IMG/VR virus record: IMGVR_UViG_3300043395_003292
Coordinates: 1-43,566 of that record
Origin: a virus
Reading direction: 5' to 3' (one strand)
Length of the DNA stretch: 43,566 nucleotides
A program made the position numbers and the translations under genes. Positions 1 to 43,566 of the stretch are shown here, piece by piece (the stretch's first letter is position 1; each line of letters starts with the position of its first letter). Under the pieces are notes generated by a model. It saw nothing but the letters and a program-made list of their open reading frames with translations. It searched no databases and was not told where the DNA came from.

Positions 1-127
1 TCTTTGCGAGCTCAAGCTCCATTTACGGCAAATGTGCGGACGGCGCGCGCGTTGAAACGATGGATCCGGTTGGTTGGCAAAAGAATCCCTATGGCGCATC
101 TAAGTACATGAACGAGGTGCAGGCCCT
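1..127. repeat. Terminal direct repeat, left copy (assembly overlap)
   Basis: Bases 1-127 are identical to 43440-43566. The repeat lies inside the epimerase coding sequence and the reading frame runs through the junction without a break. An exact 127-bp end overlap is what a k=127 de Bruijn assembler leaves on a circular or circularly permuted molecule, so I read it as an assembly signature, not a biological terminal repeat. Confidence 0.93.
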
Positions 128-632
128 CGCTTGGGCTGCGGCCTTTGGGTTAGAGGTCATAGGCCTAAGGTACTTCAATGTCTTTGGGCCCTTTCAGCGG
201 GCTGATTCTGAATACGCGGCCGTCATTCCAAAATGGATTCGGGCTGTCAGATCTGGCGAGCCTATGGTCATTCAAGGGACTGGAAAACAAAAGCGCGACT
301 TCACTTATGTGGATAACGTGGTTGATGCGAACATGCTTGCAGCCCATGCACCGAGTAGTGCCGCGAACAGCTGTTACAATATCGGTTGTGGCCAGAGCGT
401 CTCCCTCCTCGATCTTCAGCGTGAAATTACGGTTCATGCGGCGGTCAGAGGGATAAAGAGCCCATGGGTTGAGATGGTTCGCGCGCGTGAGAATGATATC
501 GCTGACGCCTATGCGGACATCAACCTTGCAAGAACCTATTTGAATTACGAGCCAAAAGTAGATTGGAAGAGGGGCATTAAGCACACATGCGAATTGCTGT
601 TGAGCGAATCAAACTTACTGATGGAAGCGTAG
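1..632 (+). CDS. UDP-N-acetylglucosamine 4-epimerase-like SDR protein, 3' part
   Basis: This is the C-terminal part of the gene that starts at 43055; joined across the circle it encodes 338 residues. It is an extended short-chain dehydrogenase/reductase that would invert C4 of a UDP-hexose or UDP-HexNAc using bound NAD. This part holds the SSSSIYG strand (Ser about 132-135) and the catalytic Y159xxxK163 in NPYGASK, then family-typical FNVFGP and RDFTYVDN segments. The C-terminal 15 or so codons overlap the start of the HNH gene at 587, and that tail looks acquired: an in-frame stop is present in the homologous sequence at 1082 but lost here. Substrate preference cannot be fixed; the SIPRS motif in the 5' part favours the WbpP-like UDP-GlcNAc branch. 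Confidence 0.88.
   Translation, partial: FASSSSIYGKCADGARVETMDPVGWQKNPYGASKYMNEVQALAWAAAFGLEVIGLRYFNVFGPFQRADSEYAAVIPKWIRAVRSGEPMVIQGTGKQKRDFTYVDNVVDANMLAAHAPSSAANSCYNIGCGQSVSLLDLQREITVHAAVRGIKSPWVEMVRARENDIADAYADINLARTYLNYEPKVDWKRGIKHTCELLLSESNLLMEA
587..602 (+). repeat. Imperfect direct repeat flanking the HNH gene, left copy
   Basis: ATGCGAATTGCTGTTG at 587-602 matches ATGCGGATAGCTGTTG at 1075-1090 in 14 of 16 bases. Both copies begin at a start codon and encode MRIAV. The two differences remove the TAG that in the right copy would end the epimerase frame. Confidence 0.75.
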
Positions 633-1084
633 TCCTTATCGACTCCGAGGATCTCGAAACGGTAAGCGGATACAAGTGGTATCTTTATAAGGCTCGTGGT
701 CGTCGATATGTTATTGCAAATACATATGTGGATGGCCGGAGGACCACAATAAAAATGCATCGCCTGATAGCAAGGGCTCCTGCTAAACTCACCGTCGACC
801 ACATTGATCGTGACACGTTAAACAATTCAAAGAGCAATCTTCGAATTTGCTCCATCAAAAACAACTGTAGGAACAGCGGATCGCGCAGGGGAGCAAAGTC
901 CAGTTTTAAAGGCGTGTATGTGCGAAGAGGTGGTTTTGAGGCCAGCATCAGAGTCAACTACCGCTCTGTCTACTTGGGTTTCTATCGAAACGAATTATCA
1001 GCAGCCCAAGCATATGACCGTGCTGCAAAAAAATATTTTCGCAACTACGCAGGCCTCAATTTTCCGGAGGCAAGATGCGGATAG
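587..1084 (+). CDS. HNH homing endonuclease with AP2 DNA-binding domain
   Basis: The 165-residue protein has an HNH nuclease core (HRLIARAP, then VDHIDRDTLNN and a second Asn further on) at about residues 60-100. An AP2-type binding domain follows (SSFKGVYVRRGG, then YLGFYRNELSAAQAYD) at about 105-162. This is the usual free-standing phage endonuclease that nicks or cuts a target and spreads its own gene. It overlaps the epimerase end by 46 bases and the dehydrogenase start by 10. Its first five residues, MRIAV, are the same as those of the dehydrogenase and are encoded by a near-identical 16-base stretch, which suggests insertion at the dehydrogenase start with duplication of the target. Confidence 0.9.
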   Translation: MRIAVERIKLTDGSVVLIDSEDLETVSGYKWYLYKARGRRYVIANTYVDGRRTTIKMHRLIARAPAKLTVDHIDRDTLNNSKSNLRICSIKNNCRNSGSRRGAKSSFKGVYVRRGGFEASIRVNYRSVYLGFYRNELSAAQAYDRAAKKYFRNYAGLNFPEARCG

Positions 1085-1090
1085 CTGTTG
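1075..1090 (+). repeat. Imperfect direct repeat flanking the HNH gene, right copy
   Basis: Right copy of the 16-base repeat. It contains the dehydrogenase start codon and the TAG (1082-1084) used as the HNH stop. Read in the epimerase frame, the same TGC GGA TAG would have ended the epimerase, so it is probably the ancestral gene junction. Confidence 0.72.
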
Positions 1091-1923
1091 TCGGAAACGG
1101 AATTGTTGGCGGAGCCTTAAGGCTTTGGTTTGAAACCCATTTGCCCGAAGTCTCAATCGGCATATGGGATCCGCCTCAAGGGAAGAAAGATCCAATCGAC
1201 GAGTCGGTTGAGGTCGCCTTCATTTCGGTTCCCGTTCCAACAAAAGGCTTTAAGCAGGACTTAACCATCCTCCACTCAGCCATTCAGGCCTCAATGCTCG
1301 CAAAGTACATTGTGATCAGATCAAGCGTCGTACCTGGCACCTGCGACACACTCTCTAGTATCTACGGCCGAGCCATCATGGCCATGCCTGAGTTTTTGAC
1401 CGAGCGAACCGCTTTCCAAGATTTCTGCAGTCAAGACGTGATCATTGGTTATCCCGATCAGTTTAAAGTGGACGCAAATTGGTGGGTTCCGTTCGTATCC
1501 ATATTCGGAAATCTCAAGCGCATTCGCTGGGCATCGGCCATGGAGTGTGAGCTTGCGAAATACGCCCATAACTCTTTTGGGGCGTTCAAGGTCACCTACT
1601 TCAATATGGTCTATCACTTATGCACTGAGCACGGCCTTGAGTTTGAACGCGTGAGAGAAATGGTGCTGGCATCTGGCTACATCAATGAAACCCACACCCT
1701 TGTCCCGGGCCCGGACGGCCGCCTCGGTTATGGCGGCAAATGCTTTCCAAAGGATCTCTCGGCCTTTATTGGTTTTGTAAACGACAACCCGGCACACGTC
1801 TTATTAAAGGATGTGCTATGCCTGAATCGCCTTTATAGAGGCCCTGATCCTGAGATTGAATTGAAAAATACCCCCACACGAGAACCAAATTTAACCAATC
1901 AGGAGGTTTCAGGTGGAGGATAA
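1075..1923 (+). CDS. Short UDP-glucose/GDP-mannose dehydrogenase family protein
   Basis: The 282-residue protein belongs to the nucleotide-sugar 6-dehydrogenase family, which oxidises a UDP-sugar to the uronic acid with two NAD. Visible motifs are the dinucleotide loop GNGIVGG (7-13), FISVPVPTK, RSSVVPGT, MPEFLTERTAFQDF, a central helix with AHNSFGAFK, and the thiol motif GGKCFPKD with catalytic Cys about 223. Usual members are about 400-450 residues; this one stops soon after the catalytic domain and lacks the C-terminal UDP-binding Rossmann domain. It has a GGAGG ribosome site just before ATG 1075. With the epimerase upstream it would supply a modified UDP-sugar. Activity without the third domain is uncertain. 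Confidence 0.85.
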   Translation: MRIAVVGNGIVGGALRLWFETHLPEVSIGIWDPPQGKKDPIDESVEVAFISVPVPTKGFKQDLTILHSAIQASMLAKYIVIRSSVVPGTCDTLSSIYGRAIMAMPEFLTERTAFQDFCSQDVIIGYPDQFKVDANWWVPFVSIFGNLKRIRWASAMECELAKYAHNSFGAFKVTYFNMVYHLCTEHGLEFERVREMVLASGYINETHTLVPGPDGRLGYGGKCFPKDLSAFIGFVNDNPAHVLLKDVLCLNRLYRGPDPEIELKNTPTREPNLTNQEVSGGG

Positions 1924-2236
1924 GGCCATTGAATTTACGGTCACGGATCAGCCGACATTAAAAGAACTCGAGCGCCGCTACTTTGTGGCGGTCATGAAGG
2001 TGGTTGATCACGACATCGCCAAAGCCGCTCAGATCCTAGGTCTTACGCGCTCAGGGGTTTACTCTAAGATTCGAACGCATAAGATCGAGCACAATTTTAA
2101 GCGCCCGCAGATGGTTGCGAAGTATCGAAATGGTACAGCCACTGAAATAGGCAGCGATTCACGCCGATACAGTTCCCCTGAAGGGGTTCCAAGTGCCGGC
2201 GTTCAAACGAAACAGGGACCGGAAAAGTCCGTCTAA
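1913..2236 (+). CDS. Small Fis-type helix-turn-helix protein
   Basis: The 107-residue protein starts at GTG 1913, with AGGAGG seven bases upstream. Residues about 15-52 match the Fis/NtrC C-terminal DNA-binding fold: an LERRYFVAVMK helix followed by DIAKAAQILGLTRSGVYSKI. The rest is basic and featureless. It lies immediately before the terminase genes, overlapping the small subunit by 44 bases, so it may be a late-gene regulator or a packaging cofactor. No activation domain is visible. Confidence 0.7.
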   Translation: MEDKAIEFTVTDQPTLKELERRYFVAVMKVVDHDIAKAAQILGLTRSGVYSKIRTHKIEHNFKRPQMVAKYRNGTATEIGSDSRRYSSPEGVPSAGVQTKQGPEKSV

Positions 2237-2645
2237 AATCTCCCGAGAAATCGTGGAGAAGATCTGCGATGCTCTAAGGCGCGGTTGGTATATCGAAACG
2301 GCCGCGGCCTACGCTGACATCTCAAAAGTCACCCTCTATGAATGGATGAAAAAGGGCAACAAAGAGAAGTCTGGTCCATACGCTGAGTTCCTTAAAAAAA
2401 TTGAAATCGCAGCGGAGCAAGGCGAGGGAAAGCTTTGCGAGCAAATCGAAAGCGCCGCTGACTCTGATTGGCGAGCTGCCGCCTGGATGCTTGAGAGAAA
2501 AAACGCCAAACGCTGGGGAAAAAAGGAAACGATCAAACTCGAGGATCAGCACACCAAGGAATCAAACTTCGACATTGGAACCGTGAACCAGATTATTGCG
2601 ACGGAGCTCGATCAGCTTGAAGAAAAAGACCGCTGGGACGACTAA
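2193..2645 (+). CDS. Terminase small subunit
   Basis: The 150-residue protein has an N-terminal helix-turn-helix (ISREIVEKICDALRRG, then ISKVTLYEWMKKG) and a central helical part with WMLERKNAKRWG. These are the hallmarks of phage small terminases that recognise the packaging site and recruit the large subunit. The predicted start is GTG 2193, inside the end of the Fis-like gene. It ends one base into the ATG of the large subunit, so the two are translationally coupled. Confidence 0.8.
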   Translation: MPAFKRNRDRKSPSKISREIVEKICDALRRGWYIETAAAYADISKVTLYEWMKKGNKEKSGPYAEFLKKIEIAAEQGEGKLCEQIESAADSDWRAAAWMLERKNAKRWGKKETIKLEDQHTKESNFDIGTVNQIIATELDQLEEKDRWDD

Positions 2646-4117
2646 TGGACCCAAGGCTCAAGGATTGGCGCTGGCGCTGCAATAACCTCTATCGCATCGT
2701 CGACAAAAACGGAAAACTCGTTCGCTTCAAAGAGAACTGGATTCAAAAGCGGATCAACGAAAACCGCTCGCGAAGAAAGATGATTCTTAAGTACCGCCAG
2801 GGCGGCGTCACCACGGGCGAAGCGAAAAAACAGCTCGACTTCGTGAGCTTTGGCCGAAACAGAACCGCCTGTATTATGGCCGACTGTGACGAAAACCTCG
2901 ACAAGGTATTCGGTAAGGTCAAGCAGCTCTACCAGTTTATGCACCCGACATTTAAGCCTCGCCTTGACCGTGGCGGCGGATCTTCGACCGAGCTTAGATT
3001 CCCGGACATCAACGGAAAGTTTTATTGCGCGCTCCAGGTTCGCGGCGACACCGTACACTGGCTTCACATATCTGAAGCCGCTTTCTGTAAGCCCGATCGG
3101 GTCAGAGCTGCACTTGAGACCGTGCCACCCAAAGGGATCGTGACCTTTGAGTCAACGCCGAATGGCCTTGGCAACCACTTCTATAAAAGGTGGATTGGAA
3201 AGTCAGACGAGCTCGCAAAACTTTTCTTCCCTTGGTTTTTTAACCCTGAGTACGTCAAGGATGGCGCGCGGATTCGGGACATAACCGTTGAGGAGAAAAA
3301 GTTCATTGCCGCCGTCAAGGCCAAGCACGGGATCGATATATCGAAAGATCAGCTCGCCTTTAGGAGATCAAAACAAGAAGACCAACAAGAGCTCTTCCTT
3401 CAGGAGTACCCGGAAGATGACATAACTTGCTTCCTGTCCTCTGGTGGCTCCGCCCTTGATTTGGACCGCGTCAAACGGATGCTCGACCGAGCGCCTGAGC
3501 CGATTGAGGACACCGGTGAGCTTAAAATTTGGAAGCCCTACGATTCCTCGCGCGTGTACGCGTGCGGGGCCGACACCGCCGAAGGTGTTGGGCGGGATTT
3601 CTCGGTGGGCACCATTTTCGATGTTGAGACCATGGAGGACGTGGCCCAGATTCGCTCGAATAAATGGCGGCCGCGGGAGTTTGCGCACAAACTTAACGAA
3701 CTGTGCAAGCGGTATACAAAACACGGGAGACTCTGGCCGCTTCTTGGCGTCGAGCGCAACAATCATGGCCACGCCGTTCTGCTCGAGCTTGAGGAACATC
3801 TCGACTATCCAAACCTTTATTACTTCAAGGAAAATGAGAACGAGAAACTCGCCGGATGGAAGACGGACTCGATTACTCGCCCGATCATGGTTGACGCATT
3901 TATAGACGGTGTCGAGAACGGGACCGCCACAATCAACTCGAGAGAGACTTTGGCCGAATGTTTAACCCTGATCGACAATAACGGTAAGATTGAGGCCGAG
4001 GAGGGTGAAAATGACGACTGTGTTATCAGTTCGGCCATTGGCATCCAAATGTGCATTAAGGCCAGGGGTTCGGTCGGCCTATATGATGACCTTCAAAACA
4101 AAATTCTTCTTGGGTGA
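2645..4117 (+). CDS. terL: Terminase large subunit
   Basis: The 490-residue DNA-packaging motor has an N-terminal ATPase and a C-terminal RNase H-like nuclease. The Walker A position reads YRQGGVTTGEAKK (about 50-62), a divergent P-loop with Val where Lys or Ser is usual. Walker B is LHISEAAF with Glu about 144. The coupling motif is FESTPNGLGN (about 169-177). Nuclease acidic residues are in YACGADTAEG (about 310), GVERNNHG and DDCVISS (about 463). It sits between the small subunit and portal in the canonical order. Confidence 0.93.
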   Translation: MDPRLKDWRWRCNNLYRIVDKNGKLVRFKENWIQKRINENRSRRKMILKYRQGGVTTGEAKKQLDFVSFGRNRTACIMADCDENLDKVFGKVKQLYQFMHPTFKPRLDRGGGSSTELRFPDINGKFYCALQVRGDTVHWLHISEAAFCKPDRVRAALETVPPKGIVTFESTPNGLGNHFYKRWIGKSDELAKLFFPWFFNPEYVKDGARIRDITVEEKKFIAAVKAKHGIDISKDQLAFRRSKQEDQQELFLQEYPEDDITCFLSSGGSALDLDRVKRMLDRAPEPIEDTGELKIWKPYDSSRVYACGADTAEGVGRDFSVGTIFDVETMEDVAQIRSNKWRPREFAHKLNELCKRYTKHGRLWPLLGVERNNHGHAVLLELEEHLDYPNLYYFKENENEKLAGWKTDSITRPIMVDAFIDGVENGTATINSRETLAECLTLIDNNGKIEAEEGENDDCVISSAIGIQMCIKARGSVGLYDDLQNKILLG

Positions 4118-4269
4118 GCGGCGTGAGCACTAAGGATTCAAAAAAAACAAAAAAAGATCCGGCTTTAAAGAACCCTGTGCTGAGCGAGTCCTTGGCACGT
4201 GAATTCTGGAAGAACCAAATCAGAATCGCGAATCCCGCTAAAGAAAAGAAGGGTGATCACAATGGCTGA
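4114..4269 (+). CDS. Small Lys-rich ORF between terminase and portal
   Basis: A 51-codon frame starts at GTG 4114, overlapping the terminase stop as GTGA (or at GTG 4123), and ends at 4269, eight bases into the portal gene. The N-terminus is rich in Lys and Thr and the remainder is a short amphipathic stretch (SLAREFWKNQIRIANP). Tight coupling to both neighbours supports it being translated. I do not recognise a family. Confidence 0.5.
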   Translation: MSGVSTKDSKKTKKDPALKNPVLSESLAREFWKNQIRIANPAKEKKGDHNG

Positions 4270-6433
4270 TCGTGACGCCAGACCAGAGGCTGAGGAGAGC
4301 TTAAACCCGATTCGGGACCTTTATTTCGGCACAGCGGAGAGATCGGTAACCGACTCGCCCTACGTTCCCGAAACCATGATGAAGCCCTATAACACCGACG
4401 AGCTCTATCGGCGCACGGGCGATTACAGAATTTATGAAGAAATGGTGAACGACGACCAGGCGTCGGTCTGCATGCAGCTAAAAAAGGACCTCGTGGTCGG
4501 TTGTGGTTGGACGATCGTCACCGAAAAGGGCGGTGAGAAGTCTATTGCGGACGACATTTACCAGCGCCTTGAGGAAGATTCTGAGGGCACTCTTGACGAC
4601 ATGCTGGAAGAGCTGATCGACAACTCCTACTCTTACGGCTTCGCCCTGGCGGAGAAGCTCTTTAAGTATAGGGACGATAACTCCTTAAGCTTCCGGTCAC
4701 TAAAAACCCGCCATCCAAATAGCTGGCTTATTCACACGGATCGGCACGGGAATGTGATTCGCTATGAGCAGCGCGCCGACAAAGTGAGCCTCAACATCCC
4801 CCCAAAGTCCCTCATTCACTACATCAACAACCCGCGATGGCAGAACCCTTATGGCAAAAGCGATTTAAGGAAGGCTTATGAGGCCTGGATGGTGAAGCGC
4901 CACTTGATTCGGTATTTCTCGATCTTCGCCGAAAAGTACGCGTCCCCGGTTCCCGTGGCCAAATACGAGAAGAACACGCCTCATGATAAGGTGACCGAAA
5001 TCTTCTCCATCATAAAAAAGTTCATGCAAAAAACCGCCCTTGTCCTGCCAAAAGAGATTGAGGTTCAATTCCTAGAGGCGAAATCAAACGGCGAGGCCTT
5101 TATTAAAGGCGTGAACCTTATGAACATGTTCATTGGGCGCTCGCTTGTGATTCCGGATCTTTTGGGCTTTTCCGGATCTGAGTCACAAACCGGCGGCTCG
5201 CAAGCCCTGGGCCGTGAGCAGATGAATGTGTTCATGCAGCACATTAAGCGTCGCCGGCGGACACTCGAGCGAGTTGTGAATCGGCACATCGTGCAGCCGC
5301 TCGTGGTGTGGAACTATGGAAACGTGAAAATGTTCCCTAAGTTCCAGCTTCTCCCTATCTCGAACGATGAGGCCGAAAACTACGCGCGCATGTTCTTGGA
5401 AGCAGTTAAAGGCCGGGCTTACAAGCCCACCCCTGAAGAGATCAATCATTTTCGTTCCATTATTAAGTTTCCTGAGGGTACAGTGGAGTTTCATGAGGAC
5501 CCTGCGCTTGTCGATCCGGACAGCGAAAACAGACCTCGGAACAAGAACAAACCCAACGGAGGGCAAAATGGCAACGACGAAAAAGACGATGCGGAAGAAG
5601 AAGCCGGTGCGCAAAACTACTCAGCGTACGAAAGGCCGCAAGTCGACTACGGGCAAAAAGTCGACTTCAAAGCGCTAGAAGACCAGCTTCAGGCGCAAGA
5701 AAAAAGGACGGTCGACGATGCTCGTCCAATTGTGGACGAAATATTCGTCGACTTGTCCGACCAGATCCAGAAAAAGAAAATCCTAGACGGCTTCCCAGAG
5801 CGCATCGATTCCATCAAGCTCAGCCGGCTAAAGAATCTCCAAACTCACTTCAAAGGCTCGTTCACCCGGTTTTACAAAGAATCTCGAATCACCGCGCGAA
5901 AAGAGATCTTCACACTGAAATTTAAAACACCTCTTGCGTCGGATAAATTCCTGGAATTCGTCGAGAACGAGACATTCGATTACGTGGGCGACTGGGAATA
6001 CAAGGTCACCCAAGCGACACGCATCATGCTTCAAAATGCGATCAAGGACGGGCGTCCCTTGTCATGGGCGCTTGAACAGGCCGAAGGCGAAATAAAAGAA
6101 ATGTCCATGCAGTCGATCGAGCGCTACTCGCGCACCAAAACCACAGAGGTTATGAATCGCGCGCGCGTAGAGGAATTCTCTGAAAGCGGCGCGGTTCAGG
6201 GCTTTCAGTACTCGGCGATCCTTGATGATCGGACATCCGATATATGCGCAGGCCTTCACGGCGCCACATTCAAAATGGGCAAGGAGCCGATCCCTCCCAT
6301 GCACTTCAACTGTAGGTCGGTGCTCATTCCGATTACGATTTTTGAAAAATTCGATCCAACAGAGAGCATAAACGGGCAGTCGGTGGAAGATTTCATCGAC
6401 GAAAATAAAGGCAAGGGTTTCTCTACCCGATAG
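4262..6433 (+). CDS. Mu gp29-like portal protein (DUF935) fused to MuF head-morphogenesis domain
   Basis: I start this 723-residue protein at ATG 4262 (AAGAAGGG site upstream), not at the earlier in-frame GTG 4199. Residues about 10-430 are a DUF935/Mu gp29-type portal, the dodecameric channel for DNA, with segments such as YGKSDLRKAYEAW and LLGFSGSESQTGGSQ. An acidic low-complexity linker (about 430-480) follows. The C-terminus (about 560-690) is a MuF domain with ILDDRTSDIC and MHFNCRSVLIP. In Mu these are separate genes (gp29, gp30), so this is a fusion. The linker also carries a second, highly basic reading frame. Confidence 0.9.
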   Translation: MADRDARPEAEESLNPIRDLYFGTAERSVTDSPYVPETMMKPYNTDELYRRTGDYRIYEEMVNDDQASVCMQLKKDLVVGCGWTIVTEKGGEKSIADDIYQRLEEDSEGTLDDMLEELIDNSYSYGFALAEKLFKYRDDNSLSFRSLKTRHPNSWLIHTDRHGNVIRYEQRADKVSLNIPPKSLIHYINNPRWQNPYGKSDLRKAYEAWMVKRHLIRYFSIFAEKYASPVPVAKYEKNTPHDKVTEIFSIIKKFMQKTALVLPKEIEVQFLEAKSNGEAFIKGVNLMNMFIGRSLVIPDLLGFSGSESQTGGSQALGREQMNVFMQHIKRRRRTLERVVNRHIVQPLVVWNYGNVKMFPKFQLLPISNDEAENYARMFLEAVKGRAYKPTPEEINHFRSIIKFPEGTVEFHEDPALVDPDSENRPRNKNKPNGGQNGNDEKDDAEEEAGAQNYSAYERPQVDYGQKVDFKALEDQLQAQEKRTVDDARPIVDEIFVDLSDQIQKKKILDGFPERIDSIKLSRLKNLQTHFKGSFTRFYKESRITARKEIFTLKFKTPLASDKFLEFVENETFDYVGDWEYKVTQATRIMLQNAIKDGRPLSWALEQAEGEIKEMSMQSIERYSRTKTTEVMNRARVEEFSESGAVQGFQYSAILDDRTSDICAGLHGATFKMGKEPIPPMHFNCRSVLIPITIFEKFDPTESINGQSVEDFIDENKGKGFSTR
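5568..5678 (+). CDS. Overprinted 36-residue basic peptide inside the portal-MuF linker
   Basis: In a different frame from the portal, ATG 5568 has GGAGGG (5558-5563) five bases upstream and opens a 36-residue frame ending at TAG 5678. It has 16 Lys or Arg and no acidic residue, and is otherwise mostly Thr and Ser, like a protamine or histone tail (begins MATTKKTMRKKK). The good ribosome site argues for translation. The alternative is that Lys-codon-like composition arose by chance from the acidic linker in the portal frame. Confidence 0.45.
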   Translation: MATTKKTMRKKKPVRKTTQRTKGRKSTTGKKSTSKR

Positions 6434-6441
6434 GGGCCACG

Positions 6442-7512
6442 ATGAATTTGAAAGAAAAAAAACGCGTCGAAATTTTCTCCACCGGAACCTGGAACGGCCA
6501 AAGCTTCGACGTCGCGGATCTTGACGAACACGTCAAGGCCTTCAACGAGACCAAAGAAACTCTGCCGCCCTACCTAAAGCTCGGGCACGACAACGAGCAA
6601 AAGTTCATCCAAGAAGAGGGGCTGCCGGCGGCCGGTTGGATCTCCAATATGTATCGCGAAGGCGAAAAGCTTTTTGCCGACATCACGCACATCCCGGAGA
6701 AGATCCACCAATTGCTGGAACGCAAAGCTTACCGCAAGGTTTCAATCGAGCAGTGGCGCAATGTAAAGATCAAGGACAAAACCTACAAGTACATGATCAC
6801 TGGCCTTGCCCTCCTTGGCGCCGAAACCCCGGGCGTGATGAACCTTAGCGATTTCATGGCCCTTTATGGACTAAAGGATATTGCCGATCAACGAACGCAC
6901 ATCGAGAATAAGGACGAGGCCCAAACCAGCCACTACTCCTTTGCGAATCTCGAATATAAAGAAAGGGAATCGATGAAAACCGAAGCCGAACTGAAACTCG
7001 AACTGGAACTGAAGGCCGCAAAAGAACGCGAAGAGCAGCAAGCTCAAGAACTCAAGAAGTTCAAGGCCGACGCTGAGGCCCTCAAAGCTGAAGCCGAGAA
7101 GGCACAGAAGGAAAAGGCTGAGGCCGAGAAAAAGATCTTCGCGGCCGAGCAAAAAGAAAAGCAGGCCAACATCGATCGCGAGATCGACCTCCTCATCGCC
7201 GAGAAGCACATCACAAAAGGTATGCGGCCGTATGTCGCAGCCCTCTTCGGCCAAGAAACCGAAGCCCACACCTTCTCCGTGAAACTGGAAAAAGAGGAGA
7301 AGACTTTAAGCAAAATTGAAATCGTCAAGGAACTTGCCAAACTGTTCTCGGCCAAGTCGACCGTTAATTTGGATGAAAATTCGGAAGAAGGCGAGAACGG
7401 CAGCAAGAGCCTGACAACGGAAGCCGTTCAAAAGTACGCCGATGAGAACAAGCTTTCTTTCAGGGCCGCATATTCGGTTCTGATGAAAACCTTCGGCGCC
7501 AAAAAAACCTAA
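6442..7512 (+). CDS. Mu I-like prohead protease with C-terminal scaffold
   Basis: In this 356-residue protein, the N-terminal part (about 1-150) resembles phage Mu I-type prohead proteases. YLKLGHDNEQ carries the conserved His, GLPAAGWISNMY follows, and YRKVSIEQW would carry the Ser. Residues about 178-260 form a long Glu/Lys/Ala coiled coil (scaffold), with a small globular C-terminus. It matures and scaffolds the procapsid. It lies between the portal and decoration genes as in Mu. An internal in-frame start at 6973 probably gives the scaffold alone. Confidence 0.85.
   Translation: MNLKEKKRVEIFSTGTWNGQSFDVADLDEHVKAFNETKETLPPYLKLGHDNEQKFIQEEGLPAAGWISNMYREGEKLFADITHIPEKIHQLLERKAYRKVSIEQWRNVKIKDKTYKYMITGLALLGAETPGVMNLSDFMALYGLKDIADQRTHIENKDEAQTSHYSFANLEYKERESMKTEAELKLELELKAAKEREEQQAQELKKFKADAEALKAEAEKAQKEKAEAEKKIFAAEQKEKQANIDREIDLLIAEKHITKGMRPYVAALFGQETEAHTFSVKLEKEEKTLSKIEIVKELAKLFSAKSTVNLDENSEEGENGSKSLTTEAVQKYADENKLSFRAAYSVLMKTFGAKKT
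6973..7512 (+). CDS. Internal in-frame scaffold protein (Mu Z-like)
   Basis: ATG 6973 lies in frame within the protease gene and is preceded by GAAAGGGA at suitable spacing. Translation from here gives a 179-residue product that is only the coiled-coil scaffold and C-terminal part. Mu and many lambdoid phages make their scaffold this way from the end of the protease gene. The start is inferred from the site and domain boundary. Confidence 0.65.
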   Translation: MKTEAELKLELELKAAKEREEQQAQELKKFKADAEALKAEAEKAQKEKAEAEKKIFAAEQKEKQANIDREIDLLIAEKHITKGMRPYVAALFGQETEAHTFSVKLEKEEKTLSKIEIVKELAKLFSAKSTVNLDENSEEGENGSKSLTTEAVQKYADENKLSFRAAYSVLMKTFGAKKT

Positions 7513-7521
7513 GGAGCAATC

Positions 7522-7905
7522 GTGAAACACAGTTTCAAGGTCCTGGCCACTTTGGCCGCTCAAAGGTTTGTCTCCTGTCTGTCGAGCACAGCCAACACGG
7601 TGGAATATCCGCCGTCTTCGGATGTGCTGCCGATCGGTATCACTCGAGATACCGTGAAAGATGTCAACCAAGCGATCTCTGTGGCCGGTCCCGGTGAAAT
7701 AGCTGAGCTCTATTTCAACGACACCGTCACCTCGGGAAAGCTCGTGGCATCGGACAGCTCTGGCCGAGGCATTCCTTTCACTCTCGCCCAAACCACAACC
7801 TCTCTCACGCTGCCGAGCGCATACGGCGGAATTCTGATTGGAGCCAGCGTGGCTCTGACTGGCACCGTCGCAAACGTTCTGGTCATGCCTGGGTTCATCA
7901 AGTAG
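7522..7905 (+). CDS. Capsid decoration protein (DUF2190-like)
   Basis: The 127-residue protein starts at GTG 7522, with AAGGAG upstream. After a variable N-terminus it is a beta-rich small protein with PIGITRDTVKDVNQAISVAGPGEIAEL and a Gly/Val-rich C-terminus ending in a hydrophobic strand, typical of DUF2190 cement proteins placed just before the major capsid gene. It would bind the capsid exterior after expansion. The family call rests on position and general pattern. Confidence 0.65.
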   Translation: MKHSFKVLATLAAQRFVSCLSSTANTVEYPPSSDVLPIGITRDTVKDVNQAISVAGPGEIAELYFNDTVTSGKLVASDSSGRGIPFTLAQTTTSLTLPSAYGGILIGASVALTGTVANVLVMPGFIK

Positions 7906-7913
7906 GTGCATGA

Positions 7914-8822
7914 ATGGATAATTCAGCATTAGTTCATGTAGACCAGCTGCTCTCGTCGATTTCGATCAAGTATCGAAATACTAACTTCGTCGCCATGGAA
8001 GTTTTTCCGGAGCTTCAGGTCTCTAAGGATTCGGATAAATACCGGATCTATGATCGCAACTTCCGGCTGCCGGAAACCCAGCGCGCCAACAAGGGTGAGG
8101 CCCGCGAACACAGCTTCGCAGTCTCGACAGCAAGCTACACGCTTGAGGAACATGCGCTCGTCGACTATATCACCGACCGTGACAAGGCAAACTACGACAA
8201 CGCGGATTTGCGCGCCGACACCACGGAGGAACTGACCGACAAGATCCTCCAGCGGCTCGAAAAGAGCGTCGCCGATTTGTTCACTTCGACCTCGTGGTCG
8301 CAGAACGTTTCGCTGTCGGCCGCCCAGCAATGGTCGCTCGACACCGTGACCTCCAACCCGATCCCGCAAATGGATACCGCCGGGACCGTGGTGATGGAAA
8401 ACAGCGGCTTCGACAAGAACATCGGGATCGTTCCTCACCGCGCTATGATTGCGGCGAAGAACCACACCTCGATCATCGATCGGATCAAGTACACCTCGGT
8501 GGACATCACGCCGGCGATGCTTGCAGGCCTCTTCGACCTTCCGAAGATGCTTGTACCGAAAGCCGTGGTCGACACAGCCGCCGAAGGCGTGGCCTCCGCG
8601 ATCTCCCCGCTCTGGGGCGATAACGTCTTTGTGGGATACCGCGCCGAGCGCGCCGGCCCCTTAAAGCCGTCTGCCGGTTATGTTTTCCGCGGCAACAAGC
8701 CCATGGTGAAAAGCTGGCGCGAAGAGAAGCGCTCGGCCGACGCCATTGAAGTCGGAATGCTTTATCAGCCAAAAGTCGTGGCCTCTTTGGCCGGCTACCT
8801 GATCAAAGACACTCTGGCCTAA
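7914..8822 (+). CDS. Major capsid protein
   Basis: The 302-residue structural protein follows the protease and decoration genes. The pattern fits HK97-fold major capsid proteins of the Mu T-like or DUF2184-like kind: VAMEVFPELQVSKDSDKYRIYDR early, an Ala/Asp-rich helical stretch (TTEELTDKILQRLEKSVADL), and a C-terminal strand region with LWGDNVFVGY and VGMLYQPKVVASLAGYLI. No N-terminal delta domain is seen, which agrees with a separate scaffold. A strong terminator follows, which would keep expression high. Confidence 0.85.
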   Translation: MDNSALVHVDQLLSSISIKYRNTNFVAMEVFPELQVSKDSDKYRIYDRNFRLPETQRANKGEAREHSFAVSTASYTLEEHALVDYITDRDKANYDNADLRADTTEELTDKILQRLEKSVADLFTSTSWSQNVSLSAAQQWSLDTVTSNPIPQMDTAGTVVMENSGFDKNIGIVPHRAMIAAKNHTSIIDRIKYTSVDITPAMLAGLFDLPKMLVPKAVVDTAAEGVASAISPLWGDNVFVGYRAERAGPLKPSAGYVFRGNKPMVKSWREEKRSADAIEVGMLYQPKVVASLAGYLIKDTLA

Positions 8823-8836
8823 TATTAGTGACTGAC

Positions 8837-8870
8837 GACCCGGGCGCCGACGCTCCCGGGTCACGTTTTT
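8837..8870 (+). terminator. Rho-independent terminator after the major capsid gene
   Basis: A perfect 8-bp stem GACCCGGG/CCCGGGTC (8837-8844 with 8855-8862) with a 10-base loop is followed by ACG and TTTTT. It lies 14 bases after the capsid stop, so it probably reduces transcription into the connector genes. Confidence 0.85.
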
Positions 8871-8903
8871 CAAAAATCAAAACCTTTAAACCGGAGAAGA
8901 AAC

Positions 8904-9422
8904 ATGTCTGCTGACGAAACCGGAGGAGCCGACAACAAGGGCGCCGTCCACGAGGCCAACAAGGCCGCGATCATCAACCCCGAAAATCTTGAAAACCTCG
9001 CACCTGAGCGCAAGGACCAGTATCTCAAGCGCATCAAGGAAGAGGACGCAATCGGAAAAGCGGCTCTCGTTAAAACCGACGAGTGGCTTGAAATTCACGG
9101 CAAAAAGGTGCTGATCCGAAAGAAGAACAAGGCGGGCTCAGTTTACTCGCAGTATTTCTTCAGCGGCAAACGCTACAAAGAGCAGTTTGAGAAGATCAAG
9201 CGCGACGGCAAGTTCACCTTCTACGATGAAGATGGAAAGCCGGTGAAAACCTTAAAACTCGGCCAACATCACGGCGTGGCTCCGGCCAAGGAAGAAAAGG
9301 AGATCGCAAGTGGCGATAATTCAGCTGTCGGACCTGCAAGCGATAATGCCGGACAACAGCCTGTCGGCGGCGAGCACAACGACGGACCTCGCCAACGCGG
9401 CAATCGCGGACGCCGAAGCTAA
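8904..9422 (+). CDS. Unknown virion-region protein (Mu gp35 position)
   Basis: The 172-residue protein starts at ATG 8904 after GGAGAAG. Residues about 25-115 are charged and could form a small domain (VLIRKKNKAGSVYSQYFFSG); the last 38 residues are Gly/Asn/Gln/Arg-rich and disordered. It holds the place of Mu gp35, between capsid and gp36, but I see no gp35 motif. The disordered tail is encoded entirely within a 113-base overlap with the next gene. Confidence 0.6.
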   Translation: MSADETGGADNKGAVHEANKAAIINPENLENLAPERKDQYLKRIKEEDAIGKAALVKTDEWLEIHGKKVLIRKKNKAGSVYSQYFFSGKRYKEQFEKIKRDGKFTFYDEDGKPVKTLKLGQHHGVAPAKEEKEIASGDNSAVGPASDNAGQQPVGGEHNDGPRQRGNRGRRS

Positions 9423-9801
9423 AGTCAGAGAAATGCTCGCGCAGCGCTACGACGTTAGCGCTGCCGAGTTCAACACCACCACATCGGTGGCCCCGGCCTT
9501 AAAGCCCATCACGAGATGGCTTGCTGCCTCTTATTTTTACCTCCACACCAGCCGCGGCGGCAAAGAGGCCATGGCTCGCTCGAAGGCCTACAAAGACATG
9601 GCCATGGAGAATATCGAGAAGCTGATCGATCGAAAGGTCGATCTTGTCGACCAGAGCGGCGCCGTGATTGACGAGCGAGCGGACGCCTACCAGGTTCTGT
9701 CAAACACGAAAGACTATATCGACACGTTTGCCGAAGACGACCCTCTTCACTGGGGAGTTGACCCTGACAAGATTGAAGACATTGAGGACGATCGCGAATA
9801 A
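9310..9801 (+). CDS. Head-tail connector, Mu gp36-like (DUF1320)
   Basis: The 163-residue protein starts at GTG 9310, with AAGGAG upstream. It is all-helical with IADAEAKVREMLAQRYDV, RWLAASYFYLHTSRGGKEAM and a C-terminal acidic tail, the usual look of DUF1320/gp36 adaptors that sit under the portal. It overlaps the upstream gene by 113 bases and abuts the gpG-like gene by one base. Confidence 0.75.
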   Translation: MAIIQLSDLQAIMPDNSLSAASTTTDLANAAIADAEAKVREMLAQRYDVSAAEFNTTTSVAPALKPITRWLAASYFYLHTSRGGKEAMARSKAYKDMAMENIEKLIDRKVDLVDQSGAVIDERADAYQVLSNTKDYIDTFAEDDPLHWGVDPDKIEDIEDDRE

Positions 9802-10283
9802 TGGCTGAGGCCACACTTGAGTTTGATTCAGCGGCCGTAAGGGCGTTTTTCGAGCGCATCCACAAGAACGTCAAAGACATCGAGCAGCGCGATAAGGTTT
9901 TCGTGACCTCGCTTTCGGCGATTGTCTACCGCGACGTCATTAGTCACTTTGAAGAACAAAGGGGCTCCAAAGGCAAATGGAAGAAGTGGTCGGCCGTTTA
10001 CGAAGAGCGCATGCGGCGGATCGGCCGCTCCAACAACAAGATCCTCCAGTTTGACGGATCCTTGCGCCAAGCCTTTCGGCCCACCAATTGGCGATCGCGT
10101 CGCGAGGGGATTGAATGGTTCAACCCCGCAAAAACGAAAAAAGGCTTTCCTTATGCGCTCGCCCACGACGAAGGCGGCCCCAAGCTGCCTAAGCGCGACT
10201 TCATGTGGCTCAGCCAAAGTGCATTCGAGCGCATTGCAGAAATCACGGCGAGCTATATGATAAGTGGAAGGGGTAATCGCTAG
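9801..10283 (+). CDS. Virion morphogenesis protein, Mu gpG-like
   Basis: The 160-residue protein contains SHFEEQRGSKGKWKKWS, then LRQAF, YALAHDEGG and LPKRDFMWLS near the C-terminus. This is the pattern of Mu gpG-like tail-completion/virion morphogenesis proteins, in which a W-rich motif and a (L/I)P.R.(F/W) motif are conserved. It probably acts at the head-tail joint. Confidence 0.75.
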   Translation: MAEATLEFDSAAVRAFFERIHKNVKDIEQRDKVFVTSLSAIVYRDVISHFEEQRGSKGKWKKWSAVYEERMRRIGRSNNKILQFDGSLRQAFRPTNWRSRREGIEWFNPAKTKKGFPYALAHDEGGPKLPKRDFMWLSQSAFERIAEITASYMISGRGNR

Positions 10284-10309
10284 GGCGCGCGCGCCGGCGT
10301 GAGGGTTTA

Positions 10310-10813
10310 GTGAGCGTAATTGATATCGCGACATTAAAATCGGCCATCAAGACTCAGCTTGACAACAACAACACGTCAACTGGAGCTCCGATTCGCGACC
10401 TTTCGGCAAACCTCTCAAAGCGCGTGGTTCGCGTGGTCCTCATGAACCCGATCGATTACAGACTCCAGACTCCAGACATGCCGGCGGTTTGCATATACAC
10501 GGACACCAAGTCGCCAAAGAACACTTCGGTCGGAGCCGTCAATCAAACCAAGCGCGAAGCCATGCTGAGGCTTACGGTTTGCGCGATTAACTATAATCCG
10601 AATATGGTTGGCGCCAACACTTTTGTAGACGTCGCCTCCCAAGACCTTGAGTACTTGATGGAGAACATTGAGGAGATCCTTCGTCAAAGTCCCGAGATAT
10701 CAGGGGCGAAGTGGCTACAAATGGGCGATGTCACATTTCACAACGCGCCGGCGGATGAGGACACGTACTTCAAACTCGCGTTTACTGATCTGACTTACAA
10801 GTACTTCTATTGA
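10310..10813 (+). CDS. Tail terminator-like protein (Mu gp37-like)
   Basis: The 167-residue protein starts at GTG 10310. The alpha-beta layout, with DIATLKSAIKTQL, PAVCIYTDTK, LTVCAINYN and a C-terminal strand FKLAFTDLTYKYFY, matches small minor tail proteins of the gp37/tail-terminator kind. These cap the tail tube and set its end. It is the last typical connector before the DUF115-like gene. Confidence 0.6.
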   Translation: MSVIDIATLKSAIKTQLDNNNTSTGAPIRDLSANLSKRVVRVVLMNPIDYRLQTPDMPAVCIYTDTKSPKNTSVGAVNQTKREAMLRLTVCAINYNPNMVGANTFVDVASQDLEYLMENIEEILRQSPEISGAKWLQMGDVTFHNAPADEDTYFKLAFTDLTYKYFY

Positions 10814-10843
10814 TAAATCGCTTCGTGGCCAAGGAGGGTTCAC

Positions 10844-11839
10844 TTGAAGGTCGATGCACAATCCACCATTGCTCAGTCAAAAAATGCCTATGAACAGTGG
10901 AAGGAAGTATGGAGAAAACACGCCAAGATTCATGCGCGGTTCGCACCGTTTAAATCACTTCTCGACTTTATGAACCATGGCGTGGGCCGCGCATGTCTTA
11001 TCGTCGCCAACGGATATTCCTTCGAAGAGCATATCGATGTGATTAAAGAGCACCAAGACAAGGTGGACATCTTTGCGATCGACAAAACCCTTGGCCATCT
11101 ACTTGATCACGGAATCAAACCGACCTTTTGCCTTGTGGCCGATGCGAATGTGAACTACGAGCGCTATATGGAGAAATGGAAGGGCCAGCTCCATCAAACA
11201 ACCCTCTTTATGAACGTGTGCGGGAATATAAAATGGAGCATGAACGGCAATTGGAAGGACCGCTACTTTTTCGTAAATCACGACGTGATTCAGTCGGAGC
11301 TCGAGTTCTCGGGCCTGTCGGGGTGCCGAAATTTTATCCCGGCCGGCACAAACGTTTCAAACGCCGCGGTCGTGTTCCTCACTCAAAGCGACAATACTGG
11401 ACGAAGGAACTATTTCGGCTATGACAAGATCCTTCTGATCGGCTTCGACTACTCCTGGCGGCTCGGCGGCAAGTACTATGCCTTTGATGTCGACGGCGAC
11501 GGCAAAGCAAATTACATGCGCCACGTTTACTGCGCCACCCGCGCGGGGAGCCACGCCTACTCAAGCACGAATCTTCTTTTCTCGGCCAAGTGGCTTGAAA
11601 AGTACGTGAACAACTTCAGGCTCCCGGTCGTTCAGTGCAGCCAAGAAACTTTGCTTGGAATCAAGCATTACGGAAAACTCTCCGAACAGATGCAATATGG
11701 CTTTAGGCCCGAGGACCGTGACTTGATTAGATCGGAGCTCGGCCGGCGTGATAGACTTCTCAAGGAAGCTCACGAAATCGAAGAGCGTGTCTTAAAAATT
11801 GGGACCGAGCACTACTATCAAATGATTGCCACGGTCTAG
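10844..11839 (+). CDS. DUF115 / Maf-like putative glycosyltransferase within the tail operon
   Basis: The 331-residue protein has a Rossmann-like N-terminal core: ACLIVANGYSFEEHIDVI (about 51-68), then IFAIDKTLGHLLDHGIKPTFCLVAD, and further on PAGTNVSNAAVVFL and KILLIGFDY. This order is that of DUF115 (MptE-like) proteins, which include Maf flagellin glycosyltransferases that transfer pseudaminic or legionaminic acid. It has a strong AAGGAGG site and sits between the tail terminator and tail tube genes, co-oriented. It could glycosylate a virion or host protein. DUF115 also includes pterin kinases, so transfer activity is inferred. Confidence 0.7.
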   Translation: MKVDAQSTIAQSKNAYEQWKEVWRKHAKIHARFAPFKSLLDFMNHGVGRACLIVANGYSFEEHIDVIKEHQDKVDIFAIDKTLGHLLDHGIKPTFCLVADANVNYERYMEKWKGQLHQTTLFMNVCGNIKWSMNGNWKDRYFFVNHDVIQSELEFSGLSGCRNFIPAGTNVSNAAVVFLTQSDNTGRRNYFGYDKILLIGFDYSWRLGGKYYAFDVDGDGKANYMRHVYCATRAGSHAYSSTNLLFSAKWLEKYVNNFRLPVVQCSQETLLGIKHYGKLSEQMQYGFRPEDRDLIRSELGRRDRLLKEAHEIEERVLKIGTEHYYQMIATV

Positions 11840-11851
11840 GGGAGATGATCG

Positions 11852-12898
11852 ATGCCTCCAGGCGCAGGAAGTTTAATCGGCGGACTTGGTTACCTTGCGG
11901 TCGGTCCCGAGACCACCTTTAAAACCTACGGCACCTGCACGGCGGGTCTTCCGTTCTTGAGTTGCTCACTAAAAACCACCCAGGAAAACAAGATCATCGA
12001 GCAAATCGATCGATCGCGGGTTTATTCGGCCAAGACTCAAACCACAAGACGAGTCGAGGGCGAATTCGAGTTCCACCCTTGCGTTGAGTCGACGGCCCTT
12101 GTCTATCTTCTCCAAAACGCATTTGGCGGGACAATCACTTCGGCGACGGCGACCGGCGATACTGCTGGCGCGGCCACGTACGAGCACACCTTCAACATCG
12201 GAAATTTCGACCAAGCCCGACCCTCTGTTTGTTTGAATCAGAGAAAAGGCGACTCCTTAACTGGAAAGGTTTTCCAGTATAACGGTGTCCGCGTAAACGA
12301 GTTCATGTTCTCGGCCGAGCTCGACGAGGCGTTGCGCGCTAACGTTGGCGTAATCGGCGTCGACTCCACGGTGACCTCAAACGACGTCGCATCAGCCTTG
12401 ACCACCTCTTCATTTGAGCCGCTGAGTTTCGTCTCGGGACGGGTGAGCATCGAAAACAGCCTTGCTTCCTTGACCTCGAGCTCCTTCTGGCACGTCCAGA
12501 GCATCGAGCTCGGTCTGAATAACGCTCTTAAAAACGACGAGGTCGCTGGCCGAATCGGCTCTGAAGTACTCGACGTTCTTCCCCCCGGGATGGTTGCGTT
12601 CACTTTCAACATGACCATGAGGTACGACACGCAAACGGCCTTCGATGCGATGAAAGCCGGAACCCTGCTCGCGGGCCAGTTTGAGTTCTTGGGCTCTACC
12701 ATGACCGGCTCTTCTTTGAAAAAGAGCATAAAACTCACGATGCCGAGGATCTTTGTTGTCGACGCCGGCGATCCCGAGATCGGCGGGCCTGATGAAGTAC
12801 TCACCTCCCAAGTCACATGCCAGATCCTGCTCGATGACAGTTCGGCGACTGGCTACGCGATGCGCGCCGTGATTCGCAACCAGGTGGCGAGTTACTAA
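11852..12898 (+). CDS. Major tail tube protein
   Basis: The 348-residue beta-rich protein has a Gly-rich start (GAGSLIGGLGYLAVGPE), a central region with GEFEFHPCVESTALVYLLQNAFGG, and a C-terminal domain with repeated Thr/Ser strands. Its place between connector genes and the chaperone/tape-measure genes, and its length, fit a siphovirus tail tube protein with an added surface domain. No sheath gene is present anywhere. Confidence 0.75.
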   Translation: MPPGAGSLIGGLGYLAVGPETTFKTYGTCTAGLPFLSCSLKTTQENKIIEQIDRSRVYSAKTQTTRRVEGEFEFHPCVESTALVYLLQNAFGGTITSATATGDTAGAATYEHTFNIGNFDQARPSVCLNQRKGDSLTGKVFQYNGVRVNEFMFSAELDEALRANVGVIGVDSTVTSNDVASALTTSSFEPLSFVSGRVSIENSLASLTSSSFWHVQSIELGLNNALKNDEVAGRIGSEVLDVLPPGMVAFTFNMTMRYDTQTAFDAMKAGTLLAGQFEFLGSTMTGSSLKKSIKLTMPRIFVVDAGDPEIGGPDEVLTSQVTCQILLDDSSATGYAMRAVIRNQVASY

Positions 12899-13332
12899 TG
12901 AACTGGATTGGGCGGCTGTTCGGCTATCGCAGTGTGAACGACGTCCTCAACGAAACAAAGACCATCCGCGTGCAAGGTGTCCGCTTCGTCATAAAGAAGG
13001 TGGACCCCTTGGCCCACCTGACCGGCTCGAAGGTCATGCAGGCGAACTTTGAGGAGTACAAAAACAAGAAGGAGATCACGGCCGTTCAGCCGATTGATCC
13101 CGATAGGCTTAAGGCCACGCGCGAACATTTCCGCGACATGTTTCTTGCGGCCGTCGTCCACCCGAAGATCTGCCGCAAGAAGGAAGATGCCAGCGGCGAC
13201 GTCATTCCCGTCGACAATCTTCTGACCGACTGGGCTTTGGCCAATGAAATCTATGCCGAGATTGTCTTGTTCACATACGGTAAAAAAAAATTGTCCCGCA
13301 GTTTCTCTCTAGACCGTGCCTTAGAGAGCTAG
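12898..13332 (+). CDS. Tail assembly chaperone, short (zero-frame) product
   Basis: The 144-residue protein directly follows the tail tube gene (TAATG overlap). It has a folded N-terminus (TKTIRVQGVRFVIKKVDPLAHLTG) and a helical C-terminal half, as in lambda gpG-like chaperones that coat the tape measure. At codons 129-131 the sequence runs through nine A residues, where a share of ribosomes should slip. Confidence 0.85.
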   Translation: MNWIGRLFGYRSVNDVLNETKTIRVQGVRFVIKKVDPLAHLTGSKVMQANFEEYKNKKEITAVQPIDPDRLKATREHFRDMFLAAVVHPKICRKKEDASGDVIPVDNLLTDWALANEIYAEIVLFTYGKKKLSRSFSLDRALES

Positions 13333-13511
13333 ATTCCGTAGCGCAGCGCTATGGTAAACTACCCTCTGAGGTGGCCGAGCGCCCGATCGAGAAATATCAA
13401 TTGGACATTCTGGTGGCTCGGATCGGTGCCGAAGAGGACGAGAAGATTCGCGCACGCGCGGAAAAGGAAGCTGAAAAAAGGCGCACCCGCGCACGAAGGG
13501 GGCTTCGTTAA
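12898..13511 (+). CDS. Tail assembly chaperone, long product by -1 ribosomal frameshift (GT-like)
   Basis: At 13282-13290 the zero frame reads AAA AAA AAA (slippery A AAA AAA). A -1 slip after 13290 continues as ATT GTC CCG and stays open for 73 codons to TAA 13509-13511, giving about 204 residues. The added domain is clearly protein-like (KLPSEVAERPIEKYQLDILV, then a Glu/Lys/Arg-rich helix). The frame ends exactly one base before the tape measure GTG at 13512. This is the classic two-product G/GT arrangement of siphoviruses. Confidence 0.9.
13282..13290 (+). promoter_or_regulatory. Slippery sequence for -1 frameshift
   Basis: Nine consecutive A residues give two zero-frame Lys codons that can re-pair in the -1 frame (A AAA AAA, then T). 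No strong downstream hairpin is evident by eye. Confidence 0.85.
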
Positions 13512-15200
13512 GTGGCTCAGCAGGAAGCAACACTACTCTTAAAGATTAAGCAGGCCGGCCAGGAGATCCTCGACCGTTTTGTCATCACCCTAGGCGACGT
13601 CGTCAACATTGCGAAGTCGGTGGCTTCGGCCCTGTACTCCACAATCGAAGCCTATCGCGAAGAAGAAAAGGCCGTAAACCAGCTGACTCAAGCCATGATT
13701 CAGCAAGGGGTTTTCACATCTGATCTGCGCTCGAAGTACCTTGAGCAAGCCTCGGCTCTTCAAAAGCTGACCACATATGGCGACGAGCAAATCGTAAACG
13801 CCCAGCGAATTCTTCAATCCATGGTTGGAAACCAGGAAGTCACTGAGGATCTCACGCGAGCTACTCTGGACTTCGCGGCCGCAAAAGGGATTGACCTCGC
13901 TTCGGCTGCCGAGCTGGTCGGCAAGTCGATCGCGAGTGAAACAAATGTCTTGAGTCGATACGGCATTCAGATTGAGCAGTCGGCAAGCCAGGGGCAAAAA
14001 CTCACAAACGTTATCACTGCGCTCAACTCAAAATTTGAAGGCCAAGCCCAGGCAGCCGCTCAGGGGCTTGGCAAAATTGATCAGCTCAAGAACACGTGGT
14101 CCGACTTCCTTGAGAAGACTGGGGCGGCGCTTACGCCTTTCGTGATAAAGCTCGCCGAGGCCACGACCGCGGCGATTCGTTTTGCCAGTGCGTTATTGCC
14201 GAACACCTTTAGCGCGTCGAAGAATAGTGTCGCCGAATTGCGCGCCGAGATGGAGCGTCTCAATAAGGAGATCGATAGGACCCAGGTTCAGCAGCAGTCC
14301 ATGGCAAGATTTGGCGGCGAAGCGATGGACCAAGTCATGGCCCAGCTTGAGGCCAGAAGGGCAGCGCTTCAGCTTGAAATGACTAAGGCGCTTGAAATGG
14401 AGAAGCAGGCGGCAGCCCAGGCCGTCGAGATCCAGCGGCAAAAGTTCGCTGAGATATCCCGCCTCGAGCAAGAAAAGGCCATCTTGGATCAAGACCGTCG
14501 CGTTCAAGAGCAAGAGATGCTCTGGATGAATAACGAAGAGCTCTTGAAAGCCCAGATGGCGCTTCTCGATAAGCAGATCTCAAACGAACAAAGTGCGGCG
14601 ACAAGAAAAAAGCTGATAAAGGATCGCGAACGCACGGCCGAATCTTTGGCTCAGGAGGTCGCCTGGAAGCGCTCCCTTCAGCAGCACGCTTACTTCCTTC
14701 AACAGGACGCGGAACTAGTCGGTGCTTTTTCTCAGCTCGCAACCGCAATCATGGACTCCGAAAGTAAGGCTCTCTTTCTCGTCCAGCAGGGCGCCGCTCT
14801 TGCCACCACATGGATGCTGACCCAGGTGGCAGCCATGCAAGCCCTGGCATCTATTCCCTATCCCGCAAACTTGGCCGCTGCCGCAAACATAGAAACGATC
14901 GGCTACATCAAGATGGCCGCAATCGGAGCGACGACCTTAAAGGGCCTCGCCGAAGGCGGTGTTGTAAAGGCTCAGCCAGGCGGCGCGCCTTTTATAATTG
15001 GTGAAGGCGGCCGCGACGAGGCTGTGATCCCACTTGAAGATGGAATGGTGCCCGGTATGTCCGGCGGCAACACCTACATTTTTAATGGCCCCGTCATGGG
15101 AGATGCACAACAGGCGAGAGAGTTTGCGGTGATGATCGACCGGGAGCTCTTAAGGCTTCGCCGGCGAAATGAAAGCGTCGCATTCGAGGATGTGTCCTGA
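13512..15200 (+). CDS. Tail tape measure protein
   Basis: The 562-residue protein starts at GTG 13512 with AAGGGGG upstream. Features are a long helical N-terminal half with TLDFAAAKGIDLASAAELVGKS (common in phage tail-length proteins), a Glu/Gln coiled coil (about 240-390), a hydrophobic Ala-rich stretch (about 410-480), and the near-terminal GEGGRDEAVIPLEDG motif. Length of this protein sets tail length; it is short for the family, so the tail should be short for a siphovirus. Confidence 0.9.
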   Translation: MAQQEATLLLKIKQAGQEILDRFVITLGDVVNIAKSVASALYSTIEAYREEEKAVNQLTQAMIQQGVFTSDLRSKYLEQASALQKLTTYGDEQIVNAQRILQSMVGNQEVTEDLTRATLDFAAAKGIDLASAAELVGKSIASETNVLSRYGIQIEQSASQGQKLTNVITALNSKFEGQAQAAAQGLGKIDQLKNTWSDFLEKTGAALTPFVIKLAEATTAAIRFASALLPNTFSASKNSVAELRAEMERLNKEIDRTQVQQQSMARFGGEAMDQVMAQLEARRAALQLEMTKALEMEKQAAAQAVEIQRQKFAEISRLEQEKAILDQDRRVQEQEMLWMNNEELLKAQMALLDKQISNEQSAATRKKLIKDRERTAESLAQEVAWKRSLQQHAYFLQQDAELVGAFSQLATAIMDSESKALFLVQQGAALATTWMLTQVAAMQALASIPYPANLAAAANIETIGYIKMAAIGATTLKGLAEGGVVKAQPGGAPFIIGEGGRDEAVIPLEDGMVPGMSGGNTYIFNGPVMGDAQQAREFAVMIDRELLRLRRRNESVAFEDVS

Positions 15201-15991
15201 TGGAATTTCTTTATAAGAACTACCTTCAGACGTCGACCCAGATCACGGTCCCAAGCAACGACGAGATCAAAGAATACGTCATGCTTCGAGACCCTACTCG
15301 ACAGTGGTTTTCTGAAAGCGCTGCAAATGATTCGATTACGGCGTCAATGACGATTGCATTCGATGAGACCACCACGATCTCAAGGATTGGACTTGCGGGC
15401 TTAAATCTAAAGGGCTTCCGAATATTCTATAACGGCTCTACCGCAAATACCTTCAATCTCACAAACGGCGGAGCGGCGGTTGGACCTGGGACAACGACCT
15501 CTCACTTCTCCAATAACTCCGAGACCGCGATGATGCTTACCACCGCCCAGGTGCAATGCACGTCGATCACGATCGACATGTACTCTACGCAAGTCGCGAA
15601 CTCGGAAAAGGCGATCGGCTACCTACTTCTTTCGGACGTTCTTCTGGATTTCGCACGCATACCGGCCTCAAGTGGGTACAAACCAAGGATCTCTTCTGAA
15701 GAGATCGTTCACCGGATGTCGGATGGTGGCACCAAAATCAATGTCAAGGATCGAAAGCGCGACACTGACATCAAGCTCAAATACATCTCGGAGACTTTTA
15801 GAGACCAGCTTAAAGACCTTTACGACCAAGACGACGACTTTGTCTTTGTGGCCTTTCCGACAACGACGGGCTTTGACGAGTCGATGTTCCCTTGTGTCTG
15901 GGAAGGGGACTTTGATTTCTATCAGATGTCCGACAATAACCCGAGTGCCGGATTTGAGGGCACAATTAAACTTCGAGAGACGCCGACATGA
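15200..15991 (+). CDS. Tail-tip protein (distal tail-like)
   Basis: This 263-residue beta-rich protein comes immediately after the tape measure, the usual place of the distal tail protein. The middle looks like a galactose-binding-type jelly roll (TISRIGLAGLNLKGFRIFYNG) and the C-terminal part has DDDFVFVAFPTTTG. Start and stop overlap both neighbours by one to four bases. Function is by position. Confidence 0.6.
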   Translation: MEFLYKNYLQTSTQITVPSNDEIKEYVMLRDPTRQWFSESAANDSITASMTIAFDETTTISRIGLAGLNLKGFRIFYNGSTANTFNLTNGGAAVGPGTTTSHFSNNSETAMMLTTAQVQCTSITIDMYSTQVANSEKAIGYLLLSDVLLDFARIPASSGYKPRISSEEIVHRMSDGGTKINVKDRKRDTDIKLKYISETFRDQLKDLYDQDDDFVFVAFPTTTGFDESMFPCVWEGDFDFYQMSDNNPSAGFEGTIKLRETPT

Positions 15992-17391
15992 GCATGACGG
16001 AGGCGCTCAAATCAGAGATTCGAAAACACAAGAATCGAGCGTTCCGACGCGCCTTCATTAAGCGCATGCAAACCAATGGGGTTTTTGAGTCTGATTGGCT
16101 TGAGATCACGAGAGACGTAAAAAAGTTCGGGAAAATCTCACAGTCTGTCGACACCGACCAGTACGCGAAGATCGCTTTCAAATCAAATACTCTTGTCCTT
16201 AACAACGCTGACGGCCGGTACACGGACGAGAACGACAATCGCTCGCTCTGGTTCGGCTACGCTTCTCAGCAGCGAACTCTTGTAAAGATCGAGGCCGGAC
16301 TTGAAAGCCCGACGAGAGGTGAGGACGGCATTTGGCGTCGGGGTGAGGCGCCGGGCGCGTTCTGGGATTTATCGCTTTGGGACTCGACGGATCTCTACGA
16401 TCAGCGCTCAGTCGTGTTCACCGGCATTATTACGGGCGATGTTCTGCTCTCCTCCCAATACGAGGTGCCAGTTCCGGTGATGCCTCTTTTTGAGGTGTTT
16501 AGAACCTTCCCCGCAAGCCAGCTCTCAGGTTTTACGTCCACCGGGATTACGGCCTCTAAGTTCTGTGAGATTTTGCGCGATCAGACCGATGGGTCTGGGA
16601 ACTTTGTTTTTCGGCCGTTCTTCAATAACACTTCTTCTACTTGGAACATCCAGAGCACGACCAGTGTATACGCGGACCTGAACACATCGACGTCAAAATT
16701 CCTTTTGAACGACAACTGTTGGGATATCCTTCAAAGGCTTGCAGAGGCCGAGGATTTCATAGCTTATGTCTCAGGTGATGGGTTTTTTTACTTTAAAGAC
16801 CGGATCTCGAACACGTCGACCGCGGCATTCGAGTTCTATGGGCTTGGGGTACCAAACCGTGAGTTCGGCCACACCATAAAGAAGATCGGCTCTTTCGGTC
16901 GCAAGTATTCCAAATATTACTCGCGCGTGAGCGTGCAGTTCAAAGAAGACAACACGACTACGTCTTTTCACATAGAAGAATCCACACTCACAGTCAGCGG
17001 CACGAACTTGCCGTGGATCTACGGTCACAAAACCCTAGAGATCACAAACTTCCTGATTGCTACCTCAACTGTCGCCGAGACTATTGCTGAAAGGGTTTTT
17101 GATAACGTTTCGTCTCTGAAGCGCGAGATCGAGTTCACAACGCCGTTCATTCCGGGCTTAAACGTGCTTGACCTAGTAAAGCTCAACTATGACCCAGCAA
17201 AGGCGCTGCCTGAGTCTCTTTGGGATCTCAATAATTGGGCCGACACGGGAACAGCCTTTGAGGCGGGCGCCCTGATCTGGGATGCCTCTAGGGGCGACTC
17301 ATTCTTTCTCAACAATGAAGAGATGAACCTGATCGGGATTGAAATGGATCTCGACAAACTCGAGAACAAGTTCACGGCGAGGGAGACTTAG
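15988..17391 (+). CDS. Tail-tip baseplate hub-like protein
   Basis: This 467-residue protein is coupled to the previous gene. The N-terminal domain (WLEITRDVKKFGKIS, then LVLNNADGRYTDENDN) and the middle (DILQRLAEAEDFIAYVSGDG FYFKDR region) look like hub or Tal-type proteins that close the tail tip. No peptidase or lysozyme motif is visible. Assigned mainly by order. Confidence 0.55.
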   Translation: MSMTEALKSEIRKHKNRAFRRAFIKRMQTNGVFESDWLEITRDVKKFGKISQSVDTDQYAKIAFKSNTLVLNNADGRYTDENDNRSLWFGYASQQRTLVKIEAGLESPTRGEDGIWRRGEAPGAFWDLSLWDSTDLYDQRSVVFTGIITGDVLLSSQYEVPVPVMPLFEVFRTFPASQLSGFTSTGITASKFCEILRDQTDGSGNFVFRPFFNNTSSTWNIQSTTSVYADLNTSTSKFLLNDNCWDILQRLAEAEDFIAYVSGDGFFYFKDRISNTSTAAFEFYGLGVPNREFGHTIKKIGSFGRKYSKYYSRVSVQFKEDNTTTSFHIEESTLTVSGTNLPWIYGHKTLEITNFLIATSTVAETIAERVFDNVSSLKREIEFTTPFIPGLNVLDLVKLNYDPAKALPESLWDLNNWADTGTAFEAGALIWDASRGDSFFLNNEEMNLIGIEMDLDKLENKFTARET

Positions 17392-18099
17392 ATGCCGTCA
17401 AGCAATACCATTACGGCCTTTAACCAATTCACAGCCCTAACCGTGATTGAGAGCGCAAAGGTGAACGCGAACTTTGCGAACTTTAGAGGGAACATTCTGC
17501 CGGTTGATCCATCGATCGCGGCCGCCTCTGACAACTCTTATAACCTGGGTTCTGCCGATCACAGGTGGAGCAATGTTTTCTTGGGCCAAAGCTCTGTCTT
17601 CACGAGCCAGACAACAACGGCCATTTCAACCCCGACATCCGGAAGCCTCGCGCTCTTTAACAACAATGGCACGATGTCGACGAAGGATTCGAGCGGAAAC
17701 GTGCGCCCGCTCGGTGGCGCAACGTGGAAGACTTATCTCTTGAGCTTTGGCGCCCTTCAGATCGCCGGTCTCACACAAACGGGAACTCTCTTTAGTGCCG
17801 ATCCAAAAGAGATCATCCACGGGTATTTTATCAAAGCCTCGACCGCCTTTGCGGGGACATCGATTACGGCGCTGACTTTGAAGCTTGGCGTGTCGGGTTC
17901 TCTCAATAAGTATATCGACAGTTTTGATCTCGTTTCGGCGGTCACAACCACCAATTACTTCTTAAGCCAAGACTTCGATATGCCGAGCTTTAACGCCACG
18001 ACGTCGATCCAGTGGACTGCTGAGGGCGTCGGCGGAAACCTTTCAAACCTAAACGCCGGTCAGGTCACGATTAACGTGCTGACTTCGTACATGCCTTGA
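17392..18099 (+). CDS. Tail fibre-like protein 1
   Basis: The 235-residue protein begins right after the hub stop. Its first 70 residues (TITAFNQFTALTVIESAKVN, then YNLGSADHRWSNVFLG) are paralogous to the start of the protein at 20398. The LGS..HRW...(F/Y)LG motif is common in phage fibres near the attachment end. The remaining part is beta-rich (ALTLKLGVSGSLNKYI). Probably a minor receptor-side protein. Confidence 0.6.
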   Translation: MPSSNTITAFNQFTALTVIESAKVNANFANFRGNILPVDPSIAAASDNSYNLGSADHRWSNVFLGQSSVFTSQTTTAISTPTSGSLALFNNNGTMSTKDSSGNVRPLGGATWKTYLLSFGALQIAGLTQTGTLFSADPKEIIHGYFIKASTAFAGTSITALTLKLGVSGSLNKYIDSFDLVSAVTTTNYFLSQDFDMPSFNATTSIQWTAEGVGGNLSNLNAGQVTINVLTSYMP

Positions 18100-18109
18100 G
18101 GTGAATGAC

Positions 18110-20332
18110 ATGAAGAATATAAAAACCAATGTCTTCTTCTGGATCTTGATGATCCTTGTTCTTGTCGGCGCGGTCGGCGGCAACACGATTGATTTCCTAA
18201 GATTCCGAGCGACCACGCTTCCTGCAACGGGTAAGGCCGGAGAAGTAAGGTTAGACTCGAGCACACAGCTCGTTAAGAAGTGGAACGCTACTTCGAGTGG
18301 CTGGGATTCCCTCGGTGGATTAAGTGGGGTCGTCGGTATCGCCAACGGCGGCACCAACAACGGCTCGCTCGGCGTTACAGCGGGCGGTGTAATTTATACT
18401 GAGGGCTCGATGCTCGCCAATACAGGTCCGGGCACGTTCGACCAAATCCTAACGAGCAATGGTTCCGCGTCTCCTGTCTGGGCACCGCGCCCGGGCTTAA
18501 ACCAGCAGCGCGAGTACATAACGGGCGGGCATTTCGAGAATAGCTCGGCTTCGTTTGCGGCTTATGCGGATGCGGCGGGTTCAACGCCAGTTGACGGTAC
18601 GGGCGGAAGCCCAAACTCGAGCGTTGCGATAACCTCGACGGCGGGTGAAGTGCTCAACGGCGGGGTGAGCTTAGAGTTTGTGAAAGGTGCTGCGAACCGG
18701 CAAGGCGAGGGGTTTTCCCGCGACTTCACAATCGACTATCAGGAACACACGAACCTTCGCTGCCAAAATATCAGCTTCAACTACAAGGCGACCGCGAACT
18801 ATCCGAACGGCGCGATTAACGTTTTCGTTTATGACAAGGATGCAGCGGTGCTCTTAAGCGTGCTTGATCATGCGAACCTTGCCGGTGCGCTTTTGCCTTC
18901 CACAACAGGTACGACGTTCAATGGGCGCTTTTGTCCGACCACCTCGACGAGCAACGACTACCGACTGATTTGGCACGTAGTCGGGACCGAAACAACTGCG
19001 TGGGATTTTCATGTCGACAACGTGTCGGTATCGCCGAATAGCCAAGTGCCGGGCGCTATCGTTACGGAATGGCAGAGTTTTACTCCAACTGGTTCTTGGT
19101 CAACAAACACGACATACACTGGCAAATGGCGCCGAATAGGTGATTCCGCTGAATTTGACATTGTTTTGACTTTAGCTGGTGCTCCGACTGCTTCTGACCT
19201 TTCTATAAATATTCCAACTTCGATCGGCACGATCGACACGGCAAAGACATCGAGTTCAACTGCAAACAGAGAATCCTTCGGAACCGTTAACGTAGATGAT
19301 TCCGGAACGCGCAGGTACGTCGGCGGCGTCATTTATGCCAGCACAAGCGCTGTGGGTTTAACACACTCAGAAAGTGGCAACGCTGGCGTCATAAACGCTA
19401 CAAATCCAGTAACCTTCGGGTCAAGCGACAGTGTCTCTGTGCGTTTTAAGGTTCCAATCTCCAACTGGGCCGCATCGGCCGCGCTATCCACGACTGAGAC
19501 GATGCTGGTTTCGGCCAAGGCTAGATATACTGGAACCACTCAGACAATTGGAACGGGTTCTGCCGATATTTTAAATGCGTCCACAAAAACATTTGACACA
19601 CTAAACTCAGTTACCACCGGGGCTAGTTGGAAATTTACTTCGCCAAAATCTGGCTATTATAGGGCTTCAGCCACAGCTCAATATGTGTCTCGTGTTTATG
19701 CGGTTAGTAACGCCGTATTGATTCAGCTATTCAAAAACGGTTCTTTTTATTCTCAAGGCTCTGTTTACGATGTAGCAACGACTACTAGCTCAATTGTAGC
19801 CACTAACCACACCGACACTATTTATTTAGCTAAGGGCGATTACATCGATTTTAGAGCCTATAACGAAGGTTCAGGTAGCACCAATACTGATGGGTTTCAT
19901 ATTGAGGTGGAGGAGCTTCCCGACTTTTCCATTTTTTCAACCTATGGGACGACTGAGCAAATTACCTCAACCGTTCAATCCGGTTCGGCCACAAGCCTCA
20001 CCACAACAACGGCGAAAACAGTAACTTCAATCAGCTTAACTCCTGGCGAATGGGATGTGACCGGAACGGTCGGATTTCTTATTGGTGGAAACGCAATTCA
20101 GGTTGTGGCCGCAATTAGCACTACGAACAATACTCTGCCAAGCGAACCTTGGACGGGCGGTTATTCGCAGCTTGGGTTTGTTTCAGGTGCAGTAAGCAAT
20201 CAAAACGTGCCAATTGCTCCGGTAACGCTCGTCCTCACTTCCACAACTACGGTTTATCTAATCGCGAGATGCACGTTCAGCTCATCCACAGCAACGGCTT
20301 ACGGTTCGATCGTGGCACGGAGAATTAAGTAA
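18110..20332 (+). CDS. Large multi-domain receptor-binding/tail fibre protein with N-terminal membrane segment
   Basis: This 740-residue protein is read from ATG 18110 (GAGGTG six bases upstream) in preference to GTG 18101. Residues about 8-26 are a hydrophobic segment (VFFWILMILVLVGAVGG), odd for a fibre. Then come a fibre-type stretch (GKAGEVRLDSSTQLVKKWNA), a carbohydrate-binding-like jelly roll (about 140-315, with AAGSTPVDGTGGSPN and HVDNVSVSPN), a second beta domain (FTPTGSWSTNTTYTGKWRRI) and a C1q/TNF-like domain (about 480-610, with SPKSGYYRASATAQY). The C-terminal part is another beta domain. The domain names are by pattern only. Confidence 0.7.
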   Translation: MKNIKTNVFFWILMILVLVGAVGGNTIDFLRFRATTLPATGKAGEVRLDSSTQLVKKWNATSSGWDSLGGLSGVVGIANGGTNNGSLGVTAGGVIYTEGSMLANTGPGTFDQILTSNGSASPVWAPRPGLNQQREYITGGHFENSSASFAAYADAAGSTPVDGTGGSPNSSVAITSTAGEVLNGGVSLEFVKGAANRQGEGFSRDFTIDYQEHTNLRCQNISFNYKATANYPNGAINVFVYDKDAAVLLSVLDHANLAGALLPSTTGTTFNGRFCPTTSTSNDYRLIWHVVGTETTAWDFHVDNVSVSPNSQVPGAIVTEWQSFTPTGSWSTNTTYTGKWRRIGDSAEFDIVLTLAGAPTASDLSINIPTSIGTIDTAKTSSSTANRESFGTVNVDDSGTRRYVGGVIYASTSAVGLTHSESGNAGVINATNPVTFGSSDSVSVRFKVPISNWAASAALSTTETMLVSAKARYTGTTQTIGTGSADILNASTKTFDTLNSVTTGASWKFTSPKSGYYRASATAQYVSRVYAVSNAVLIQLFKNGSFYSQGSVYDVATTTSSIVATNHTDTIYLAKGDYIDFRAYNEGSGSTNTDGFHIEVEELPDFSIFSTYGTTEQITSTVQSGSATSLTTTTAKTVTSISLTPGEWDVTGTVGFLIGGNAIQVVAAISTTNNTLPSEPWTGGYSQLGFVSGAVSNQNVPIAPVTLVLTSTTTVYLIARCTFSSSTATAYGSIVARRIK

Positions 20333-20397
20333 TGAACGCCCGAATAACGGTCTACGCAAACGCGGAGCGGTTACAGTAATGAAAGCGGGGGAGTGAA

Positions 20398-21534
20398 ATG
20401 CCAACTACAATAACTGCATTTAACGTTTTCACGCCAGGAACAAAAGCTCGGTCCAATGAGGTGAACGAGAATTTCAACAATTACCGCGGCGATCTCCTCC
20501 CGATCAATTCAACGACGGCTACGGCCTCGGACATGTCTCATGACCTAGGCAGTGACAGTCACCGTTGGCGTTTTGGGTACCTCGGCACTGTCGATCTAAA
20601 GTCTTCGACATCGACGGCTTCGCTTCAAATAAGCGGCGACACTTCGGCCACGGCTGGGGCCTACCTATTCAAAATCGGAGGCACGACTTGCGCTCAAATA
20701 ACCCCAACTGGCATTCCAGCTTCAAGTTTAAGGCCAAACGAGATTTTTTCAGTTCTCACATTCACAATTGCTGGCCTTGGAACGGCGACCGCGAGCTGGA
20801 CTGTTCCAGCCTGGTGCTACTTCATTAAGGCCTTTGGTTGCGGCCAGGGTGGCGCCGGCGGCGGTGGTGGCGGTATCGCCACATCTACGGCCGCACAGGC
20901 GGGCGGCGGAGGTGGTGGCCAAGGTGCGGTGCCCATGGAGGCGGGACCCTTTCCGGTCACTCCTCTTGAAGTGCTTACGATCAACATCGGACAACCCGGA
21001 ACGGGAGGGATCGGCGGGCTTGGGACGGCTGGCACGCCGCCCGGCACGATTCCGACGACAGGAACGAGAATTCTTCGCGGCTCTACGGTTCTCGTTCACT
21101 TTTCTCCCGGTTCTTTCGGCGGGGGCGGGGGCGCTGCTCTTACAGCAGGGACAGCCGGTCTCGGAGGCTCTGGCGGCTCACAGGGATTCTTCGGATCTAG
21201 ATTTTGCACCTATGGCGGCGACGGAGGCCAGGGCAACACCACATCTTCTGTTGTGCTCCTTCCTGGCGGATCAAGCCTGTACAGCGCGGCTACCACCACG
21301 GTCGCAACGGGCGGATCAGGAAATGGTGGCGCCGGCGGAAACGGTGGCTCAGGCCTTGGGCCCGGAGGATTCGGTGGAGATGGTGGAGTTGGCGCGGCCG
21401 GCTCCAATGGCTCTACGGCCACGGGTTACGGGGGCGGCGGTGGAGGCGGCGGTGGGTCTGACGCATTCGGATCTGCTGGAGGTAATGGTGGCCCAGGCGG
21501 CCCAGGTTACCTCGAGATCAGGATGATTCGTTAA
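20398..21534 (+). CDS. Glycine-rich tail adhesin
   Basis: In this 378-residue protein, the first 70 residues are paralogous to the start of the 17392 protein (TITAFNVF, NENFNNYRGDLLPI, LGSDSHRWRFGYLG). Residues about 150-370 are extraordinarily Gly-rich, in runs of GG, GGG and GGGGGG separated by short variable loops, with few charged residues. This resembles the polyglycine-II sandwiches of T-even adhesins such as S16 gp38, which display hypervariable receptor-binding loops. It has a GGGGGAG site and a short C-terminal strand (GYLEIRMIR). Confidence 0.75.
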   Translation: MPTTITAFNVFTPGTKARSNEVNENFNNYRGDLLPINSTTATASDMSHDLGSDSHRWRFGYLGTVDLKSSTSTASLQISGDTSATAGAYLFKIGGTTCAQITPTGIPASSLRPNEIFSVLTFTIAGLGTATASWTVPAWCYFIKAFGCGQGGAGGGGGGIATSTAAQAGGGGGGQGAVPMEAGPFPVTPLEVLTINIGQPGTGGIGGLGTAGTPPGTIPTTGTRILRGSTVLVHFSPGSFGGGGGAALTAGTAGLGGSGGSQGFFGSRFCTYGGDGGQGNTTSSVVLLPGGSSLYSAATTTVATGGSGNGGAGGNGGSGLGPGGFGGDGGVGAAGSNGSTATGYGGGGGGGGGSDAFGSAGGNGGPGGPGYLEIRMIR

Positions 21535-21554
21535 GGACCGCGACAAAAAATTCG

Positions 21555-21576
21555 AATTCTAATTTTATTCTAATTC
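21555..21576 (-). promoter_or_regulatory. Tandem 9-mer operator-like element, copy 1
   Basis: The minus strand reads G, AATTAGAAT, AA, AATTAGAAT, T: two identical 9-mers with an 11-base period, one turn of the helix. The same 22 bases occur at 42954-42975 in opposite orientation. Relative to the downstream gene (radical SAM at 21622) it is oriented and spaced (45 bases) just as copy 2 is relative to the minus-strand gene at 42907 (46 bases). TAGAAT also resembles a -10 box. An operator for a dimer-of-dimers repressor is the likeliest reading. Confidence 0.65.
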
Positions 21577-21580
21577 CTTG

Positions 21581-21608
21581 GCCCCGTTGAAAAATACTTC
21601 GACGGGGC
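21581..21608. promoter_or_regulatory. Strong hairpin in the leader of the cargo operon
   Basis: An 11-bp stem GCCCCGTTGAA/TTCGACGGGGC with one T-G pair encloses a 6-base loop AAATAC. No T-run follows on either strand, so it is not a standard terminator. It lies 13 bases before the predicted GTG of the radical SAM gene and four bases after the tandem 9-mer element, so it could stabilise or mask the leader, or mark the end of the tail transcript. Confidence 0.6.
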
Positions 21609-21621
21609 GGAAAATCATAGG

Positions 21622-22590
21622 GTGTTTGAGTCGCTTAAATTCTTAATCTATCGGCTCAAGTATCGATACGGGAAGTATCTCCCTCTCACTGTTCCAGTTG
21701 ATCTAAGCCTAGAGCTCTCAAGTTCCTGCAACATGGCCTGCACCTACTGCTATCACGCCGATCCAGGCAATCTTCCTTTCAAGCGCGGATTCATGGATTT
21801 CGATCTCGCAATGGGTGTACTTAGTGAAGCGGCAAATCTCGGCGTCAATAGCGTGAAGCTCAACTATCGTGGCGAAGGCACCCTTCATCCGAAGTACCAC
21901 GAGATTGCCAGGTATGCGCGGGACTTGGCATCTGTTCATCCAAATGCTTTCATAGACCGAATTGCAAACTCGAATTTCAAGATCCACCCGCGCGTGCGCG
22001 AAGATGTTTTTAAGGGCCTCGCGTGTCTCACGAAAGTGAAGGTGTCCTATGATTCGTTCAGGAAAGAAGTCTTCGAGACCCAAAGGGCGAAAGGTGACCA
22101 CGACCTCACGACGGAAAACATCGAGCTCTTCTACAATCATCCCGAAAGAATTAAATCGGGAACAGAACTTGTCCTCCAGTGCGTCCGCACTCGTCTCAAT
22201 GATGACGAAGATTTTGAAGGGGAAGCTAAGCGTAGATGGCCTGGAGTTAGTATCTCTGTCCGCGACATGGTCCGGGGCCGAGTGGATTCTGATCTCAGTG
22301 CTTTGGAGAAGCGAAAGGTACGAGATGAGCAGCGAATTCCCTGTCAGCAAGCATTTGTTCGACTCATTGTCCATCATGACGGACGCGTTGGCCCGTGTTG
22401 CCCGAGCCTTAAAGGAGACCTCATTATTGGGGATCTCAACCGCGAGTCCGTGCTCGACGTCTTCAATTCCGAGATCGCAAGGCAGCTCCGTCGGGACTTG
22501 AAGTCTGGCAAAGCGTTCGACAAAGATCCGTGCAAAACATGCTCTTCTTTTGAATCCTATGCCGGATTCAAAGCACCCTGGGGGAGCTGA
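21622..22590 (+). CDS. Radical SAM protein with SPASM-like C-terminal cysteines
   Basis: The 322-residue protein starts at GTG 21622 with a weak ribosome site. The cluster motif is CNMACTYC (C36, C40, C43, CxxxCxxC). SAM-binding features follow, such as LNYRGEGTLHP in the usual GGEP position. The C-terminal half has a SPASM-type set: C about 239, HHDGRVGPCCPS, GDLNRESVLDVFNS and CKTC. Such proteins do radical chemistry on peptides, proteins or sugars. It opens the cargo operon that includes sugar enzymes, so modification of a glycan or peptide substrate is possible; the substrate is unknown. Confidence 0.85.
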   Translation: MFESLKFLIYRLKYRYGKYLPLTVPVDLSLELSSSCNMACTYCYHADPGNLPFKRGFMDFDLAMGVLSEAANLGVNSVKLNYRGEGTLHPKYHEIARYARDLASVHPNAFIDRIANSNFKIHPRVREDVFKGLACLTKVKVSYDSFRKEVFETQRAKGDHDLTTENIELFYNHPERIKSGTELVLQCVRTRLNDDEDFEGEAKRRWPGVSISVRDMVRGRVDSDLSALEKRKVRDEQRIPCQQAFVRLIVHHDGRVGPCCPSLKGDLIIGDLNRESVLDVFNSEIARQLRRDLKSGKAFDKDPCKTCSSFESYAGFKAPWGS

Positions 22591-22797
22591 ATGGTTCGAA
22601 ACTGGCAGGATCTGTTTATAACAGTTTACATCGTGGTTGGTGCACCAGTCCTTTACTCGTGGCTAGCCTGTCGCGCATCGCAAAACTTGATCGACACCTC
22701 TGTGTGGCACAAGTGGGCCTTCCGCGTTTTCCTGTTGAGTGTAGTTTTTTTCACGATCATCTGGATGACAAGCAAGAGGGAGATAATCTGCTCATGA
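22591..22797 (+). CDS. Small membrane protein, two transmembrane segments
   Basis: The 68-residue protein has hydrophobic stretches at about 9-25 (FITVYIVVGAPVLYSWLA) and 44-60 (FRVFLLSVVFFTIIWM). It has a good GGGGGAG site directly after the radical SAM stop, and ends overlapping the next gene as ATGA. Family not recognised; it could be a membrane anchor or a holin-like protein. Confidence 0.6.
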   Translation: MVRNWQDLFITVYIVVGAPVLYSWLACRASQNLIDTSVWHKWAFRVFLLSVVFFTIIWMTSKREIICS

Positions 22798-22970
22798 CAG
22801 CCGAATTACTTATGGCCTTGACCATGCTCTGCACGCCGGCGGCCGACGGCGCGAACACACCGTCACGGGAGTCGTGTCAGCTTGAGCTTATCAAATGTGT
22901 CCAGACCAGCAAAAAGCAAAACGGGGACACCTTGGTTGCTTGCTATATCAAACACACGGAGAATGAATGA
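22794..22970 (+). CDS. Small secreted or periplasmic protein
   Basis: The 58-residue frame starts at ATG 22794, overlapping the previous stop. A short signal-like N-terminus (AELLMALTMLCTPAADGA) is followed by a Cys-containing mature part (ESCQLELIKCVQ and VACYIKH), suggesting disulfides in the periplasm. Unknown function; it is coupled to the cytidylyltransferase-GT gene. Confidence 0.55.
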   Translation: MTAELLMALTMLCTPAADGANTPSRESCQLELIKCVQTSKKQNGDTLVACYIKHTENE

Positions 22971-24337
22971 CCGCTGGAATTATGCTTTGCTCGCGTCTCG
23001 CGAGCCGTAGAATTCCTGGTAAATCGGCAATCGAGATCGCCGGACGGTCCCTTCTCCAGCATCTTCATGATCGCCTACTCAAGGCTGAGATACCAATAAC
23101 GCTTGCGGTGCCGGCGGCGGAGTACTCGCAGTTCCTCGGAATGGTGAATCAGTGGCGCGTAAAACCGCGACTTTACGCCGGCCAAGACTCTGACCCAATG
23201 CTTCGAATGCTTGCGGCGGCCGAAGGGCAAAAGCTCGAGTACATCGTTCGCGTCACTCATGACAAAGTTTTTGTCGATGCCGAGCGCATACCTCTCGCCA
23301 TTCGAACGGCAGAGACGGGCGGGCTCGACTACTGGTACAGCTCCGGGTTTACGCCTGGCACTCAGTTCGAGGTGATATCTGTACCAGCGTTGCGTCGGGC
23401 CTGCATGCTGTTTAAGAATGTGGAGCACGTCAGTTATGCGATTAGAGCGGTCTGCAAATCGCGCCTTGATGTTTCACTGAAGCCCATTCCCGACACAAGA
23501 CTACTTGTCGATTTTCCAGAAGACATCGAGCTCATGCGAACGCTGTTTGCGATCTTGGGCCCGGACTGCACCCTCAAGCAAGTTGAGTCGTTTATGAGCA
23601 GCGAGCCCTGGGCGCGCGAGATCAATCGGATGCCGGTGGTCACAATTTACACTTGCGCTTACAACGCTGAGAAGTGGATCGACAAGTGCATGCGATCGGT
23701 TTGGGATCAGGTTGGATTTCAGAACTTCGAATACTTATTGATTGACGACGCTTCGACCGATCGCACGGCCTACCACATGGCCAAGTTTGCGGCCAAATAC
23801 CCTAACGTGAAGTACCTCCGAAATGATCGGAACATAGGGCTTGCGAGTTCGTCGAACGTGGCCCTCAGCGAAGCCCGCGGCAAATTCGTTTTGCGCCTGG
23901 ATTCCGACGACTATTTTACGGCGACAAACGCAATCCAAGAGCTCATCAAGGTTGCCGAGAGAACGAAGGCCGACGCCGTCTATCCGAGTAATTACCATGG
24001 GTCCACCGAGAAAGTGCAAAAAGGCAGCGAAGAGCATCATGTGGGCGGCGCTCTCTTTAGCACCAGGGCCCTAAATCACATTCGATTCACGGATGGGTTG
24101 AGGAATCTTGATGGCCTTGATCTCTTCGTGCGCGCGCGCGAGCAGCTCAAGATCGAATACTTGAACCGAGCCGTTTTTATGTACACCCAGCGCCCGGATT
24201 CGATGAGTAAGACTAACCTACGAGAACGGCAAGATCTCCGCAACGCCATAGTGTCGGCGATGACGGGCGGGCCACTTATAACGAGAGAAGAGGCCGACGC
24301 GTTCTTCGAAGACGTCCAGGCGGGGAAGATCCCGTGA
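22967..24337 (+). CDS. Fusion of SpsF/CMP-sugar-type cytidylyltransferase and family 2 glycosyltransferase
   Basis: In this 456-residue protein, residues about 1-215 are a cytidylyltransferase of the SpsF/NeuA/KdsB superfamily: MLCSRLASRRIPGKS nucleotide loop, RVTHDKVFVD (family RVTGDxP), pyrimidine-side FEVISVPALRRA, VEHVSYAIR and LLVDFPEDIELMRTLF. From about 222 a GT-A family 2 transferase begins: VTIYTCAYNAEKWI, LLIDDASTDRT (about 256-266), RNDRNIGLASSSN and the metal-binding LRLDSDDYF (about 308-316). One protein would therefore activate a sugar with CTP and transfer a sugar. Such a fusion is uncommon. It is coupled to both neighbours in the operon. Confidence 0.85.
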   Translation: MTAGIMLCSRLASRRIPGKSAIEIAGRSLLQHLHDRLLKAEIPITLAVPAAEYSQFLGMVNQWRVKPRLYAGQDSDPMLRMLAAAEGQKLEYIVRVTHDKVFVDAERIPLAIRTAETGGLDYWYSSGFTPGTQFEVISVPALRRACMLFKNVEHVSYAIRAVCKSRLDVSLKPIPDTRLLVDFPEDIELMRTLFAILGPDCTLKQVESFMSSEPWAREINRMPVVTIYTCAYNAEKWIDKCMRSVWDQVGFQNFEYLLIDDASTDRTAYHMAKFAAKYPNVKYLRNDRNIGLASSSNVALSEARGKFVLRLDSDDYFTATNAIQELIKVAERTKADAVYPSNYHGSTEKVQKGSEEHHVGGALFSTRALNHIRFTDGLRNLDGLDLFVRAREQLKIEYLNRAVFMYTQRPDSMSKTNLRERQDLRNAIVSAMTGGPLITREEADAFFEDVQAGKIP

Positions 24338-24708
24338 AAACCCTTGAAGTCGACGTCCTAAAGCTCTACGCCGGGCGCATCAAGAACTTGGAGAACACCA
24401 AGAAGTGGAACCTCTGGCTCACCTGGTGCCTTGAGCACGACAAGCTCGACGAGCTTGTGAAAATGCGAAAGGGAATTCAGATCGGCATGGCGACGGCTCA
24501 GCGAAAGGGTCTTGTCAGCACGCCACTTGCGGAGATGTTTTGTCGATGGACGGGCTCGATCGAGGCCACGATGCGAAAGATAATCAAGAAGCGCGATCGC
24601 CTTGCGAATGATTACGTTAAGAACAAGTTTAAATCGGCAAAGACCCTCGATGAGAAAAGAAAAAGGGACGTCGATTTCGAAATATTTTTAAGGAAGAACG
24701 GTTATTGA
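24334..24708 (+). CDS. Hypothetical basic helical protein
   Basis: The 124-residue protein starts at GTG 24334, overlapping the GT stop as GTGA. It is helical, with many Lys and Arg (MRKIIKKRDRLANDYVKN). No motif recognised. Its place between the CTP/GT fusion and the DAHPS-like gene suggests an accessory role in the same process. Confidence 0.65.
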   Translation: MKTLEVDVLKLYAGRIKNLENTKKWNLWLTWCLEHDKLDELVKMRKGIQIGMATAQRKGLVSTPLAEMFCRWTGSIEATMRKIIKKRDRLANDYVKNKFKSAKTLDEKRKRDVDFEIFLRKNGY

Positions 24709-24926
24709 AAACTGTCCTGGTCGGCCTTTGTGCCATCACCTTTATGATCGCTTGGGTAACAGCATACCTGCTTTTAGGCATCACGGAGGCCTCCGCCGAG
24801 CTGGACGTCTACTCGATGAGCATGGGTTGCATTCTGCTGATAACTTCAATCATCGCACTTCGCGTTTTGGTTTTTTTGATCGCCTGCTGCATCGAGGAAA
24901 TACGGAGTCAAAATGAGAGACCATGA
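24705..24926 (+). CDS. Small membrane protein, two transmembrane segments
   Basis: The 73-residue protein starts at TTG 24705, with AAGGA upstream and overlap of the previous stop as TTGA. Hydrophobic segments lie at about 3-24 (TVLVGLCAITFMIAWVTAYL) and 41-63 (GCILLITSIIALRVLVFLIA). Ends inside the DAHPS-like gene start. Unrecognised; could anchor the pathway at the membrane. Confidence 0.55.
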   Translation: MKTVLVGLCAITFMIAWVTAYLLLGITEASAELDVYSMSMGCILLITSIIALRVLVFLIACCIEEIRSQNERP

Positions 24927-25737
24927 ATTTGCACACCGGCGCACGTGGGGACCTGTTCCAAGGTACGATTTGGTTAAGGAGTATGTCCCTAGACACCCTC
25001 AATTCTACGTGATCGCCGGGCCCTGCTCAGTTGAGTCCACAAATCAAATTCGAACCATGGCCGAAATCGTAGCTGATCAAGGGGCGACACATCTCCGCGG
25101 CGGCGTCTTTCGCGCCGGCACCTATCCAGGGCACGCGTTCGGTCTGGTGCAGGAGGAGCTGATCGCGGCTTATGCAGAGGCCGCGCATAAGAACGGCCTT
25201 AAGTGCATAATCGAGGTGCTCGACTATTCGCCGGCGGCTCTTCACATGGTCACGAAGTATGCTGATTGCCTTCAGGTCGGATGCCGCCAGATGCAAAACT
25301 ATACGCTCCTTCGCAAAGTGGCTGAGTTTGGAAAGCCCGTTTTCTTAAAACGAAACCCGGGCGCCACAATCGACGAGTGGTTGGGTGCGGCCGAGCACAT
25401 CTTGGTTGCCGGAAAGGGTTTCGCCGATCCGATTCTGATTGAGCGTGGATCAAGCACTCATGCGACTCATGTGAGATGGGATCTCTCCTTAAGTTTGATC
25501 CCGGCGGTTAAGGCGATCACGAAGCTTCCGGTTATTTGCGATGCCTCTCACGGCACTGGTCGGCGGGATCTCGTTGAGCCGATGACTTTGGCGGGTGTCG
25601 CGGCCGGCGCCGGCGGCATCCTTGTTGAGTGCCACATGACCCCAGAGGAAAGCTTGAGCGATGCCGACCAGGCGGTGGACCCTCAGACATTCGCTCGCAT
25701 CATGCGAAAAGTTCATAAGATCAGGAACGTCCTGTGA
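24913..25737 (+). CDS. DAHP synthase family (class I-beta / KDO8P synthase-like) enzyme
   Basis: The 274-residue protein is an aldolase of the DAHP/KDO8P synthase superfamily, which condenses PEP with a sugar phosphate. Motifs in order are FYVIAGPCSVES (about 31-42), LRGGVFRAGTYP, LQVGCRQMQNYTLL, FLKRNPGATIDEWLGAAEHIL, ILIERGSS, VICDASHGTG (metal ligand region) and ECHMTPEESLSDADQAVDP. There is no N-terminal ferredoxin-like regulatory domain. In bacteria this starts the shikimate pathway. Beside a CMP-sugar-type cytidylyltransferase, an ulosonic acid product is an alternative. ATG 24913 has GGAG six bases upstream. Confidence 0.9.
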   Translation: MRDHEFAHRRTWGPVPRYDLVKEYVPRHPQFYVIAGPCSVESTNQIRTMAEIVADQGATHLRGGVFRAGTYPGHAFGLVQEELIAAYAEAAHKNGLKCIIEVLDYSPAALHMVTKYADCLQVGCRQMQNYTLLRKVAEFGKPVFLKRNPGATIDEWLGAAEHILVAGKGFADPILIERGSSTHATHVRWDLSLSLIPAVKAITKLPVICDASHGTGRRDLVEPMTLAGVAAGAGGILVECHMTPEESLSDADQAVDPQTFARIMRKVHKIRNVL

Positions 25738-25768
25738 TCAGACCCTTTCAAATTTGGAGGATTAAGAA

Positions 25769-27073
25769 ATGAGATGCGTGATCTGTAATTCGACCGACAA
25801 GTGGGAAAACGTGGACCAATTTCGCCATGCTCCTCAAGGCATGCATATCTGCACGGGATGCGGCTTTGTTTCTTACCCGTCCAAGTACAAAACGGAAGCC
25901 GAGATAAAAAAGTACTATGAAAAGGATTATCGAAACTGCCCGACAATTTCCAACGCTTTTACCGGCCAAAAAAAGCTCCACATTCACTCGGCCTTTCTTA
26001 CTGACACCTTAAAGAAGTGGCAGGCCGATGGAAAAAAATCTCCGGTTGTGTGTGATGTGGGCGCAGCCTACGGAGTTTTTTTGAATTGGATTCGCCAGCA
26101 CTTTCGCGATGCTGACCTAAATGGAACCGAATATGCGCTCGCCTATCGGCGCAACGCTTGGCATGAATACAAGATCAAACTAGGCGTCGACTTCGACAGC
26201 TCGAAAAAATACGATCTCATATCTTCCTTCAAGGTTGCGGAACACCAGCTTGACGTCGATAAGCGTCTTCGCGAATACACCGAGTGTCTAGCTCCCGATG
26301 GGGTTCTCTACATATCCGTGCCAATTTGGTTTTCAAAAATGGGAAACTTCGGCCTCGATGGCTGGGATCTAGAATATTACTACGACCCAAACCACATCAA
26401 CGTGTGGACGGAAAAGCTTTTTGTTACTCTTCTGCACAAATGTGGTTTGGAAATAATTAAGACTGATCACTGGATGTACGATTCGACTTATCTTTGCAAA
26501 CGCAACGACGAGATGATGAAAATCAAGCCGGAGTACGAACAGCCGGCGAACATCAAGCAGATCATGCGGGCGATCAAAGAGGCGTCTCTTGCTTATGAGC
26601 AGCACGACTTTGAAAACGCCGTGAACAAGTTCCCTAACTTCCCGGTAGCGTGGACGAACTATTATGAGAAAGCCCGAGCCACCGCCCACCAAACGGGACA
26701 AAGTCAGCCACCGCTTGAGTTCGTAAAAACAAAGTTCTTGGCCCCAGCCATGAAAGCCTGCCCATACTCACTCGAGATTCTTCGCATGGCGGCCGATATT
26801 CATATGCGCTACGGGGACTTTGAGGGGGCGGCGACGATTTGCCAGCAGGCGCTCGATGCCCGGCCAAATCACGCATCCTTCTTAATGACGTTGGCACATT
26901 GTTTTCGCGAAATTGGCTTAAGGGCTAAGGACCCGGCGGACAAAATTCGCATGCTGACCGAGAGCCGCGACTGCGCGAAATATTTGAAAGACGTCGATCT
27001 ATTGATGCGCAATGAGGCGGTCAGCTGGGTGTATAGGGACAACTCCGAAATTCCGACGCCTCATGAGCATTAA
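25769..27073 (+). CDS. SAM-dependent methyltransferase with zinc ribbon and C-terminal TPR
   Basis: This 434-residue protein has an N-terminal zinc ribbon with C3, C6, C28 and C31 (MRCVIC; HICTGC). A class I methyltransferase follows: VVCDVGAAYGVFLNWI SAM loop about 90-104, then LISSFKVAEHQLD and LAPDGVLYISVP. After about 285 the protein is helical with TPR-like repeats (GDFEGAATICQQALDARPNHASF). The layout is like C-methyltransferases of sugar pathways and phage sugar operons. It has GGAGG upstream and is the last cargo gene before lysis. Confidence 0.8.
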   Translation: MRCVICNSTDKWENVDQFRHAPQGMHICTGCGFVSYPSKYKTEAEIKKYYEKDYRNCPTISNAFTGQKKLHIHSAFLTDTLKKWQADGKKSPVVCDVGAAYGVFLNWIRQHFRDADLNGTEYALAYRRNAWHEYKIKLGVDFDSSKKYDLISSFKVAEHQLDVDKRLREYTECLAPDGVLYISVPIWFSKMGNFGLDGWDLEYYYDPNHINVWTEKLFVTLLHKCGLEIIKTDHWMYDSTYLCKRNDEMMKIKPEYEQPANIKQIMRAIKEASLAYEQHDFENAVNKFPNFPVAWTNYYEKARATAHQTGQSQPPLEFVKTKFLAPAMKACPYSLEILRMAADIHMRYGDFEGAATICQQALDARPNHASFLMTLAHCFREIGLRAKDPADKIRMLTESRDCAKYLKDVDLLMRNEAVSWVYRDNSEIPTPHEH

Positions 27074-27091
27074 CGCTCAAAGGAGGTACCA

Positions 27092-27319
27092 ATGGACCCA
27101 TACGGAAAACGTGTTCTCGCGCGTCTCAAGCAGAACGGTGACATGCTTGACCTGGCGGAAGATTCTTTAAAAAAGATCTTCGAGGCTTTTTGTGACGAAC
27201 TCATCGTCGAGGTCAAGATGAACGACAAGGCTTGGGACGACTACACGGCCGGCCCGATTGAAACTGTAAAGAAATTCGGTCTCAGCTTTCTCGACAAGAT
27301 CGACGGCAAGGCCGGATAG
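27092..27319 (+). CDS. Hypothetical first gene of the lysis cassette
   Basis: The 75-residue soluble helical protein is preceded by AAAGGAGGT, the strongest ribosome site in the window, so it is likely made in quantity. There is no membrane segment, so it is not an obvious holin. It ends at the GTG of the next gene (one-base overlap). It might be a lysis regulator or a small structural protein. Confidence 0.6.
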   Translation: MDPYGKRVLARLKQNGDMLDLAEDSLKKIFEAFCDELIVEVKMNDKAWDDYTAGPIETVKKFGLSFLDKIDGKAG

Positions 27320-27537
27320 TGCCGGTGTGGCTTGCCGCCGCGGCTAAGTGGTTTTTGAAGTACGTTCTTCTCGAATGGATTTACGAGAAGTACCAGGCTC
27401 ACCGAATGAAAAAGCTGGCGGCGGAGAAATCCGCCGCCGAGCTCGACAAGGAAGTGGAACAGCTTGAACAAGCAAAATCTCCTGAAGAAGTTTTTTCTGC
27501 TCAAAAGAATATCGTTCGCGATTCTGACGATCGCTAG
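27319..27537 (+). CDS. Putative inner-membrane spanin (Rz-like) or membrane coiled-coil protein
   Basis: The 72-residue protein starts at GTG 27319. An N-terminal hydrophobic helix (WLAAAAKWFLKYVLLEWIY) is followed by a charged coiled coil rich in Lys, Glu and Ala (KLAAEKSAAELDKEVEQLEQ). This is the type II membrane layout of i-spanins, though short. The next gene, a probable lipoprotein, starts inside it in another frame, as Rz1 does in Rz. Confidence 0.5.
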   Translation: MPVWLAAAAKWFLKYVLLEWIYEKYQAHRMKKLAAEKSAAELDKEVEQLEQAKSPEEVFSAQKNIVRDSDDR

Positions 27538-27781
27538 CCTCTGTCGCTGTCACTCCCCTTCTCCAGTTGAATACCCAGTCGTCACTCATTACGCGATAAA
27601 GACGAAGACTAATAAGCCGGGATTTTACGGCATAAACAACGAAACCCTGTTTGAAGACTTTCAGACCCTCGACAGTCCTCAGATGGATGGAGGGCAGTGC
27701 CACAATGCGGTTGATTTTAAGAAGATCCAAGCTTGGAAGAAAGCGATCCAAGACGCGGCCCGCGCGAGGTGTGGCCAATGA
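27464..27781 (+). CDS. Putative outer-membrane spanin (Rz1-like lipoprotein)
   Basis: The 105-residue protein starts at TTG 27464, overlapping the previous gene by 74 bases in a different frame. The basic N-terminus and hydrophobic core (RISFAILTIASLCRC) look like a lipoprotein signal, but the residues before either Cys do not fit the standard lipobox. The mature part is Pro-poor. With the membrane coiled-coil protein and the endolysin it forms a plausible spanin pair; alternatively it is a secreted protein. Confidence 0.5.
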   Translation: MNKQNLLKKFFLLKRISFAILTIASLCRCHSPSPVEYPVVTHYAIKTKTNKPGFYGINNETLFEDFQTLDSPQMDGGQCHNAVDFKKIQAWKKAIQDAARARCGQ

Positions 27782-28350
27782 CAAATCGATTTCCGAATTT
27801 GGTCACGAGACTACAGGAGTGCGAGGACAAGCGGGCGAGGAGACCTGGAATTCCCTGGTCCGGGATTCTTATACACCATACTGGCGTCGGCACTAAGCAC
27901 CCTGAAGAAAATGATCTGCCGAAATGGGACCGCCTTCTTCAGGGGACATTGAACTGGCTCACTGCCAAGGACAAGGTTTACGTGTCGGCTCACTTTATCG
28001 TGAGTCGAACTGGCGTCATCCATCAACTGGTCGATCCTGAGTACGACGTCGCCTTTCACGCCGGCGAAAGTCAGTTCTGGAATCCGGTCTCAAGGAAGAT
28101 TGAGCCCGGATGCAATGACCGCTTTGTAGGGGTTGAGTTGATCGGAGACGGAAATCTAGCCGCTTATCCAGATGAGCAATATGAGGCCACTGCGAAGCTT
28201 TGCCGCTCCATTTTTGATAGGTACACGTCGATTAATCCGATATGTATCGTTGGCCACGAGAACGTGGCTCCTGGCCGAAAAGAAGATCCGGGCGCCAAAT
28301 TCGATTGGCGTCACTTCTTTCGACTAATATTTACTGAAAAGCCGCTTTAA
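27778..28350 (+). CDS. Endolysin, N-acetylmuramoyl-L-alanine amidase (amidase_2)
   Basis: The 190-residue protein starts at ATG 27778, overlapping the previous stop. It would cut the bond between muramic acid and the stem peptide in peptidoglycan. Zinc ligands are recognisable: ILIHHTG (H33/H34), GHENVAPGRKEDPG (His about 160, Asp about 169). Also seen are SAHFIVSRTGVIHQLVD and NDRFVGVELIGDG, both typical of amidase_2. There is no signal peptide or binding domain, so release needs a holin. The end overlaps a minus-strand gene tail by 20 bases. Confidence 0.9.
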   Translation: MTNRFPNLVTRLQECEDKRARRPGIPWSGILIHHTGVGTKHPEENDLPKWDRLLQGTLNWLTAKDKVYVSAHFIVSRTGVIHQLVDPEYDVAFHAGESQFWNPVSRKIEPGCNDRFVGVELIGDGNLAAYPDEQYEATAKLCRSIFDRYTSINPICIVGHENVAPGRKEDPGAKFDWRHFFRLIFTEKPL

Positions 28351-28930
28351 GGAAGGCGGGCAGAGCTTCGGCCGCGGCCTTCAGTTCGTTTTTGGGCCAG
28401 TTAGGTGGCACCTCTAAGGCGTCTTCAACATGTTTTCCGTTCAATAGCTCAACTCTAAAAATAGCCCGCTTCGCACTTACGATCCTTTTTAGATCCGATT
28501 TTGTTGCGAGAAAATCGCGGGATGAGTGTGGTTGTACGTTGCCATAGACCGCAGACTGACTTCCGGCCCGGATGGCCGTTACCTGATCAGCAGGATCGAA
28601 AACCAAAATATCTCCATCAATATTTACTTTGAGAGCACGCTTATCCGCGATGTTCACGGCAGTCGGAATCTCTACGGTCAGTACGAAGTCATCAGCTTTC
28701 ATTCTTGAGGTCTTTAAAGCTCCAACCTTTATCTTTAAATCCCTCAAGGGGGAGGCGTTGAGCCTCTGCTCTGTCGCCCCGTCAAACTCCGATTTAGAGA
28801 TGTCTATGAGACCGTCTCTATGAAAATCGGTGAGCTTTACTGTAGTGCACGCCGAAAATTGCATTGCAGCTGTTAAAATTACAGCCAGTTTAAGTATTCT
28901 ATATTGATTTAGAGCCGGTGAGTTGTTCAT
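28331..28930 (-). CDS. Lipoprotein, probable lysogenic-conversion (moron) gene
   Basis: The 199-residue protein starts at ATG 28930. The N-terminal signal LAVILTAAMQFSAC ends in a lipobox-like FSAC with Cys 28. The mature part is beta-rich with no motif I know (VLTVEIPTAVNIADK; RAIFRVELLNGKHVEDAL). It is transcribed opposite to lysis and has its own promoter-like sequence upstream, so it may be expressed in the lysogen. Envelope lipoproteins of this kind often exclude superinfecting phages; that role is inference. Confidence 0.7.
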   Translation of the reverse strand: MNNSPALNQYRILKLAVILTAAMQFSACTTVKLTDFHRDGLIDISKSEFDGATEQRLNASPLRDLKIKVGALKTSRMKADDFVLTVEIPTAVNIADKRALKVNIDGDILVFDPADQVTAIRAGSQSAVYGNVQPHSSRDFLATKSDLKRIVSAKRAIFRVELLNGKHVEDALEVPPNWPKNELKAAAEALPAFLKAAFQ

Positions 28931-28967
28931 GCCATATATTAATGCAACCGCTAGGCCGAATTCTACT

Positions 28968-28996
28968 ATTATAGTTTAAATTTGCTTTTGAGTCGA
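28968..28996 (-). promoter_or_regulatory. Promoter for the lipoprotein gene
   Basis: On the minus strand, TCGACT (28996-28991), a 17-base spacer and TATAAT (28973-28968) make a near-consensus sigma70-like promoter. It would start about 30 bases before ATG 28930. Confidence 0.6.
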
Positions 28997-29091
28997 ATAG
29001 GCCTTATATCCGCGCCTCAACGGTATTAGGGCGGGTAAACATTGTTTGGATTATTGCTGGGGTCGGGGGATGCCGAATGTCAGGCGGCTTG

Positions 29092-29484
29092 TCAGCGAGC
29101 TTTTAAAAGAACTTGAAGTGGTTTCCCGAGGGAGTCAGGAAGACCGTCAACCCAAGTCGGATCTTTGTAGGCGATTGCCAGAATCACCTGTTGATAAGGG
29201 AGTGGTAAGCTTGCAACGGTGGCGAGAAAGTCGGCAGCCTGAGAAAAGTCCAGGCCCGGGCCAGAAGCGCTTTCGCCAATGAGCTCGGCAACTCTGATGT
29301 TGAGAGCCTTGGCCAAGCCCTTCAAGGTATCAAGCTCGGGCGAAAGCGTCTGACCATACTCAATGTTTTGAATTGTACGCCGAGGCACCTTGCTGTCGCC
29401 GGCCAATTTTTCTTGGGAAAGCTGCCTTTGCTCTCGGTAGTAGACCAGATTTTGGGCGAGCGTTTTCCTAGTGTTTACCATCAC
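29092..29484 (-). CDS. CI-like repressor, XRE-family HTH
   Basis: This 130-residue protein has an N-terminal HTH_3 domain (about 8-62) with LAQNLVYYREQRQLSQEKLAGDSKVPRRTIQNIEYG and LDTLKGLAKALNIRVAELI. The C-terminal half is short and helical with no LexA-type peptidase motif, so induction cannot be by RecA-driven self-cleavage in the usual way. It faces the cro-like gene across a shared operator region. GTG 29484 and ATG 29481 lie next to one another and seven to eight bases after a -10-like TAGAAT, so the message may be leaderless. Confidence 0.85.
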   Translation of the reverse strand: MMVNTRKTLAQNLVYYREQRQLSQEKLAGDSKVPRRTIQNIEYGQTLSPELDTLKGLAKALNIRVAELIGESASGPGLDFSQAADFLATVASLPLPYQQVILAIAYKDPTWVDGLPDSLGKPLQVLLKAR

Positions 29485-29488
29485 TTAA

Positions 29489-29494
29489 ATTCTA
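29489..29494 (-). promoter_or_regulatory. -10 box of the repressor promoter (PRM-like)
   Basis: The minus strand reads TAGAAT at 29494-29489. No good -35 lies 17 bases upstream, so activation may be needed. The transcript start would fall at or next to the repressor start codon. Confidence 0.5.
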
Positions 29495-29565
29495 TGCACC
29501 ATTCGATGCGCGCACAGCCCCAATATGTGCGCATTTTGTCTTGAAATAGCACCGTTAATGGTGCA
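29494..29565. promoter_or_regulatory. Immunity operator region
   Basis: ATGCACCATT near 29494 and AATGGTGCAT ending at about 29566 are a perfect 10-bp inverted pair. A further dyad, GCACC-N6-GGTGC (29549-29564), lies within the spacer of the rightward promoter. ATGCGCGCAC and GTGCGCAT lie between them. The arrangement fits several repressor/Cro sites between divergent promoters. Confidence 0.65.
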
Positions 29566-29569
29566 TATT
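29541..29569 (+). promoter_or_regulatory. Rightward early promoter (PR-like)
   Basis: TTGAAA (29541-29546), 17 bases, then CATATT (29564-29569). The GCACC...GGTGC dyad occupies the spacer. The predicted start is at or within a base or two of the ATG of the next gene, giving a nearly leaderless message. Confidence 0.7.
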
Positions 29570-29576
29570 GGGACGC

Positions 29577-29822
29577 ATGAAGAGAAAGATTGATTCGAAC
29601 GAAATAGCAAAATGGCGCGAAAGCGTGGGCGGCTTATCAATCGCCACGCGACTCATCATGCAAGAGCTGAGCTGTTCACCGTCCAAAGCGGAGAAAATCG
29701 CTTCGGGGAAATACCCAAGTGTTCCGAGCACACTTGAACAGCTGGCCCTTGCTGCTCTTCTGAAGAAAAGCAGGGACGTCGTCTTTCCAGTGATCGGCAA
29801 ATCTCGGGCAAGGGCGTCCTAG
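29577..29822 (+). CDS. Cro-like small DNA-binding regulator
   Basis: I start this 81-residue protein at ATG 29577, not at TTG 29568. The middle is helical (SIATRLIMQELSCSPSKAEKIASGKY), compatible with a compact helix-turn-helix, and it stands where Cro stands, divergent from the CI-like gene. No strong family match. Confidence 0.65.
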   Translation: MKRKIDSNEIAKWRESVGGLSIATRLIMQELSCSPSKAEKIASGKYPSVPSTLEQLALAALLKKSRDVVFPVIGKSRARAS

Positions 29823-29895
29823 TTAATTTGTGCTCTGCATTTAAGTGAATCGCCACATCGGGTCAATGGCTCGGATGAAGGCGTAGAGGAATGTA

Positions 29896-30144
29896 ATGGT
29901 GGAACTGAAAAATAAACATGATTTAGTGGCTCCCATCGCCCCCCCGCCTGAGCCACGGAGTTTGCTGGAGGCCACGGTCTTCGGCTTTTGTATCGGTCCA
30001 CAAGATCAGATCCTAAGATCCATCCGCGCCAGGCAGAACGAGTTCTTGAACCGCACACTCGCAGACCTACTCCTTGAGTCCACAGGTGGTCCGGTGGAAG
30101 AGGCGGCTTTATTCAAATTCTATAACCGATTGATCAAGGAGTAG
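29896..30144 (+). CDS. Hypothetical early protein
   Basis: The 82-residue protein has AGAGGA upstream. A Pro-rich segment (APIAPPPEPRS) is followed by a helical C-terminal half with FGFCIGPQDQILRSIRARQ. It lies at the head of the recombination operon. Unknown function. Confidence 0.6.
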   Translation: MVELKNKHDLVAPIAPPPEPRSLLEATVFGFCIGPQDQILRSIRARQNEFLNRTLADLLLESTGGPVEEAALFKFYNRLIKE

Positions 30145-30148
30145 TGAA

Positions 30149-30997
30149 ATGACGGCCGCCGAAAAAGTAAGGGCCCTTCAGCCCGTAAAGTCTCAGTATC
30201 CATGCAAATTGTCCCTCACCATGGACCAGTACCATGCTCACGAAGCAGTGGGCTCTAGCTCGCTCAAGAAGATTCTGCGCTCGCCGGCGCATTACAAATA
30301 CGATCTGGATAATCCCCAGGAGCCCACCCCCGCAAAGATCTTTGGCTCTCATCTCCATGAGGCCGTTCTTGAGCCGAGCCTGTTTGTAAAGAACACGGTT
30401 GTGATGCCCAAGTTTACCGGCACGGGCTCGCAAGCCAAAAAGGATGCTTGGCTGATGGAAAACCACGGCAAGCGGATCGTGAAGGCCGAAGACATGGCCG
30501 ATATCCTTTTGATGCTCGAGTCTGTGAAGGCCCACAAAACCGCGCGCGCACTTCTCGCCGGCGGCGCATCTGAAGAATCTTACTTCGACGTGTGCCCTGA
30601 GACGGGACTTGTGAGAAAAGCCCGGCCTGACTTTTTGAAGGACGGGCACATCATCGTTGACGTGAAGACGACGACGGACGCGGACCCGAAGGAGTTTGAG
30701 AAAGACGTCGCGAATTTCGGTTACCACATAAGCGCTGCTTACTATCTGGACGTGGTCGGGGCAGTTTTGAAAAAGAAGTTCGACCAGTTTATCATCATCG
30801 CCATCGAGAAAACCCCGCCGTTTGGCATTTCGATCCATCTCCTTGACGAAGATACGATCCAGGCTGGCCGTTTCCTTTACAAAAAAGCACTTCGAATCTT
30901 GAAGGAGTGCAAAGAGAAAAATCACTATCCCGGTTACCCTGACAAAATTCGCTCATCGCGAATTCCTCAGTGGGCCTTCCCCCAGGAGGAAGCATGA
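30149..30997 (+). CDS. RecE-like / exonuclease VIII-type PD-(D/E)XK nuclease
   Basis: The 282-residue protein is of the phage exodeoxyribonuclease VIII-like family (DUF3799). SSSLKKILRSPAHYKYD near the N-terminus and FGSHLHEAVLEP are typical, and the nuclease core has RPDFLKDGHIIVDVKTT with Asp...Asp-x-Lys, then YHISAAYYLDVV. It would resect double-stranded ends for the annealing protein encoded next. Its stop is four bases into the next gene. Confidence 0.85.
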   Translation: MTAAEKVRALQPVKSQYPCKLSLTMDQYHAHEAVGSSSLKKILRSPAHYKYDLDNPQEPTPAKIFGSHLHEAVLEPSLFVKNTVVMPKFTGTGSQAKKDAWLMENHGKRIVKAEDMADILLMLESVKAHKTARALLAGGASEESYFDVCPETGLVRKARPDFLKDGHIIVDVKTTTDADPKEFEKDVANFGYHISAAYYLDVVGAVLKKKFDQFIIIAIEKTPPFGISIHLLDEDTIQAGRFLYKKALRILKECKEKNHYPGYPDKIRSSRIPQWAFPQEEA

Positions 30998-31791
30998 GTA
31001 AAAAGACAAAGGCTCTAGCAAAGCGCGGCTCCGACGTCGATCTAAGTGCGGTCGAGAACATTCTGATTAAGGGTGATCTCTCAGGTCTTAACGAGGGGCA
31101 ACGTGTAAAGTATCTCCGCACGATCTGTGAGTCCGTGGGTATCAACCCACTTACCAGGCCGTTTGAATACATTATGCTGAACGGCAAGCTCACCCTCTAC
31201 GCTCGCAAAGATGCGACTGATCAGCTTCGCCGCATCCACAATGTTTCGATCAAGATCAAGGACAGAAAAAAAGAGGGTGACATGTACACCGTTTGCGCTG
31301 AGGCCATCACGGGCAGCGGCCGAACCGATTCTGCGATTGGAGTTATCTCTCTTGGCGCAATGAAGGGCGTTGATCTCGCCAACGCAATGATGAAGGCCGA
31401 AACTAAAGCCAAGCGACGAGTTACCCTTTCGATCTGTGGTTTAGGATTCCTGGACGAGACTGAGATTGAGGATGTGCCCGCTCGTGAGGTATCTCAATCG
31501 GCGGCGGACGAACTCCAAAAGAAGATTGAAGCTCAACCCGAGCCGACTCCGGAGTTCACCACCACTTCTTACCAGTTCGATCCGCCCGACGAGGAAGAAG
31601 CCGACGAGCTCGCCGATTATGTGATCAAGGCCGGGAAGAACGAGGGCAAGAAGCTCAAAGACATTCCTACTAAGCAACTTAGGCAATTCATCACGTGGGC
31701 CGATTCGCAAGAGAACCTCCACCCCGATGTAGAAGAGTATCGTGCTAAGGCGGTTGAATTCTTGATTCGCATTGACGGAGCTGAGTCGTGA
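30994..31791 (+). CDS. Single-strand annealing recombinase (RecT-like)
   Basis: This 265-residue protein is read from ATG 30994 (GGAGGAAG upstream). The core has LRTICESVGINPLTRPFEYI, LTLYARKDATDQLRRI, and MKAETKAKRRVTLSICGLGF with an acidic DETEIED motif, as in phage annealing proteins partnered with RecE. An acidic linker leads to a C-terminal module (about 210-262; VIKAGKNEGKKLKDIP) like DUF3820. Which annealing superfamily (RecT or Rad52-like) applies is not certain by eye. Confidence 0.75.
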   Translation: MSKKTKALAKRGSDVDLSAVENILIKGDLSGLNEGQRVKYLRTICESVGINPLTRPFEYIMLNGKLTLYARKDATDQLRRIHNVSIKIKDRKKEGDMYTVCAEAITGSGRTDSAIGVISLGAMKGVDLANAMMKAETKAKRRVTLSICGLGFLDETEIEDVPAREVSQSAADELQKKIEAQPEPTPEFTTTSYQFDPPDEEEADELADYVIKAGKNEGKKLKDIPTKQLRQFITWADSQENLHPDVEEYRAKAVEFLIRIDGAES

Positions 31792-32030
31792 GCTTGTCCG
31801 TTGAACTTAAAACCCCAATGCAGCTGCTATTCGACACACGCCTTCAAGTCACCGGATTTGAAGTCACTGAGGATCTAAACGTTCTGATCAGCGTCGAGGA
31901 TTGGCATGGCGTCGGCATCGATTGGGACTTCGCAAGCCTCACAGATGAAGAGCAGCGGCATTTAATTGGCGAGGTTCAGATGCGAGACCCCGATCTGGCT
32001 CTGAGACTTGCACAGGAGTGGCTGTCGTGA
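31788..32030 (+). CDS. Hypothetical early protein
   Basis: The 80-residue protein starts at GTG 31788 overlapping the previous stop as GTGA. Acidic, with VEDWHGVGIDWDFASL; no known domain. Cotranscribed with the recombinase genes. Confidence 0.6.
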   Translation: MSLSVELKTPMQLLFDTRLQVTGFEVTEDLNVLISVEDWHGVGIDWDFASLTDEEQRHLIGEVQMRDPDLALRLAQEWLS

Positions 32031-32305
32031 CGGAGTACCAGTTCATTTATGACGACCACACTGTGATCGTGGCGGATGTTGAGGTGGTCACCCGTGAGTC
32101 TCTTTGGCCGTCCCGGCCCGCACAACCGACCCTCGCCGTTAAGAATTTTTCGATCGTCGTTTACATCGGCGGCACGGATTACGATCTGACTTCTGGCTTT
32201 CGACCTGAGCATCGCGATTATTTCGTCGAGTGGTTTAAGGCTCAGGTGCGCGAAAAGCATATGACCGATCTGATTGCTGATTCCATCGAGGAGGCGGGGG
32301 CATGA
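32027..32305 (+). CDS. Hypothetical early protein
   Basis: A 92-residue product is read from GTG 32027, which overlaps the previous stop and has AGGAG nine bases upstream; GTG 32018 is an alternative. Mixed alpha-beta, with IVVYIGGTDYDLTSGF. Unrecognised. Confidence 0.6.
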   Translation: MTEYQFIYDDHTVIVADVEVVTRESLWPSRPAQPTLAVKNFSIVVYIGGTDYDLTSGFRPEHRDYFVEWFKAQVREKHMTDLIADSIEEAGA

Positions 32306-32649
32306 GACCTAGGTTGGAAATTAGAGATGACGAGTTGGATACCGATGACCACGAAATCGCCGAGGAAATCGAGCGACAAGAGCGCATGATTGAAGTGGGC
32401 GATGAGTTCAAGTTCGGCAAGCGAACCGCCAAGATTTGCGATGAGATCGACTTCGAGTTCACAAAAAACAAGTCTGGGGGTCTTGAGGTAAAGGCTTCTG
32501 GTTATCACACCATTCCATGCGAGGAGACCCAAGAATGCGACATGGGTCACCTACATCCCGTGGTTAGACAGCAGACGTTCGTCTACAGAACGGTGCAATT
32601 GAGCAAAAAGCAGAAGCTAGCCTTCGCAAAATGGCTGGTGACCAAATGA
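32302..32649 (+). CDS. Hypothetical acidic protein
   Basis: The 115-residue protein overlaps both neighbours by four bases. N-terminus very acidic (DDELDTDDHEIAEEIE); the rest has a possible Cys pair (IPCEETQECDM). No family recognised. Confidence 0.6.
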   Translation: MRPRLEIRDDELDTDDHEIAEEIERQERMIEVGDEFKFGKRTAKICDEIDFEFTKNKSGGLEVKASGYHTIPCEETQECDMGHLHPVVRQQTFVYRTVQLSKKQKLAFAKWLVTK

Positions 32650-32930
32650 GCATTCCAAGAATTCGCGGGCGCGCTGGCCAGGCACAAGAGGGTGAGCACA
32701 CCGGAAAATGGTTTTATGAGGTTTCGATCTGGGACCTTTCCGGCGAACACCAGGCGGGCCCGCCCTTTCAGTTTGGACCTTTCGATACGGAAGAAGTGGC
32801 TTACTCCAAAGGTCGTGAGATTGTTCGCGGCATTAGCGAATATCTCGAGAAGAAGGCCACGGGCGAGACATCTGGCCGATATCTGGATTTAAAGAACGGC
32901 GCGATTATGCGTCCTTGGGAAGAGCAATGA
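32646..32930 (+). CDS. Hypothetical small protein
   Basis: The 94-residue protein starts at ATG 32646 overlapping the previous stop. It looks like a compact beta protein (KWFYEVSIWDLSGEH; PFQFGPFDTEEVAYSKG). Unknown function. Confidence 0.6.
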   Translation: MSIPRIRGRAGQAQEGEHTGKWFYEVSIWDLSGEHQAGPPFQFGPFDTEEVAYSKGREIVRGISEYLEKKATGETSGRYLDLKNGAIMRPWEEQ

Positions 32931-33016
32931 AGACCCGCAAAGACTGGTTCATCCGCATCGCCCGCCGCAAGGACGTCCGCTTCTGTAAGTGCCGGGGAAG
33001 GTTGGTTCATAAATGA
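32927..33016 (+). CDS. Tiny basic ORF
   Basis: A 29-residue frame (MKTRKDWFIRIARRKDVR, then CKC) begins at an ATGA overlap with the previous gene and ends in an ATGA overlap with the next. Strongly basic. Its place in an unbroken overlapping chain is the main support. Confidence 0.5.
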   Translation: MKTRKDWFIRIARRKDVRFCKCRGRLVHK

Positions 33017-33108
33017 ATCGCGACTTCGCGGGCTTCGTCATAACAGTGATTTGCGTCTTATCTACGCTCGGGGCAATGGCTGCGATTTGGTTGATTGTGT
33101 TCAGGTGA
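33013..33108 (+). CDS. Tiny single-pass membrane peptide
   Basis: A 31-residue frame starts at 33013 (overlapping the previous stop). Residues about 6-30 are one hydrophobic helix (FVITVICVLSTLGAMAAIWL). Could be a small membrane effector; function unknown. Confidence 0.5.
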   Translation: MNRDFAGFVITVICVLSTLGAMAAIWLIVFR

Positions 33109-33115
33109 CTGCAAC

Positions 33116-33361
33116 ATGGGGGAACTTTTGAGGCGTGTAGAATTTGAAGGCTATGAGCTGAACCTGGGCGAGATCGGGACTCACGATGTACGTATCGTCG
33201 GCCAAGCCGATCGCATGATGGACGGCAAAATTGAGGTCATGATCACAAATGTCTTCTGCAACGGCGTCGACATCTTTCGCCTGGTGCCTTTTGAGCAATA
33301 CGAGAACATGAAGGCTCGACTGACTATTGCGTTCATTGAGAGTGCGAAGGCCGGGGCATGA
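33116..33361 (+). CDS. Hypothetical early protein
   Basis: The 81-residue protein is read from ATG 33116 with AGGTG upstream. Beta-strand rich (VEFEGYELNLGEIG; IEVMITNVFCNGV) with a helical end. Overlaps the methyltransferase start by four bases. Confidence 0.6.
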   Translation: MGELLRRVEFEGYELNLGEIGTHDVRIVGQADRMMDGKIEVMITNVFCNGVDIFRLVPFEQYENMKARLTIAFIESAKAGA

Positions 33362-34140
33362 TCAATGGCTTGGATCTCTTTTCTGGCATCGGAGGCATCG
33401 CACTCGCTCTCAGAGAATGGGTCGAGCCAGTCGCGTACTGTGAATATGACCGATACGCACAAGCTGTACTCTTGTCGCGAATGCAAACGGGCGACTTGGT
33501 CGACGCCCCGATTTGGGATGACGTGCGCACGCTGCAAGGCGAGCACTTCGACATCCCGATCGACATCGTCTACGGCGGCTTCCCATGCCAGGACCTCAGC
33601 GCTGCTGGCTCTGGAGCTGGCTTGGCAGGCGAGCGAAGTGGACTTTATTTCGAACTCGAAAGAATTGTCCGCGAAACAAAGCCAACTTTCGTGTTCCTTG
33701 AAAACGTCCCTGCGATCCGGACACGCGGACTTGGACGTGTGGTGTGGGGACTTTCCGAACTCGGGTATGATTTGCGATGGACAGTTGTATCAGCCCAAGA
33801 AGTTGGCGCCCCGCACTTGCGAAAGCGCTGGTTTCTCTTGGCCCACGCCAACGGCGCAGAGTTACGGATCAAATCAGGGCGGCGCCGCCGGGAGGACAGG
33901 CAAAGTGAGGCCGAGCTTAAGCTCGATGGCCCAACTTTGGCCCACGCCAAAGAGACATGGAAAGCACTCGCCGAGCATCGCCATTCAAGCAAGCGAGAAT
34001 GGCCATCCTGGCTTCCTGAGCCCGCTCTTTGTCGAGGCCATAATGGGCTATCCGCCCGAGTGGACCGTTTGCGCGGACTGGGCAACGCAGTGGTTCCAGA
34101 GCAAGCGCGTGAGGCGTTCAAGAGATTGATGGGGCTATAG
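33358..34140 (+). CDS. dcm: DNA cytosine-5 methyltransferase
   Basis: This 260-residue protein has the m5C methyltransferase motifs in order: I, LDLFSGIGG (5-13); IV, GGFPCQDLS with catalytic Cys 77; VI, FLENV (about 113-117); VIII, LRKRWFLLA; and X, LGNAVVPEQA. The target-recognition region between VIII and X is short. No restriction partner is nearby, so it probably protects phage DNA from host restriction or changes expression. Nearly the whole gene is also open in another frame (33365-34129), with a protein-like translation. Confidence 0.92.
   Translation: MINGLDLFSGIGGIALALREWVEPVAYCEYDRYAQAVLLSRMQTGDLVDAPIWDDVRTLQGEHFDIPIDIVYGGFPCQDLSAAGSGAGLAGERSGLYFELERIVRETKPTFVFLENVPAIRTRGLGRVVWGLSELGYDLRWTVVSAQEVGAPHLRKRWFLLAHANGAELRIKSGRRRREDRQSEAELKLDGPTLAHAKETWKALAEHRHSSKREWPSWLPEPALCRGHNGLSARVDRLRGLGNAVVPEQAREAFKRLMGL
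33365..34129 (+). CDS. Overprinted ORF within the cytosine methyltransferase gene
   Basis: A 254-codon frame runs over 98 percent of the methyltransferase gene from ATG 33365. Its second half is strikingly protein-like: SGMICDGQLY, WPTPTAQSYGSNQGGAAGR (about 159-177), LWPTPKRHG and FVEAIMGYPPEWT. From memory these WPTP and (M)G(F/Y)P..W motifs recur in phage proteins annotated beside or within Dcm genes. Either both frames are coding, or the second is a conserved by-product of the first. No clear ribosome site is seen for ATG 33365. Confidence 0.4.
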   Translation: MAWISFLASEASHSLSENGSSQSRTVNMTDTHKLYSCRECKRATWSTPRFGMTCARCKASTSTSRSTSSTAASHARTSALLALELAWQASEVDFISNSKELSAKQSQLSCSLKTSLRSGHADLDVWCGDFPNSGMICDGQLYQPKKLAPRTCESAGFSWPTPTAQSYGSNQGGAAGRTGKVRPSLSSMAQLWPTPKRHGKHSPSIAIQASENGHPGFLSPLFVEAIMGYPPEWTVCADWATQWFQSKRVRRSRD

Positions 34141-34178
34141 CAAAGACAACAATGATTTCATCGAAAGGGAATTTCAAA

Positions 34179-34361
34179 ATGGCGGAGAAGAAAATTCGAG
34201 AGCTATGGACACTCAAGGAGGTGGTGGCTTACCTGAAACTTCCGAAGTCGACTGTCCATCTTTATATCGCTCAAGGGAAAATCCCATCTTTTAAGGTTGG
34301 CCGGCATCGTCGGTTCATCCCGGAAGAGGTCGAAAAGGCTGTGAGGAAAATGCCCGCATGA
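34179..34361 (+). CDS. Excisionase-like HTH protein
   Basis: The 60-residue protein is read from ATG 34179 (AAAGGGA upstream); ATG 34152 is possible. It is a MerR/HTH_17-type fold: LWTLKEVVAYLKLPKSTVHLYIAQGKIPSFKVGRHRRF pattern with the wing, as in excisionases. It overlaps the integrase start as ATGA, which supports a recombination directionality role. Confidence 0.8.
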   Translation: MAEKKIRELWTLKEVVAYLKLPKSTVHLYIAQGKIPSFKVGRHRRFIPEEVEKAVRKMPA

Positions 34362-35446
34362 ACGCAGAGAAAGCCAAGGACTGGGTCCCGACAAAAGATC
34401 CGCGGATCAAAAAGCGCGGTGAGTTTTATTGGGCCCGGTTTCAAAAGCGAAACGTCAAGGTTGAGGAGTCACTCGGCACCCGCTCATTTGAGATCGCAAA
34501 GCGAGCCGTGGAGGAGATCGAATCAAACATCATCCTCGGCGTGAACTGGCAGAAGGAGCGCGAGCTCGTCGAAACGGCATGGCCGGAGTTCCTGGCCGAT
34601 AAGGCGTCGGGCAACAAGACCAAAATAGCCCGCGAGAAAACGCTTCGGGAGTATATTGGCTTCGGCGAGCGCTGGATTCTTCCCCATCTCGGGGGCGAGC
34701 GGCTGACCGACGTCACCGACGAGGCCTGGGAAAAGCTGGTCGAGAAGATCCGGGCCGAGCGACCCGACATGCTGTTTTTCAACCTGCGCAAGTACCTAAT
34801 GGGCTTTCTGTCCTGGGCCAAGCGCAAGGGCAAGATCCGCGAAATGCCGTACCTGTTTGATCCAGACACCAAAATGCGGGCCGCCCGCGAGGAGGCCGGC
34901 CCGGGCATTGCGTATTCTCTCGAAGAACTGGCCGCCATCCGGAAGGCCGCGGAGCCGTACCCGGAGTTCCATCTCTTCGTGTGCATTGCTCAATATATGG
35001 GCATGCGGCCGGGAGAAATCAACCAACTCAAGCTGGACCGTATCGATACAGAGGCGGGGATTATCGCCCTCAGGAAGGCCGACACAAAGACCCACGGCGC
35101 GCGGCTGGTGCCGATCCACCCCCTGGTGATGCCGGCGCTCAAGGCGCGGATCGCGAAGTCGGTCGAACTTGGCTCGCCCTACCTATTCCCGAATCGCGTG
35201 GACAAGGACCGACCGATGGACCGCACCGGTTTCAAAAAGACATGGCACGAAGTGATGCGGACCTCCGGCCTAAACGGTCGGATATACGACTTTCGCCATT
35301 CGTTCATCACCCATGCGCTGACCGCAAAGATGAACCCGGTGGTCGTGGCCGAAATGACCGGGACGAGCCTAAAGGTCATCCAGAAGCATTACCTTCATTT
35401 ACAGCCCAAAGATCTCATCAATGAAGTCGGGATGCTGTCGCTATGA
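34358..35446 (+). CDS. int: Tyrosine integrase
   Basis: The 362-residue site-specific recombinase has an N-terminal arm-binding part, a SAM-like core-binding domain (about 60-160) and a catalytic domain. Catalytic residues seen are R217 in GMRPGEINQL, R313 in YDFRHSF and nucleophile Y345 in QKHYLHL. The usual His of HxxR is Tyr 310 and the usual H/W before the nucleophile is Thr (MTGTS), both deviations. It is followed directly by the attP core matching a tRNA 3' end. Confidence 0.92.
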   Translation: MNAEKAKDWVPTKDPRIKKRGEFYWARFQKRNVKVEESLGTRSFEIAKRAVEEIESNIILGVNWQKERELVETAWPEFLADKASGNKTKIAREKTLREYIGFGERWILPHLGGERLTDVTDEAWEKLVEKIRAERPDMLFFNLRKYLMGFLSWAKRKGKIREMPYLFDPDTKMRAAREEAGPGIAYSLEELAAIRKAAEPYPEFHLFVCIAQYMGMRPGEINQLKLDRIDTEAGIIALRKADTKTHGARLVPIHPLVMPALKARIAKSVELGSPYLFPNRVDKDRPMDRTGFKKTWHEVMRTSGLNGRIYDFRHSFITHALTAKMNPVVVAEMTGTSLKVIQKHYLHLQPKDLINEVGMLSL

Positions 35447-35482
35447 ACCTAGCTGGTCAAAACCTGGACATTGGGTGTTTTG
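35445..35482. repeat. attP arm repeat, left
   Basis: This copy starts GAACC and contains AACCTGGACATTG then TTTTGAA. It pairs with 35686-35728 (24 of the first 29 bases match by eye). The two copies flank the tRNA-like core, as arm-type integrase sites do. The left copy overlaps the integrase stop. Confidence 0.6.
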
Positions 35483-35519
35483 AAGATTTTCCCAAACTGG
35501 GACAAGTCTGTGATATTAC

Positions 35520-35564
35520 TGGCGATGCCGCCAGGATTCGAACCTGGGACCTGCTGCTTAGAAG
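35520..35564 (-). other. attP: attP core: 3' end of a tRNA-Arg(UCU) gene
   Basis: Read on the minus strand this is the anticodon loop CTTCTAA (anticodon TCT), the strand GCAGC, variable AGGTC, T-arm CCAGG-TTCGAAT-CCTGG, acceptor CGGCATC, G and CCA. The 5' half of the tRNA is absent and the bases upstream of the loop do not complete the anticodon stem. Just after an integrase gene, this is the identity block by which the phage integrates while restoring the host tRNA 3' end. Confidence 0.9.
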
Positions 35565-35685
35565 GACTCGGCCCAAAAAGATCTCACAAAAAAAATCGCA
35601 GTCATATCGACGCATTACCAATCAGTCCGAGCATTTAGTTCACGCCGTCAGTCCAGTTATATCCAGCAAAGAACAGCACACACAC

Positions 35686-35728
35686 GAACCATGTTGGACA
35701 CAACCTGGACATTGTACCGTTTTGAATT
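35686..35728. repeat. attP arm repeat, right
   Basis: Right copy of the imperfect direct repeat (GAACC, AACCTGGACATTG, TTTTGAA). It lies about 120 bases beyond the core, the left copy about 40 bases before it. Integrase arm binding is inferred. Confidence 0.55.
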
Positions 35729-35740
35729 TCGCAATTGATC

Positions 35741-35757
35741 GCCGGCGGAGCGCCGGC
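35741..35757. promoter_or_regulatory. GC-rich hairpin in the attP-replication leader
   Basis: GCCGGCG-GAG-CGCCGGC is a perfect 7-bp stem with a 3-base loop and no T-run. It lies about 60 bases before the replication gene start. The remainder of the 372-base gap 35447-35818 holds the attP core, the two arm repeats and AT-rich sequence with no gene I can support. Confidence 0.5.
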
Positions 35758-35818
35758 ACTGAACCTAAATTCTACCGCAAAAATTCGGCAACGCAAGCAG
35801 GCATCTTGAGGGGGAAAC

Positions 35819-36622
35819 ATGAGGCAGAACATCGACGAGAAGTGGAAGACGGATCCGCGCCGTACGGCGCTCGCGAACAGACTTGGATCTGGTCGCCTGG
35901 CCGACGGAATGCGAGTTGAGATCAACTGGCTCGTTTTGGCACACAAGGGTCAGCCGATCCCGCTTAAGGAATTCAAGTTCGTTGAAAACTATCAAGACTG
36001 GATCGATTGCGAGCTGGCAGAGGTGCGCGGCGGACTTGTGCACATCGCGGGCGCTGACGCCTATCAGGCTTTCTTTTCGAAGCAGGTAAAGAACGGCGGA
36101 AAGGGCGGGCGGCCGAAAACCCAAAAGAACCCAAAGCAAACCCAAACAAAGCCAGAAAAGCCCTCTTCCTCTATCTCTTCCTCTTCCTCTGGCTCTTTCT
36201 CTCCCTCTTTCTCCGACTCAACCTCTGACTCTGGCTCTAAAGAGGTTCCCGCGGCGCCGGCGGCGGCCGCTCCCCCGCCGGACAAAGTTCTCCAGGTTTC
36301 AATCTGGGACAGCTATTCGCGGGCTTACTTCAGCCGCTACAAAACCGAACCCGTACGCAACGCCAAAGTAAACGCGCAGATCAAGCAGCTGGCGAAGCGG
36401 CTAGGCAAGGAGGCGATCGATGTCGTCGAGTTCTACGTCCGGCATCCAAAAGCCTTCTATGTAGCCAAATGCCATGACATTGGGCTTTGCGTGTCGGACG
36501 CGGAAGCACTTCGAACGCAGTGGGCGCGAGGATCAGCGATAACCGGCACCGAGGCCCGCCACTCAGACACAGCCGGAGCAATCCGGTCTCAACTTGAACG
36601 AATCGATAGGGGTGAACTATGA
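35819..36622 (+). CDS. Phage replication protein, O-like initiator
   Basis: The 267-residue protein has GAGGGGG upstream. The N-terminal domain (about 1-90) is a winged-helix-like module (VEINWLVLAHKGQPIPLKEF). It leads through GKKGGRP-type GGKGGRPK to a long Ser/Pro low-complexity linker (about 115-155) and a C-terminal domain (ISIWDSYSRAYFSRYKTEP type) for partner binding. This is the layout of lambdoid replication initiators. The linker is encoded by an almost pure pyrimidine tract, which might hold the origin. Confidence 0.65.
   Translation: MRQNIDEKWKTDPRRTALANRLGSGRLADGMRVEINWLVLAHKGQPIPLKEFKFVENYQDWIDCELAEVRGGLVHIAGADAYQAFFSKQVKNGGKGGRPKTQKNPKQTQTKPEKPSSSISSSSSGSFSPSFSDSTSDSGSKEVPAAPAAAAPPPDKVLQVSIWDSYSRAYFSRYKTEPVRNAKVNAQIKQLAKRLGKEAIDVVEFYVRHPKAFYVAKCHDIGLCVSDAEALRTQWARGSAITGTEARHSDTAGAIRSQLERIDRGEL
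36161..36238 (+). repeat. Polypyrimidine tract with CTCTTCCTCT repeats
   Basis: About 78 bases are nearly all C and T on the plus strand, with CTCTTCCTCT at 36163, 36175 and 36181. It encodes the Ser-rich linker of the replication protein. As lambda has its origin inside gene O, this strand-biased repeat is a candidate origin or unwinding element. Confidence 0.5.
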
Positions 36623-37182
36623 GCCATGAACTGAAGAAAGCCATCGTCCTGACTCTCGGCTATTACGGCAGGTCTGCAATGGACGAAGTGATCCAGATGT
36701 ACGTTGACGACCTGGCCGATCTGGATCCGCGAAAGTGCATTGCAGCCTATTCCCGGTGGAGATCTAATCCAGCCAATCGCACCTTCCCGCTTCCAGCGGA
36801 CATTCGAGTACTTGTGAACCCAGAAGAGTACGTTGCTCCCGAAGCCCAAGCCCGGGAGATCGCGGGACGAGTGGTAGGCGCAGCTGTCAATTTTGGCCAT
36901 ACAAACGCCAAGAAAGCCCAAGTCTACATCGGGCCCGTTGGCTGGTCGATTGTGCAACGGTACGGCGGCTGGCTCTACATCTGCGAAAACCTCGGCTGCA
37001 ACTTCGATGTCACCACATTCCAGGCTCAGTTCCGTGACCAGGCCGAGGCGCTCCTTCGCTACGGCCCTGAGGCTATGGACCGAGCCATCAACACCATGCC
37101 GGGAGCAGCCAGGAAAAGTGAGCTAACCGCCACAGGAAGCGTTTTAGAGCTTATGTCAAAACGAGACGAGCCGAAGCCATGA
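36619..37182 (+). CDS. Putative replication partner / helicase-loader-like protein
   Basis: The 187-residue protein overlaps the initiator stop by four bases. The N-terminal helical part (about 1-60) ends in RTFPLPADIRVLV, a pattern often seen in phage proteins placed after the initiator and thought to load or recruit helicase. There is no Walker motif. Role is by position. Confidence 0.5.
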   Translation: MSHELKKAIVLTLGYYGRSAMDEVIQMYVDDLADLDPRKCIAAYSRWRSNPANRTFPLPADIRVLVNPEEYVAPEAQAREIAGRVVGAAVNFGHTNAKKAQVYIGPVGWSIVQRYGGWLYICENLGCNFDVTTFQAQFRDQAEALLRYGPEAMDRAINTMPGAARKSELTATGSVLELMSKRDEPKP

Positions 37183-37400
37183 ACGCAGTAAGGCCGTTTT
37201 TGACCACACAGAAAGACCTCCCAAAAGTTTCTGGGCAGCCGCAGCCAGAGGAGCCAATCGTCTTCACCGTTTACCTGATGAACGGAAAGATGCGCGCGCG
37301 CTGCCACCTGGCCGGTGATTTCACCAAGGGCTTATACGACGCCGAGATCATTAACCCTGAAAACTTCGCAGGCATTGTTGAGACCTGGAGGAAGAAATGA
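37179..37400 (+). CDS. Hypothetical small protein
   Basis: The 73-residue protein overlaps both neighbours by four bases. Beta-rich middle (IVFTVYLMNGKMRARCHL). Unrecognised. Confidence 0.6.
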   Translation: MNAVRPFLTTQKDLPKVSGQPQPEEPIVFTVYLMNGKMRARCHLAGDFTKGLYDAEIINPENFAGIVETWRKK

Positions 37401-37549
37401 AAACCCACGTCTTAACCGCAATCGGGATCGGCATCGCTTGGATCTTAGGCGCGCTAGCTCACGAGGATTCAATCGTCAGGGCTTTGCGACAAACGAGTCA
37501 TGTACAGCTTTTCAACGGAGTTCACCTGAAATGCGAGATCAAGGAATAA
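37397..37549 (+). CDS. Tiny membrane-anchored or secreted protein
   Basis: A 50-residue frame starts at ATG 37397 (ATGA overlap). The N-terminal hydrophobic stretch (VLTAIGIGIAWILGALA) could be a signal or anchor. It ends in TAATG with the next gene. Unknown. Confidence 0.5.
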   Translation: MKTHVLTAIGIGIAWILGALAHEDSIVRALRQTSHVQLFNGVHLKCEIKE

Positions 37550-37785
37550 TGGAAATGCGGCTCACCATTACGAGCATTGAGATCATTCAATCGCTGATGA
37601 TCTGTGGTCTTGATTCGGAAGAGATCCGCGAGTGGCTCCTGATGAAAAACCCAGTCTTAGGGTATCGGACGCCCCTTTATCTAATCAACCGCGGACGAGC
37701 CGAAAGGGTCCTGCAGATGACTCTCGAGGCGGAAGAAGATCCACATCGATTGTTATTTGAAAATCTAAAGGAGATGAAAACATGA
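37549..37785 (+). CDS. Small DUF2384-like (Xre/MbcA/ParS antitoxin C-domain-like) protein
   Basis: A 78-residue product is read from ATG 37549 (AAGGA upstream); in-frame ATG 37531 is possible. The core EWLLMKNPVLGYRTPLYLIN, then GRAERVLQM, matches the W...N..L.G.TP..L......V shape of DUF2384 toxin-binding domains. No RES-type toxin gene is next to it, so it may be an orphan antitoxin-like factor or a chance resemblance. Confidence 0.45.
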   Translation: MEMRLTITSIEIIQSLMICGLDSEEIREWLLMKNPVLGYRTPLYLINRGRAERVLQMTLEAEEDPHRLLFENLKEMKT

Positions 37786-37988
37786 CAACACTTGATTTCG
37801 TGTGGCTCTCGTCACTGACCTTGGCATTCCTGTTTGGATTTATGTTGGGCATGAGAGATCGGAATTACTTCTGGAAGAAACACTCCGAAGATCTTGGCCA
37901 ACAGATCGAGAGAATGAAGCAGGCAGGATTAGTCGAGAAGGCGGTTTCCAATGTGCAATTTAACCAAACAGATGGAGGTGGTACGTGA
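37782..37988 (+). CDS. Small membrane protein with coiled coil
   Basis: This 68-residue protein has one transmembrane helix (about 7-24; WLSSLTLAFLFGFMLGM) and then a charged helical tail (HSEDLGQQIERMKQAGL). It overlaps neighbours by four bases. Function unknown. Confidence 0.55.
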   Translation: MTTLDFVWLSSLTLAFLFGFMLGMRDRNYFWKKHSEDLGQQIERMKQAGLVEKAVSNVQFNQTDGGGT

Positions 37989-38344
37989 TCGATGCAGAGC
38001 AATTGTCTACGAAAGAGGCGGCCAGGGAGCTTGGTTTAACCGAGTCCGGCGTCAATCAGATGATTTATAAAGAACTGATTCCAAGCGACAAGATTGGGCG
38101 TAGGCGGTACGTCGCAAGAAGTATCGTTGAGGCCGTCGTGGATCTTAAGAACCAGTATGGCAAGCGCTGGCCAAAGCATGCGCCATGGAATGGTGGAGAC
38201 TGGACGGCGCCCGAAGAAAAGCCCGATGTTCCGTCGGGCCTGAATCAAGAACTCCTGAAGTTGTCGCGTAAGTTTAGATCTGCAGGTCATGCGGATATTG
38301 CGCTGAAGATTCAGGACATTTTACTCGATCAATATGAGTTCTAA
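37985..38344 (+). CDS. Excisionase/MerR-type HTH regulator
   Basis: This 119-residue protein starts at GTG 37985. Residues about 7-55 are an HTH_17-like domain (STKEAARELGLTESGVNQMI, then IGRRRYVARSIVEAV). The C-terminal part is a short helical domain. It closes the replication operon and stands just upstream of tRNA-Ser. Likely a transcription factor; target unknown. Confidence 0.65.
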   Translation: MIDAEQLSTKEAARELGLTESGVNQMIYKELIPSDKIGRRRYVARSIVEAVVDLKNQYGKRWPKHAPWNGGDWTAPEEKPDVPSGLNQELLKLSRKFRSAGHADIALKIQDILLDQYEF

Positions 38345-38350
38345 TTTTAT

Positions 38351-38437
38351 GGAGGGTAAACCCGGCAGGGCTGGGCACCGGTTGCTAATCGGCGGGAGCC
38401 TTCAAGGCTTGAGTTTCGAGTACTCTGCCCTCCGCCA
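38351..38437 (+). tRNA. tRNA-Ser(GCU)
   Basis: 87 bases with encoded CCA. The acceptor GGAGGGT pairs with GCCCTCC (last pair T-G). The anticodon loop TTGCTAA (38382-38388) gives anticodon GCT. A long variable arm contains AGCCT-TCA-AGGCT, and the T arm has loop TTCGAGT. The D stem is short (CCC/GGG), as in serine tRNAs. There are mismatches at 27-43 and 49-65. It reads AGC and AGT. It lies seven bases after the upstream gene's stop. Confidence 0.8.
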
Positions 38438-38451
38438 GTTTTACAATTTTT

Positions 38452-38588
38452 TCCGCGAGTCGTTTGGCGGCTTAGTTGCAAACGGCATTCCTATAGGGTG
38501 CCAATAGCCGATAACTGCGCAATCGGGTTGAGCCGTGCACGGCGAGACACCCGGCGGGCCTAAGTAGTCGGCCCAGGCGGCTCGCGGA
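38452..38588 (+). ncRNA. Candidate structured non-coding RNA
   Basis: A closing stem of up to 14 bp pairs 38452-38465 with 38575-38588 (TCCGCGAGTCG with CGGCTCGCGGA; G-T pairs at the inner end). Inside are GGCA/TGCC (38484-38502), CCGAT/ATCGG (38508-38526, loop AACTGCGCA), GCCG-TGCA-CGGC (38532-38543) and GGGCC/GGCCC (38556-38574, loop TAAGTAGTC). The AACT loop can pair with AGTT at 38474-38477. TTTTT follows the closing stem. No long ORF crosses it. It begins 14 bases after tRNA-Ser and ends 20 bases before the next gene. No known RNA class recognised. Confidence 0.6.
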
Positions 38589-38608
38589 TTTTTAAAAGGA
38601 GTGAGGGA

Positions 38609-38842
38609 ATGAAAAAACTTGAACTAAAGCCAGATGGGTTTCCGTGCAAACTTAAAGAATGCCCGCCCGGATTGTTTTTATGCGGAGAGGACGTCGGACT
38701 TAAGACCGAATACGGAACAGAAAAAGGAAACGCAGAGGCGTACTGCGATTCAGGCGAATGTTTCTGGGGTGACGCGAACAAAGGTGGAACCGCCGACGAC
38801 ACTATAGTTCAGCCGCTTGTCGCTGAATGGGTTGAAGAATGA
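38609..38842 (+). CDS. Hypothetical Cys-containing protein
   Basis: The 77-residue protein starts at ATG 38609 with AAAAGGAG. Several Cys (FPCKLKECPPGLFLCG and YCDSGECFW) could bind a metal. First gene after the structured RNA, so it may be controlled by it. Confidence 0.6.
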   Translation: MKKLELKPDGFPCKLKECPPGLFLCGEDVGLKTEYGTEKGNAEAYCDSGECFWGDANKGGTADDTIVQPLVAEWVEE

Positions 38843-39192
38843 CCTACCCCCTAATCAAAGAGCTTGGGCTTGATCTAGATGTTTTTGCAAACTATCAGAA
38901 CTGCGAAAACTGGTACGTCCGCGCCGCCGACCTAGAGCGAGTTTTGAGTCAGGGTGTGTATATGTCTATGCCGCCGCGCAAAGATACCGATGGTCTATGG
39001 GCGGCACATGAAACTGTGATTGGTGAAACATTAATAGGACACACCCACACCGGCCTGTTGATCGGCGTAAAACCAATTCAGCGAGATACGGCTGAGGGTT
39101 TGCTTAGAGAGTTAGTAAACGAGTCTACAAGCATCGGGCAAAAAGGCAGCGATTTACTTGAACGCGCACGCAAACTTCTGGAGCAAAAATGA
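38839..39192 (+). CDS. Hypothetical protein
   Basis: The 117-residue protein overlaps neighbours by four bases. Mixed alpha-beta with HTHTGLLIGVKPI and a helical end. No known motif. Confidence 0.6.
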   Translation: MTYPLIKELGLDLDVFANYQNCENWYVRAADLERVLSQGVYMSMPPRKDTDGLWAAHETVIGETLIGHTHTGLLIGVKPIQRDTAEGLLRELVNESTSIGQKGSDLLERARKLLEQK

Positions 39193-39425
39193 TAACCCGC
39201 GAAGCGCTCGACAAGGTGAGGGATGAGTTGGCGGCGAAACTAGCGACAGTTGATAACCCTGACTTTGAGAATGGTTTCGACGCCGCAGTCGAGATGCTTT
39301 GGCCGGTGATTGAAGCATGCGAAAAACAGCGATGTAAGTGCTCGCGCGGCAGCGGCACCATTGTGACGATTTCTTTTGAAGAAATATTCGACGCCCTCGC
39401 CGAACTGAAGGAGAAGTTGAAGTGA
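39189..39425 (+). CDS. Hypothetical protein
   Basis: The 78-residue helical protein (REALDKVRDELAAKL; Cys pair in CEKQRCKCSRG). In an overlapping chain. Unknown. Confidence 0.58.
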   Translation: MITREALDKVRDELAAKLATVDNPDFENGFDAAVEMLWPVIEACEKQRCKCSRGSGTIVTISFEEIFDALAELKEKLK

Positions 39426-39658
39426 AGGACCAGGTTGTTATGTCAAAAGTAAATGGGCATCTAGCGATAGCCATACCTCTTTACCGGCGTCACGAGATGG
39501 ACGACACAACGTTACCTTCGCCAGATGCGACCTACAGGATAAAAATGATTTGCGAAGAAGACAAGCCGATTGCGTATGTGATTGATGTGGGCTATGCGCG
39601 CCAGTTGGTCAACTATGTTTTCGCTCACGACAATTTAGAATTTTTAGGAGACCTATGA
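39422..39658 (+). CDS. Hypothetical protein
   Basis: The 78-residue protein starts at GTG 39422 overlapping the previous stop. Alpha-beta (YRIKMICEEDKPIAYVIDVG). Unknown. Confidence 0.58.
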   Translation: MKDQVVMSKVNGHLAIAIPLYRRHEMDDTTLPSPDATYRIKMICEEDKPIAYVIDVGYARQLVNYVFAHDNLEFLGDL

Positions 39659-39927
39659 AAACCCTAAACGAGACTTTAGAAGAAATTGAAAAACGGGCGG
39701 AGGCTGTGACGCAAGCGCCGCTTGACCATCCATGCATGCTTGAATGCAGTGGTTGGCGCCAAGGATATGAACGCGGAAAAGCGGACACTAGCCCTGACCG
39801 CACTAAACTTCTCGTGATGCTGAGGCTGGCGATTGAGCAACGAGACGCCATGTACGACGGCGGGTGTCACGACCAAAACGCTGAACGCATGAACAACGAA
39901 CTCCTAAAGCTGGCGGGTGGGGAATGA
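39655..39927 (+). CDS. Hypothetical protein
   Basis: The 90-residue helical protein with Cys and His (HPCMLECSGW; YDGGCHDQN). Preceded by AGGAG. Unknown. Confidence 0.58.
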   Translation: MKTLNETLEEIEKRAEAVTQAPLDHPCMLECSGWRQGYERGKADTSPDRTKLLVMLRLAIEQRDAMYDGGCHDQNAERMNNELLKLAGGE

Positions 39928-40151
39928 CCCTCGAAGAACTTAAAAAAGCGATATTAACTCTAGACGGAGTTGAGGCGAGAACAGATAAGTTTCCAGAAAG
40001 AAAACCAGAAATCAAACACTGGTTATGTTTTTTCTTCCACAATTGGCGCTATTTTTATTGGCCCCCGACTCACTATTTTCCGTTTGAGCACAGGAAGTGT
40101 TTACGCTGTAACAAAATGCAGACCAATACTTTTCCGTGGGGTTTCAAATGA
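39924..40151 (+). CDS. Hypothetical aromatic-rich protein
   Basis: The 75-residue protein has a helical start, then an aromatic-rich segment (HWLCFFFHNWRYFYWPP) and a CLRC pair. Might associate with membrane or bind metal. Unknown. Confidence 0.55.
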   Translation: MTLEELKKAILTLDGVEARTDKFPERKPEIKHWLCFFFHNWRYFYWPPTHYFPFEHRKCLRCNKMQTNTFPWGFK

Positions 40152-40420
40152 CACTTCGCGAACAAGTCCTTAAGGCGGCTAAATTTAATCCTTGCAGCAC
40201 AGAAGGGCGCGTCTACTGGGATAAGCGTGGCAAAGTTCTAGGCGAAACTATTTACGGCAGCGAAGAAAACGCCCGCCTAATCCCGCTCATCGAAGCGTTG
40301 GGTAATTTAGCCACATTCGCTCTGGCTTACAGAAAAATACTTCATGATTTTACGCCTTCTGCTATCGCAATTGACGAGGCTAAAGCCAAACTCGAGGCGC
40401 TCTTGGGGGAGGGTGTGTGA
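40148..40420 (+). CDS. Hypothetical protein
   Basis: A 90-residue product is read from ATG 40148 (ATGA overlap). Helical, with SEENARLIPLIEALGNLA. Unknown. Confidence 0.58.
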   Translation: MTLREQVLKAAKFNPCSTEGRVYWDKRGKVLGETIYGSEENARLIPLIEALGNLATFALAYRKILHDFTPSAIAIDEAKAKLEALLGEGV

Positions 40421-40665
40421 TGGCAAAACCTAAGGAACTGAGCGAAGCGGATTTCAAAAAAGCAGTTGATTCGACTCGCGACGAAATAATTCAACTCATT
40501 GAAAACAAACTAGATAGTTTAGGACTCTCTAGAGAAAAACATTCGAAATCACGGTGGCTCTTTTGGGGCAGAATCGTAAACGTCCTGTTTGTCTGCCACT
40601 ATAATATTGTTTTTCACAAAGCTGCAGAGGGTCTGGTTAACCACGAAAGGCCAAGCGATGAGTGA
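40420..40665 (+). CDS. Hypothetical protein with hydrophobic segment
   Basis: An 81-residue product from ATG 40420 (GTG 40417 also possible). Charged helical N-terminus, then WLFWGRIVNVLFVCHYNIVF, which may be membrane-associated. Unknown. Confidence 0.55.
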   Translation: MAKPKELSEADFKKAVDSTRDEIIQLIENKLDSLGLSREKHSKSRWLFWGRIVNVLFVCHYNIVFHKAAEGLVNHERPSDE

Positions 40666-41278
40666 CGAGAAAAAGCCGAGGGTTTTCTACGCTGTTTGGG
40701 AAAACGAAGAAGAGGGTGACGACGGGTACAAGTCGGGCGCCATTTCAACTGAAGGTGGGGGCAATTTATATTGGTGCGACAATCAATTTAGAGTCATCGA
40801 ATACTCGGCCTATCTCGACCTTCAGGCGACTAACACTTTATTGCATGTGGATTTGCAGGGACTCCGCGAAGAGAATGCGCGGCTGAAAGTTTACGAAAAA
40901 ACCATTTATGACTACGTCCAGTGTACCGGAAACACATCGCCAAAAACTCTTGGCTTTCATGTAGCCCAGGCGCTTGTGATGGATCATGCGGCGCTCAAGG
41001 TTAAGGTTGAGCGGCTGATAAACGAGCGCCCTGCCGGTATCGCTAACGGTTGGCGACTCGAACGCGACCGTGCACTCGCCATCGCGAAGAAATTGGCGGG
41101 GGCGTTGGAGTACGAATTGGACGGCGCCTGTGAGCATGAGGACACGAGACCAGGCAACGGACGCGAATGGTGTCACACTTGTTCAGCTTGGATTTACCCT
41201 AGCGACAGAAAGGCCCGCGCTGAAAGTCATGAGGCGCTTGAACAATTCAGGCGCGAGTTTGGGGAGGAAAAATCATGA
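40658..41278 (+). CDS. Hypothetical protein
   Basis: I start this 206-residue product at ATG 40658 (GAAAGG upstream), not the upstream ATG 40589. N-terminal beta part (RVFYAVWENEEEGDDGY), a coiled-coil-like middle (LREENARLKVYEKTI), and a possible zinc site (CEHEDTRPGN, then WCHTCSAW). Unknown. Confidence 0.6.
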   Translation: MSDEKKPRVFYAVWENEEEGDDGYKSGAISTEGGGNLYWCDNQFRVIEYSAYLDLQATNTLLHVDLQGLREENARLKVYEKTIYDYVQCTGNTSPKTLGFHVAQALVMDHAALKVKVERLINERPAGIANGWRLERDRALAIAKKLAGALEYELDGACEHEDTRPGNGREWCHTCSAWIYPSDRKARAESHEALEQFRREFGEEKS

Positions 41279-41430
41279 ACTTAAGCCAATCCGCATGCGC
41301 GGTACTTCTGATCCTGCTTTTAACTTACATCAGCGTGTCGGCAAAGCGCGCCGATCAAATAGAACACTTGAAGAACGAACTGACCGTACTTAAAGAAGAA
41401 TGCATCGGTGTCCCGGGGGTGAAGTTATGA
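41275..41430 (+). CDS. Small membrane protein with coiled coil
   Basis: A 51-residue frame starts at ATG 41275 (GGGGAGG upstream, ATGA overlap). Residues about 7-23 are hydrophobic (ACAVLLILLLTYISVSA), then a charged helix (ADQIEHLKNELTVLKEE). Type II membrane layout. Unknown. Confidence 0.55.
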   Translation: MNLSQSACAVLLILLLTYISVSAKRADQIEHLKNELTVLKEECIGVPGVKL

Positions 41431-41726
41431 CGGTACGTGAAGCGCTTAAAGAAGCCTTGGACCGCGAGGGCAGCGAGGTCTTTCTTTCAAAAAGTCTAAT
41501 TGCCAAGGTCTTGGAACTGCTTGGCCCTGAGCCCGACATCGAAGGCCACCAGCATGCGCCAATTAGGAGTATCGCTGACTTCCATAAGCGCTACGGCTGC
41601 CATGATCTGTGGCATGTGCCAAATAGCGTCTCATATCACGTCTACCTTCAATGCCCGAGCTGCAGCCAAACTCATCCTGAACCATGGAAACTACAGAAGA
41701 TCCCGGGCGACGGAACCGGGTGTTGA
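41427..41726 (+). CDS. Hypothetical protein
   Basis: A 99-residue product is read from ATG 41427 (ATGA overlap). N-terminal helix, then a His/Cys-rich part (HDLWHVPNSVSYHVYLQCPSC). Its stop lies inside the left arm of the inverted repeat at 41722. Confidence 0.58.
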   Translation: MTVREALKEALDREGSEVFLSKSLIAKVLELLGPEPDIEGHQHAPIRSIADFHKRYGCHDLWHVPNSVSYHVYLQCPSCSQTHPEPWKLQKIPGDGTGC

Positions 41727-41827
41727 TATCACTTTAGAAACGCGAGGACACCGAACCAGGTCCGGGAGCCGATCCCTTTCCGTGATGTTCGGGCCTCACG
41801 CCGGACTTTATTTCGGATGATATCAAC
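41722..41827. promoter_or_regulatory. Nested inverted repeats between convergent genes
   Basis: Outer arms GTTGATATCA (41722-41731) and TGATATCAAC (41818-41827) are a perfect 10-bp pair. Inside are GTCCGG/CCGGAC (41760-41765, 41801-41806) and CGTGA/TCACG (41781-41785, 41796-41800). The stop codons of both convergent genes lie in the outer arms. No T-run follows. It may be a bidirectional terminator or mRNA 3'-end stabiliser. Confidence 0.55.
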
Positions 41828-42041
41828 GCTTTCTTAATCCGCCGGCCGGCGCCTTCGACTTCTCTTTGCATTGGCCTTTATCGATGAGTCCAACGGTGAT
41901 GCCTGCGCATTCCATACCCTTGGTCGCACAAATGGCATCGCACTTTTCAAGCGCGTACTTGTGGCAGCCTGGCTTAATCAACAAGGTCATGAATAAAAGC
42001 CAAACCGCAAAAAAGGTCCATGGACTAGAGAGCCGTCTCAT
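41823..42041 (-). CDS. Small Cys-rich membrane or secreted protein
   Basis: The 72-residue protein starts at ATG 42041, overlapping the upstream gene's stop. Hydrophobic N-terminus (FFAVWLLFMTLLIKPGC), then a Cys-rich part (EKCDAICATKGMECAG). Could be a lipoprotein or a disulfide-bonded periplasmic peptide. Unknown. Confidence 0.55.
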   Translation of the reverse strand: MRRLSSPWTFFAVWLLFMTLLIKPGCHKYALEKCDAICATKGMECAGITVGLIDKGQCKEKSKAPAGGLRKR

Positions 42042-42415
42042 TTCTTTAAATTCCTATGAAGAAGAAGCTCCACCGTGTCGTAAATCTCTTTCCTGATGTC
42101 TGATTTGTGGGCCATCGTGGCTTTGACCACTTCGATGTCTTTGATAAGGGTGTTGAGGTTCTCTGTCATCTTATTGATTTGAGCAGCAGAGGCGCTTTGA
42201 TTTCGCTCTCTCGTGCTCCACCAAACATTGAATAAGATCGCGACCACGTTGCCAATAGCAATCCAGAAGAGTGATTGCTGAACGAGTTCGGTAATGACAG
42301 CCGTCAGTTGGCCGCCGGCCACGGGCACTTTCGGCCCCACAATGGCATTGGCCCAGGCCTTAGTGGCGTACGTCGATATCGCAATAAACGATAGAAGCCC
42401 AAGAATCCTTTTCAT
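42038..42415 (-). CDS. Membrane protein with signal-like N-terminus and coiled coil
   Basis: A 125-residue product is read from ATG 42415, not the longer frame to 42499. A signal-like start (ILGLLSFIAISTYATKAWA) is followed by one transmembrane helix (SLFWIAIGNVVAILFNVWW) and a long charged helix (INKMTENLNTLIKDIEVV). It could be a holin-like or spanin-like envelope protein. No family assigned. Confidence 0.55.
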   Translation of the reverse strand: MKRILGLLSFIAISTYATKAWANAIVGPKVPVAGGQLTAVITELVQQSLFWIAIGNVVAILFNVWWSTRERNQSASAAQINKMTENLNTLIKDIEVVKATMAHKSDIRKEIYDTVELLLHRNLKK

Positions 42416-42557
42416 CCTCGATCGCCTTTTGAACGACTTCCTTTGCGATCCGAGTGGCAAGGCGCAAGATTTCGCCTTCGAACTCCCTGATCGCCTCATC
42501 GTTCAAATTCTCCTCTAAAATCGCTACGATTTTTTCTTCCCAATCCTTTAATTGCAT
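42360..42557 (-). CDS. Hypothetical helical protein
   Basis: The 65-residue frame overlaps the next gene by 56 bases in another frame. Highly charged helix (KDWEEKIVAILEENLNDEAI). Ribosome site weak, so translation is uncertain. Nothing clear in 42558-42688 apart from a short CGACA-TACG-TGTCG hairpin. Confidence 0.42.
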   Translation of the reverse strand: MQLKDWEEKIVAILEENLNDEAIREFEGEILRLATRIAKEVVQKAIEDEKDSWASIVYCDIDVRH

Positions 42558-42688
42558 CGGTGCTCGAGGACGAGATCAATTGGCCCCCAGAAGCCTCTCG
42601 TCCGTGATCAGCCCCAGGGAAAAGATTTCTAATACAGTTTATCACACGACATACGTGTCGGCGGGACTAGGGAGTGGTCTGTAGAGCC

Positions 42689-42907
42689 TTAAGCCGAGAT
42701 TTCACCGCTATCAAGCATGCGCTCGATTTTGTTCATCGCCTTTTCAAGACCGACGCGCGCCTCTTCATTTAAGATTTTCTTGTGCGGCTTGCTCATTGCC
42801 TCAAGTCGGCCTGCGATTCGTTGGTAGCGCGCCTTCTGGGACTTCGTGCAAGTGACCGGAATGTGGTCGATAATGGGCTCTCGCACTTCGATTTTCGCTC
42901 TTGCCAT
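42689..42907 (-). CDS. Small basic regulator, possibly ribbon-helix-helix
   Basis: The 72-residue protein starts at ATG 42907, with AAGGAG eight bases upstream. After a short basic N-terminus, IPVTCTKSQKARYQRIAGRL could be the strand and first helix, and NEEARVGLEKAMNKIERML the second, of a CopG/Arc-type dimer. Its upstream region holds a tandem 9-mer element also found before the cargo operon, so it may repress itself and that operon. Fold assignment is tentative. Confidence 0.5.
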   Translation of the reverse strand: MARAKIEVREPIIDHIPVTCTKSQKARYQRIAGRLEAMSKPHKKILNEEARVGLEKAMNKIERMLDSGEISA

Positions 42908-42953
42908 ACGCGAATTCTCCTTCCTTGGATGCGTTCAAATCAAAAGTTTAATT

Positions 42954-42975
42954 GAATTAGAATAAAATTAGAATT
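42954..42975 (+). promoter_or_regulatory. Tandem 9-mer operator-like element, copy 2
   Basis: Plus strand reads G, AATTAGAAT, AA, AATTAGAAT, T, identical over 22 bases to the minus strand at 21555-21576. It lies between the divergent regulator gene (start 42907) and the epimerase (start 43055). Each TAGAAT could also serve as a -10 box for rightward transcription. Confidence 0.65.
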
Positions 42976-43054
42976 GGAAATCCCTGTGCTTAAGCTTTTA
43001 GCATTGTCTTTGAAGACCTCAATCGGATGAGGTTTCGAAGGGGGCCATACGGAC

Positions 43055-43566
43055 GTGGCGAGAAAGTGTCTGGTTACCGGCTTTGCTGGCTTTATCGGTT
43101 CACACCTTTCCGATCGACTCCTCGAAGAGGGTTACACTGTCGTCGGCGTCGACAACTTCTCAACCGGCACCATTGAAAATGTGCAGCGCCTTAACAAAAA
43201 ACACGCAAATCTCCCAGCCGGCCGAATCCACTTCGTCAGAGGAGATCTCGTCGATCGCGACGTCATCTTCGAAATTTTCCGTGTTCACCCTGATATCGAA
43301 TGGGTGTTTCATCAGGCCGCCTTAGGAAGTATTCCAAGAAGTCTTAGAAATCCGCAAAACACGTTCGAGTCAAATGTCGTGGCGTTTAACAACGTACTCG
43401 GCGCGGTCCTGCAGAATCGACAAAACGTAAAGCGGTTCGTCTTTGCGAGCTCAAGCTCCATTTACGGCAAATGTGCGGACGGCGCGCGCGTTGAAACGAT
43501 GGATCCGGTTGGTTGGCAAAAGAATCCCTATGGCGCATCTAAGTACATGAACGAGGTGCAGGCCCT
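43055..43566 (+). CDS. UDP-N-acetylglucosamine 4-epimerase-like SDR protein, 5' part
   Basis: Starts at GTG 43055; runs off the window end and continues at base 128 of the left part. The NAD-binding loop is TGFAGFIG (8-15). VDNFSTG and GDLVDRDVIFEIF follow, then FHQAALGSIPRSLRNP. The SIPRS segment corresponds to the SVPRS of WbpP-type UDP-GlcNAc 4-epimerases, which favours an N-acetylated substrate. Together with the short dehydrogenase this resembles the first steps of UDP-HexNAc uronic acid synthesis. Confidence 0.88.
   Translation, partial: MARKCLVTGFAGFIGSHLSDRLLEEGYTVVGVDNFSTGTIENVQRLNKKHANLPAGRIHFVRGDLVDRDVIFEIFRVHPDIEWVFHQAALGSIPRSLRNPQNTFESNVVAFNNVLGAVLQNRQNVKRFVFASSSSIYGKCADGARVETMDPVGWQKNPYGASKYMNEVQA
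43440..43566. repeat. Terminal direct repeat, right copy
   Basis: Identical to bases 1-127; see the left copy. Confidence 0.93.

Follow-up and report, generated by a model that had tools for sequence, protein, structure and literature searches.

Ulosonic acids such as sialic acid, pseudaminic acid and KDO are usually regarded as cell-surface sugars. The closest worked-out cellular parallel to the phage locus described here is the FlmG system of Caulobacter, in which flagellin is O-glycosylated in the cytosol with pseudaminic acid through NeuB, FlmC and FlmG, and in which the TPR domain of the transferase recognises the protein substrate (PMC7591256). The two share a PEP-dependent synthase, a cytidylyltransferase, a cytosolic transferase and a TPR. 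Unlike the FlmG system, the phage cassette fuses its cytidylyltransferase to a GT2, carries the TPR on a methyltransferase and may have a DAHPS-fold variant as its synthase, and nucleotide-sugar-to-aldose steps of the FlmA, B, H and D type are not evident in the phage. In mycobacteriophages, a phage-encoded glycosyltransferase is proposed to act on virion proteins (PMC11256854). Here, too, the glycosyltransferase is phage-borne and the proposed target is a virion protein. A dedicated set for ulosonic-acid-type synthesis and CTP activation is not described in the papers found on mycobacteriophage glycosylation, and the open-licence literature yielded a description of neither the cassette nor a phage ulosonic acid synthase of the DAHPS fold.

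The window analysed here, a viral sequence of 43,566 nucleotides (IMG/VR record IMGVR_UViG_3300043395_003292), appears to encode a phage-borne route to a CMP-activated ulosonic acid, a conclusion that sequence comparison strongly supports. The full explanation, which we consider reasonably probable, is that the cassette makes, CTP-activates and attaches a 3-deoxy-2-ulosonic acid, most likely to a fibre or other virion protein.

The phage genome and its cassette

The window carries a 127-nt exact direct repeat at its two ends (1-127 = 43440-43566), which indicates that the genome is complete and circularly permuted, with a length of 43,439 bp. An integrase gene (34358-35446) marks the phage as temperate. 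Its terminase, protease and capsid proteins match those of named phages at only ~25-32% identity; no host was found, and an Rfam search returned nothing. The sugar-related and neighbouring genes are as follows.

1..632, plus strand: NAD-dependent nucleotide-sugar epimerase, 3' part (PF01370, 95.6 bits; terminal repeat)
1075..1923, plus strand: short UDP-sugar dehydrogenase-like protein (PF00984/PF03721, UDPG_MGDP_dh)
20398..21534, plus strand: tail fibre-like protein (phrog_863 tail fibre assembly; PF21722, Gly-rich)
21622..22590, plus strand: BtrN-like radical SAM protein whose auxiliary Fe-S domain is of the twitch type (PF13186, 43.6 bits; PF04055)
22591..22797, plus strand: small two-TM protein, possibly lysis (hydropathy scan, two TM-like segments)
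22967..24337, plus strand: SpsF/KdsB-like cytidylyltransferase fused to GT2 (PF02348, 34.5 bits; PF00535, 103 bits)
24334..24708, plus strand: orf124, conserved helical protein (conservation and AF2 model)
24705..24926, plus strand: small two-TM protein, possibly lysis (hydropathy scan)
24913..25737, plus strand: PEP aldolase, DAHPS I-beta fold variant, proposed ulosonic-acid synthase (DAHP_synth_1, 157 bits; TIGR01361, 249 bits)
25769..27073, plus strand: Zn-ribbon, class I methyltransferase and TPR protein (Methyltransf_23, PF13489, 54.7 bits; TPR match)
43055..43566, plus strand: NAD-dependent nucleotide-sugar epimerase, 5' part (frame still open where the window stops and shared with the one at its start)

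The genes that the first-pass annotation had assigned to a single operon are present at 21622-27073, all on the plus strand and tightly packed. Promoter and terminator scans found sites no more often than in shuffled sequence, so the limits of the operon are unproven. Directly upstream lies the fibre-like protein, which combines a conserved N-terminal module with a Gly-rich C-terminus. The annotation had also placed the small membrane proteins in the pathway, which the analysis did not support; since an endolysin gene lies within the cassette of a relative (L096) and an amidase gene follows the cassette in the window genome, they may instead be lysis parts.

The cytidylyltransferase domain exceeds the CTP_transf_3 cut-off of 22.6 bits, and its profile has the cytidylyltransferase of PDB 6oew as best match along its whole length. 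R95, D99 and D186 are conserved in 28/28 rows and D182 in 27/28. Family match, whole-domain match and conserved Asp residues thus liken it to SpsF/KdsB/PseF-type enzymes, from which its fusion to a GT2 sets it apart. The GT2 domain belongs to the GT-A family and conserves its DxD residues (D312, D314, D315). Searched against named phages, the fusion matched through its GT2 domain, and no match spanned most of its length. The radical SAM protein, which has a single weak match among named phages, has a CxxxCxxC motif (36/40/43) and four further cysteines (C241, C259, C304, C307) that are invariant across 28 rows. The motif and these auxiliary-cluster cysteines align with those of BtrN, the latter at equal spacing (18/45/3); overall similarity to BtrN is low, and the phage cassette setting differs. 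In the methyltransferase protein, which matched nothing among named phages or plasmids, the Zn-ribbon cysteines C3, C6, C28 and C31 are conserved. For orf124, the AF2 model (pLDDT 92.5) has four main helices; Pfam, PDB-sequence and PDB fold searches gave no match, and neither did a search of 398 Pseudomonadota genomes run without a positive control.

Two sugar genes lie elsewhere in the genome. The epimerase gene is complete and spans the genome junction (43055 to 632); the short dehydrogenase has no match for the C-terminal domain. Both are named in the annotation, and they possibly supply precursors; short homologues of both occur within the cassette of one relative (L129). The Maf-like protein that the annotation lists beside them was not recovered among the ORFs tested, which covered part of the small ORFs, and was rejected; 587-1084, an ORF lying between these two genes, encodes an HNH endonuclease.

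Recurrence of the cassette and exchange at the synthase slot

Another 28 viral contigs in which the synthase slot is uncut carry the same cassette, a recurrence far beyond chance. The order in these relatives starts, in most, with a tail fibre and continues with twitch radical SAM, cytidylyltransferase/GT2, PEP aldolase slot and Zn-ribbon methyltransferase-TPR; in most of them the radical SAM gene is immediately preceded by the fibre N-terminal module. Whether related phages carry these genes independently of one another was a question raised by the annotation; among the relatives they travel together, radical SAM and cytidylyltransferase-GT2 co-occurring in 30/30 core-lineage contigs. The orf124 gene is present in all core-lineage contigs and absent from L096 and from a marine clade (clade 2, below).

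This linkage bears on whether the radical SAM enzyme acts alone, modifying a protein such as the fibre in the manner of a peptide maturase while the sugar genes serve another target. Many SPASM/twitch enzymes are peptide maturases, and the gene sits directly behind the fibre gene. Against these points, the nearest solved twitch domain is that of BtrN, which acts on an aminocyclitol, no gene resembling a precursor peptide was recognised, and the association with cytidylyltransferase-GT2 is constant in the core lineage. We regard a separate protein-modifying role as improbable.

The synthase slot varies. Across the 29 related contigs in which it is uncut (the window included), it holds a DAHPS-fold variant in 15, a NeuB-family protein, of the sialic-acid-synthase type, in 12 and both in tandem in 2; it is never without either. 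All nine NeuB-type slot proteins tested exceed the Pfam NeuB cut-off (39.7-74 bits vs 22.1); those tested against equivalogs score under the equivalog cut-offs. These proteins (~225 aa) have no match for a C-terminal SAF domain, several are divergent, and some are without the His of the HxxxxYP-like motif. With the two tandem contigs labelled DAHPS, a tree built from the three remaining cassette proteins requires, by parsimony, at least three changes of slot type. The cassettes of L088 (DAHPS) and L128 (NeuB) are sisters with 100/100 support and differ in slot type, indicating exchange of one synthase type for the other. In a distant relative (L223), a PseF-like cytidylyltransferase, a GT2-like protein and a NeuB homologue are consecutive and near fibre genes.

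The PEP aldolase and its active site

The annotation's placement of the synthase among PEP aldolases of the DAHPS/KDO8PS superfamily holds: DAHP_synth_1 is far above its cut-off of 25.5 bits, and the AF2 model (pLDDT 80.3) is nearest to DAHPS, with 1vs1 and 1zco as best PDB matches (TM ~0.8). Residue roles in the DAHPS family are taken from two published accounts (PMC6362186; PMC7144000). The metal and PEP ligands C38, R62, R125, K146, R178, H213, E239 and D250 are invariant in 18 rows, with one gap at D250. The KPR[TS] motif, with its E4P-binding Arg, is replaced by RAGT (R67/A68/G69/T70) in 17/17 clade-1 rows, and the window synthase has Arg where KPRT has its PEP-contacting Lys. Cellular matches keep the Arg of KPR[TS]; a scan of genome contigs with the DAHPS alignment yields at least 80 loci, canonical DAHP synthases with KPR[TS] making up nearly all of the matches listed, and cellular RAGT members may exist as well. 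Viral variants fall into three clades, marked by RAGT (clade 1), VYGT/IYGT (marine clade 2) and KPCT (clade 3), each of which has CTP_transf_3 and GT2 next to the DAHPS variant. In clade 2, cytidylyltransferase and GT2 are separate adjacent genes, and rSAM and methyltransferase are also nearby.

Family and fold are closest to type I-beta DAHPS, which invites the reading that the protein is a true DAHP synthase that boosts the shikimate pathway while the phage infects, among neighbours that form an unrelated glycan island. The resemblance to such enzymes (1vs1, 1zco, 1rzm) extends to the TIM barrel and the metal and PEP ligands, at no more than 45% identity in the fold match. It ends at the KPRT-to-RAGT change, the lack of a regulatory domain and the glycan context, cytidylyltransferase and GT2 adjoining in the contigs inspected. 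The score against TIGR01361 (NCBIfam, type I-beta DAHPS) is 249.3 bits, under the cut-off of 267.75, as are those of the other two viral clades (234 and 235). Given anchor loss in three viral clades, score, slot exchange with NeuB-family proteins and context, a true DAHP synthase is very improbable and was rejected.

A KDO-8-phosphate synthase, or an enzyme making a close analogue for host-type LPS, would share the superfamily and could be paired with a cytidylyltransferase domain related to KdsB. Yet the protein scores 63 bits against a KDO8PS cut-off of 314 and is without the KANRS motif, and one contig of clade 3 (L118) has, besides its variant, a bona fide KDO8P synthase scoring above the KDO8PS cut-offs. 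This alternative, likewise rejected, is hardly credible. NeuB scores 19 bits in the same comparison and 27.4 bits in Pfam, where it is not the best match. NeuB-family synthases (NeuB, PseI) use PEP and a sugar aldehyde and fill the slot in relatives, whereas the window synthase is DAHPS-like in sequence. It is thus probably neither a DAHP nor a KDO8P synthase. Because the phosphate-binding Arg is lost, its acceptor would probably be non-phosphorylated, which would explain the missing phosphatase; other residues could still bind a phosphate.

Proposed pathway and target

The annotation's central proposal, that a PEP-derived ulosonic acid is made, activated with CTP and transferred, gains support from the interchange of DAHPS and NeuB types in one slot, from two further clades with cytidylyltransferase and GT2, and from the loss of the E4P anchor with PEP and metal ligands kept. 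First, the DAHPS-fold enzyme would condense PEP with a probably non-phosphorylated aldehyde; no enzyme could be named with certainty as supplier of the aldose. The cytidylyltransferase domain, judged by family and linkage, would then convert the free ulosonic acid into its CMP form, and the fused GT2 would transfer the sugar directly in the cytosol, as the fusion and the unfused neighbours in clade 2 suggest. We hold these three steps jointly with good confidence. GT2 enzymes use UDP-sugars more often than CMP-sugars, which makes a different donor possible for the fused domain. In a fourth step, the twitch radical SAM enzyme may oxidise or otherwise tailor the acceptor or the product, and the Zn-ribbon methyltransferase may methylate it.

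The most likely target would be a virion protein of the same late gene block, either the phage's tail fibre itself or another one, a step for which we put the balance at about even; the fibre at 20398..21534 is the likely substrate candidate. A hydropathy scan found no TM-like segments in the cytidylyltransferase-GT2, radical SAM or methyltransferase proteins, and the cassette genes include no flippase, polymerase, or polyprenyl-linked or membrane glycosyltransferase. Cytosolic enzymes, the missing flippase, the TPR and a place flanked by fibre and lysis genes make glycosylation of a virion protein likelier than serotype conversion, which the annotation had listed as an equal option and which, as a GtrABC-type first choice, was rejected on the same gene content. 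The same CMP-ulosonic acid chemistry might instead decorate the host surface, LPS or capsule, and so exclude superinfecting phages or convert the serotype. A temperate lifestyle, the two-TM proteins and a weak match of the GT2 domain to a phage GtrB-like GT2 (phrog_841) would fit such a role. The soluble enzymes, the lack of export parts, a location that suggests late lytic expression and the possible lysis function of the small TM proteins make it unlikely.

A more far-reaching version of the virion-protein reading is tentative and somewhat doubtful. It holds that the synthase founds a new PEP aldolase subfamily, derived from DAHPS by anchor loss, and makes a new ulosonic acid, the starting aldehyde being non-phosphorylated and perhaps a product of the radical SAM enzyme; cytidylyltransferase-GT2 would attach this acid to fibres, and the sugar would be changed by swapping the synthase while the rest is kept.

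If the proposal is true, an uncultured phage group has a dedicated and compact viral route to ulosonic acids. A cassette beside a receptor-binding fibre, with an exchangeable synthase, would be a possible means of varying tail-fibre chemistry. Two superfamily branches in one slot would also make a natural experiment in enzyme evolution, to which the three viral clades of DAHPS-fold enzymes without the phosphate anchor would add.

The phage genome and its predicted sugar cassette

An exact 127-nt direct repeat at the two ends of the window (1-127 and 43440-43566) marks it as a complete genome, 43,439 bp long and circularly permuted. The virus is a temperate tailed phage: besides genes for terminase, portal, protease, capsid and tail, it has an integrase, an exonuclease and a C5 DNA methyltransferase. 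The cassette follows a tail-fibre-like gene (20398-21534) and precedes one for an amidase endolysin (27733-28350), all tightly packed on the + strand. The domain assignments of the first-pass annotation for the cassette proved right.

Genes of the cassette
21622-22590, + strand, radical SAM enzyme
22591-22797, + strand, two-TM protein
22967-24337, + strand, cytidylyltransferase-GT2 fusion
24334-24708, + strand, orf124
24705-24926, + strand, two-TM protein
24913-25737, + strand, DAHPS-like protein
25769-27073, + strand, Zn-ribbon methyltransferase-TPR protein

Exchange of the synthase

Alignments of the synthase, the radical SAM enzyme, the methyltransferase and the cytidylyltransferase served as queries against viral contigs, followed by a separate tail protein from the window phage. 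A single lineage of 30 contigs, including the window, carries the radical SAM and cytidylyltransferase-GT2 genes in identical order; ten were first detected via the synthase, and the radical SAM search alone recovered most of the lineage. One contig ends ahead of the PEP-aldolase position (the slot). The remaining 29 all carry the methyltransferase, and their slots hold a DAHPS variant (15), a NeuB-family protein of about 225 aa (12) or both in tandem (2), never neither, with near-identical L189 and L190 making the count of independent lineages slightly smaller than that of contigs. All nine NeuB-type slot proteins tested score above the Pfam cut-off.

A tree of the radical SAM, cytidylyltransferase-GT2 and methyltransferase proteins, with the two double-synthase contigs scored as DAHPS, implies at least three switches of slot type by parsimony and at least two on well-supported branches alone. 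Near the window, L088 (DAHPS) and L128 (NeuB) are sister contigs with full support. Of all the evidence, this exchange argues most strongly for a NeuB-kind reaction of the DAHPS-like protein, which would condense PEP and an aldehyde to a 3-deoxy-2-ulosonic acid.

The tandem NeuB-type and DAHPS-type synthases lie within one cassette in L094/L216 and in L143/L201. In the NeuB-type slot proteins of L145, L148, L149 and L188-L190 the HxxxxYP-like motif has no His, and metal binding may differ accordingly. The nearest relative by tail protein (L192, contig 3300007351_000040; 91% identity) stops short of the cassette region.

In the type I-beta DAHPS motif LRGGAFKPRT, R and K contact PEP, and R and T contact E4P (PMC6362186); the M. 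tuberculosis enzyme, which is type II, binds the E4P phosphate through Arg135 and Ser136 (PMC7144000). The phage enzymes read LRGGVFRAGT, with the phosphate Arg replaced by Gly in 18/18 aligned rows, and retain the metal ligands and other PEP ligands in the same alignment. Two further viral clades have VYGT or IYGT (clade 2, L097-L107) and KPCT (clade 3, L110-L125). Nearly all members of clades 1-3, the window's own being clade 1, share a loop with Arg-Trp in place of the cellular Arg-Asn or Arg-Phe. With motif loops excluded, clades 1 and 2 cluster (98/94) and clade 3 stands apart. Representatives of all three fall below the DAHPS family cut-off, and nearly all among the matches listed from cellular genomes are canonical DAHPS.

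Linkage recurs in these groups. Clade 2 contigs L100, L104 and L106 cluster methyltransferase, radical SAM, cytidylyltransferase, GT2 and synthase, with cytidylyltransferase and GT2 as separate genes. In the clade 3 contigs inspected, the synthase has a GT2-like gene on its downstream side and, on its upstream side, a cytidylyltransferase gene that is adjacent or one gene away; L118, with a KPCT-type variant, also encodes a bona fide KDO8P synthase (5606-6418) that exceeds two family cut-offs and adjoins a cytidylyltransferase. L223, distantly related to the window phage, encodes a NeuB homologue, a GT2-like protein and a PseF-like cytidylyltransferase next to one another near its fibre genes.

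Possible precursor supply and tailoring

Epimerase and short dehydrogenase genes lie outside the cassette, the epimerase gene spanning the genome junction. Homologues of both occur inside the L129 cassette, and of one or both in the examined flanks of L091, L093, L134 and L136; as a guess, the two enzymes may supply the acceptor. The Maf-like protein claimed earlier did not turn up among the ORFs tested. Between the epimerase and short UDP-sugar dehydrogenase genes lies an ORF for an HNH endonuclease (587-1084), perhaps a homing insertion.

Eight Cys of the radical SAM enzyme are invariant in the lineage alignment, and four of them match the BtrN twitch domain with identical spacing. By analogy with BtrN, for which oxidation of an aminocyclitol is described (PMC9012708), one may reasonably guess that the phage enzyme oxidises or tailors a sugar. 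Orf124, beside the slot and conserved across the core lineage, has a confident helical model for which fold comparison found no known relative; it is probably dispensable for the cassette chemistry, being absent from L096 and clade 2.

Likely target of the sugar

The tail-fibre-like proteins at 17392-18099 and 20398-21534 have a common N-terminal module. In relatives, the second has a Gly-rich C-terminus in some and not in others, with both slot types.

Transfer to host LPS seems less likely than transfer to a virion protein. No TM-like segment was seen in the pathway enzymes and no flippase found among the cassette genes. In most contigs the gene immediately preceding radical SAM encodes the fibre N-terminal module, L096 carries a GH108 endolysin gene (9183-9671) within its sugar cassette, and Caulobacter FlmG, a cytosolic transferase, binds flagellin via a TPR domain and transfers pseudaminic acid (PMC7591256). 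Together, these observations favour a virion protein over host LPS, and the sugar may well be destined for such a protein, most likely the fibre.
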